Below are positions 1 to 36,776 of a stretch of DNA of 36,776 nucleotides, piece by piece. This DNA is from a virus: IMG/VR virus record IMGVR_UViG_3300030061_000512, positions 1-36,776 of that record, one strand, 5' to 3'. The notes below the pieces were generated by a model, which made no database searches, had not been told where the DNA came from, and saw only the letters and a program-made list of their open reading frames with translations. A program made the position numbers and the translations under genes. Within the stretch, counting starts at the first letter, position 1. Each line of letters begins with the position of its first letter.

Positions 1-24
1 CCCCCCTTTTAAGGTATACAGGGG

Positions 25-46
25 TGTCCCACTTTATTGTGGGACA
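25..46 (+). promoter_or_regulatory. Perfect stem-loop in the leader of the late operon
   Basis: Two 8-base arms, TGTCCCAC and GTGGGACA, enclose a 6-base loop (TTTATT). A T-rich stretch but no long T-run follows. A TATACA box lies just upstream at 14-19, and the AGGAGG ribosome site of the first gene is at 62-67. The stem could be an attenuator, a transcript-protecting 5' hairpin, or a packaging-related signal next to the small terminase gene. The sequence does not choose between these. Confidence 0.5.
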
Positions 47-73
47 GTTGGTCTTTCTTGTAGGAGGTTTAGG

Positions 74-520
74 ATGCCGCAAAACGGTGGTGGACGAGGT
101 TGGAAAACTGACCCTGATTCAGGTGAGAAAGTTATGCCTGAGCAGTGGATTGAGTTTTTAGATTGGTTGTTGTCGGATGTTCGTGAGCCTGCTACTCAGA
201 AAGAGTGGTGTGCTGAACGGGAGTTGAATGATCGAACTGTTCGTCGTTGGAAAGCTGATTCTCGTTTTGTCCGTGAATGGGACCGTAGGGCGGCTGAACT
301 TAATGTTCACCCTGAACGTACACAGTCGGTTGTTGATGCGTTGTACAGACAGGCTGCAAACGGTGACGTGAAAGCTGCTGCTTTATATTTGCAGTACATC
401 GACAAGTTCACTCCTAAGCGTCGTGTGCTGGTAGATGATGAGCGTTCTGCGTCTGGTTTGTCTGACGAGGAGCTTGCTGAGGAGCTTGCTGGTCTTGTGG
501 CGGAGCTTCAAGGTGACTGA
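74..520 (+). CDS. terS: Terminase small subunit (putative)
   Basis: This 148-residue protein probably recognises phage DNA and hands it to the large terminase. Residues 41-65 (QKEWCAERELNDRTVRRWK) read as a helix-turn-helix, followed by helical segments around 78-110 and an acidic, Leu/Glu-rich tail (SDEELAEELAGLVAELQ) suited to oligomer or partner contacts. The length fits small terminases. The start has a strong AGGAGG six bases upstream. Its place as the first gene of the packaging/virion operon, a few genes before the large subunit, supports the call. Small terminases diverge fast, so the identification rests on architecture and position. Confidence 0.75.
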   Translation: MPQNGGGRGWKTDPDSGEKVMPEQWIEFLDWLLSDVREPATQKEWCAERELNDRTVRRWKADSRFVREWDRRAAELNVHPERTQSVVDALYRQAANGDVKAAALYLQYIDKFTPKRRVLVDDERSASGLSDEELAEELAGLVAELQGD

Positions 521-665
521 GTTACAGGACTTACATGACGACGGTATGTGGATGCAAATGGAAGAGATGGGAGAGCGGCCTGATCTGTTAGTTGACCCGT
601 TTTTGGATGACACTCCGTTGGAGTGTGGACTGGAAAACCCCGATTTTTGTGAAAGTTGCCAGTAA
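513..665 (+). CDS. Small acidic protein, function unknown
   Basis: A 50-residue acidic protein starting at GTG 513 inside the end of the terminase small subunit gene (8-base overlap), with GGAG at 502-505. The reading frame is open further upstream, but those starts would lie deep inside the terminase gene. The protein is rich in Asp, Glu and Met and has two Cys at the C-terminus (CESC). No family is recognised. Its stop overlaps the next ATG as TAATG, so the two are probably translated together. Confidence 0.6.
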   Translation: MTELQDLHDDGMWMQMEEMGERPDLLVDPFLDDTPLECGLENPDFCESCQ

Positions 666-943
666 TGGCTCCAAGACCTAAGCCCTATAGCGAAAAAGGG
701 GAATCTGCGCGATATTACGCAGATAACCCTGCCGCTCGGATAAAAAAAGCTAAGACAGATAAACAAATTAATAGGCGTCCTAAGCAGGTTCAGAAGCGTG
801 TAGAAGCAAATGCTGCCCGTAGAAGAGCTAAACGTGCAGGGGTGCAACTAACTGGGCGTGATGCTTCGCATCAGCCCAATGGAACAATCAAGTTTGAAAA
901 CTCTGCGAAGAACCGTGGTCGTCGTGGGGAAGGTAATCGTTAA
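665..943 (+). CDS. Small basic protein, function unknown
   Basis: A 92-residue Lys/Arg-rich protein that probably binds nucleic acid. ATG 665 shares a base with the previous stop (TAATG). A TTG nine bases earlier is less likely. The C-terminal third (LTGRDASHQPNG, then SAKNRGRRG) has the layout of small phage proteins with a D-x-x-H...G...S..NR pattern, which are often linked to HNH-like folds. Too few catalytic residues are present to call a nuclease. Position among accessory genes before the large terminase suggests a packaging or virion accessory role, which is inference. Confidence 0.6.
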   Translation: MAPRPKPYSEKGESARYYADNPAARIKKAKTDKQINRRPKQVQKRVEANAARRRAKRAGVQLTGRDASHQPNGTIKFENSAKNRGRRGEGNR

Positions 944-955
944 AGGTGGGGAGTT

Positions 956-1234
956 ATGTCGATAGAGGATGTCGCAGAGAAAGCAGATGTTTGGTCTGAG
1001 GCTGTCAAAAAAATAATTAAAGCTATAACGGCTGCTGCTGTTGCTCTTATTGCGGCTGTGAGTGGTATTTCAATGTTGTGGTCTAACGATGAGGAACCTG
1101 TTCCTGTTGTTAGAACTGATTTGGTTCCTGGTTATGGTCCCCAGTGTTCACAGCTTTACAATACGATTGAGCATACATGGACTGAAGAGCAGTGGTCTTT
1201 GTGGGAACGACTAAGAAAAGATTTGAACTGTTAA
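956..1234 (+). CDS. Small single-pass membrane protein
   Basis: A 92-residue protein with a charged amphipathic N-terminus, one hydrophobic segment at about residues 21-43 (AITAAAVALIAAVSGISMLW), and a hydrophilic C-terminal part with two Cys. GGGGAG precedes the ATG. The layout fits an anchored envelope protein. A holin-like or superinfection-related role is possible, but no family is recognised. A better holin candidate lies at 25567. The next gene starts directly after its stop codon. Confidence 0.6.
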   Translation: MSIEDVAEKADVWSEAVKKIIKAITAAAVALIAAVSGISMLWSNDEEPVPVVRTDLVPGYGPQCSQLYNTIEHTWTEEQWSLWERLRKDLNC

Positions 1235-1525
1235 ATGGCTAAAAAACCTGATCCTCGATTAAAACGTGCTGGTGTTAGTGGATACAACAAGCCTAAACGA
1301 ACACCTAATCACCCTACTAAGTCGCATGTTGTTGTGGCTAAAGGAAAGGGTTGTGAGAATGGGAAGACTATCCGTTTTGGTCAGCAGGGTGTGTCTGGGG
1401 CTGGGAAGAACCCTAAGACAGCTAAAGAGAAAGCTCGTCAAAAGTCTTTTAAGGCTCGTCACGCAAAGAACATTGCCAGAGGCAAGTGTTCTGCTGCGTA
1501 TTGGGCTGACAAGACTAAGTGGTAG
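1235..1525 (+). CDS. Conserved basic phage protein (KSFKARHAKN type, DUF6321-like)
   Basis: A 96-residue Lys/Gly-rich protein. Its text (RAGVSGYNKPKRTP, RFGQQGVSGAGKNP, KSFKARHAKNI, SAAYWADKTKW) matches, from memory, a small family widely found in marine and freshwater phages, usually annotated DUF6321, of unknown function. The strong positive charge suggests DNA contact or a minor virion component. It starts immediately after the preceding stop. It is the last + strand gene before the oppositely oriented oxygenase. Confidence 0.7.
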   Translation: MAKKPDPRLKRAGVSGYNKPKRTPNHPTKSHVVVAKGKGCENGKTIRFGQQGVSGAGKNPKTAKEKARQKSFKARHAKNIARGKCSAAYWADKTKW

Positions 1526-2134
1526 TTACCTGAGTGGGTAGCCGTTGTACCACATGACTGCGCTATGACGTTCGCCTGATTCGAGGGGAGCTACTCGATG
1601 TTCAAGAAAGCTAGGGAACACGATTATCGATCCTCTAGGGCAATCGTTAAAGATATGCAGTTGGTCATAGCAACGAATTTCGAGGAATCCGCCTTCGTAT
1701 TCGTCAGGGTGAGAAAGGTTCACTGTTGCTGAAAGTTTTCGGACAGTTCCTTGGAATTTGGGAAAGACTGTTATGTTCAAAGGGATCGGAGGATCAACCT
1801 TTTGGACAAGTCTTCGAGCCGCATGCTGGTCTGTGTTTCCGTCAGTATGCCAGTCGTAATATCCGCCAGTGGAGTACCGAGTATATTGGATGGCTTCAGG
1901 TAGTTGCAGGTCGTAGTACCAGCCTGCTTCTGTGTTTGCTTGTTTCATCCAAGCACCAATGGTGTCGCTTAGTTCGTCGTTGTAAATCCAAGAAATTTGG
2001 GATTTACGGTGGTCAGGGTTTTCTCCGAAATGAAATCCTTCGACCTGTTCGGCTTGAGCGGCAGCGTGTTGTATACCATCGCACTGCTGTGGGGTTAAAG
2101 CCTCTGGGATGTACCAATAATGGTTGGTGAACAT
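1526..2134 (-). CDS. 2-oxoglutarate/Fe(II)-dependent dioxygenase (PKHD/prolyl hydroxylase-like)
   Basis: A 202-residue enzyme of the double-stranded beta-helix fold. The Fe ligands are visible as H96-T-D98 (WHTD) and H179 (FLEHRV). R189, ten residues later, is the expected 2-oxoglutarate-binding residue (GERHSAVMW). The core strands TVNLSHPDEYEGGFLEI and GSIIVFPS are typical of phage PKHD-type hydroxylases, which oxidise a protein side chain or, in some relatives, a nucleobase. The substrate is unknown. It is the only - strand gene in the left arm and looks like an independently acquired cargo gene. Its ATG (2134-2132) overlaps the ATG of the terminase gene in a shared CATG. No Shine-Dalgarno sequence is visible upstream, so expression may depend on a promoter inside the terminase gene. 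Confidence 0.88.
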   Translation of the reverse strand: MFTNHYWYIPEALTPQQCDGIQHAAAQAEQVEGFHFGENPDHRKSQISWIYNDELSDTIGAWMKQANTEAGWYYDLQLPEAIQYTRYSTGGYYDWHTDGNTDQHAARRLVQKVDPPIPLNITVFPKFQGTVRKLSATVNLSHPDEYEGGFLEIRCYDQLHIFNDCPRGSIIVFPSFLEHRVAPLESGERHSAVMWYNGYPLR

Positions 2135-3020
2135 GAATACAAGACTAGCTGAACTTAAACAAGAAGCAGAATGGAGGAAATGTGTTAGAGATGAAAGCTA
2201 TTTTTTGCGTAATTACTGGCACATTGCTCATCCTGCTCATGGTCGTATCCTTTTCGGGTTACGTCAGGCTCAAGAGGAAGCTATCCAACACTGGGCCACA
2301 AATAGATATTCGCTTACGTTAAAAGCGAGACAAATTGGGTGGAGCACGCTTGTCGCTGCTCACCAGTTCTGGCTGGCATTCTTTCATCCAGACCAGAACA
2401 TCATTGATCTCTCTCGAACTGAGAGGGAATCCGTATTGTTACTTCGGAAAAGTAAATACGGATTTAATCACTTACCGAAATGGATGGTAGAACGTGGACC
2501 TAAGTCCTTGGTGGAACACCAACAGCGAATGGGTTTCGATAACGGATCGCAGATTACATCGCTCCCGTCGGCATCTGACCCTGCCCGTGGTGAATCGGCC
2601 ACACTCATCGTGGTTGACGAATGGGCTTTCCTCCCAAACCCAGAAGATGCATGGAGTTCCATAGAACCAGTAGCTGACGTAGGAGGCCGAATTATTGGCC
2701 TTTCTACAGCTAACGGATCAGGAAACTTTTATCACCAGTTGTGGGTCGGGGCGACAACAGGAGCCAACAAATTTGAACCCATGTTCTATCCTTGGTCTGC
2801 AACTGAAGATAGAGGCGATTCCTGGTATCAAGAAAAGGTTGAGTCAATGCTGCCGTGGCAGCTTGCTCAGGAGTACCCGACAACGCCCGAAGAGGCGTTT
2901 GTTAAGTCGGGGAATCCTGTTTTTGACCTCGACATTTTAGAAGAAATGAGTAAACACACAACATATGGCGAAACAGGTTACTTACATCGCACTGGGTCAG
3001 CTATAGAGTTTAGAACATGA
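2133..3020 (+). CDS. terL: Terminase large subunit, ATPase half
   Basis: A 295-residue packaging ATPase. The deviant Walker A is at residues 64-72 (KARQIGWST), with Lys at the front of the loop as in many terminases. Walker B is LIVVDE (D162, E163), and the coupling motif GLSTANGSG follows. The protein ends just after the usual ATPase-nuclease linker, while typical large subunits run 450-600 residues. The nuclease is encoded by the next gene in the -1 frame with an ATGA overlap. Two upstream in-frame starts (TTG 2124, GTG 2127) exist. ATG 2133 fits the terminase N-terminus and GGTGA just upstream may serve as a weak ribosome site. Confidence 0.88.
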   Translation: MNTRLAELKQEAEWRKCVRDESYFLRNYWHIAHPAHGRILFGLRQAQEEAIQHWATNRYSLTLKARQIGWSTLVAAHQFWLAFFHPDQNIIDLSRTERESVLLLRKSKYGFNHLPKWMVERGPKSLVEHQQRMGFDNGSQITSLPSASDPARGESATLIVVDEWAFLPNPEDAWSSIEPVADVGGRIIGLSTANGSGNFYHQLWVGATTGANKFEPMFYPWSATEDRGDSWYQEKVESMLPWQLAQEYPTTPEEAFVKSGNPVFDLDILEEMSKHTTYGETGYLHRTGSAIEFRT

Positions 3021-3688
3021 GTCTCGAAGTTTGGGAAGAACCAGAACCTCGTTCTGCCTATGTTCTTGGAGTAGATACCGCTGAGGGGTTAGGGCATGGT
3101 GACTACAGTGTCATCCAAGTTCTTAACGTAGGAACAGGCAACCAATCAGCTATCTGGCATGGACACATAGCCCCAGACTTGTTAGCAGAAGAAGTTATGG
3201 CTGTTGGCATGTGGTATCGCAACGCTCTGTGTTGCGTAGAATCCAACAACCACGGGCTAACCACAATCACAGAGTTACGTCATTTGGGTTACAAGAATAT
3301 GTTTAGAAAACGTCAACTAAACAACGTAAACAACAGAATCAGCCAAGAATACGGTTGGAAAACTACCCGTACCTCTAAACCTTTAATGATTGACGATTTA
3401 AGTTCCGCATTACGGAACAACGAACTACAAATAAATGATCGGAACACTGTCGGAGAGTTACGCACTTACGTGCGAAACGACCGAGGATCAATGTCTGGAT
3501 CACCTTACGACGACAGAGTTATGGCTCTCGCATTAGCTAACCAAATGCGTAAATACGCTTACGAACCAGAGTATGCACCTGACGTAGACGACTATTGGAC
3601 TGTTGACTGGTTTGCTCGTTTAGCAGGAGCACCCGAAGAATCCTCGCCTATGAACATAGGATCGTATACAGTCCGTGGGACACGGTAA
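3017..3688 (+). CDS. terL: Terminase large subunit, nuclease half
   Basis: A 223-residue protein matching the RNase H-like C-terminal nuclease of large terminases. Acidic residues in the expected order are D20 (GVDTAEGLGHGDYS), E75 (CCVESNNHG) and D165/D166 (SPYDDRVMALALAN). These would bind two metals and cut the concatemer. The start ATG overlaps the stop of the ATPase gene as ATGA, which favours re-initiation by the same ribosome. No slippery heptamer is seen. The two chains probably assemble into one motor, which is inference. Either a true split gene or a single-base frameshift in the assembly would look like this. The clean overlap and preserved motifs favour a real split. Confidence 0.85.
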   Translation: MSLEVWEEPEPRSAYVLGVDTAEGLGHGDYSVIQVLNVGTGNQSAIWHGHIAPDLLAEEVMAVGMWYRNALCCVESNNHGLTTITELRHLGYKNMFRKRQLNNVNNRISQEYGWKTTRTSKPLMIDDLSSALRNNELQINDRNTVGELRTYVRNDRGSMSGSPYDDRVMALALANQMRKYAYEPEYAPDVDDYWTVDWFARLAGAPEESSPMNIGSYTVRGTR

Positions 3689-3725
3689 TCTTCATATAGA
3701 GCATGTTCTACAAGGAAGGGCTGTA

Positions 3726-4010
3726 ATGGCTAAATTTGTTTCGCACACTAGCGGGACCCAAACTGTAGATGGGGCATCAGGCAAGAACGCTAAAATGGAA
3801 CGTGGTTCCAGTGTTTCTGCTAACCCAATTTGGACCCCTGGAGGTGCACAGTCACCTGACCAGCGAATGGACGCAGGTAAGTACGCTAACCAAACAGGTG
3901 ATTACGGAAACACCAGTGTCCGTGACACACCAGAAAACCAACACGGAACTACTGGCGAAGTTGAGCCTGCAGGAGTGCAGCCTAACTTCCGTGGTTCAGA
4001 CGCTGGATGA
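3726..4010 (+). CDS. Hypothetical small hydrophilic protein
   Basis: A 94-residue, low-complexity, Gly/Asn/Thr-rich protein with no hydrophobic core or known motif, probably partly disordered. ATG 3726 is preceded by AAGGAAGGG. The frame is open upstream to 3675 but without a good start. It sits between the terminase and portal genes, where head accessory proteins are usual. No function is assigned. Confidence 0.6.
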   Translation: MAKFVSHTSGTQTVDGASGKNAKMERGSSVSANPIWTPGGAQSPDQRMDAGKYANQTGDYGNTSVRDTPENQHGTTGEVEPAGVQPNFRGSDAG

Positions 4011-4013
4011 ACT

Positions 4014-4286
4014 ATGGCCGTCATACCTGACGGCGCGACATTTGAAGAGTTCACTGAGTATGTGTTGGAACGGCGAGGGTCTGTTCCGCTTAAAGAGCTT
4101 AAAGAACTCTACGAACGTCGTTTGCGCTTAAAGTCCATAGTTGTATCCACAGGCCAAGGGTTTCAATCGACTCTCGCTCCAGACGAGCGAGGTCTTACGA
4201 AACGTCAAAGAGAAGCCAAAGTAGTGGCTGAAGCTAAAGCACAAGGCCGCAACATAGAGAAGCTGCCAGAGAAAGCACAGTTCTAA
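4014..4286 (+). CDS. Hypothetical helical basic protein
   Basis: A 90-residue protein with a predicted helical, charged body (FTEYVLERRGSVPLKELKELYERRLRLK) and a Lys/Arg-rich C-terminal half. It starts three bases after the previous stop and ends two bases before the portal gene, so it belongs to the same translation unit. Such small genes next to portals may be head-completion factors, but no family is recognised. Confidence 0.6.
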   Translation: MAVIPDGATFEEFTEYVLERRGSVPLKELKELYERRLRLKSIVVSTGQGFQSTLAPDERGLTKRQREAKVVAEAKAQGRNIEKLPEKAQF

Positions 4287-4288
4287 AG

Positions 4289-6166
4289 ATGGCTCGTAAA
4301 ACCCGTCAAGAATTACTCGAAGACTATGTAGACAAAATCGACAAATGCCGTCGATGGCGAGATCAAGAAAACTTTGAACATACGTGGCGACGGCTTTCTG
4401 ATTTATACCGTGGCAAACACTGGCCTTCTACTACAGCAACAAACCAAGACCTGATTGCAGTCAACTTGGCGTTCAGCACGATTAACGTGATAGCGCCAAG
4501 TGTTGCAGTTAATTACCCAAAGATTGTGGTTCAAGCTACAGACCCTGCCGACAATGATCGAGCAGCGTTCGTAGAAGCAGTAGCTAACTATCTTTGGAAA
4601 CATCACGACTTCCGTACCCCTTTCCGTTCAGCGGTCAAAGATTTTCTTATCTTTGGTCATGGATGGGTAAAGGTTGGTTGGAAGTTTGTTGAACAAGAAC
4701 AGTCAGTTAGTGAAGCTGAACGTGATGATTTAATTTCGCAAGCTATTGATGAAGTAGATCAATTTGCGATGGAGTCGCCTGATTTAGCAGGTGACTTGCC
4801 GACCGACGAAGATCTCATGGCGAACGTTCCGTCAACCATTATGCGTGTCGTTGAAGACCAACCATTTGTGGAACGTATCTCGCCTTTTGACATTTTTGTT
4901 GATCCTGCAGCTACTTGCATGGAAGACGCTAAATGGATCGCACAAAGAATTGTGCGTCCTCTAGAAGAAGCGCAAGAAGATAAAAGATATAAACCTTCTG
5001 CTCGGAAACGTCTTTCAGCTAATGGTGGATACAACGACTCAAGCGATTACGAAGATAACCGAAACCAATTTCTTGGAGATCAAGTAGTTATTTGGGAGTT
5101 TTACAACATAGCTGCCAACACTTTGGCAGTTTATGCAGAGAACTCTGACGAATTCCTTATTGATCCTTTAGCTATGCCTTACCCTTACGGGCAGCCATTT
5201 GTGATGCTCCGTAACTACGATGTTCCTGATCGTTTCTATCCAATCGGAGATTTAGAATCGATTGAATCGCTGCAACTTGAGTTAGATAAAACTCGTTCGC
5301 AGCTTATGAACGACAGGAAACGGTATGCAAGAAAATATCTTTACCATGAACGTTCATTTGGTCCTGAAGGCAGAGAAGCTTTGGAATCTGACGACGATGG
5401 TCGTTTAGTTCCTGTTGTAGATGAGAACAAACCGCTTCAAGATGTTGTTGTTCCAATGCCTCAAGTCCCTGTAAGCCCAGAGATTTACAACTATTCAAAT
5501 ATCATTGAAAACGACATCAACACAGTTTCAGGTATTTCAGAATATGCCCGTGGCGCAATGCCAGAGATCCGTCGAACAGCTACTGAAGCAAGCATTGTCG
5601 CTGATGCTCAGAATGCTCGTTCAGCAGACAAACTTGCGATTGTAGAAATAACAATTTCTGCAGTAGCCAGACGAGTCATTCAACTTATGCAACAGTTCAT
5701 GACTGGTGAGCATATGGCTCGGGTTAGCGGCAAAGGCCAAGACCTTTTTGTTGAATACTCTCGTGAAGACATTGTTGGCGAATACGATTTCTCAGTTCAA
5801 GCAGGCTCAACACAGCCAATGAACGAAACTATTAGGAAACAACAAGCAATCAGTTTGATGAACGCTGTAGGACCACTTGTAGGAACTGTTATCGATCCTC
5901 AAGCGTTAGCCGTTCATGTACTGGAATCTGGATTTGGTATCAAAGACCCTGAAAAGTTCTTGATCCAACAACCAGATCCACAAACTATGGCAGAAGAAGA
6001 ACAACTACCGCCAGAAGATCCCGCAGCAGGTGGAATGCCTCCACAAATGGGTGGAATGCCCTTACCACCTGGACAAGATGGCGCTTTTGCGCCTACTGGC
6101 GGAGTCCCACCAGAGCTATTAGCTCAATTACAAGGACAAATGGGGATGGAACTCCCCTCTTTGTAA
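4289..6166 (+). CDS. Portal protein
   Basis: A 625-residue protein that would form the dodecameric DNA gate of the head. Its length, position directly before scaffold and capsid genes, and composition fit podovirus-type portals. It has a charged helical N-terminus, a segment around residues 108-131 (VKDFLIFGHGWVKVGW) typical of the wing region, a conserved FDIFVDP stretch near residue 200, and long helical regions from about 330 to 480 containing RRTATEASIVADAQN. The final 60 residues are rich in Pro, Gly and Met (GGMPPQMGGMPLPPGQDG) and are probably disordered or a barrel extension. It begins with ATG two bases after the upstream stop. Confidence 0.85.
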   Translation: MARKTRQELLEDYVDKIDKCRRWRDQENFEHTWRRLSDLYRGKHWPSTTATNQDLIAVNLAFSTINVIAPSVAVNYPKIVVQATDPADNDRAAFVEAVANYLWKHHDFRTPFRSAVKDFLIFGHGWVKVGWKFVEQEQSVSEAERDDLISQAIDEVDQFAMESPDLAGDLPTDEDLMANVPSTIMRVVEDQPFVERISPFDIFVDPAATCMEDAKWIAQRIVRPLEEAQEDKRYKPSARKRLSANGGYNDSSDYEDNRNQFLGDQVVIWEFYNIAANTLAVYAENSDEFLIDPLAMPYPYGQPFVMLRNYDVPDRFYPIGDLESIESLQLELDKTRSQLMNDRKRYARKYLYHERSFGPEGREALESDDDGRLVPVVDENKPLQDVVVPMPQVPVSPEIYNYSNIIENDINTVSGISEYARGAMPEIRRTATEASIVADAQNARSADKLAIVEITISAVARRVIQLMQQFMTGEHMARVSGKGQDLFVEYSREDIVGEYDFSVQAGSTQPMNETIRKQQAISLMNAVGPLVGTVIDPQALAVHVLESGFGIKDPEKFLIQQPDPQTMAEEEQLPPEDPAAGGMPPQMGGMPLPPGQDGAFAPTGGVPPELLAQLQGQMGMELPSL

Positions 6167-6224
6167 GTGGGACACAGCTATATTCTTATAGGAGCAACTC
6201 GTTGAAGACTCCTAGGAGGGGCTA

Positions 6225-6965
6225 GTGCCCGAAGAAACAGAAGATATGATGGAATCCACCGAAAGCGTGGACACTCTTGAAGCTTCAGAACATATTGAAG
6301 TTGATGAAGGACCTGCAGTTGATGAGCCTTTGCACACCGTCAAGGTGGACGGCGAAGAAATGCAGATACCCGAAAGTGAACTTTTGAACGGATATCAGCG
6401 TCAAGCGGATTACACCCGTAAAACGCAAGAGATATCTGCAGAACGTGAACGCTTGCAACAAGCCGAAGCGATTGTATCCGCCTTAGAATCAAACCCAGAA
6501 GAAACACTAAAGGTTTTAGCTAGATCTTTTGATTTGGACACTCCGTCTGCTTCAGCAGCGGAACCCGACGAGTGGGAAGATGATGACCCCACAGCAAAAA
6601 GATTAGCTCATCTAGAGCAGAAGATCGAAAAGCAAGAAGCAGCAGCACGTCAAACAGCTATAGAGAACGAGGTCCAAAAGTTGCAAGAGAAGTACGGAGA
6701 ATTTGATTCTCGCGAACTTCTCAATCATGCGTTAAAGAATCAAATACCTAATCTCGATGCAGCCTTTGCCCACTGGAAATTTAACGAAGTTAAAACGACA
6801 GCGGACAAACTGCAAAAAGAACAGGAAATTACGAATTCAAAACGTGAAGCGGCTGTAGTTACTGCAGGAGGGTCAACCCAATCGGGAACCCAAACAAAGT
6901 CTCAAAGCAAGGCTAGCAGTATAAGGGAAGCGTTTGAACAAGCTAAAAAACAATTAAGCACTTAA
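6225..6965 (+). CDS. Capsid scaffolding protein
   Basis: A 246-residue, strongly acidic and highly helical protein located between portal and major capsid genes, the usual place of the scaffold. The N-terminal 50 residues are Glu/Asp-rich. A short segment ELLNGYQRQADYTRKTQEIS is characteristic of phage scaffold or head-assembly proteins. Coiled-coil heptads run from about residue 60 to 90 and 125 to 165. The basic C-terminal helix (SSIREAFEQAKKQL) fits a capsid-binding tail. The start is GTG with a strong AGGAGGG at 6213-6219. The protein would guide procapsid assembly and then leave or be degraded. Confidence 0.82.
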   Translation: MPEETEDMMESTESVDTLEASEHIEVDEGPAVDEPLHTVKVDGEEMQIPESELLNGYQRQADYTRKTQEISAERERLQQAEAIVSALESNPEETLKVLARSFDLDTPSASAAEPDEWEDDDPTAKRLAHLEQKIEKQEAAARQTAIENEVQKLQEKYGEFDSRELLNHALKNQIPNLDAAFAHWKFNEVKTTADKLQKEQEITNSKREAAVVTAGGSTQSGTQTKSQSKASSIREAFEQAKKQLST

Positions 6966-6984
6966 CCTTTTAGGAGTAAATTAA

Positions 6985-7950
6985 ATGGCTGGAAACGCCA
7001 ACTTCGATGAGATCCTCTCAACGACGTTAAACAACTACATTCCAAAATTAACTGACAATATTTTCAGTGCACGTCCGCTCTTCTATGCGTTGACCAACGG
7101 TCAAACCATGAGAACAGTATCTGGCGGCGCAAAAATTGTTGTCCCAATTATCTACGGCACCAACGGTACCGCTGGATCATATGCAGGCACCGACGCTATT
7201 CAGGTAACTGCTCAGACAGGCATTTCTGCTGCTGAGTACGACTGGAAACAGTATGCGGCAACTGTAACCATTAACGGCATGGAAGAAGCCAAGAACAACG
7301 GCGAAGCTCAAATCATTGACCTTCTCGAAGGCAAAATCTTCCAGACCCAAGAAACCATCATCGAAAACATGAACACCATGTTCTTCTCTGACGGTGCGGG
7401 TAACGCTGGTAAAGACTGGGAAGGCATTGACGCTTTAGTTGACAGCCTCGGAACTGTTGGCGGAATTAACTCCGCTGCAGGCCAAGGTAACGACTGGTGG
7501 CGTTCAACCGAGACTGCTTCTGGCGGTGTCGCTGCGCTAACCACAGCCAAAATGGCTACCTTGTACAACGATGTTTCAGTTGGCAACGACCAACCGACCA
7601 TCATTATCACATCACAACAGGGCTATGAGAAATACGAAAGCCTTCTGACATCGAATATCCGTTACACGGACACTGACATGGCAGATGCTGGCTTCCAAAA
7701 CCTCATGTTCAAAGGCGCTCCAATTACCTTTGACGCAGCCATCTCAACAGGTAACGCCGCTGCTGGTGCCCAGCCTATGTACATGCTGAACACCAAATAC
7801 CTACAGCTTGTGCGTCACTCGGATGTTTGGTTCAAGCCAACGCCATTCGTGCGACCCACAAACCAGGACGCTGTGTTCTCACAGATCCTTTGCTACGGCA
7901 ACTTGACTTGCTCTAACCGAGCACGACAAGGAAAGCTAACAGGGCTATAA
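6985..7950 (+). CDS. Major capsid protein
   Basis: A 321-residue protein with the composition and order of an HK97-fold coat protein: N-terminal helix (FDEILSTTLNNYIPKLTDNIFS), early extended region with SGGAKIVVPIIYG, a long spine-helix candidate around residues 100-130 (AQIIDLLEGKIFQTQETIIENM), and a beta-rich C-terminal domain ending NLTCSNRARQGKLTGL. It follows the scaffold gene and has a TAGGAG site. Codon choice is more C-rich (AAC, GGC, ACC) than its neighbours, as expected for the most highly expressed protein. A stem-loop follows the stop. Confidence 0.9.
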   Translation: MAGNANFDEILSTTLNNYIPKLTDNIFSARPLFYALTNGQTMRTVSGGAKIVVPIIYGTNGTAGSYAGTDAIQVTAQTGISAAEYDWKQYAATVTINGMEEAKNNGEAQIIDLLEGKIFQTQETIIENMNTMFFSDGAGNAGKDWEGIDALVDSLGTVGGINSAAGQGNDWWRSTETASGGVAALTTAKMATLYNDVSVGNDQPTIIITSQQGYEKYESLLTSNIRYTDTDMADAGFQNLMFKGAPITFDAAISTGNAAAGAQPMYMLNTKYLQLVRHSDVWFKPTPFVRPTNQDAVFSQILCYGNLTCSNRARQGKLTGL

Positions 7951-7968
7951 ATCAATAGCTCGGCTGGT

Positions 7969-7999
7969 GGTGGGGTGAGGGTTCGTCCCTTGCCCCACC
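7969..7999 (+). promoter_or_regulatory. Strong stem-loop after the capsid gene
   Basis: GGTGGGG at 7969-7975 pairs with CCCCACC at 7993-7999, and the stem continues inward through two wobble pairs and AGGG/CCCT to a 5-base loop (TTCGT), giving about 13 pairs. No T-run follows, so it is a weak intrinsic terminator at best. More likely it protects the 3' end of capsid mRNA or partly attenuates transcription into the connector genes. It lies in the 67-base gap between the capsid gene and the next gene. Confidence 0.6.
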
Positions 8000-8017
8000 C
8001 AAGAGTTCTGAGGATTC

Positions 8018-8263
8018 ATGGGTAGAGAACTAGCAATAGGGTACGGAACAAACCGAAGAGTTTACGGTGATCCAGGCGAAGGCTACACACAGCCAACACC
8101 TCGTGATGCTTACTTCGGTGGACGAAATATCAGATCAGTAAACCCTGATATTCCGTTTGAAGAGCCGCAAGCAGCGGCTTGTTCAGCGACTACTAAAGCT
8201 GGTGACGCCTGCAAAGCTCGCCCTGCAGAAGGCGAAAGCTTTTGTACCTTCCATAAGGAGTAA
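8018..8263 (+). CDS. Small protein with C-terminal Cys3-His zinc-binding motif
   Basis: An 81-residue protein. The N-terminal half is Gly/Tyr/Pro-rich. The C-terminal 27 residues hold C55, C65, C76 and H79 in the pattern C..TTKAGDAC...FC.FH, typical of a small zinc-binding module seen in many phage and bacterial proteins (often annotated DUF5763). It may be a head decoration or connector accessory because it stands between capsid and connector genes. That role is inference. Its stop is two bases before the next GTG. Confidence 0.65.
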   Translation: MGRELAIGYGTNRRVYGDPGEGYTQPTPRDAYFGGRNIRSVNPDIPFEEPQAAACSATTKAGDACKARPAEGESFCTFHKE

Positions 8264-8265
8264 CT

Positions 8266-8970
8266 GTGGAAATACAAGACATGCGTTCTTACATCAGAAG
8301 CATTGTCGAAATCGACAGTAGCGATATCTCAGACGATATCCTTAACCGCTTCCTTGGCGAAGGCTACGACCAAATTGTTTACAGCGAAAAACGTTGGCCG
8401 TGGTACGAAGCTTCTACAACTTTTAATACCGTTGGTTCTACTTCCGATTACACGCTGGCAACAGCAGGCGCTGGAATCACTAACGGTTTAAGAGAAATAT
8501 CTGCGTTACGCACAAACAACCATGTGCTCACATTCTTAGGTCGAGATGACGGAGACATCGTTTACCCACTCGATTCATCTAGCAGCGGAGATGTCTATTA
8601 CTGGAGTTTTTGGGCAGACAACGTTCGGTTGTATCCAACTCCATCTGCTGCACAAACAATATATGTAAGAGGATACAAAAATCCTTCTCCGTTTGGGGCA
8701 GGATCTGTTAATGGAACTTCTCCTAGCGATTTTCCTGAACCATTTCATATTGTTATAGCTACTTACGGTATTAGCAGGGCTTACGAACAGCAAGAAGATC
8801 TTGATATGGCTGCTTCGTACATGAATAGTTTTATTAGAGAGTTAGATAATTTGCGGGCACGTCATCTTGATGTGCCTGCACCTCAACCACTTGTTCTTAA
8901 TGACAGAAGTGCTTCTAGATGGCGTTCACAAAGTGCAATGCCTAACCGACTCCGTTATAGCTGGGAGTAA
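8266..8970 (+). CDS. Head-tail connector/adaptor protein (putative)
   Basis: A 234-residue protein. The N-terminal segment DMRSYIRSIVEIDSSDISDDILNRFLGEGYDQIVYSEKRWPW matches the start of podovirus adaptor-type proteins (role of T7 gp11 or P22 gp4), which begin with helices that dock below the portal. A beta-rich centre and the C-terminal helix (AASYMNSFIRELDNLRARH) follow. The start is GTG 8266. The next gene is the nozzle candidate, which is the usual order in short-tailed phages. Sequence identity to a named family cannot be confirmed by eye. Confidence 0.7.
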   Translation: MEIQDMRSYIRSIVEIDSSDISDDILNRFLGEGYDQIVYSEKRWPWYEASTTFNTVGSTSDYTLATAGAGITNGLREISALRTNNHVLTFLGRDDGDIVYPLDSSSSGDVYYWSFWADNVRLYPTPSAAQTIYVRGYKNPSPFGAGSVNGTSPSDFPEPFHIVIATYGISRAYEQQEDLDMAASYMNSFIRELDNLRARHLDVPAPQPLVLNDRSASRWRSQSAMPNRLRYSWE

Positions 8971-8972
8971 GA

Positions 8973-10562
8973 GTGTCTAAACGTGCTGGTTTCAAACTTG
9001 AAATGCTAGAAGATTTCAGTGGTGGCTTAAACCTGCGTTCAGACCAATTCAACTTAGCTCCCAACGAAAGCCCCGATATGTTGAATGTTGATGTTGACCC
9101 TCGGGGTGGCATCAAAATGCGTCTTGGGGTTGTTAAAAGAAACGGAACTGCTTTAGGAAGCAATGTGACTGGTTTAGGACAGTTCACTCCTGATGGAGGA
9201 ACTGCCCGAGTTATTTGTTCTTATGGAACAACTGTTGCTCAATCAGCGTCTGGTGGAGCAGGAGATTTCGCTACGTTAAATGGGATTAGCGTTACAAACG
9301 GTAACCGTATGTACGGTCAAACAACAAACTCAAAGTTTTATGGGGTGTCAGGCGATGCAGCGTCATTTGTTTATGACGGAAGTACGGCTTCTAACCTTGC
9401 ATCGAATATTAACGGGTCTGCTGGTAATTACCCAATAGCTAAATACACCTGTCATTGGAACAACTTTGCTTGGGTAGGTCACACTAAAGAAAGTGGGACA
9501 GATCACAAAAACCGTATTCGTTGGTCAAAGATTGATGACCCCGAATCTTGGCAAGACTATGACTATATCGATGTAAATGTTGGGGAACGTGGTGACATAG
9601 TTTCAGCTTTAGTTCCTTACGCTGACCGTCTGCTTGTGTTCAAAACCAACAGTGTGCATGCGTTATTTGGCAACAGTACTGAATCGTTTCAAATGGTGCC
9701 ATTAAGCCAAGATGTTGGTTCTGTATCTATGTCCTCGCCAGTGTCTACCCCGTATGGGGTGTTCTTTTGGTATGACCGTCAAGGAGTTTGGGTATACAAC
9801 GGGGAACGATTTGTGTGGGTGTTTGAGAAGTTGCAGCCAGCCATTGATGATGGCAGGTTGCAGTTCACTAACCCTCCGCAGCTTTCTTGGTTTAAGAACA
9901 GGCTTTATGTTTCTGTTGATTGGTCTGAGACTTCAGAGCTTACGACTACCCGTCGTGTTCTTGTTTATGATCCAACTCTTGGTTCTGGTGGGGCTTGGAC
10001 GATGACTGATATTGATGCAAATGTTTTGTTGACGTTTGCTCCACCAAACGATCAACAAATTCTTCTTGGTTCTTGTTTAACCAATACTGGTCGAGTTGTA
10101 GAAATGGAACAGGAACGTCAAAGCGATTTCTATGGGACTACAACTTCACATATAACAAGTTCTTATACGACTAGTTGGCTTGTTGGTAAGAACCCTATTG
10201 TTCGTAAACGGTGGGGTAAGCCTCGTATTGTTACGTCTTCTGATTCGACTGTTGCTTTAACTGCAAAGTTGTATGTGGATTATGACACTGCTGATTTTAA
10301 GAAGTCGATGCCATTTGGAGTACAAGGAAGCGCTGTTGCAGCAGCAACTTGGGCTTCTGGGGCAGGGCCAGCAGGTGGTACTGGGGTTTGGGATACAAGT
10401 CTTTGGGCTGGAGAACCAAACACAAACATTACCCAAATTGAAAGATTGCCTACACTTGGGACAGCAAAAGCTATACAAGTAAAGGTCGAAGGTCCTATTA
10501 ATGATGAAGCTTGGGAAGTGAACGCTATGGCGTTTACTTATTTACATAGGAGATTGCGTTAA
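8973..10562 (+). CDS. Tail nozzle-like beta-propeller protein (putative)
   Basis: A 529-residue beta-rich protein with repeated Trp/Tyr/Gly strand patterns. The opening (EDFSGGLNLRSDQFNLAPNESPDMLNVDVDPRGGIKMRLG) is characteristic of large short-tail proteins that form the tail tube or nozzle in podoviruses (T7 gp12 or P22 gp10 analogues). Repeats such as FGNSTESFQMVPLSQDVG and YGVFFWYDRQGVWVYNGERF resemble propeller blades. It would extend the channel from the adaptor. The start is GTG two bases after the previous stop, and the next gene starts at its stop. Confidence 0.7.
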   Translation: MSKRAGFKLEMLEDFSGGLNLRSDQFNLAPNESPDMLNVDVDPRGGIKMRLGVVKRNGTALGSNVTGLGQFTPDGGTARVICSYGTTVAQSASGGAGDFATLNGISVTNGNRMYGQTTNSKFYGVSGDAASFVYDGSTASNLASNINGSAGNYPIAKYTCHWNNFAWVGHTKESGTDHKNRIRWSKIDDPESWQDYDYIDVNVGERGDIVSALVPYADRLLVFKTNSVHALFGNSTESFQMVPLSQDVGSVSMSSPVSTPYGVFFWYDRQGVWVYNGERFVWVFEKLQPAIDDGRLQFTNPPQLSWFKNRLYVSVDWSETSELTTTRRVLVYDPTLGSGGAWTMTDIDANVLLTFAPPNDQQILLGSCLTNTGRVVEMEQERQSDFYGTTTSHITSSYTTSWLVGKNPIVRKRWGKPRIVTSSDSTVALTAKLYVDYDTADFKKSMPFGVQGSAVAAATWASGAGPAGGTGVWDTSLWAGEPNTNITQIERLPTLGTAKAIQVKVEGPINDEAWEVNAMAFTYLHRRLR

Positions 10563-11752
10563 TGGCAACTTATACTACGCCTAATACGGCTGTAGCGGGT
10601 AACGCCATCGTTGCCAGTGAACACAACACTAACTGGACGTACCTTAAACAATGGCTTGAAGGGGTTCCTGGGCAAACAGGAACTTATCCTGGGGTAGTCC
10701 AAAACACTGGTGGTGCTATTACTGGTGGTTTAACGGTTAGCGGTGCTTTAACAAGCGGAACTTTTACTTCTTCTGGGACAACAAGCCTTGGTGCTTCTAA
10801 TGCTTTCTATTTAGATACAGCGCAAGAAAATACTGTTGGTCTTGGGGCTGGTACGAGTATTACTACAGGTGCTGTTGGCGGAAAGCTATTTGACTGCGGT
10901 GCGCCAGTTGGTACTAACCCGAACACTCCGTACTCTACTAATCATTATCAGTACACAAAATATGACACTCAATCAGGTGGCACTGGTCTTGGCGGTGACA
11001 GACCAAGATCTCAATACCGTTTAGTCATAGATGGTTCTATTGCTGTACTGGGCGACATTATTGGTTACACAGATCAGTGGACAGGAAATGGCGCTTACTA
11101 TACCGCTGGTGACGGTACCCGTATCGAATGCCAATGGTTAAACGTTCGACAAAACGTAGATATTGCAGGAGCGCTCAGAGTTAATACCGCAGTTGATTAT
11201 GCCCGTATCTACATGGGCAACGACTACGGGGCAAACGATCACGATTACATCGAATGGAATGATGTAATTACGATTGGTGGAACTAACGTAGGTCCTGGGT
11301 TCAGGTTTGTGCATAACAACACAGCACATCTAGCTATCGCCCAATCACAAAATAAACTGTCGCTTCACGCAGAACAGGGTTGGCCATCTCTTTCAGGAAC
11401 CAACGCTGTTATAACAACTACTGGTTTGAACCAGCTTGGCATTAGTTCTTCGTCGATTCGTTTCAAAGAAGATGTAGAAGATGTTGGAACTGAAGAGAAC
11501 TGGACAAAACTTCGAGCATTAAAGCCACGCACGTTCCGTTGGAACGAAGAAGTAGCCACTAACTCTGGTTTAGATTACGAAACACAAACTCCTGAGCTTG
11601 GGTTCATTGCTGAAGAAGTACACGAAGCTGCGCCTGACGCAACTTTGTACGACCCTGAAGGTGACCCAATCGTTTACCGAGAAAAGTCGATGCTTGCGAT
11701 GCTTGTTAAAGCGGTGCAAGACATCGATCAACGGTTAGGGGAACTTGAATGA
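10562..11752 (+). CDS. Tail fibre or spike with S74 intramolecular chaperone
   Basis: A 396-residue fibre protein. Residues 1-60 look like a virion anchor. Residues 60-290 are Gly/Thr/Ser-rich beta structure with [20 protein letters not shown], typical of trimeric fibres. The last ~100 residues are a Peptidase_S74 chaperone: S298-I-R-F-K302 fits the Ser/Lys self-cleavage motif, followed by [14 protein letters not shown] and [16 protein letters not shown]. The chaperone folds the trimer and then cuts itself off. The protein probably binds the host surface. Overlaps on both sides (TAATG before, ATGA after) place it at the head of the adhesion array. Confidence 0.85.
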
Positions 11753-12546
11753 GCACAGGGGCAACATACGTTAATGATGTTGGTGGTGGAACCAATCTAA
11801 TTTCGTATTCTGACGGATTTAATTATCGTGGTACGTGGTCTTCAGGTACTTCGTATGCCGTTGGTGACGTGGTTGTATACAACAACGCTTCTTATGTTTC
11901 TCGTACTTCTCATTCAGGGCAAACTCCTGCAACCAGTAGTTCTTATTGGCAATTAATTTCTGGTCCTGGTTCATCTGGTGGTCCTGGTGCTGCTGGAGCC
12001 GCTGGCCCAACTGGGCCGTCAGGTCCTACAGGTCCAGGTGGGCAAACAATTCTTAGTGGAACGAGTGATCCAACTTCTGGTGTTGGAACTGACGGTGATT
12101 TTTATATAAATCTGACTACTAACTATTTCTTTGGGCCTAAAGCAAGTGGGTCTTGGCCTGTTGGTTTAAGTTTGATTGGTCCTCAAGGCCCGCAAGGACC
12201 GCAAGGCCCTCAGGGAACGCAAGGTCCTACTGGTGGTACAGGACCACAAGGTCCGCAAGGCGCACAAGGAAACACAGGGAACACTGGTCCAACTGGGTCT
12301 ACGGGTGGTCCTGGCCCTACTGGTCCGTTAGGAAATCCTGGGCCGACTGGTCCCACTGGTCCTGTCGGTCCAGCAGGTGGTCCTCCTGGCCCTAATGGTA
12401 GCCCTGGGCCGCAAGGCCCTACGGGGTCTACAGGTGGTACTGGTCCTGCTGGGCCAACGGGACAAAGCAATGGTTTATTAGACGGCGGTTCGCCATCTGA
12501 TACTTATGGAGGCATCAGTCCGATAGATGCAGGAGGCGTAACGTAA
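11749..12546 (+). CDS. Collagen-like fibre with carbohydrate-binding-like N-terminus
   Basis: A 265-residue protein. Residues 26-70 ([19 protein letters not shown], then SSYWQLI) match the layout of CBM5/12-type chitin-binding-like modules used in fibres. Gly-X-Y collagen repeats run at about 72-99 and 144-240, separated by a globular linker containing a [12 protein letters not shown] segment often seen in such fibres. The C-terminus is a short motif ([20 protein letters not shown]). It likely forms a triple-helical fibre on the virion and contacts host polysaccharide. The gene starts by an ATGA overlap and ends by a TAATG overlap. Confidence 0.82.
12178..12465 (+). repeat. Collagen-coding low-complexity repeat
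   Basis: Short 9-base units of the GGT CCT CAA and GGN CCN ACN kind repeat throughout and encode Gly-X-Y triplets. Such stretches expand and contract by slippage and may vary in length between relatives. The G/C-rich tract also opens spurious reading frames on the opposite strand. Confidence 0.8.
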
Positions 12547-12824
12547 TGCCGTTACAGATTCAATTTAGACGGGGAACTTATTCTGAATGGAATACTGCTA
12601 ACCCGACGCTAGCTGACGGCGAGTTTGCGTTACAGACTGACGCTGGTGGTGGGCAGGCTGCAGGCCAATTTAAGATTGGTGATGGCACAACGAACTGGAA
12701 CACTCTTGCTTACGGTGGTTTAGTTGGTCCTACTGGTCCTACGACTGCGAATATCGACGGTGGTTTATCTAATTCGACTTATACTGTCATCAGTCTTGAT
12801 GGCGGAACTTCAGGAGCACAGTAA
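12546..12824 (+). CDS. Short fibre module with collagen-type DGG C-terminus
   Basis: A 92-residue protein. The N-terminal 55 residues (LQIQFRRGTYSEWNTANPTLADGEFALQTD, then KIGDGTTNWNTLAYGG) are the module found at the N-terminus of many phage fibres that attach to the virion. A mini collagen stretch (VGPTGPT) leads to ANIDGGLSNSTY and ISLDGGTSG, which repeats the C-terminal motif of the preceding collagen-like protein. The next gene encodes a paralogous N-terminal module. It probably anchors or caps a fibre. Confidence 0.72.
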   Translation: MPLQIQFRRGTYSEWNTANPTLADGEFALQTDAGGGQAAGQFKIGDGTTNWNTLAYGGLVGPTGPTTANIDGGLSNSTYTVISLDGGTSGAQ

Positions 12825-13138
12825 TGGCTGTAATTATCCAACTGCGGCGTGACACTGCTGCAAACTGGACATCAAACAATCCTACCCCTGCGGCAGGAGA
12901 ATTTTGTATCGAAACTGATACAGATTTCTATAAGATCGGGGATGGCGCTACAGCGTGGACTTCTCTCGGTTACTCTTCGCTACCGTCTGGTACTGCGCCG
13001 TTGGCTTCACCTGCATTAACAGGTACGCCAACTGCGCCTACTGCTGCGGCTGGCACAAACACTACTCAGATAGCAACAACTGCGTTTGTTGCGGCGGTAC
13101 CAAGTACGTCAGTTATTGAAGTGCAGGTGTTCTCCTAA
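12824..13138 (+). CDS. Short fibre module, paralogue of the preceding gene
   Basis: A 104-residue protein whose first 50 residues (VIIQLRRDTAANWTSNNPTPAAGEFCIETD, then YKIGDGATAWTSLGY) align with the neighbouring gene, so the pair arose by tandem duplication. The second half carries SPALTGTPTAPTAAAGTNTTQIATTAFV, a repeat typical of tail-fibre and spike proteins. It lacks collagen triplets. It starts by a TAATG overlap and its stop overlaps the next ATG in the same way. Confidence 0.75.
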   Translation: MAVIIQLRRDTAANWTSNNPTPAAGEFCIETDTDFYKIGDGATAWTSLGYSSLPSGTAPLASPALTGTPTAPTAAAGTNTTQIATTAFVAAVPSTSVIEVQVFS

Positions 13139-13503
13139 TGGCTACTTTCACTAAAGGTTTATTGTCTGGGACTGCGGCTGAAGATGGTCAAGCATTTTCT
13201 GTTACCACTAGTCACGACACAGTTCATACGGGACCAACAGCAACTACTTCGTATGACGAAGTGTGGATTTATGCCGCTAATGCTGACTCTACTGACCATG
13301 AAATAATTGTTGGTTGGGGAGATTCGGGTGGAACGGATACAGCGCACCAGATTCGTTTAACAATTACTGCTTCAACGGGTTCTGTACTTGTTATTCCTGG
13401 GCTGATTCTTAAAGGCCATGCTTCAGCGCCCATTGTCACTGTTTATGCAGCAACAGGCGGCAAAGTCAATCTCACTGGTTACGTCAACCACATAACGGCA
13501 TAG
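13138..13503 (+). CDS. Beta-rich virion protein, tandem paralogue A
   Basis: A 121-residue Gly/Thr-rich beta protein. It aligns with the next gene along its full length: LSGTAAEDGQ / LSGTGAYSQ, then YDEVWIYAANAD / IDEVWLWACNVG, VGWG, VIPGLILKGHAS / MAPGLVLQGDAS, and TGYVNHITA / VGYVNRHSA. The pattern is common in phage structural genes downstream of fibres and suggests a jelly-roll-like decoration or receptor-contact protein. Function is inferred from context only. Confidence 0.7.
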   Translation: MATFTKGLLSGTAAEDGQAFSVTTSHDTVHTGPTATTSYDEVWIYAANADSTDHEIIVGWGDSGGTDTAHQIRLTITASTGSVLVIPGLILKGHASAPIVTVYAATGGKVNLTGYVNHITA

Positions 13504-13512
13504 GAACAGATT

Positions 13513-13872
13513 ATGGCGATTGAAAAAATTTGTCTTTCAGGTACTGGCGCTTATAGCCAACCATTCCAGTCAGATGGGACCAACAACTATACGATTCATA
13601 CTGCTTCTTCGACTGCTACTGACATTGACGAAGTGTGGCTTTGGGCATGCAACGTTGGTGCTGCTGACGTTGTAGCAACTGTTGGTTGGGGACGAGCAGG
13701 GCACACAGCTAGTAATAGTGTCTTTACGGTTCCTACCAAAGCTGGGTTATATTTAATGGCCCCAGGTCTGGTTCTCCAAGGTGACGCCAGTACACAAAAG
13801 ATTGTGAATGTCTTTGCTGCTTCTGCTTCTTCCATTAACTGGGTTGGCTACGTCAACAGGCACAGCGCATAG
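13513..13872 (+). CDS. Beta-rich virion protein, tandem paralogue B
   Basis: A 119-residue protein paralogous to the preceding gene, with the shared DEVWLWACN, GWG and PGLVLQGDAS segments. Sequence identity between the pair is moderate, so the duplication is old or the copies are under diversifying selection. ATG 13513 follows GGAACAG. Probably a virion surface protein. Confidence 0.7.
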   Translation: MAIEKICLSGTGAYSQPFQSDGTNNYTIHTASSTATDIDEVWLWACNVGAADVVATVGWGRAGHTASNSVFTVPTKAGLYLMAPGLVLQGDASTQKIVNVFAASASSINWVGYVNRHSA

Positions 13873-13874
13873 CC

Positions 13875-14549
13875 ATGAAACAGGAGCGGTTTAATCCGAG
13901 TACAAACGTCAGTAATTGGCAGGGTAGGTCTGAATACTTAAAGGGCTATCCAGGCAAGGCGATGTCTGGTGCGTTGAACGGCGGGTTTTTTGGTGGTGCT
14001 GGGCAAGATCCGATGGAGCGTTGGACATATATCACCTCCCCCGTCAACGGCGTAAGCGGCAACTATGGTGTCGATAACATCAACACGGCGACACCTAAGT
14101 ATGACGAAATTTTGATCTGGTGCATGTCTTCACAGAACAACGACTGGGCAGGTGCTGGGTCTATTTATCTTGGTCATCCCTCTGAGTCTGGTGGCTATGG
14201 GGTTGGTGGGTCAGCGTGGTGGCAGAGAGGCCAAACCGATGGATGGAGTTACGGTATAGAACCCTCTTCGTCGCTGGAGTTTCATTCTGGGCTTTCACAG
14301 TATTCCGCGAGCATATGGATCTATGTAACGAACTGTGCGTCTACTACTGACTACAAACCGTTTTATGCAAGACACGCATATAGCGGGAATCAACAAGGAG
14401 GTTATTTGTACACGCAGTGGGCGCATGGGATTGTTGCCCGTACCACGGTAATGAATAGTTTCTTTGTGCGTAACCCTTGGGGTAGCGGCAGCTCTTCCTA
14501 CCAGAATTATTGCGTTTGGGGCGGCAGACGAGCAGGAGAAGCAGTATGA
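13875..14549 (+). CDS. Virion-associated protein, function unknown
   Basis: A 224-residue protein rich in Gly, Ser, Tyr and Trp. Residues 75-100 (KYDEILIWCMSSQNNDWAGAGSIYLGHP) resemble the DEVWIYAAN...VGWG core of the two preceding genes, so it may be an enlarged member of that family. The N-terminus (NPSTNVSNWQGRSEYLKGYPGK) looks like an attachment segment. No enzyme motif is visible. Its stop overlaps the next ATG as ATGA. Confidence 0.65.
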   Translation: MKQERFNPSTNVSNWQGRSEYLKGYPGKAMSGALNGGFFGGAGQDPMERWTYITSPVNGVSGNYGVDNINTATPKYDEILIWCMSSQNNDWAGAGSIYLGHPSESGGYGVGGSAWWQRGQTDGWSYGIEPSSSLEFHSGLSQYSASIWIYVTNCASTTDYKPFYARHAYSGNQQGGYLYTQWAHGIVARTTVMNSFFVRNPWGSGSSSYQNYCVWGGRRAGEAV

Positions 14550-15190
14550 GTTATCTTTCTATCGCCTCATGGGTAAACGACGATGCGAATGCAAATGCTG
14601 TTGAGTTCACAAACTTAGACACAACTGATGCCACATCGTTGCGTTTCGAGATGGAACTGTGTTGTGCCACTAACCAATCTCAGGGTTGGATTCCTATGGC
14701 TTTGAAAGTCCAACATGCTTGGGCTGGTGGTCCTAATGCTTCTGCGGCAAGCAAACATTGGGGTGGTTCGATGACCCTAGGAGCAAACAACAGCAACGAA
14801 TACCAAGCGAACTGTTCGGCTGGGGGTTCAGATTTCTATCTTTTGCAACTAGGTAAAAACGCTTTCAATCGTGCCCCTGCCGATGGCGCAAGCCCGACAA
14901 GTGGGTCGGGTGCGCCAAACGGAATCTATCGAGGCTATTGCATGCAACCAAATGGGTCACAACCCAAAAACGTTATTTGGGAGTTTGGGTGGATGGGCAA
15001 AGATCACAATACTTCGGGGATCTCGTCAAGCACCCCTTCTTCAGTGTCCAAGATTGGGCAAGGAGTTGGCGGTATACGGCAAAACGATGCTGCAACTGAA
15101 GCAAATGCTGTGTTCAACGGGATTCGTTTCTCTCTCCCTTTAGGCGCATTCGTCATTGGCTCTCGAATCAACATTTCAAAAATGACATGA
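14546..15190 (+). CDS. Virion-associated protein, function unknown
   Basis: A 214-residue beta-type protein starting at ATG 14546 (ATGA overlap, CAGGAG upstream). A longer open frame reaches 14510 but lies inside the upstream gene. RFEMELCCATNQSQGW resembles WFEVELCGKINHTSG in the next gene, so the two are probably distant paralogues. Gly/Ser/Asn-rich loops and lack of charge suggest a surface protein in the fibre or decoration array. Confidence 0.65.
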   Translation: MSYLSIASWVNDDANANAVEFTNLDTTDATSLRFEMELCCATNQSQGWIPMALKVQHAWAGGPNASAASKHWGGSMTLGANNSNEYQANCSAGGSDFYLLQLGKNAFNRAPADGASPTSGSGAPNGIYRGYCMQPNGSQPKNVIWEFGWMGKDHNTSGISSSTPSSVSKIGQGVGGIRQNDAATEANAVFNGIRFSLPLGAFVIGSRINISKMT

Positions 15191-15197
15191 GGCTGCT

Positions 15198-15890
15198 ATG
15201 AGTTTTTCTGTAAAAAAAGTTTCGACGATAACGCTGACAGGAGCCTCTTCAGATATCACTTGGCAGAATATTCCTATTCTTTCTAATACCACTGGCTCAT
15301 ATACAGGCTGGTGGTTTGAGGTAGAGCTTTGCGGCAAAATCAACCACACGAGTGGATCACAAGAATGGTTTGAAGGAGAAGGAATTAATCGTTACCGCCA
15401 CGCCAACGTTGGCCTCAGCAGCGAAGTTAGTCAATATTACAGTTATACGTGGCTAAGGATGCAGAGCGGCTCTAATTCTGGCACTAGTAATGCTCTGTCT
15501 ACGGGTGGAGCTTGGAATGTGGATCGAGCCCAGAACCGTAATGGTGGGGGCATGATCTATGACTTGCCAATGAACTACACCTCTTATTGGGGGACGGTAC
15601 CTTATTACTCCAGTTACCTGAGAGTTGGACCGTTCTACGCAGGAGGCAATACGCCAGGTTCGCTAGATAGGCATTCTTTCTCTATATCTGGGAGTGGTGG
15701 ACAAAGTTCTGGCTCTTCGTCTAACAGCGAATGGCGAACCTCCAGTTTCAACTCCGCAAACGGTTCTACGCCGCAGGCCAATGTCAACAGTTTCAGACTG
15801 TATGCAAACACATGGTCTGGCAGTGCGTCGTTTAACGCTGGAACTACTGCCACGCTCTACATGTGGCACAACAACAATAGCCAAACGTAA
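15198..15890 (+). CDS. Virion-associated protein, function unknown
   Basis: A 230-residue Ser/Gly/Tyr-rich protein sharing the FEVELCG core and a beta-strand pattern with the previous gene. The C-terminus (FNAGTTATLYMWHNN) matches the 'G..a.LY' ending often found in phage structural beta proteins. It is the last gene of the adhesion array. No signal peptide or catalytic motif is seen. Confidence 0.65.
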   Translation: MSFSVKKVSTITLTGASSDITWQNIPILSNTTGSYTGWWFEVELCGKINHTSGSQEWFEGEGINRYRHANVGLSSEVSQYYSYTWLRMQSGSNSGTSNALSTGGAWNVDRAQNRNGGGMIYDLPMNYTSYWGTVPYYSSYLRVGPFYAGGNTPGSLDRHSFSISGSGGQSSGSSSNSEWRTSSFNSANGSTPQANVNSFRLYANTWSGSASFNAGTTATLYMWHNNNSQT

Positions 15891-15899
15891 GGAAAGATA

Positions 15900-16187
15900 A
15901 TGTCCGACACACCAAGAATGGTGCATATCTTTGATTGTGCAACTGGTGAAGAAACTATTCGTGAATTAACACCTGAGGAATATGCACAAGACGAAGCATT
16001 GCGTGAAGCTCAGACAGCACAAATCGTAATAGACAATGAAGCTGCGGTTGCACATAATGCGACGTTGCAGTCGTCTCGCGACAAGTTCGCTGACATGGGT
16101 TTAACTGCTGAAGAGATCGCTGCGATTGTTCCAGCAGATAAAGAGTTACAAATTCTTCCTGGTGAAATTTCTGAGCCTGCAGAATGA
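15900..16187 (+). CDS. Small acidic helical protein, fibre-assembly-like
   Basis: A 95-residue acidic protein with an N-terminal VHIFDCATGEETIRELTPEEYAQ segment, like the short tail-associated proteins that follow fibre genes and are often called fibre-assembly or chaperone-like. Helical residues 40-75 follow. The stop overlaps the next small gene as ATGA. The assignment is by position and general look. Confidence 0.55.
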   Translation: MSDTPRMVHIFDCATGEETIRELTPEEYAQDEALREAQTAQIVIDNEAAVAHNATLQSSRDKFADMGLTAEEIAAIVPADKELQILPGEISEPAE

Positions 16188-16333
16188 CCGACGTTGGGAT
16201 AGAAGAAGTTATTGCTTCTTTAAGTGAGCGTGGACAAATGGAATGGGAAATCGCTTTGATGCGAGTTCACATTAAACAGCTTGAGGAAGCTACTTGTACC
16301 TGCGACTGTTGTTGTGGGACGACCGAGGATTAA
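16184..16333 (+). CDS. 49-residue protein with C-terminal cysteine cluster
   Basis: A tiny gene starting in the stop of the previous one (ATGA). Residues 5-36 form a charged helix (IEEVIASLSERGQMEWEIAL), followed by CTCDCCCG, five Cys within eight residues. The cluster could bind a metal or form disulfides. Similar short helical proteins with acidic or Cys tails occur near fibre genes in other phages. The stop is 14 bases before the next ATG. Unknown function. Confidence 0.6.
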   Translation: MTDVGIEEVIASLSERGQMEWEIALMRVHIKQLEEATCTCDCCCGTTED

Positions 16334-16347
16334 ATATAGGAGGAATT

Positions 16348-17163
16348 ATGGCGTTCGGAATGATAGAGCCTTATATGACAGCGCCTAGGAAAACCAAGAA
16401 AGTTCGTGGTGTTTCTCTTAATCCTGAGGCCATGTACAACCGTAAAGAATACGGGGTAGGTGGTCCTAGTCGTGCTGAGTCTCGGGCAGCACGTAACCAG
16501 AGTGGTTATGCTGCTGCCGATCATGGTTCTTTTGGGGTAACTCCTAAAGCTACTGCGGATTGGGAGACTATTGATGCTGCTTCTTTAGGGGCAACAGTTA
16601 CTCCTGAGTCAGCAATTTTGTCTGAAGCTGCTGGGGAGATTGCTCCTGGCTCGTTTGTATCCTCTGGCTCTGATCCGAACGGGTATTACGCACAGCCTTC
16701 TGTGGGTAATACGAATATTGATACGTTTGGTACGTCTGCGGCTGATGAGTATTACTTTAATTTGATTGACGCTTTGAGCGGCAATCAATATAACCGTGAG
16801 CTTTTAGGGCAGAACCTTGCTTATGGTTTGGATACAGCCGAGAGGAATCGTATTCGTGGGGAGCGTCCTATTTGGGACAGGTTGAATCAGCGTGGTGTTG
16901 TTAATAGTGGGATTATGGATCGTACGATGGGGGAGTATGAGTCTGACCAGTTGAGGTCGATTGGGGACATGCTTCGTCAGTATGATTTGTCTTCTCAGCG
17001 TCTTGATATTGGTGGCGATTTGGCGCAGGAGCAACAGTATTATCGTGGTGTTGATTCTGATGCGATTGCTGATGCTTTGAATGTGGCTGCTAATACAGCA
17101 AATGTTTCTGATCCGAATGAGTTGAGGGCAAGTATTGCCCAACAGATTCGGGCTATGGGCTAG
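16348..17163 (+). CDS. Internal virion (ejection) protein 1, putative
   Basis: A 271-residue protein starting at ATG 16348 with a strong ATAGGAGGAAT. The frame is open further upstream without a ribosome site. The C-terminal half is helical with LNQRGVVNSGIMDRTMGEYESDQLRSIGDMLRQ, a pattern seen in phage structural proteins encoded next to long internal core proteins. Together with the next two genes it resembles the gp14-gp15-gp16 ejectosome set of T7-like phages by size and order. The function is inference from context. Confidence 0.6.
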   Translation: MAFGMIEPYMTAPRKTKKVRGVSLNPEAMYNRKEYGVGGPSRAESRAARNQSGYAAADHGSFGVTPKATADWETIDAASLGATVTPESAILSEAAGEIAPGSFVSSGSDPNGYYAQPSVGNTNIDTFGTSAADEYYFNLIDALSGNQYNRELLGQNLAYGLDTAERNRIRGERPIWDRLNQRGVVNSGIMDRTMGEYESDQLRSIGDMLRQYDLSSQRLDIGGDLAQEQQYYRGVDSDAIADALNVAANTANVSDPNELRASIAQQIRAMG

Positions 17164-17171
17164 GAGTTATT

Positions 17172-18902
17172 ATGAATCAACCCTTGTATTCACGTCTTTT
17201 AGATGTTCCTACAAATGCTTTAGCAGCTTTAGATAGAAAATTATTTGGTGACTATCCTGAAAGCAATCCGCAGCGCAAATCGTGGCAGGAAACACCTCAG
17301 GTAAGTCCGATGCCTGGTACTGGGCGACTTGTTCCTGATGCTAATGGTGTTCCACGGTTTATGCCTGATCGGCCTAATCTTAAAACGTTAGAATTTGTGC
17401 CTGGTAGAGATGCAACTATGGCTGATATACAGAAAGTGAAAGCAAAGTTGGAATCTCCTGCTTATGGCCCTTCGCTTGGAGAGCAGTCTTCTGTAACTCC
17501 TGAAGAACGAGCAGCACATAACCAACGACTTGCTTTAGAAGATTTACGTCTAGCTGCAGAACAGCAATATGGCGGTGGATCTCCCGCTCGTCCTGAAGGG
17601 CAGTTTGAGAAAGCTCCGCCTAAAGATCCTAATGATTTTGAGTGGTGGGATTCTGACCAAGGAATCATAGGAAATTTGCTGCAAGGGGGTAATAATCTTT
17701 TAGATGCTCCTTCAGATATTTTAGAAGCTTTAGATAGGAAACTATTTGGTGAGTATCCTCAAGCTCCTTTTACAGAGTCTTATGTTCCTAGCCAGTTTGG
17801 GTTAGTTGAAGGTTCGGAAACTAATCCTGGTGGGCGTTATAGCCCTGAGTGGGCTGCTTCTATGGCGGCCATAGGTGATGAACGTTATAGCGCTGCGATG
17901 GATCGGGCTAGAGAAGCTGCTATGCGGCGGGCTGCTCAACAACCTCAATTAATACAAGAACAGCCTCAAACTTTAGACATGGAATGGTTTCAATCTATGT
18001 TTCCTGGTGCCGCTGCTGGTGGCAGTGGCGGTGGTATAGGGTCGTCAGATGCGCTTGCTGATCTTGGAAGATCATCTGCTCAGGGTCGTTACAACGATTT
18101 AACTAGTTATTTAGATTCAGAACGTGCTACTCGTGGCGCTCAGTTCGATAACGACGAACAAGCAATCGTTAAACAGCTTTTAGCTTCTGACGCTCAACGG
18201 CGTCAAGGCGAAGAGATGTATACAAACAAGCGACAAAAGTCGTTTGATGATTTGCAGAATAAGTTTGATGTTCGTACTGAAGCTGCAACTGAACGATTAA
18301 AGAATCTTGGGATTGATCCTGCTGGTTACACGAATGTGGTTGGTCAGGAAATGGGTGCTTTGCTTGGTGCTCAGATGCAATCTGGTTCTGATTTAGCTGC
18401 TCGTATGGCGATGCTTGGCGCTGAACGTGCTCAGGCTGGGATAGGTCGTGCTCGTTCGGGTATGGCTAAAGAACGTCGTCAGTTTGATTCAAGAATGTCT
18501 GACTTCTTGTTCCAGGGTTCTCAGCGTTTGTCGTATGAGCTTCAAGATGTTAATGAGGCTTTGCTTAATCGTCAGATTACAGCGCAGCAAGCTCAATCTC
18601 AGATTGATGCTGCTGCTCAAGAAGCTCAAAGAGCCGCAATGCTTGCAATGGTTCTAGGTCAAGAGGTTGGGTTGAGTCCTGAAGCTGCAGCGGCTACTAC
18701 TGCTGTTCCTGGGTCGATGAACAAGTTTATTGACGCTAATGCTAGGCAAGGACAAACTGTAACTATTGGTCCTAATATGCTGCCAGAAGCTTTTGATAAC
18801 TATATTGGACTTGAGATCCCGTTATCCGCTTATCAAGCTTTCATTGATGCGGAGAACACTAAAGCTAAGACTGCGAAAACTAAATCTGAAACTTTGGGTT
18901 AG
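17172..18902 (+). CDS. Internal virion (ejection) protein 2, putative
   Basis: A 576-residue, mostly helical protein. An internal duplication is visible: residues 9-29 (LLDVPTNALAALDRKLFGDYP) and about 176-196 (LLDAPSDILEALDRKLFGEYP) share 15 of 21 positions. Residues 300-510 are Gln/Ala/Arg-rich helices (RMAMLGAERAQAGIGRARSG; QITAQQAQSQIDAAAQEAQR). A Gly-rich hinge lies near 280. Size and place between a small and a giant helical protein fit a middle ejection protein that forms the periplasmic conduit. Confidence 0.62.
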   Translation: MNQPLYSRLLDVPTNALAALDRKLFGDYPESNPQRKSWQETPQVSPMPGTGRLVPDANGVPRFMPDRPNLKTLEFVPGRDATMADIQKVKAKLESPAYGPSLGEQSSVTPEERAAHNQRLALEDLRLAAEQQYGGGSPARPEGQFEKAPPKDPNDFEWWDSDQGIIGNLLQGGNNLLDAPSDILEALDRKLFGEYPQAPFTESYVPSQFGLVEGSETNPGGRYSPEWAASMAAIGDERYSAAMDRAREAAMRRAAQQPQLIQEQPQTLDMEWFQSMFPGAAAGGSGGGIGSSDALADLGRSSAQGRYNDLTSYLDSERATRGAQFDNDEQAIVKQLLASDAQRRQGEEMYTNKRQKSFDDLQNKFDVRTEAATERLKNLGIDPAGYTNVVGQEMGALLGAQMQSGSDLAARMAMLGAERAQAGIGRARSGMAKERRQFDSRMSDFLFQGSQRLSYELQDVNEALLNRQITAQQAQSQIDAAAQEAQRAAMLAMVLGQEVGLSPEAAAATTAVPGSMNKFIDANARQGQTVTIGPNMLPEAFDNYIGLEIPLSAYQAFIDAENTKAKTAKTKSETLG

Positions 18903-18910
18903 GAGTTTCA

Positions 18911-21900
18911 ATGGCGATTCCTCCTCCTCCTAGACCGCAACAACGGTCAAACATGATGGATCAGTTAGGTCTGACAAATCAGGTACTAGAGCGAAATTCA
19001 AGGCAAACCTCTAAGTCTGCGTTGCCTGCTCCTAATTTTCTTCCTGAAAAAAAGAAGGAAGGTAAAAAAGGTGGAGGGGTATTTGATATCCCTATTTTGG
19101 GTCCGATCATTGATGCGATTGATACACCTCGTGCTGCCATTGTTTCAGGTATTAAAGAGGTTGGTGATCTTTTTGAGGATGGTCAAAGTTTTTCTATAGG
19201 CGAGTGGTATAACCAGACTCGCGACAACATCATGATGGGTGAAGTGTTACGGGATTGGGAAGTTGAGCTTCCTGGGCCATTGCATTTTGCTGTTGGTTTG
19301 GGTCTTGATATTGCTTTTGATCCGTTGACTTATATGGCTGGGGCTGGGTTAATTTCTCGTTTCACCAAATGGGAAGAGGTTGCTAATGGTTTGCGTAAAG
19401 CTGAAACTGTTGCAAGGCAAGCTAAAAACTTTAAGAAAGCTGATGAGTTAGGTGCTGCTGCTGCGAAGGTGCAGCGCACTAAGTCTGTGTTGTCTGCAGG
19501 TAAGTATTTAGATGAGATAGGTATTTCATCTGGTGCTCGTTTCACAATTCCTGGTACTGGTCGTCTTGGTCGAGCAATTATTGAGAAGCCTTTAAGAACT
19601 ATTTTTCCTGCTGTTGGTAAGAAGCTGGATGACATGCGTGTCAACCAGCTTGTTTCTGGTGGTAAAGCGGGACCTGGGAATTGGTTTCGGTGGGGAGATG
19701 AAACTAATGAGGCTTTAGATCTAACTAAACCTAATAATTTGAATCTTGTCCGTCAGCGTGTTGCTGAGTTGCGTGGTCAGAAAGGCGCTGTTGCTCCTAT
19801 CAACAGAAAGCGTGTTGCTGTTGGGACTGAAGCTGATGCGGCTGCGAAACTGGCTATGCGGATGCCTGTAGAAATGCCAGGTAGTGCCCAGTTGTTGGCA
19901 AAGATTCCTGGGAACACTGCGTTTGTTGCAGCGGTCGCTTCGGGTCCTGGGAAAGTGTTTTCTAACGCTGCTGATACGAAAATGGGATACAAAATTGGTC
20001 AGGCGTTTAATACGAACGTTGACATCAATAAGATGATTCGTTCTAAAGATATTAATGAGCAAGTTAACGGTGTTTGGATTAAACGGATTGCTCAGACTGC
20101 TAACACACGATCTTCTACTTTTGCTAGTCAAGCTCGTGTTGGTGCAGAAAATCTTAAACGTGCTGCTGATGATGCTGGTATTGATTTCGATGAGTTGATG
20201 TTTGCGGCTGAGAATGACACTAGTTATCTGATTTCTCAGGGGTCTAAATTTGCTGGGGATGAAAGCTTAGGGGTGTTGCCTACTCCTTTGAGAGATTTTC
20301 TTGAAAGTGTGAACGCTAGTCGGGTGGAAGCTGGGTTAGAAGAGATAACTCCTGAGCAGCTATTGAAATGGGGGGACATGGATGATGTTGCTTCTTTGTC
20401 TCCTGAGGCTCGGCGTGCTGTTGGTCTTACTGATGAGAATGCGTTTCCTTTTTTCCGTCAGTGGGATGAAGCAGATCCAACTAGAAGTGAAATGAAAGCT
20501 TGGGCACAGCCTGAGTATCAAGACATCCAGTTAAAAAACATGGACAAGTCTGAAGTGCTTGACGTTATGATTCCTTCCAAATGGGAAGCTCAGATGCGGT
20601 TGAAGCAGTGGATTAGAAATAATCCTGATGAGTGGCAGAAAATTCGAGGGTCAAGGAATGTTGACCCACAAGCTGCTGCTTTGAGGCAGCAAGCTCGTGA
20701 GTACTTAGACAATTTGCGGAGGCTAGTCAACGAGGCTTTGCCATTCAGCGACGATTTGCCAGAAGTTATTGGCGAGCTTTACTTGATGCGTTACATAAGT
20801 CGTGAAGGAGCGGAGAAGCTTGACGAACTTGGACGCTTAAAGAATACGTTGCTTCCCGATAATCCTGACCAAGTTATTCCAGGTAATTCTTTTATTAAGC
20901 GTCACTGGATTACGCCTGAGGGGATGAAACAAATTGTTAGGCGGAACTTGCAGCCAGGTGGAGATCCTGATGCACCAATCAATATCGAGAAGCTGATTGA
21001 TGATTTAGGTGTTGATCCTTCCTTTACTGGCACGGAGCTAGAAAGAGAGTTAATAACTGCTATCGAGGAAGCCGCTGACGATGGTTTCAAGATTACGGGG
21101 TCGAACGGGTTTGTATACACCAACAAAACGCATGTTGGAACGTTTCAGGACATTGATAAAGCTGGCTCTATTAGAGATCAGCTTTCAAGAATGGGTAAAG
21201 AAGGTTACGGGGATAGTTGGGTTGACATATTCGATACGGATATGACTAAATCTTTAACTCGTTACATTGATTCTCATGCTCGTTACATTCGTTCTCAGTA
21301 TGTTGTTGACGGTTTAGCGCAACGTGGAATCATTGTTCGTGGCGCTAATGGTCAGTTGACTCGTGCTGCTGCGAAACGTTTAACTGCTCAGAGCACTACA
21401 GCAGGTAAGAAACTCACAAGAGAAACAGCTAGACGTGACGAACTAAAAGTCAAAGAAGCCATGCAGGCTAAGTGGGTTAGTTATTACACCGAAGGAATGA
21501 TAGAGAATAGTCCTAGGTTTAATAAAGCGGTGAAAGCAGCTAACGAGATGGCTGCTATTGAAGCGGAAATGATAACTGTTGGTTCTGTGATGGAAGCCAT
21601 TGCCAATGGTTCAGGTATTGAGGGGTTAAGTAACGACGCTTTAGCTTTCATTAGTCCTGGGTCAACTTATGATCTTCGTAGAGGTGTTGGATACATCAGT
21701 CAAAAGGTTAAGCAAACGGCTGATGAAGCTGCTCGTTTGCACGCTGCCCGTGAAGATGCTGTGGAAATGATTCACGCTATTGACGATCAAGTTAAACAAG
21801 TTGAAGAAATGTTGAAACGGATTCAAGCGGTTCAGGGTATTGATCCTGAGCTTCAAGGGTTTATTCCGTTGCTTGATGGGTATAGAGAACTGCAAGATTT

Positions 21901-24343
21901 GGCTAATAGTTTGCGTGAGGGTTTGCGTAACTTTAAGTCCACGTTTGTTAGCCGTATGGCTGACGATATTACGGTTCGGGCAGCAGATGATTTAGAAGAT
22001 TTTATGAATGCGATGTCTGCTGACGAGTTGTTTGATTTCGCTAGGAATGGGAAGATGCTTGCGAGCAAGGCTCGCAAAGATGAGCTTGGTCGGATTTCTA
22101 AACGGTTGGGTCAGATCTTTAAGGGTAATCCTAAGTGGGAGAAGTGGCTTGAGGATATGCCTGAGTTGGTTGAGCTTAAGCGTCTTATAGCTGGGCTTGA
22201 TGAAGGGGACATGGGTATTCTTGCTCGCCTTGATCGTTATAGGACGATCAAAGGCGCTGATGCTTTGATTGATGGGAAGTCTCCTATTGGAAAAAATGTT
22301 GCTGATCTTCTTTCTGATATAGGTGCAGCAGAACGCAAGTTGTTGAATGCGAAGTTGCGTGAGATAGAAGAAATTTTGACTCTTGGGCTTGGCAGGCAAG
22401 CTACTAAACCAGCGAATGAAGCTTTGCAAGAAACGTTTGATCTTCTTGGTGCAAAGTTTGAACAGCTTGAAGTAGCTATGGGCAGTGCTCAGAAAAAGCT
22501 TTTAGCAACTGAAGCTGATCTTTCTCGTTTACGCAAAAAGTGGGAAGGACGAGCAAACGCTACTCGTGCACAGCTAGAACGTTTAGGTAAATCAGAAGCA
22601 GAAATTCTTGAAGCTTTGGGACGTAAACAGTTTGGTGAATTAACTGAGGATCAGTTGTCTCGAATGATGGGAGTTATTGGGGAACAGCAAAGAATTGTTG
22701 ACGAATTGAAATTAGAGAAGATGCGGTTAATGGATTCGGATAGAACAACTATCCGAATGAGTGCTGCTGATTCTCAGCAAGCTGCTGTTAAAGAGCTTCG
22801 CAAAGTACGCAACCTTCACAACTTGTCAGACGCCTATGGGGGTCGGTTAAACGACTACATGGTCAACATGATGGGTCTTGGCAACGTCAATAATGTATCC
22901 AATAGAACAAACAATTTGTTACGTGGATACAGTTTGGTGGGAGGCGCAGGAGAAGGAACAGTAGAACTGTTCTCTGCTGCGGTTCAGGCTGCTGCTAGAA
23001 CCGCTGATGTTAAAGCGATGAATGACTTCATGCAGAAGTATTCAAAGTTTTTGAACTGGTGGAAAGCTGGGGCTGTCGCTACTCCTGGGTTTATTGCAAG
23101 AAACATGCTGGGTGGCATGTGGATTAACAACCAGATTGCTGATGTGCCTATGGGCATGCATGGTCGGGTTTTGGGGATTCGTCGAGCCGCTCGACAAGCA
23201 GCGGCAGATGCTGGCAGACCTGAAGATATTGCGTATGGGTTACGACTTCTTATAGATGAGGGTGCGCCTATTCGTTTGAAAGGCAGGCTTGGTGGTCCTC
23301 AAATGCAGGCTGCTGTTCCTTCTGATGAGCTTGAAACGTTTTTGAAGTGGTATGAAACTGGTATGGCTAGTAGTGGTCAGGTGTCTCAGGAAGTTCAGTC
23401 TTCGTTAGATGCTATTGGTGGCGGTCAAAGAACCTTTAACCCGTTCAAAGCAGAGTTTGCTCCGTTTGCCCAAGTGCGTGCATGGAACCAAGATGCTGAG
23501 TTTATGTTGCGTGGCGCTGTGGCTCATCACACAGCTATGGGTGGTGGAAGTATTGATGATGCTTTCCAACTTGTAAATAAATACCACTTTGATTATGCGG
23601 ATCTCACCCAAACAGAACGCAAAATGAAGCAGGTTATTCCGTTCTGGACTTGGCAGAAAAACATTTTGCCTGTGCTTGTTGAGTCCCTTGGTAAGAAACC
23701 TACGGCTTGGGGTCGGTTGCAGCAGGTAAAGAGAGAAATGGAATTGCATTCTCCCGAAGAAGGGCTAGTGCCTAGCTGGTTCGGAGAGAATATGGGTATA
23801 CGTTTACCGTTTAATGTTGGTGGTAGTCGTGCTTATGCGTTGCCTGATTTGCCGTTCCGTGATCTTGCTAAATGGGCAAAGGTTTTGGATAGCAAAGAAC
23901 CTTGGCGTCCGATTGCGGAATCAGCGTTTCCTTTGTACAAACTTCCAATAGAACTTCATTTTGGCAAACAATATTTTGCTGATATCCCGTTTACTGGGAG
24001 ATACCAACAGGTTCCTCCTAGCTACAGAGCTATCCCTGGGTTGCTGCCTGTACTTGGTGGGCTTGGACTTGCAAAGAAGAATAGTAAAGGGGAATGGAAA
24101 GTAACTGATAAAACTCTTTACAGTTTGGATCAGTTCAATCCTGTTCTTGGCAGGATGCGTCGATTGTTCCCTGGAGAAAAAAGTAAGCAAGAACGTATTA
24201 CTAGTACTTGGTTGTCTACGTTGTTTGGTACAAACATAAGACAAAATACTCCTTCGGCTAAACGTAGCGAGCTAATTCGTATGCAGAAAGAATTTGCTGA
24301 AGAGCTTCGCAATAAGAAAGATATAGAATTCCGCAAGGTCTAG
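18911..24343 (+). CDS. Giant internal virion (ejection) protein, 1810 residues
   Basis: At 1810 residues it is the largest gene, 15% of the window. Visible parts: a Pro/Lys-rich N-terminus; IIDAIDTPRAAIVSGIKEVG near residue 65; a hydrophobic LGLDIAFDPLTYMAGAG at 131-147; long charged coiled coils from about 840 to 1300; a hydrophobic region near 1383 (AVATPGFIARNMLGGMW); and a conserved-looking YHFDYADLT...PFWTW block at 1558-1581. No lytic transglycosylase signature was found. By size and place it corresponds to the T7 gp16 type protein that is ejected first and helps DNA cross the envelope. It starts with ATG after TAGGAG. Confidence 0.68.
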   Translation: MAIPPPPRPQQRSNMMDQLGLTNQVLERNSRQTSKSALPAPNFLPEKKKEGKKGGGVFDIPILGPIIDAIDTPRAAIVSGIKEVGDLFEDGQSFSIGEWYNQTRDNIMMGEVLRDWEVELPGPLHFAVGLGLDIAFDPLTYMAGAGLISRFTKWEEVANGLRKAETVARQAKNFKKADELGAAAAKVQRTKSVLSAGKYLDEIGISSGARFTIPGTGRLGRAIIEKPLRTIFPAVGKKLDDMRVNQLVSGGKAGPGNWFRWGDETNEALDLTKPNNLNLVRQRVAELRGQKGAVAPINRKRVAVGTEADAAAKLAMRMPVEMPGSAQLLAKIPGNTAFVAAVASGPGKVFSNAADTKMGYKIGQAFNTNVDINKMIRSKDINEQVNGVWIKRIAQTANTRSSTFASQARVGAENLKRAADDAGIDFDELMFAAENDTSYLISQGSKFAGDESLGVLPTPLRDFLESVNASRVEAGLEEITPEQLLKWGDMDDVASLSPEARRAVGLTDENAFPFFRQWDEADPTRSEMKAWAQPEYQDIQLKNMDKSEVLDVMIPSKWEAQMRLKQWIRNNPDEWQKIRGSRNVDPQAAALRQQAREYLDNLRRLVNEALPFSDDLPEVIGELYLMRYISREGAEKLDELGRLKNTLLPDNPDQVIPGNSFIKRHWITPEGMKQIVRRNLQPGGDPDAPINIEKLIDDLGVDPSFTGTELERELITAIEEAADDGFKITGSNGFVYTNKTHVGTFQDIDKAGSIRDQLSRMGKEGYGDSWVDIFDTDMTKSLTRYIDSHARYIRSQYVVDGLAQRGIIVRGANGQLTRAAAKRLTAQSTTAGKKLTRETARRDELKVKEAMQAKWVSYYTEGMIENSPRFNKAVKAANEMAAIEAEMITVGSVMEAIANGSGIEGLSNDALAFISPGSTYDLRRGVGYISQKVKQTADEAARLHAAREDAVEMIHAIDDQVKQVEEMLKRIQAVQGIDPELQGFIPLLDGYRELQDLANSLREGLRNFKSTFVSRMADDITVRAADDLEDFMNAMSADELFDFARNGKMLASKARKDELGRISKRLGQIFKGNPKWEKWLEDMPELVELKRLIAGLDEGDMGILARLDRYRTIKGADALIDGKSPIGKNVADLLSDIGAAERKLLNAKLREIEEILTLGLGRQATKPANEALQETFDLLGAKFEQLEVAMGSAQKKLLATEADLSRLRKKWEGRANATRAQLERLGKSEAEILEALGRKQFGELTEDQLSRMMGVIGEQQRIVDELKLEKMRLMDSDRTTIRMSAADSQQAAVKELRKVRNLHNLSDAYGGRLNDYMVNMMGLGNVNNVSNRTNNLLRGYSLVGGAGEGTVELFSAAVQAAARTADVKAMNDFMQKYSKFLNWWKAGAVATPGFIARNMLGGMWINNQIADVPMGMHGRVLGIRRAARQAAADAGRPEDIAYGLRLLIDEGAPIRLKGRLGGPQMQAAVPSDELETFLKWYETGMASSGQVSQEVQSSLDAIGGGQRTFNPFKAEFAPFAQVRAWNQDAEFMLRGAVAHHTAMGGGSIDDAFQLVNKYHFDYADLTQTERKMKQVIPFWTWQKNILPVLVESLGKKPTAWGRLQQVKREMELHSPEEGLVPSWFGENMGIRLPFNVGGSRAYALPDLPFRDLAKWAKVLDSKEPWRPIAESAFPLYKLPIELHFGKQYFADIPFTGRYQQVPPSYRAIPGLLPVLGGLGLAKKNSKGEWKVTDKTLYSLDQFNPVLGRMRRLFPGEKSKQERITSTWLSTLFGTNIRQNTPSAKRSELIRMQKEFAEELRNKKDIEFRKV

Positions 24344-24352
24344 GATTTGGAT

Positions 24353-25126
24353 ATGTCTGAGAGAACAATTATTTCTCGGGACGGGTGGGAAGCCCGTCCC
24401 CCTAAACGGCCTTTCACTAAGTTGAGGGCATCAAGAGTGCAAGGTGTTGTTCTTCATCACAGTGGTGTGAAGGATGGTCCTAAGGGTTTGTCTGCTTTGA
24501 AAGCTTATGAACGTTTCCATATGGATTCTCGTGGTTGGAACGCTATTGCTTACAACTGGTTGGTTGACGAAGCAGGAGTTATTTATGCAGGACGTGGGCC
24601 TGGTGTCGTTTCTGGTGCTACTAAGGGTTGGAATTCTCGTAGTGAGTCGATTTGTTTCACGGGTTGGGGAGAGATAGAAGCCCCTGAAGCTGCTTTGGAT
24701 TCTATTAAGTGGCTGATTAATGACATTAATAGTCGTTATGGAGGGAAGCTGTGGGTCAAAGGACACAGAGATTTAGGGAACTCTACGTGCCCTGGGAATT
24801 GGTTGTACAACTGGTTGAAGTCAGGGATGCCGTCGCAACTTGGAGATCCCAACAAGGTGGATTGGGATGGGATCAAAGCTCATTTGGAGAGCCTGAAGGC
24901 GGTTGTATCCCATAGTCCGTTGTCTAAGCGTAGGCGTAGCCGTGGAGAGGCTGTGAGAGCCGTTCAGGAGCGTCTGAAGGACCTTGGGTATGAGCCTGGG
25001 GGTATAGACGGTATCTATGGATACAACACGAAGCGTGCTGTGAAAATGTTTCAGGTTAAATATTGTTCATTTCTTAAGGTCGATGGCATTGTGGGTGCCA
25101 GGACTTGGGATGTATTGTTTGGTTAG
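24353..25126 (+). CDS. Endolysin: N-acetylmuramoyl-L-alanine amidase with peptidoglycan-binding domain
   Basis: A 257-residue lysin. The N-terminal Amidase_2/PGRP domain has zinc ligands H35 (VVLHHSG), H138 (VKGHRD) and C146 (TCPGNW), and typical WNAIAYNWLVDEAGVIYAGRG. The usual HN before the GIC strand is WNSRSESICF here. Residues 205-255 are a PG_binding_1 domain (AVRAVQERLKDLGY, GIDGIYGYNTKRAVKMFQ). It cuts the amide bond between MurNAc and the stem peptide at lysis. No signal peptide is seen, so release depends on the holin. ATG 24353 is preferred over a TTG six bases upstream. Confidence 0.92.
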   Translation: MSERTIISRDGWEARPPKRPFTKLRASRVQGVVLHHSGVKDGPKGLSALKAYERFHMDSRGWNAIAYNWLVDEAGVIYAGRGPGVVSGATKGWNSRSESICFTGWGEIEAPEAALDSIKWLINDINSRYGGKLWVKGHRDLGNSTCPGNWLYNWLKSGMPSQLGDPNKVDWDGIKAHLESLKAVVSHSPLSKRRRSRGEAVRAVQERLKDLGYEPGGIDGIYGYNTKRAVKMFQVKYCSFLKVDGIVGARTWDVLFG

Positions 25127-25161
25127 TGGGCCACTCTCAACACTCTATAGGAGGTCTTGAA

Positions 25162-25347
25162 ATGCCTAAAGGTAAAGGTTACGGATCGTTTGCTGATACG
25201 TTCGGTGATTCGGATGAACAGCCGTATGATTCGTCTTCTGCGGACAACATGGCTGATATGGCAGCGAAAGCTAAGTCTGATGCTGCGTATTTGCGTTCTA
25301 CTGGTCTGGGTAACCAGAACCAGGGTGGTCGTCCGTTCGGAAAATGA
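25162..25347 (+). CDS. Small hydrophilic protein in the lysis cassette
   Basis: A 61-residue protein with Gly, Asp and Ser (KGKGYGSFADTFGDSDEQPY), ending GNQNQGGRPFGK. ATG 25162 follows ATAGGAGG, one of the best ribosome sites in the window, so it is probably well expressed. Its stop overlaps the next ATG as ATGA. No family is recognised. It may be a minor virion or lysis accessory protein. Confidence 0.6.
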   Translation: MPKGKGYGSFADTFGDSDEQPYDSSSADNMADMAAKAKSDAAYLRSTGLGNQNQGGRPFGK

Positions 25348-25430
25348 AGAAGCCTCCTGTTAAAACTAAGTCAGGTTACAAGAAACCGAAGAAGAGCCGT
25401 AAAACGGCTCGTCGTCCCGTTAAGTATTAG
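25344..25430 (+). CDS. 28-residue highly basic peptide
   Basis: Starts in the stop of the previous gene (ATGA). About 45% of residues are Lys or Arg (KKPPVKTKSGYKKPKKSRKT, then ARRPVKY). It may bind DNA or lipid. Such protamine-like peptides occur near the lysis and core genes of some phages. The next gene begins two bases after its stop. Small size keeps the confidence moderate, but coupling and spacing support a real gene. Confidence 0.5.
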   Translation: MKKPPVKTKSGYKKPKKSRKTARRPVKY

Positions 25431-25432
25431 TT

Positions 25433-25570
25433 ATGCCGTTAAAGGCAGGTAACTCTGATGCTGTTATTTCTCATAACATTGGGAAGCTAATAGCTGAGGG
25501 ATACAAGAAGGATAAGGCTGCGGCGATTGCTTACGACAAAGCTAACCGCAGTAAGAAAGGTAAGAAGTGA
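25433..25570 (+). CDS. Small conserved phage protein (MPLKxGxS type)
   Basis: A 45-residue protein. It starts MPLKAGNSDAVISHNIGKLI and continues AEGYKKDKAAAIAYDKA, closely resembling a short protein widely found in aquatic phages (pattern MPLKxGxSxxxIxxNIxxLxxxG, then KQAxAIAxxxA). Its function is unknown. Two bases separate it from the basic peptide. Its stop overlaps the next start (GTGA). It was recognised by motif, which makes the gene more certain than its size would. Confidence 0.7.
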   Translation: MPLKAGNSDAVISHNIGKLIAEGYKKDKAAAIAYDKANRSKKGKK

Positions 25571-25761
25571 CTGAAGAGACAGCTAAAACAAAGTTTTCTT
25601 GGAGTGATTGGATTGAACGTTCAGCTTGGACGGGTGTCGAATCTGCGCTTGCTGTTGTTGTTGTTACCGACGTTTCAAGTCTTAAAGCTGCGGCTACAGC
25701 GTTTGCTGCTGCCGCTATTGCAGCGCTCAAAACTCTTGCGAAGGCTCGCCTCGGGCGGTGA
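25567..25761 (+). CDS. Holin, r1t-like (putative)
   Basis: A 64-residue protein starting GTG in a GTGA overlap. The N-terminus KFSWSDWIERSAWTGVESALAV matches the opening of r1t-type holins (W.dw.ER..wT..Q), with two hydrophobic segments at about 22-34 and 40-57 (AAATAFAAAAIAALKTLAK) around a short VTDVSSLK turn, and a basic end. It would form lesions in the cytoplasmic membrane that release the amidase. Position 440 bases after the endolysin supports this. The family is common in phages of Gram-positive hosts. Confidence 0.72.
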   Translation: MTEETAKTKFSWSDWIERSAWTGVESALAVVVVTDVSSLKAAATAFAAAAIAALKTLAKARLGR

Positions 25762-25765
25762 TCCC

Positions 25766-26083
25766 GTGGCTGAAGAAGAACCTCTTGAAGATAGCTGGGC
25801 TATTTGGATGGCCGAAGAAGGTTTAGCTATTGAAGATGAGATTCATCAGACGTTGCTTGCAAGCAAAGGTTTGCTTGACATGGATGATGGGACTCATGCT
25901 CAATGGTTGAGTGGCACATTAGGTGTTCTTCTTACATTTGATTTAGAAGAAGTGAACTCTCTTCTTAATGCGTGGGATGAAGCTCAAGATGGGAACGTTG
26001 TTTCTTTAGCGGTGGTGCTGCATTGGGTGCAGGGGTTCACTACTTTTCTTGATGCTTGTATAAGTAATTTGGATGAGAACTAG
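25766..26083 (+). CDS. Acidic helical protein, last gene of the left arm
   Basis: A 105-residue strongly acidic protein starting at GTG 25766, just after the holin stop. The frame is open upstream, but that part only overlaps the holin gene. It has helical stretches (DGTHAQWLSGTLGVLLTFDL; SLAVVLHWVQGFTTFLDA) with Trp and Leu, but no clear membrane segment. It could be a lysis regulator or antiholin partner. That is a guess from position. The stop overlaps the stop of the opposite-strand gene. Confidence 0.55.
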   Translation: MAEEEPLEDSWAIWMAEEGLAIEDEIHQTLLASKGLLDMDDGTHAQWLSGTLGVLLTFDLEEVNSLLNAWDEAQDGNVVSLAVVLHWVQGFTTFLDACISNLDEN

Positions 26084-26095
26084 GTTTCTCTAGTT
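26078..26095. terminator. Weak inverted repeat at the convergence of the two arms
   Basis: AACTAG and CTAGTT form a 6-pair stem around GTTTCT where the + and - transcripts meet. No T-run follows directly on either strand, so it is only a weak candidate terminator. Both arms may read through or stop by collision. The CTAG at 26080-26083 contains the TAG stops of both genes. Confidence 0.3.
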
Positions 26096-26565
26096 AAGTA
26101 TTCTTGTACTGCTTTTTGTTGCAGCAAACTAGTTCGTAGTTTGTTTGCTAGGTCATCTCTGCGTCTGGCCATAGTTGTTTTGGGTATGTCTAATATTATG
26201 GCTACAAAACGCAAAGAAAGACCCACGTCAACGAGCATGTGGTAAAGCCACTGCTCGTCTTCTGTGAGTCCCATGAATGTTTCATGTACTGCGAGAATAA
26301 GATCTTCTCGGTTTTCTTCTCGTTCTTCTATAGACCGAAGCGGATCCTCGAAAGGACCCGCTTCCATTATGCTTTGTATCTCTGATATAGGGGTAGGCCT
26401 GTAATGACTTTCTTTTTTTAGAATAAGCTTTTTAGAGCTATGTCCCCAGTTGTTACCTTTGGGTTTACTGGTTACGTTTGTCCAAGGTCGTTGTGGTTGT
26501 AGTGAAGGAAAGTTTGCTTTTCTAAGAGCGTTAAAGAGTTTTGCTCCCTGACTTTCTTCATCCAC
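26080..26565 (-). CDS. Sigma-region-4-like HTH regulator (putative)
   Basis: A 161-residue protein starting at GTG 26565, overlapping the previous gene by 8 bases. The C-terminal part (residues 85-145) reads like a sigma-70 region 4: LTEDEQWLYHMLVDVGLSLR, then FVAIILDIPKTTMARRRDDLANKLR, a helix-turn-helix with a basic recognition helix. The N-terminal part is basic and Pro-rich. As the last gene of the early/replication block, directly facing the late arm, it could redirect RNA polymerase to late promoters. This is inference. No region 2 is present, so it is not a complete sigma factor. Confidence 0.6.
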   Translation of the reverse strand: MDEESQGAKLFNALRKANFPSLQPQRPWTNVTSKPKGNNWGHSSKKLILKKESHYRPTPISEIQSIMEAGPFEDPLRSIEEREENREDLILAVHETFMGLTEDEQWLYHMLVDVGLSLRFVAIILDIPKTTMARRRDDLANKLRTSLLQQKAVQEYLTRET

Positions 26566-27025
26566 CGTTCCAATGCAGGTATTCTGAGTGTATTGAGAAG
26601 AACAATTTGTTGTTATCGAAGTTTCCTACAGGAATGTCTTCGGTGTTAATGATTGTCATAAGTTCTCTGTAACTCAAATCTGCATAGTTTTGGCGTGACC
26701 GTGACCAAATCCAAAACCACACATCCAGTTCGGACGTGTCCCACCACTGTAGCGCACGAATTTTATTGAACTTTACTTTAAGCATTTCGTCGCCACCCAT
26801 ACCCATTACTTCTACTAGGCGAGGGAACCCGCCGTTAGATAACTGTATGTAGTCGGGAGTAGCTGCAAACGTTTGAGGTATTTGATGTAACTCGAAGCCG
26901 TCGGGTCGGTTAAAGCCGAACCGTTCCCAGCCTCGTTCTCGTTTCTCGAACTCGCCTTCGGCTTCGTCACCCATTGATTTGTAGCGTTCTTCGTAAGGAC
27001 GTTTATGAAATGCTGGGGCCATCAT
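26558..27025 (-). CDS. PD-(D/E)XK-like nuclease (putative)
   Basis: A 155-residue protein. Residues 56-90 (TPDYIQL, then RLVEVMGMGGDEMLKVKFNK) show D58, E72 and a downstream Lys in the order of a small PD-(D/E)XK fold. E21 in a helix before them (GDEAEGEFEKR) would complete the site. The usual E-x-K is E-V-M here, with Lys displaced, so activity is uncertain. Later residues (LDVWFWIWSRSR) form a hydrophobic strand common in such folds. It lies beside RusA, so it may serve DNA recombination or processing. The start has AGGGAG. Confidence 0.5.
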   Translation of the reverse strand: MMAPAFHKRPYEERYKSMGDEAEGEFEKRERGWERFGFNRPDGFELHQIPQTFAATPDYIQLSNGGFPRLVEVMGMGGDEMLKVKFNKIRALQWWDTSELDVWFWIWSRSRQNYADLSYRELMTIINTEDIPVGNFDNNKLFFSIHSEYLHWNGG

Positions 27026-27360
27026 TTTTTTCTCCCTACTATCCGATACACCATGATGTCGTCGTCATAAGCGACGCCATTTAATGCGTCTTCGACTGCT
27101 TTCAAGTAGTTAGTGGTGTCTCCTCGTAGCTTTGTTTCGCTGTCTTCTAGTTCAGAGATAGTTACTTGTGTTCGTTTCGATGTGAACACACAGCTAATAG
27201 AGATAGGTCCCTCAAACTTGGGGCCGTCGTAATGGTTGCGGATATGTTCTTCGTGTTCCAGTGTGGACTTAGGTGTATACGTTCTTCCTCGTGCGAATCG
27301 AGGACGACCTTTAACCTTTGGTTTTCCTGGGACAGTGAACTTGTATGAACGTTTAGTCAT
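27022..27360 (-). CDS. rusA: RusA-family Holliday junction resolvase
   Basis: A 112-residue protein with the RusA layout: N-terminal strand FTVPGKPKVKGRPRFARG, then GDTTNYLKAVEDALNG and the DDD near residue 100. Catalytic counterparts are D81, K87 and D99-D101. The second Asp of the usual D-x-D-N-x-x-K is Thr83 here. It would resolve recombination or replication junctions before packaging. ATG 27360 is preferred to an in-frame start at 27393 because it gives the normal N-terminus. It overlaps the primase gene by 8 bases. Confidence 0.85.
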   Translation of the reverse strand: MTKRSYKFTVPGKPKVKGRPRFARGRTYTPKSTLEHEEHIRNHYDGPKFEGPISISCVFTSKRTQVTISELEDSETKLRGDTTNYLKAVEDALNGVAYDDDIMVYRIVGRKK

Positions 27361-28276
27361 GATACCTCGTTGTTTGTGCAGCCTTAGAAACAATGTTCTC
27401 TAACTGTTTCTCTCTGTCTGCTCGGTCAACAAACTTTTCAAGTCTTTCGTCAAGGCGTCGAAGCCAATCAAGTGTTGCGTCAGAGGAATACTCCTGCCAA
27501 AGAAGACTGCTAGCAAAAGCGTACATCGCTTCAGACCGATCTGAGAACTCTCGTTGTTCCCAAATTGTTTTAGCGTTGCCCTTAAAATCGCCGTCTTCTC
27601 TGTTTCCTGGCTTGTATTGAGGGGCTTTAGGTTCCGTTGCCTCGAAGAAACGAAGCAACGAGCGAAGCAACCCTGGCGAAGTTCGTGATGCCCATGCAGC
27701 GTCAACAAATTCTTCAAGGGAGAAGAAAGAATCTGTTTTAGATGGGTCATACACTTCGTGTCGGCCAGGGTTACGGTGCTCAGGGTAAGGCAAACGTAAA
27801 CAGTTGCCTAGAGCACCTTCGTTCAATGATGTTTGTTTTGGATACACCTCTCGGGTAGGGACATCGACAATACGGCATGCACCTATCAAAGCTTTGCGTG
27901 CCACGGTAGCTGCTACTGGTTCAGTTAAGTAAACCCAAACGTGGTAGCCCTTGCTCTTCGATGTTTCTTTCCAGCTTTGTATCCCTGTCTTCTCCAACAA
28001 AGCAATCAGATTGTCTGCATGGACGCTAGAGTTTTCTCCATCATCGAGGTCAACAGCAGTCCAGTTGACCATCCACACTCCGTTACGTTTCCATAACGGG
28101 TATACCCCAAGTGCAAGTTTGCCATTGAGATGTCGGTCTATGTGTTGCAGGTATTCTTCTCCGTAGCCAAGGGCTACGTGCTTGTCTTCTTCTAACGGAT
28201 GAACCCAATCGGTTACGTCAGCTAACGCTCCGCCTTCGTGTAGTTCAGCGAACCTTGTAAGAGTTATTCCACCCAT
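27353..28276 (-). CDS. Archaeo-eukaryotic type primase (prim-pol)
   Basis: A 307-residue primase. The catalytic metal-binding pair is D76/D78 (AVDLDDG), the nucleotide-binding Ser-x-Lys-x-x-x-His is S108-K109...H112 (SKSKGYHVWVYL), and GNCLRLPYPEH follows at about 155-170. The C-terminal ~120 residues are helical, possibly the primase C-terminal domain. It makes primers for replication, and some relatives also elongate DNA. It lies in an operon with the helicase and resolvase, overlapping both. No zinc-binding TOPRIM-type primase is present, so this is the sole primase. Confidence 0.8.
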   Translation of the reverse strand: MGGITLTRFAELHEGGALADVTDWVHPLEEDKHVALGYGEEYLQHIDRHLNGKLALGVYPLWKRNGVWMVNWTAVDLDDGENSSVHADNLIALLEKTGIQSWKETSKSKGYHVWVYLTEPVAATVARKALIGACRIVDVPTREVYPKQTSLNEGALGNCLRLPYPEHRNPGRHEVYDPSKTDSFFSLEEFVDAAWASRTSPGLLRSLLRFFEATEPKAPQYKPGNREDGDFKGNAKTIWEQREFSDRSEAMYAFASSLLWQEYSSDATLDWLRRLDERLEKFVDRADREKQLENIVSKAAQTTRYHD

Positions 28277-29244
28277 CGGTCATCCCCAGGAATATCGTTC
28301 TCATAATATTCTCTCACAAGACCACAGTTCGGGTCCATGTAATAGTCAATGGGAGGGTCAGTTACCTGACATGGTGGACGTTTGTTCTTACACAGATCCA
28401 ATGATACTGACACTGAATGGATTCTTCTTTCAGCATCAGAAAGCTTTGGGTCATCTCTTCTTCTGAACACGTTTAGCTGCAGGATTGCGTATTCGTCGGC
28501 ATTGAATTTGCCGTCGTCCATGCCTCTTGATGTGCCACGGGTGGAACCTTTGCCTGACTGGTGAACCAGTCCGACTGGCAGGTTCTCTGTTTCTGCCCAC
28601 TCTTTCAGTCCTTTAAGAACTGTTGATACTCCTTCGTATCCTGATGCGCCAGGAAGTTGTTCGAGGAAGTCAACCATTACGAATCGTGGTTTGTGTTGCC
28701 AGTAGTCTTCGCATTCCCTCATTGCGTTACTCATGTCGTTGAATGACAGAGCGTTAGGGAAGATTTTGATTCTGTCTAGGAACCCGTACTTGGCTTCTTG
28801 AATTTCGTTGATGACTGTTTCGTCTTGGCTGCGTAGAGCTTCTTCCACTTCAGCAAGATTTCGTTGATATATGAGCGCATAGAGTTTGGATACAACCAGG
28901 ATCTCGGGTTCGTCAGGAGTGTATATGACTCCGTAGAAGTCTGGGTCTTCTTGTAGGTTGCGTGCCATTGAGGATAGAAGCACTGCGGATTTGCCGCTGT
29001 GTGCTCTGCCTGTGACGACGAGTACGTCGCTTGGCCAGACTCCTCGCATGCGACTGTCTATGTCTTGTAGTCCTAGATGGAAGCAGTCGTGGCTTCCTTT
29101 AGCGTATTCAACCCAGCGGTCTACAGCGTCTGCGGTTGGCTTAAAAAATTTGTACTGTGGCTCTCCCTCGGGGAGATCAATGCCCGCAAGTCGGGCATCG
29201 ATCTCCTCGGTGGTGAGGGCGACAGCTTCGTCACCCTCACTCAT
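28264..29244 (-). CDS. RecA/DnaB-type replicative ATPase (helicase)
   Basis: A 326-residue protein. Walker A is GRAHSGKS (79-86) and Walker B is RFVMVDF (D192). The spacing and the following QLPGASGYEGVSTVLKGLKEWAETENLPVGLVHQSGKGS match DnaB-like and RecA-like cores. The length is shorter than full DnaB, so the N-terminal helicase/primase interaction domain is missing or reduced. It probably unwinds DNA or loads other proteins at the fork. It overlaps the primase gene by 13 bases and abuts the next gene by one. Confidence 0.82.
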   Translation of the reverse strand: MSEGDEAVALTTEEIDARLAGIDLPEGEPQYKFFKPTADAVDRWVEYAKGSHDCFHLGLQDIDSRMRGVWPSDVLVVTGRAHSGKSAVLLSSMARNLQEDPDFYGVIYTPDEPEILVVSKLYALIYQRNLAEVEEALRSQDETVINEIQEAKYGFLDRIKIFPNALSFNDMSNAMRECEDYWQHKPRFVMVDFLEQLPGASGYEGVSTVLKGLKEWAETENLPVGLVHQSGKGSTRGTSRGMDDGKFNADEYAILQLNVFRRRDDPKLSDAERRIHSVSVSLDLCKNKRPPCQVTDPPIDYYMDPNCGLVREYYENDIPGDDRWVE

Positions 29245-30017
29245 TAGTTCCCCTTATATGCAAACTGTTGTAGTTCTTGGCGGCGAGCCACCCAGTCCCA
29301 TTCAACTGCTTGAGCTTGAGGTTGTCCTGAAGCTTGGTCCCAAACCTTGATAGGCACATTGCTGTCCCCATCGTTGACCCAGATACCAACGTCACGAGGG
29401 GTCGTAACCCCGATGTGTTCCAACGCATCCTTACTGATCGAGAAGTTAGGGAAGTTCTTCCCAGTCTTTGTCACGTCAGTAGATCCATCAGCGTGTTCTT
29501 TAACTTCGTACACCTTGAGGGTGGTTCCCTCTTGGGTGTCCCACTGATTTGGATGGAACGCAAGCAAGTTGAAAGCTGCTTGCCTTTCGTCTGCACCTTT
29601 ACCTGTACAAAATTCGGTGCGCTTATATGTGCGCCCACTCATTTTTGCACCTGCTGGTGCACCTTGAACAGGTGATGGAGGTGCCGCTACTGAAGCTGCC
29701 GTCGGTCCTGTCGGACCACTGACACTCGCATCCGCTTCCGAGGGGGCGGCGCTTGCACTACCAGCAGACCTGGAAACGCCGCTTTTCAGGCGTCGCATCA
29801 CAACCCCGTCGGGAGAAAGATCTATCTCCTGACCTGATTGTTTCAGGACCTCACTCTTAACTTGTTCAAACATGGAAGACGCTTCGGCAAGTATGCCGTC
29901 ATCTCCCATTGACTCAGGGATACTCCGCTCAATGGAGAGCGAATAGTCCGCTGTTTCATATGGAGCCTCACTTACTTTCTGCGTGAAGCTAACTGTCACC
30001 TTTGCTGTGTCAGTCAT
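29244..30017 (-). CDS. Possible single-strand DNA-binding or recombination accessory protein
   Basis: A 257-residue protein in three parts: a compact N-terminal domain (residues 1-80; VTVSFTQKVSEAPYETADYSL); a Ser/Ala/Pro/Gly-rich linker at 80-125 (SVSGPTGPTAASVAAPPSP); and a C-terminal domain at 128-257 with strands such as GTTLKVYEVKEH and PIKVWDQASG. Genes between replicative helicase and recombination nuclease in phages often encode SSB. The C-terminal domain could be OB-like but this is not proven. No catalytic residues stand out. Confidence 0.5.
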   Translation of the reverse strand: MTDTAKVTVSFTQKVSEAPYETADYSLSIERSIPESMGDDGILAEASSMFEQVKSEVLKQSGQEIDLSPDGVVMRRLKSGVSRSAGSASAAPSEADASVSGPTGPTAASVAAPPSPVQGAPAGAKMSGRTYKRTEFCTGKGADERQAAFNLLAFHPNQWDTQEGTTLKVYEVKEHADGSTDVTKTGKNFPNFSISKDALEHIGVTTPRDVGIWVNDGDSNVPIKVWDQASGQPQAQAVEWDWVARRQELQQFAYKGN

Positions 30018-30032
30018 CTCTTACCTTTCTCC

Positions 30033-30800
30033 CTACCAGGGATTCTCTCCGAGGTGTTCACCTCGGCATTTGCCTGCCTGCCAGACAGGACACCATAGAG
30101 GAGAGCAATGCCAGCCCTCCCAATTCTGTGGCCAGGTCTTAGCGTCCGACATGATTGTCGGCACCATCGACCAGCACAGTTCCAGAAAAGCTTTCTTATG
30201 CTGTTCTGTTCTTTCGATCTCAATTATTTGAAGCTTCCCATTGGCCATCACACCGAAGTTGAACTCCGATGCATCGAGTGCCCAACTGTAGGCATGGGAT
30301 TGTATATCCCAACGCTTCTTCTCCCAAGCTTGGTACTCCCTGCCAGGATTCTTCCAATCCCACAGTGCTCCAGACTTGTCTACCCAGTCAACGGTTCCAG
30401 TCAGAACCAACCTAACGTTGTCTCTTCTGCCTATCTCTCGTTCAAATGGGACCTCTACTCCTTCAGGATCTAAAGAAGGGAACAGTTCCTCATACCAAAC
30501 TGCGAGATTCGCTCGGACCACATCGACTATGGCTTCGTACTCATGTCGCCACACTTCAACCTCAGATGAGTAGGTAGCAACAAACTCTTCTGCTACTTCC
30601 AGTACATCATCCAAGCTAGGGCGAGGCATGCCAGCCATTATTAGACGGCCTGCGTATTCGATAGCTCCGTGAACAGCGTTCCCTCTAAGAAAGTCTGTTG
30701 ACTCTCTTTGGGATACAAGACCTAAACGTTCTTGTCGTGCCTGTTCAGGGCATCTAAGAAATGTATTAATCCAACTCTGTCGTAAACGTATTTCAATCAT
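30033..30800 (-). CDS. Cas4/RecB-like Fe-S nuclease
   Basis: A 255-residue exonuclease-type protein. PD-(D/E)XK residues are H44 (GNAVHGAIEYA), D138 (TGTVDW), D148 and K150 (WDWKNPG), and Q-x-x-x-Y in the following helix (IQSHAYSW). Four Cys, C17, C232, C237 and C245, match the Fe-S cluster of Cas4- and AddB-type nucleases. It probably resects DNA ends for recombination-dependent replication. It is the first gene of the third early block, with AGGGAG before ATG 30800 and the palindrome at 30868-30888 upstream. Confidence 0.82.
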   Translation of the reverse strand: MIEIRLRQSWINTFLRCPEQARQERLGLVSQRESTDFLRGNAVHGAIEYAGRLIMAGMPRPSLDDVLEVAEEFVATYSSEVEVWRHEYEAIVDVVRANLAVWYEELFPSLDPEGVEVPFEREIGRRDNVRLVLTGTVDWVDKSGALWDWKNPGREYQAWEKKRWDIQSHAYSWALDASEFNFGVMANGKLQIIEIERTEQHKKAFLELCWSMVPTIMSDAKTWPQNWEGWHCSPLWCPVWQAGKCRGEHLGENPW

Positions 30801-30822
30801 CTATCTCCCTGTTCGGTGGAGC

Positions 30823-30846
30823 CGTCCCGCAGGGAGACACGGGACG
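30823..30846 (-). promoter_or_regulatory. Inverted repeat in the nuclease 5' leader
   Basis: CGTCCCG and CGGGACG arms (7 pairs) with a 10-base spacer lie between the palindrome and the nuclease start, 13 bases upstream of the ribosome site. It may form an RNA hairpin in the leader that affects stability or translation. No T-run follows. Confidence 0.35.
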
Positions 30847-30867
30847 ACCCAACCTTGTGACTTCTCC

Positions 30868-30888
30868 ATTTCTAACAGTGTTAGAAAT
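30868..30888. promoter_or_regulatory. Palindromic operator candidate, copy 3
   Basis: A perfect 21-base palindrome of the form ATTTCTAACA g TGTTAGAAAT, centred on 30878, 78 bases upstream of the Cas4-like gene start. The same 19-base core is repeated at 35778 and 36758. A dimeric regulator is the natural binder. No convincing -10/-35 pair could be matched by eye. Confidence 0.72.
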
Positions 30889-30907
30889 AGAAATTCCCCA
30901 TTGCTTC

Positions 30908-30943
30908 AAATGGGGGGAACCCTTTTGGGGGTTCCCCCCATTT
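30908..30943 (-). terminator. Strong stem-loop terminator between early blocks
   Basis: Fifteen-base perfect arms AAATGGGGGGAACCC (30908-30922) and its complement (30929-30943) enclose a 6-base loop. On the - strand it follows the HTH gene (stop at 30964) and ends with three T, and on the + strand with four T, so it may act in both directions. It separates the accessory block from the replication block, just before the palindrome at 30868. Confidence 0.8.
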
Positions 30944-30963
30944 TAACATGGATACAACTAAAG

Positions 30964-31257
30964 TCAAACAGCCCCTTCTCCCAGAGGCGGTTCAACCTTG
31001 TGTAAACGTTCAAATTGTGCACGTTCAACCATGTCATGTGTTCTTTGTCGAGACAACCCGATGCTACGTCCAACTCGTGCTTGGTTTCCCTCTGAATGGA
31101 CAGCATCTAACAATGCATGTCTACGCATATAACTGGTGAGCTTTGCCTGTTCTCTCAACTGGTTGTCTATATTGTCCAGATGTTTGAGGGCAACCAGAGG
31201 GTCTGTGTTGTCTACAAACTTTCTTAAAGTGTTGTGTAGCTCTTTAGTCGTGCTCAT
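30964..31257 (-). CDS. HTH protein, putative transcriptional regulator
   Basis: A 97-residue protein starting at ATG 31257 (ATGA overlap; GGGAG eight bases upstream). Residues 56-82 (AVHSEGNQARVGRSIGLSRQ, then RTHDMVERAQ) read as a helix-turn-helix of the type used in small DNA-binding regulators. The N-terminal 45 residues are charged and helical, suited to dimerisation (NIDNQLREQAKL). It is the last gene of the middle block and a candidate to bind the nearby palindromes. This is only a hypothesis. Confidence 0.6.
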   Translation of the reverse strand: MSTTKELHNTLRKFVDNTDPLVALKHLDNIDNQLREQAKLTSYMRRHALLDAVHSEGNQARVGRSIGLSRQRTHDMVERAQFERLHKVEPPLGEGAV

Positions 31258-31436
31258 TCGCAGCACTCCCTTTCTTTCTCTGTGTCAGCCCACGTTTTAG
31301 CTGCTTGTTGAGCTTCGGCCAGTGTCTCAAAGAACTGTTTGTAGTGACCATCTTGTAGCACCACATATCCTGATGTTCTTAACCCTGCTCCCAATGGGAC
31401 AACTTGTCCTTTGATTTCGTACTTAGAGAGACTCAT
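31254..31436 (-). CDS. Small hypothetical protein
   Basis: A 60-residue protein with SLSKYEIKGQVVPLGAGLRT and a Glu/Lys-rich C-terminus ending ECCE. ATG 31436 with GGAGG upstream is clearly better than the longer open frame. Start and stop overlap its neighbours. No family recognised. Confidence 0.55.
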   Translation of the reverse strand: MSLSKYEIKGQVVPLGAGLRTSGYVVLQDGHYKQFFETLAEAQQAAKTWADTEKERECCE

Positions 31437-31656
31437 TGGCTCTAGCCTCCATAATTTGTTTTCGGGTGAACGCATCTTGGTACGGTGCGTGCTTCTCCCG
31501 TCTTGGTCCTGATCCACGTTTCTGATCTGCCTTGTCTTTGTTGTATTGGTTCCATGCGGAACGACACCCAAGACATCTGCATCCGTTCCCATAATGAGAA
31601 GCTGATGGTTTCCCTTTGCAGTTGTATCCGTGTCGTCTGTTTCTATTCGTTGCCAT
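31423..31656 (-). CDS. Small CRC-type protein A (possible metal binding)
   Basis: A 77-residue basic protein. HYGNGCRCLGCRSAW (residues 21-35) gives three Cys with the preceding His, a motif very common in small proteins of actinobacterial phages (HG....Y..GCRC..CR.A). It probably forms a compact metal- or DNA-binding unit. It is paralogous in its motif to the gene at 31824-32048. It overlaps neighbours by 14 bases at each side. Confidence 0.62.
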   Translation of the reverse strand: MATNRNRRHGYNCKGKPSASHYGNGCRCLGCRSAWNQYNKDKADQKRGSGPRREKHAPYQDAFTRKQIMEARANESL

Positions 31657-31855
31657 CAGTATCCCTTAGGGGGATGACATCGGCATCTTGTTGTTCTTCT
31701 GCTTCTTCATTAGCAGTACGCAAAAAGATGTGCATTTTCTCTTCAAGTCGTTCTGCCCGCTCAAGCATTAGCACTGCAAGTTTACGGTCAGAATGAATTA
31801 CATCATGAGCTTCGTCTAACAATTCAAGTAGAAGCTCTGGGTTTATATTTTCCAC
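31643..31855 (-). CDS. Small coiled-coil protein
   Basis: A 70-residue acidic, helical protein (INPELLLELLDEAHDVIHSD; LAVLMLERAERLEEKMHIFL) that could form a short coiled coil. It starts at GTG 31855, with a purine-rich AAGGGAAA upstream, inside the end of the previous gene (32-base overlap). Function unknown. Confidence 0.5.
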   Translation of the reverse strand: MENINPELLLELLDEAHDVIHSDRKLAVLMLERAERLEEKMHIFLRTANEEAEEQQDADVIPLRDTDGNE

Positions 31856-32048
31856 GAGGTTTCCCTTCTCTTAGTAAAGATCTAATTGCTGCTTTTCTTT
31901 GACGTGACGTTTCTTTGTCGTCCCAGTCCTCCCATCTCTGTTTACATTTCTTACATCTGCATCCACCTAAGGCATAGGTAGCTATGTAGCCATGCTTAGT
32001 GAAGTCTGTTTTATTCCATCTGATTGTGAAGCTGTCTTCGTAACTCAT
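31824..32048 (-). CDS. Small CRC-type protein B (possible metal binding)
   Basis: A 74-residue basic protein with HGYIATYALGGCRCKKCKQR (residues 19-38), the same HGY...GCRCxxC pattern as the gene at 31423, and a Lys/Arg-rich C-terminal helix. The pair may bind DNA or RNA through the basic part. It overlaps the HNH gene by 38 bases, the longest overlap in this operon. Confidence 0.6.
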   Translation of the reverse strand: MSYEDSFTIRWNKTDFTKHGYIATYALGGCRCKKCKQRWEDWDDKETSRQRKAAIRSLLREGKPRGKYKPRAST

Positions 32049-32628
32049 AGTTCTCTGCTTTTAATTCTTCAATTTCTTGTTCTAATTGGTATACGACAAC
32101 TGAATGCGTACTTGCTTCAAGCGAGTTGTCTTCGGCTGTTACTAATTCTAAATGGTTGATGTTGCAGCATCTTGGTTCGTGACATGTGTGATGCACCTGC
32201 AATCCCTGAGGAATAGAACCATTATGGTAAACCCATACCATACGATGTGTCAAGGCGTTGCGGATTGTGCCTACTCGTTCAGCAATCACCTTGCTATTGA
32301 CCGCTCCGTATCCACCATTCTGCGTAAAGCCCTGCCAAAGAATGCAAACAGTTCCGTCCTTACGAATGATGTGACCAAGCTGAACATGAGCAAACGCAGG
32401 ATTCAAATACGTTTCAACCCGTTCCTCAAACGTAAGAGTTGACATCAACCTGATAGGAATATCAGTACGAGGTGTCCCGTACTTCAGTAAATGATTCCTG
32501 TGTCCATGACACAAAGGAATCTGACCGTCTTTAGATCCAGGCCCACGATACGGAAGCAACGTCCGACGCTCACGCTGGCACTTACTTCCATCAGGAAGTA
32601 TCGCCCCACATTCCCCCCTGATTCGCAT
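32011..32628 (-). CDS. HNH homing-type endonuclease (putative)
   Basis: A 205-residue protein. The HNH motif is LTHRMVWVYHNGSIPQGLQV followed by HHTCHEPRCCNINHLELVT: His pair, Cys pair and Asn-x-x-His in the order of the HNH_3 group. The N-terminal 50 residues contain Cys and His pairs (CGAILPDGSKC, CHGHRNH) resembling a zinc knuckle. The C-terminus is a short coiled coil (LEQEIEELKAENYELRRQL). Such genes can be selfish, or act in packaging or cleavage. Here it sits inside an operon, not in an intron. Confidence 0.8.
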   Translation of the reverse strand: MRIRGECGAILPDGSKCQRERRTLLPYRGPGSKDGQIPLCHGHRNHLLKYGTPRTDIPIRLMSTLTFEERVETYLNPAFAHVQLGHIIRKDGTVCILWQGFTQNGGYGAVNSKVIAERVGTIRNALTHRMVWVYHNGSIPQGLQVHHTCHEPRCCNINHLELVTAEDNSLEASTHSVVVYQLEQEIEELKAENYELRRQLHNQME

Positions 32629-32960
32629 CAGTACCTACCACAAGTCCAAAGATCCCACTTAAGTATCGTGTTGTTAAAGATCCATCTAGCAAAGCGAGTG
32701 TTCTGTTCTACGTCGTATCGGTCATGCCAATAGTCAGCAAACACTTCACCCCACACTGGTTTATAGATCTGAAAGATCCCGTAAGAACCTTCAGGGTTAT
32801 AGGCGTATGGGTTATGGAAACTCTCGCACCAGCTTACTGACAAGGCACGCACGCAATCATCTCTAAAGTATTCACAGACGATTGGTGCCACCTCGTTAGG
32901 TGGCGAAACGTTTACGCTCACCAGATCTATGATCGTCCAGATTTCTAGCCAAACATTCAT
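32628..32960 (-). CDS. Transglycosylase-like/lysozyme-fold protein
   Basis: A 110-residue protein with the lysozyme-superfamily pattern: catalytic Glu46 in LSVSWCESFHNPYAYN, GSYGIFQI at about 58-65, and a W..GEVF...W helix, then NTRFARWIFNNTILKWDLWTCG. It resembles Slt-type domains, which cut the glycan between MurNAc and GlcNAc. The N-terminus is weakly hydrophobic (WLEIWTIIDLVSVNVS) but not a clear signal peptide. It stands in the early operon far from the amidase, so it is not the main lysin. It may act in entry or have another role. Confidence 0.68.
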   Translation of the reverse strand: MNVWLEIWTIIDLVSVNVSPPNEVAPIVCEYFRDDCVRALSVSWCESFHNPYAYNPEGSYGIFQIYKPVWGEVFADYWHDRYDVEQNTRFARWIFNNTILKWDLWTCGRY

Positions 32961-33124
32961 CCTTCTACCTCAATTCGCTTAGGAGAACTGTTGCAGCTAA
33001 TCGACTTATTCCAAATATGGACAGGCCAATCAGGGACACCATTCTTAGGACGGATAAACCCAAACATCTCAGACTCTAAGCGTGTAGGTCTACCGCATCT
33101 CTTGCACTGCTTTGTATCCGTCAT
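32957..33124 (-). CDS. Small zinc-ribbon-like protein
   Basis: A 55-residue protein beginning TDTKQCKRCGRP (CxxC knuckle near residue 7) with a third Cys near residue 45 (SISCNSS). ATGA overlaps on both sides couple it to its neighbours. It may bind one zinc ion with help from a His. The role is unknown. Confidence 0.62.
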   Translation of the reverse strand: MTDTKQCKRCGRPTRLESEMFGFIRPKNGVPDWPVHIWNKSISCNSSPKRIEVEG

Positions 33125-33342
33125 TCGACTATCTCATCGAAGTCAATCTCAGGATCTTCAACAAGCATCTCTAACTGATACTGAATAGCTCGATCAGTTA
33201 TGACATCGATGCTTGGGATGAACTCTAAGAAACTGTCTTGGTCTTCTACATACTGCTGTTTCAACTCGTCCAAGATCAGGACAGTGAACAACGCAAACGC
33301 ATAAGCCGAGCGTTCTAGATCTGTAAATGCAGAGTCACCCAT
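33121..33342 (-). CDS. Hypothetical acidic protein
   Basis: A 73-residue acidic helical protein (LERSAYAFALFTVLILDELK followed by many Glu/Asp). It is not hydrophobic enough for a sure membrane segment. The start overlaps the upstream gene by eight bases. No family recognised. Confidence 0.5.
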   Translation of the reverse strand: MGDSAFTDLERSAYAFALFTVLILDELKQQYVEDQDSFLEFIPSIDVITDRAIQYQLEMLVEDPEIDFDEIVE

Positions 33343-33532
33343 AGTATGTCTCTGCTTCTGTTTCTATCCAGACACGAGCGCCACATCGGTCAGGCTCATC
33401 AGGCTGAACGATGTAACAAGGGCCATCTACAAAGACTCTACGGTGATGAGTAGAGCCTTTATAAGTACGATCAATAATAGCGGGTTCACCCTTCTTAATT
33501 TTCTGTTGGTGAACGTGGATAACATGCTTCAT
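33335..33532 (-). CDS. Small basic hypothetical protein
   Basis: A 65-residue protein with HVHQQKIKKGEPAIIDRTYK and VDGPCYIVQ segments. ATG 33532 with GGGAGAG upstream fits the overlap (TGATG) with the gp88-like gene better than longer starts. It may be beta-rich. Function unknown. Confidence 0.5.
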   Translation of the reverse strand: MKHVIHVHQQKIKKGEPAIIDRTYKGSTHHRRVFVDGPCYIVQPDEPDRCGARVWIETEAETYYG

Positions 33533-34323
33533 CACTCTCCCTTTCTGTTGGTGGAAGCAAACCTGACATTGTTGCGACCGTAGATACACATGCCACACTC
33601 GACACATGCGCCACGACCGAACACTCCGTCGTCGTCCCAGACGACCATCGGAGTTTTACCTGTTAGCTCAGGACACTTAGGTCCCTTGCGACGGTGCGGA
33701 AACTTGGCAGCTAACTGTTCAGTCTCTTCCCAAGTGTCAGCACAGAACGCCAGCATCGGTTCGGACAGCAAAGCTTTCTCTGTCCGAACCGCATCCAGCA
33801 CATTATCCTTATCAACAGATAAGTAAATAGCTAGGTTACTGACACCCATAAGTAGAGGGACTGCCTTAAAGGTTCTCGTATACAACCAGAACTGAAACTC
33901 AGGGAAGTCTTCTGCTACTCGTTTGATTGCTTGAGCGAACGCAGCGGAGGGAATGTCACCATCCCAGAAGTGACGGAACACCCACTCGTCTTGAGGTATG
34001 CCTGCTCGGACATACTCGATAGAGCATTCACTGAGCATGGCACTGAGCATGGCATGCAGTGTGTCTACATCGTTGAGATGAGGAGACACGACATCCCAGT
34101 TCTCTTGCACCAAGTTGCGGACGCCTGGAAAGTTCTGAAGTGCCAACGCATAACACGCATCAGCGCACCATTCTGTGTGCCCAGGACAAGAGACAAGGGC
34201 GGGAAGCCCGAAAGTGTTCTTAACCTTCGGGGTCCCCTCGTTAATGCCGTTGCCTTTCTTCTTGACTAGAGGTGCAACTTTGCGGTCACTACTTAAGCGT
34301 GGCAACCCAACGTTGACAATCAC
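33532..34323 (-). CDS. Gp88-family protein, radical-SAM-like
   Basis: A 263-residue protein. The N-terminal Cys cluster C46-x6-C53-x3-C57 (SCPGHTEWCADACYA) resembles an Fe-S site, followed by a TIM-barrel-like succession of strands (FRHFWDGDIPS; FQFWLYTRT; LAIYLSVDKDN). The C-terminus has three more Cys, C240-x2-C243-x2-C246. I recognise the actinophage gp88 family by this layout. Its function is unknown. The chemistry of a radical SAM enzyme is suggested but not shown. It starts at GTG in a GTGA overlap. Confidence 0.75.
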   Translation of the reverse strand: MIVNVGLPRLSSDRKVAPLVKKKGNGINEGTPKVKNTFGLPALVSCPGHTEWCADACYALALQNFPGVRNLVQENWDVVSPHLNDVDTLHAMLSAMLSECSIEYVRAGIPQDEWVFRHFWDGDIPSAAFAQAIKRVAEDFPEFQFWLYTRTFKAVPLLMGVSNLAIYLSVDKDNVLDAVRTEKALLSEPMLAFCADTWEETEQLAAKFPHRRKGPKCPELTGKTPMVVWDDDGVFGRGACVECGMCIYGRNNVRFASTNRKGE

Positions 34324-34670
34324 GATTGTTCTTTACCTAGGAACGCTCCGAGCAAACTATGAATACTCTTAAGAGTTTCCATGATGTCATCAGTACGAGG
34401 ATCTTGAGGCTGCATAGCTTTCACTGCCTCTTGCACTTCGCGCTCTACTACGGCTTCTAGTTTCTCTTCGCTGACATATCCCCACTCTGCAAGCAGGTCA
34501 GGCATATTAGCTCTGAAGATGCTGTCCCAGTAGTAGTAGTTACCGATGCCGTCACTTATATCATCGCTGAAATCCATGTTCTGCGAATACTCTTCTATTG
34601 CGCTATCGACTTTGTGTTCGATTGCATCGAACATCCCATCGTCATCTATTTCTATTGTGAATTCAGCCAT
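34320..34670 (-). CDS. Hypothetical acidic protein
   Basis: A 116-residue acidic protein with FTIEIDDDGMFDAIEHKVDS and a helical body (EEKLEAVVEREVQEAVKAM). No known motif. Its stop overlaps the gp88-like start (GTGA), so the two are co-translated. It is the second gene of the middle block. Confidence 0.55.
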   Translation of the reverse strand: MAEFTIEIDDDGMFDAIEHKVDSAIEEYSQNMDFSDDISDGIGNYYYWDSIFRANMPDLLAEWGYVSEEKLEAVVEREVQEAVKAMQPQDPRTDDIMETLKSIHSLLGAFLGKEQS

Positions 34671-34686
34671 TGGTTTCTCCCTTGTT

Positions 34687-34716
34687 TGGCTATGAAGTGC
34701 TTAAGCACATCAGCCA
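34687..34716 (-). promoter_or_regulatory. Inverted repeat in the gap before 34670
   Basis: The perfect 12-base palindrome GTGCTTAAGCAC (34697-34708) is nested in outer TGGCT/AGCCA arms. A second pair, AGACA...TGTCT, follows at 34716-34736. The 83-base gap between the DUF932 gene and the next gene holds no open frame, so this may be an RNA hairpin that tunes expression of genes downstream of the DUF932 gene. Confidence 0.4.
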
Positions 34717-34753
34717 GACACAAAACATATTTGTCTTGTACCTGACGGGATGC

Positions 34754-35731
34754 TCAAACTCCGACTAGCTCACGCATCCTATGAGTGAGCGGAGTGTCGT
34801 TATCCCTAATCTGATCCACCTGCTTCCTTATCTGCAGATCAGTACTAGAGGAGCGAGTGAAGTCGTGTGTCTCCGCAGATTGAATAGCATTCCACGCAGC
34901 CCACGCTGTACCAGCCGCAGGACCATCGTCCTCCACCTGCCAGTAATACTTCACAGCTTTCATTTTCTCTTCCCACGCATTCATGGTCCGAGTGCTCACC
35001 TCTTCACCCTCAGGTGCAGTCGGCTCAGGCAGAAAGGTACGAAGAAAGCTCTGATATTGAGCATAAGTAAAGAGTATGCGACGCATAGCGCCAGCCATAC
35101 GGTTAAACATCTCCGCATGTTGCCCTGCTTTAGCAAGCACAAGACTACGATCCAACAGAATCTGATCGTGATTCGTAGTTCTACGCAGCTTTATCTTGGT
35201 GTTCTCTGCTGTGCATTGGTTGCTACAGAAGAGCCGCCCAACATATGAAGACATAAACGTAGGCCACGTCCCATCCAAAGAACCACCTATAAGGAGATTC
35301 GACTGCAACCAGTCTGGATAGTCGGGGCTAGCTACGTTGTATACATCTCCTAGTTCAAAGGTTGCCATGAATCGCTTGCCGTTATCCAGCGGGCGCATAG
35401 CTGTGCATGAGTTAGGGAAAGCAGCTTCTACTGTTTCAATCCACTGTTGGTGGCTGGACTCGGGATGCTGAGGTGGAACTACATTGAGGAGAACTTTTTT
35501 CCCGTCCTCCATTTTCCTGTAGAGCTTTTTCCTCTCAGGCTGACCCTTGTATTTGCCACTCTCTACTTCCTGTATTTCGCCCTCTAATGTTAATGGCTCT
35601 GAGTGGACTTCGAATAGGACTCCGTTATCGATAGCGGCATCCACAGCATTCATTTGACCACCGAACCTATGCTCGGACTCGATCATGCCGTATTCACCTC
35701 CACCGTATGGAGTCGGGGATATGATGCTCAT
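34754..35731 (-). CDS. DUF932-family protein
   Basis: A 325-residue protein resembling the DUF932 (plasmid/phage-type) family: TATFELGDVYNV strand, RLFCSNQCTAENTKIKLRRT in the centre, long helices, and TAWAAWNAIQSAETHDFTRS near the C-terminus. The family is widely present in phages and plasmids, without an established function. It has a strong GGGAGG ribosome site and is the first gene of the middle block, 38 bases from the palindrome at 35769-35787, so it is probably expressed early and strongly. Confidence 0.78.
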   Translation of the reverse strand: MSIISPTPYGGGEYGMIESEHRFGGQMNAVDAAIDNGVLFEVHSEPLTLEGEIQEVESGKYKGQPERKKLYRKMEDGKKVLLNVVPPQHPESSHQQWIETVEAAFPNSCTAMRPLDNGKRFMATFELGDVYNVASPDYPDWLQSNLLIGGSLDGTWPTFMSSYVGRLFCSNQCTAENTKIKLRRTTNHDQILLDRSLVLAKAGQHAEMFNRMAGAMRRILFTYAQYQSFLRTFLPEPTAPEGEEVSTRTMNAWEEKMKAVKYYWQVEDDGPAAGTAWAAWNAIQSAETHDFTRSSSTDLQIRKQVDQIRDNDTPLTHRMRELVGV

Positions 35732-35768
35732 ACTTAACCTCCCTGTTAATGATGTGTATGAGAACTTG

Positions 35769-35787
35769 TTTCTAACACTGTTAGAAA
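35769..35787. promoter_or_regulatory. Palindromic operator candidate, copy 2
   Basis: A perfect 19-base palindrome (TTTCTAACA c TGTTAGAAA) centred on 35778, 47 bases upstream of the DUF932 gene start. Its centre base is C instead of G. It overlaps the next hairpin by three bases. See the two other copies. Confidence 0.72.
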
Positions 35788-35806
35788 TAGGGCACTGACC
35801 CTATTT
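35785..35806 (-). terminator. Stem-loop beside operator copy 2
   Basis: AAATAGGG and CCCTATTT (8 pairs, 6-base loop). It lies between the end of the gene at 35840 and the operator, so it could end transcription of the first early block. On the - strand only three T close the stem. Alternatively it is part of the operator region. Confidence 0.5.
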
Positions 35807-35839
35807 GCACCTCGACCTAAGTATAGGCCCTGTATTCAC

Positions 35840-36253
35840 CTAAGTCAACGACTCGTTGACATCTATGTATGATCCGTCAGCATCTATGTATTTGCTTACT
35901 TCAGACCACACTTTTAAGCGGTCATCAATCCTGCGATCCAATAACTCATTAAACCAGTCATTGTGTTCGCTAATAACAATGTCGAACTGATGACAGATAG
36001 CTTCTTCAAGCGCTGTCATCAAACGACCTGTCGTTGTGTCGTCTCGCTTCATGTCCAACGACATATGTTGAGTAGTGAAAAAGTGGTAAAGCTTCGAGCC
36101 AGCAGATTGCCAGCCATCGCTCACATCCCAACAACCAAGACCGACACGCACTTCCTTATCGGTAAGGATGTCACAGCCAATAGGGATTTCTGCACCACAA
36201 CGATCACACCACATTTGAGCGTCACCATCTTCAATAATCATTTCAAAAATCAT
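35840..36253 (-). CDS. Hypothetical protein with CxxC
   Basis: A 137-residue protein starting at ATG 36253 (GGGAG upstream). A longer open frame to 36316 lies inside the membrane-peptide gene. Residues 10-25 (DAQMWCDRCGAEIPIGCDIL) give a CxxC knuckle plus a third Cys, suggesting zinc. The rest is helical and acidic. No family recognised. Confidence 0.6.
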   Translation of the reverse strand: MIFEMIIEDGDAQMWCDRCGAEIPIGCDILTDKEVRVGLGCWDVSDGWQSAGSKLYHFFTTQHMSLDMKRDDTTTGRLMTALEEAICHQFDIVISEHNDWFNELLDRRIDDRLKVWSEVSKYIDADGSYIDVNESLT

Positions 36254-36254
36254 T

Positions 36255-36419
36255 TCAAGCTCCCTTTCTATGTTCAGAGTCCAGCATTGCTTGCCAGTAC
36301 TCAGGACCACGGGCACGCTCTCGTGCCCAGTACCACTGACTAATCAGATAGCAACCACGACAGAACATGATTACGCACAGAACTAGCAGCGGGCCAGGAT
36401 ACATAGGTGCAGCAGGCAT
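36255..36419 (-). CDS. 54-residue membrane peptide
   Basis: Residues 9-27 (GPLLVLCVIMFCRGCYLIS) form one membrane-spanning segment with three Cys, followed by a charged helix (WARERARGPEYWQAML). ATG shares a base with the previous stop (TGATG). An early membrane peptide could alter the host envelope or block superinfection. This is inference. Confidence 0.6.
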   Translation of the reverse strand: MPAAPMYPGPLLVLCVIMFCRGCYLISQWYWARERARGPEYWQAMLDSEHRKGA

Positions 36420-36706
36420 CAGCCGACATCCAGATGACTAGCCCTGCTAAACGCAGCTTCTTGAGCACGAACTAATCTCGTAACCATTGCTTCAGCGTCG
36501 AACTCGTCAGCGCTAATCTTACGTTTCTGCATTTCATTCAACAAGCTCTGTAACTCATCGACTACTACTTTTGCATGACCTATGCCGTCATAGTCTTGCT
36601 GCCAGCGATCCCAATTAGCAACAAACACATCTGAATGGTTAGTCACTTGAGCTTTAAGTAGCTCGGGACTCGCTAAATGAATATTCTCAAAGTCTATATA
36701 GGACAC
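36419..36706 (-). CDS. Small acidic protein, first gene of the right arm
   Basis: A 95-residue helical protein with VDELQSLLNEMQKRK and AMVTRLVRAQEAAF. The start is GTG 36706, with GGGAG seven bases upstream. A TTG at 36748 would put the start inside the palindrome and is rejected. It lies 52 bases from the palindrome centre. Function unknown. Confidence 0.6.
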   Translation of the reverse strand: MSYIDFENIHLASPELLKAQVTNHSDVFVANWDRWQQDYDGIGHAKVVVDELQSLLNEMQKRKISADEFDAEAMVTRLVRAQEAAFSRASHLDVG

Positions 36707-36744
36707 AGTGATTCTCCCTTTGTTGTATCCGTTATTAAGTATCC

Positions 36745-36771
36745 CCAATTTCTAACAGTGTTAGAAATTGG
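36745..36771. promoter_or_regulatory. Palindromic operator candidate, copy 1
   Basis: The longest copy: two 13-base perfect arms around a single G at 36758, with the core TTTCTAACA g TGTTAGAAA. It is the last feature before the right end, upstream of the outermost early gene. If the genome is circular it also lies about 92 bases upstream of the first late gene, and so between divergent operons. Confidence 0.75.
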
Positions 36772-36776
36772 TTAGT

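Follow-up and report, generated by a model that had tools for sequence, protein, structure and literature searches.

The early gene blocks of a phage are headed by near-identical palindromes that are probably the operators of an immunity-type repressor, a phage-encoded, dimeric protein that would bind these sites to repress transcription and whose gene would lie immediately past the right edge of the available record. The stretch of DNA analyzed here (the window) is the complete 36,776-bp virus record, which is classed as linear. Its + strand carries portal, capsid, and terminase genes, and its − strand carries a block with exonuclease, DnaB-like helicase, primase, and RusA genes; in the annotated phage collection, even the closest capsid relatives fall below 40% identity. 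The operator nature of the palindromes, their allelic swapping, their agreement within genomes, their association with a single gene (the P4 gene), and their placement past promoters are supported by sequence comparisons.

Palindromes and promoters of the early blocks

The 19-base sequence TTTCTAACAnTGTTAGAAA occurs in three exact copies in the window (0.02 expected), and none of 100 shuffles of the window gave three copies. The copies start at 30869, 35769, and 36749, in agreement with the first-pass annotation, which had described three perfect palindromes centred at 30878, 35778, and 36758; its statement that there is no other full copy holds across the 36,776-bp window even when up to 3 mismatches are allowed. 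On the + strand, the centre bases are G, C, and G. The predicted operator P1 (TTTCTAACAGTGTTAGAAA, 30869..30887) lies in the exonuclease-block leader (gene start 30800, − strand), P2 (TTTCTAACACTGTTAGAAA, 35769..35787) lies in the DUF932-block leader (gene start 35731, − strand), and P3 (TTTCTAACAGTGTTAGAAA, 36749..36767) lies upstream of a GTG gene start at 36706 (− strand). The palindromes themselves are unstranded, and remeasurement again placed their centres 47 to 78 bp upstream of these three starts.

All three blocks are on the − strand. The P1-headed block (26080..30800) includes a PD-(D/E)XK exonuclease, gene 29244, the DnaB-like helicase, primase, RusA, gene 26558, and the sigma-like gene 26080; the P2-headed block (30964..35731) includes the DUF932 protein, gene 34320, GP88, small ORFs, an HNH endonuclease, and the 30964 protein; and the P3-headed block (35840..36706) consists of three small ORFs. 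An Rfam search of the window gave no match. The record stops 9 bp past the third palindrome; the genome, which is circularly connected, continues for ∼1.6 kb that the record lacks, as estimated from L006 and L012, with L100 spanning the gap. In relatives, the same gap holds two more copies of the palindrome and the likely regulator gene.

Scripted consensus matching predicted sigma70-type promoters on the − strand ahead of both complete leaders. For the P1 block (30940..30967), the −35 hexamer TTGACT (30962-30967) and the −10 hexamer TAAAAT (30940-30945) are separated by 16 bp; for the P2 block (35820..35848), TTGACT (35843-35848) and TATACT (35820-35825) are separated by 17 bp. A GGGGGG...CCCCCC inverted repeat (30905..30946, − strand) marks the 5′ end of the predicted P1 transcript, between promoter and operator, and a hairpin is found at the same place in relatives. 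In the window, the P1 site begins 52 bp past the −10 hexamer, and across the close group of relatives this distance is 51 to 52 bp; the corresponding distances for P2 are 32 bp and 31 to 32 bp. The P3 sites of L025, G017, and G019 start 32 bp after TTGACT-17-TAAACT, the equivalent of which would fall beyond the end of the window, and that of L100 starts 41 bp after its −10. The sites of L010, an otherwise unrelated phage, start 33, 40, and 65 bp after the −10.

When 72 sites on 13 contigs were considered together, a strong TTGACA/TATAAT-type promoter was present 20 to 75 bp upstream of 19 of them, compared with 1.6 expected, and the other 53 had no strong consensus promoter in that interval; these contigs include related genomes, and one genome per lineage leaves 10 promoter-site pairs (20- to 80-bp bins). 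The distances peak at 20 to 60 bp on the early strand, with zero cases on the other strand in the same range. Sites 31 to 65 bp downstream of promoters suggest repression by blocking RNA polymerase. Such roadblocks have been reviewed (PMC10310618), and the stoperators of mycobacteriophages block elongation (PMC6550527, PMC9283540).

Putative operator classes in near-identical genomes

Relatives were collected through the exonuclease and DUF932 proteins, and their leaders were compared. The P1 leader is nearly constant in the close group, and a palindrome is present at the same place in 17/17 relatives with a readable leader. At the P1 to P3 positions these palindromes are perfect or near-perfect dyads (9-1-9 or 8-3-8), the sequence of which differs by genome. 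The position of P1 is kept, and three allelic classes are found there: class 1, TTTCTAACnnnGTTAGAAA, which is that of the window; class 2, TTTATAACnnnGTTATAAA; and class 3, AAAATATAAnTTATATTTT. The motif expected by the first-pass annotation at corresponding positions in related phages is thus present in some of them and absent from others; because a different palindrome replaces it at the same positions, its absence strengthens the operator reading.

The most informative comparisons are those between genomes that are almost the same. L021 (class 1) and L023 (class 2) are 99.2% identical, and of the 78 substitutions in 9946 bp, the 19-bp site takes 4, where 0.14 would be expected (p=1.5e-5). 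The two that lie in the arms, C4A and G16T, mirror each other, and such paired changes in both arms fit what a dimer-binding DNA site requires. Likewise, G019 and G018 are 97.7% identical over 14.2 kb, but P1, P2, and P3 have all changed, G018 having moved to class 2; the P1 site holds 4 substitutions (p=0.001 relative to the 14.2-kb background), and the P2 site of G018 has the intermediate sequence TTTGTAACAGCGTTATAAA. A third pair, L015 (class 1) and L100 (class 3), is 97.5% identical over 6.6 kb that include P1 and P2.

Within a genome, the sites agree in class: five each in G017 and G019 (class 1), four in L025 (class 2), and five in L100 (class 3). The exception is L013, which combines a class 1 P1 with a class 3 palindrome where the early block ends in a convergent junction; this contig may be a recombinant or an assembly chimera. 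A class 3 palindrome is also found at this junction in L024 and L033. The operator swaps between 97-99% identical genomes serve as a natural experiment, pointing out the regulator with no need for culture, and they would imply selection on recognition specificity.

The swaps also bear on the identity of the protein that binds. The first-pass proposal of a dimeric regulator with sites heading the early blocks is supported, in its phage-encoded version; the genes it suggested, 30964 and 26080, are not supported as the source of that regulator. The 30964 product matches that of the window at 92% in both L021 and L023, and the 26080 product does so at 80% and 81%, respectively, despite the different operator classes of these two phages. 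Since they are equally similar across operator classes, 30964 and 26080 do not set specificity. Hijacking by the phage of operators that belong to a host transcription factor is scarcely credible. The early promoters do resemble host sigma70 promoters, and the unrelated phage L010 has the same motif six times; however, the motif varies among near-identical phages that presumably share a host, and of 84,980 bacterial and archaeal genomes scanned, only 13, unrelated to one another, had a copy, one in each, which is about the chance level. Because near-identical phages swap the operator and the motif is scattered at the level of chance, a host regulator is unlikely.

A candidate regulator gene beside the terminase genes

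L006 and L100 reach past the point that corresponds to the right end of the window, and L100 continues to the terminase genes. In relatives, the gap contains the P4 palindrome, a − strand gene of 230 to 265 codons, a GC-rich terminator, and a fifth palindrome, which is usually imperfect; in L006, it additionally holds a short ORF. The product of this P4 gene (230 to 265 aa) tracks the operator class. Among class 1 products, those of L006 and L011 and the N-terminal part of that of L122 are homologous (59-93%): the first two are 68% identical, and the partial L122 product, whose site is class 1 with one mismatch, is 93% identical to that of L011. In its N-terminal part, the class 2 product of L123 shares 57-68% identity with class 1, and a 32-residue end of the product of L025, also class 2, is identical to L123. 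The class 3 products of L100 and L126 are ∼25% identical to class 1. Regulator alleles and operator classes were thus found in cognate pairs, few of them independent: regulator and operator occur together in only six contigs of the close group, some of these near-identical, with one full-length gene of class 2.

The domains of the P4 product vary separately. One type of C-terminal domain is found in classes 2 and 3 and another in class 1. The motif TKSxLQKxxRxKA is kept at 9/13 positions between the two class 1 proteins and at 4/13 in class 2, whereas the N-terminal domain that precedes it shows equal or higher similarity between classes. From the three sequences, this motif is likely the recognition element. 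No match to the P4 product was obtained in Pfam, PHROG, PDB sequences, or the phage collection (tblastn), and no HTH_3 or S24 domain, features of CI/LexA-type or Xre proteins, was found in it. An AlphaFold2 model, for which four sequences were used, is largely helical; its confidence is moderate for residues 21 to 160 and low elsewhere (mean pLDDT, 62), and Foldseek searches with this model against the PDB and viral models gave no structural match. Since no family, PDB, or fold match was found, homology lends no support to DNA binding by this protein. A profile scan for more regulators returned three loci only, all already in the set.

In the proposed mechanism, strong host-type sigma70 promoters would drive the early operons. 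The repressor gene would lie in the interval from P3 to the terminase genes and have an upstream operator of its own, P4, as well as a weaker site close to its terminator, and the repressor would bind operators some 31 to 65 bp past the −10, or roughly +25 to +60. Bound there, it would leave the promoter uncovered but obstruct RNA polymerase, and this roadblock would silence the exonuclease/replication, DUF932, and P3 blocks. Protein/operator specificity would be particular to each phage, with close relatives differing, and the immunity logic would be that a newcomer has to escape silencing by a relative that is already resident or that co-infects. From the patterns above we infer that the P4 product binds DNA, that it represses rather than activates, that it does so as a roadblock, and that it serves in superinfection immunity. 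Against this, the window itself carries no regulator gene, and P4 lies upstream of the regulator gene's own predicted promoter, a poor fit to a simple roadblock; the mixed classes of L013, the operator of L010 (see below), and the 53 sites lacking a strong upstream promoter also count against it. The predicted start from that promoter would, on a reading of the sequence, give a nearly leaderless mRNA.

The same position of P4, together with the other site near the regulator terminator, speaks against the palindromes acting as RNA, that is, as stem-loops in early leaders that are bound by a protein or that control decay, attenuation, or antitermination. P1 to P3 do lie inside predicted transcripts, after the 5′ hairpin, and 8-bp arms around a 3-nt centre could fold into a stem-loop. 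However, the symmetry runs through the centre, where class 3, like the GTGGAAnTTCCAC and TTACTAAnTTAGTAA families, leaves just one base free, a degree of symmetry that a loop would not need, and class 3 is AT-only and would form a weak hairpin. A role as RNA is therefore very unlikely, and DNA operators for a repressor are the preferred reading.

More distant relatives were gathered through the terminase small subunit. The slot beside the terminase often holds an ORF of similar size that encodes another protein, and many of these phages have a private palindrome of their own repeated in the early region in up to 13 copies. Examples are TTCTAGAAynrTTCTAGAA in L129 and L130, GTTACTAAnTTAGTAAC in L131 and L072, TGTGGAAnTTCCACA in G007 (13 copies), CGTCGCGTnnACGCGACG in L141, TTATGTCACGTGACATAA in L149, and CTATGTGAAnTTCACATAG in L162 and L166. 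Across the 35 loci compared, motifs track regulator groups, and the slot may hold about nine mutually undetectable protein families. The clear exception is L010, which carries the operator of the window and in which no regulator homologue could be detected; the small protein in the analogous position has no detectable similarity either. Related regulators go with related half-sites in three cases: classes 1 and 2; groups F and I, the sole related pair in hhalign comparisons between regulator groups (probability, 95%); and L131 and L136 (phmmer E about 1e-5). The other groups show no detectable similarity to one another, and a single protein family for the slot is not claimed, hhalign having linked only F and I. 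Sites of the group motif were not seen in members such as L148, L165, L173, and L174, where coverage is incomplete. For uncultured relatives, these patterns offer a reading rule by which a private palindrome, once found, leads to the regulator as well as to early promoters.

Palindromes spaced out over regulatory regions are also a feature of N15-type distributed centromeres, which are bound by a ParB-like protein. It is highly improbable that the sites described here are such centromeres or plasmid-maintenance sites that also silence genes. In favor of this idea, several genomes have multiple spaced palindromes in regulatory regions, as N15 does, and L161 and phage BUCT555 carry GTTCCACGTGGAAC, which we take to be the core of chromosomal parS sites; however, no ParA ATPase or ParB family match was found in the searched records, a difference from N15 and ParABS systems, and the sites lie at a set distance from early promoters. 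Group H (L161), whose motif equals the presumed parS core, was not counted as having a private operator. The isolate BUCT555 (L286) was rejected as an example: it has five GTTCCACGTGGAAC sites with no promoter upstream, several of them inside genes, and its neighbouring protein shows no similarity to that of L161. No repeated palindrome was found in Ruegeria phage 45A6 (L288) or Alteromonas phage ZP6 (L289). In podovirus ct52p938 (L287), TGTTTCCnnnGGAAACA occurs ∼15 times, partly in late genes.

Lifestyle and comparison with known systems

Immunity-type repressors are generally seen as a hallmark of temperate phages. Pfam searches found no integrase, serine recombinase, or ParA in 24 records and no ParB, HTH_3, rve, or S24 in 14 records, with matches in the control genomes; several of the searched records are 34 to 40 kb and may be incomplete. 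Most likely, the phages are virulent or persist by an unrecognised route, allowing for incomplete records and a possible unusual integrase. No report of such a repressor/operator system in integrase-free marine phages was found in the open-access literature. An immunity-type repressor in phages with no detected integration or partition gene raises the question of what use superinfection immunity has in apparently virulent marine phages.

The lack of matches to lysogeny and partition genes in the window and its relatives (24/14 records) and the confinement of almost all sites to the early region would also fit a purely temporal regulator, a P4 protein that shuts off or tunes early transcription in a purely lytic phage, with no immunity and with operators that drift along with the protein. 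We regard this as possible but less likely than not. It sits less well with class switches between genomes >97% identical and with the many unrelated private motifs, which together suggest selection for new specificities, not drift. More tentatively, and with rather more doubt than confidence, the immunity reading may be extended to a large group of marine phages that never form prophages: these would carry a fast-diversifying immunity system, consisting of the terminase-side slot, filled by several protein families, and private roadblock operators past early promoters, with which to silence or ignore cell-mates.

Several known systems share parts of this anatomy. As in lambdoid CI/Cro systems, the operators are dyads, the regulator would be phage-encoded with an operator beside its own gene, and its mRNA is possibly leaderless; in contrast to them, no HTH_3 or S24 domain and no integrase were found, and the operators are not arranged in tandem clusters over two divergent promoters. 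In the Streptomyces phage phiC31, which is temperate and integrates, one phage-encoded repressor acts at several near-identical palindromic operators that lie at early promoters across the early region. Multiple near-identical palindromes in early intergenic regions are found here too, but no integrase was found, the operators are downstream of sigma70-type promoters, and the candidate regulator has no Pfam, PHROG, or phage tblastn match.

The Cluster A mycobacteriophages (L5, Bxb1) carry an integrase or parA, neither of which was found here, in records that are perhaps incomplete. Their stoperators are asymmetric 13-bp sites that are monomer-bound and orientation-biased (PMC6550527, PMC9283540), whereas the sites described here are dyads, and the P4 protein showed no similarity to known families in the searches made. 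Each Cluster A genome has its own stoperator motif, which diverges with the repressor (PMC6550527), and many sites per genome with a genome-typical motif that diverges with the regulator are likewise found here; elongation blocking and heteroimmunity would be further likenesses. On the best reading, the palindromes and the P4 gene, placed in no named family, work like an immunity repressor system with a new regulator, whose anatomy is most closely comparable to that of the phiC31 inverted-repeat system and of Cluster A mycobacteriophage immunity.

Leaders of the early transcripts

The leader of the exonuclease gene contains a hairpin (window positions 30804 to 30850, minus strand) that is also present in the leaders of contigs L021 to L081. 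In most relatives, the loop of this hairpin is complementary to the Shine-Dalgarno (SD) region of its own gene, with the longest complementarity, up to 13 nt, in L061. Across 29 distinct exonuclease leaders, loop and SD from one genome matched over 6.83 nt on average, compared with 5.98 nt after swapping between genomes, an excess that was reached in 0 of 5,000 permutations, the 29 leaders being related to one another. By sequence, the exonuclease leader looks like a loop:SD pseudoknot that would control translation.

The predicted transcripts from P1, P2, and P3, the operators heading the exonuclease, DUF932, and small-ORF blocks, each start with a possible hairpin followed by the operator (window positions 30905 to 30946 and 35788 to 35819; near 8160 to 8190 in the compared contig L006). 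The position of the P2 hairpin is kept, and its sequence in L100 is unlike the others.

Putative operators and regulator

The operator of the window, TTTCTAACAnTGTTAGAAA, is found six times, allowing up to one mismatch, in the otherwise unrelated phage contig L010 (positions 3419 to 7960), where three of the copies lie 33, 40, or 65 bp past TTGACA-17-TATACT promoters. The small L010 protein in the slot of the candidate regulator has no detectable similarity to it. Palindromes of operator class 3 are located at the convergent junction that closes the early block in L013 (6548 to 6566), L024, and L033, in L013 alongside a class 1 P1.

The candidate regulator genes were compared in L123 (14 to 724), L100 (5619 to 6317), L006 (8572 to 9330), and L011 (87 to 818). 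The class 2 candidate of L123 bears a C-terminus of the class 3 type; judging from these sequences, the C-terminal domain is swapped independently of the N-terminal domain.

Terminase side, late block, and other repeats

Next to P4, the palindrome beyond the right end of the window, and directly upstream of the terminase genes, there are direct repeats of GGTCGG, rich in GC, together with a conserved block (L117, 1 to 150; L122, 250 to 480); these are possibly a packaging or origin site. Within the late block of the window, a 2OG-Fe(II) oxygenase-like gene is encoded on the opposite strand (1526 to 2134, minus strand). Both copies of a 67-bp direct repeat, 85% identical (17195 to 17762), fall in one large ORF without a family match.

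The circular podovirus genome ct52p938 (L287), which has a similar exonuclease/DnaB/primase/RusA set, contains about 15 copies of TGTTTCCnnnGGAAACA across early and late regions (198 to 41434). Several copies of GTTCCACGTGGAAC, which we take to be the core of chromosomal parS sites, are present in Stenotrophomonas phage BUCT555 (L286; 473 to 486, 2371 to 2384, and 37885 to 37898) and in the marine contig L161 (2158 to 3811).
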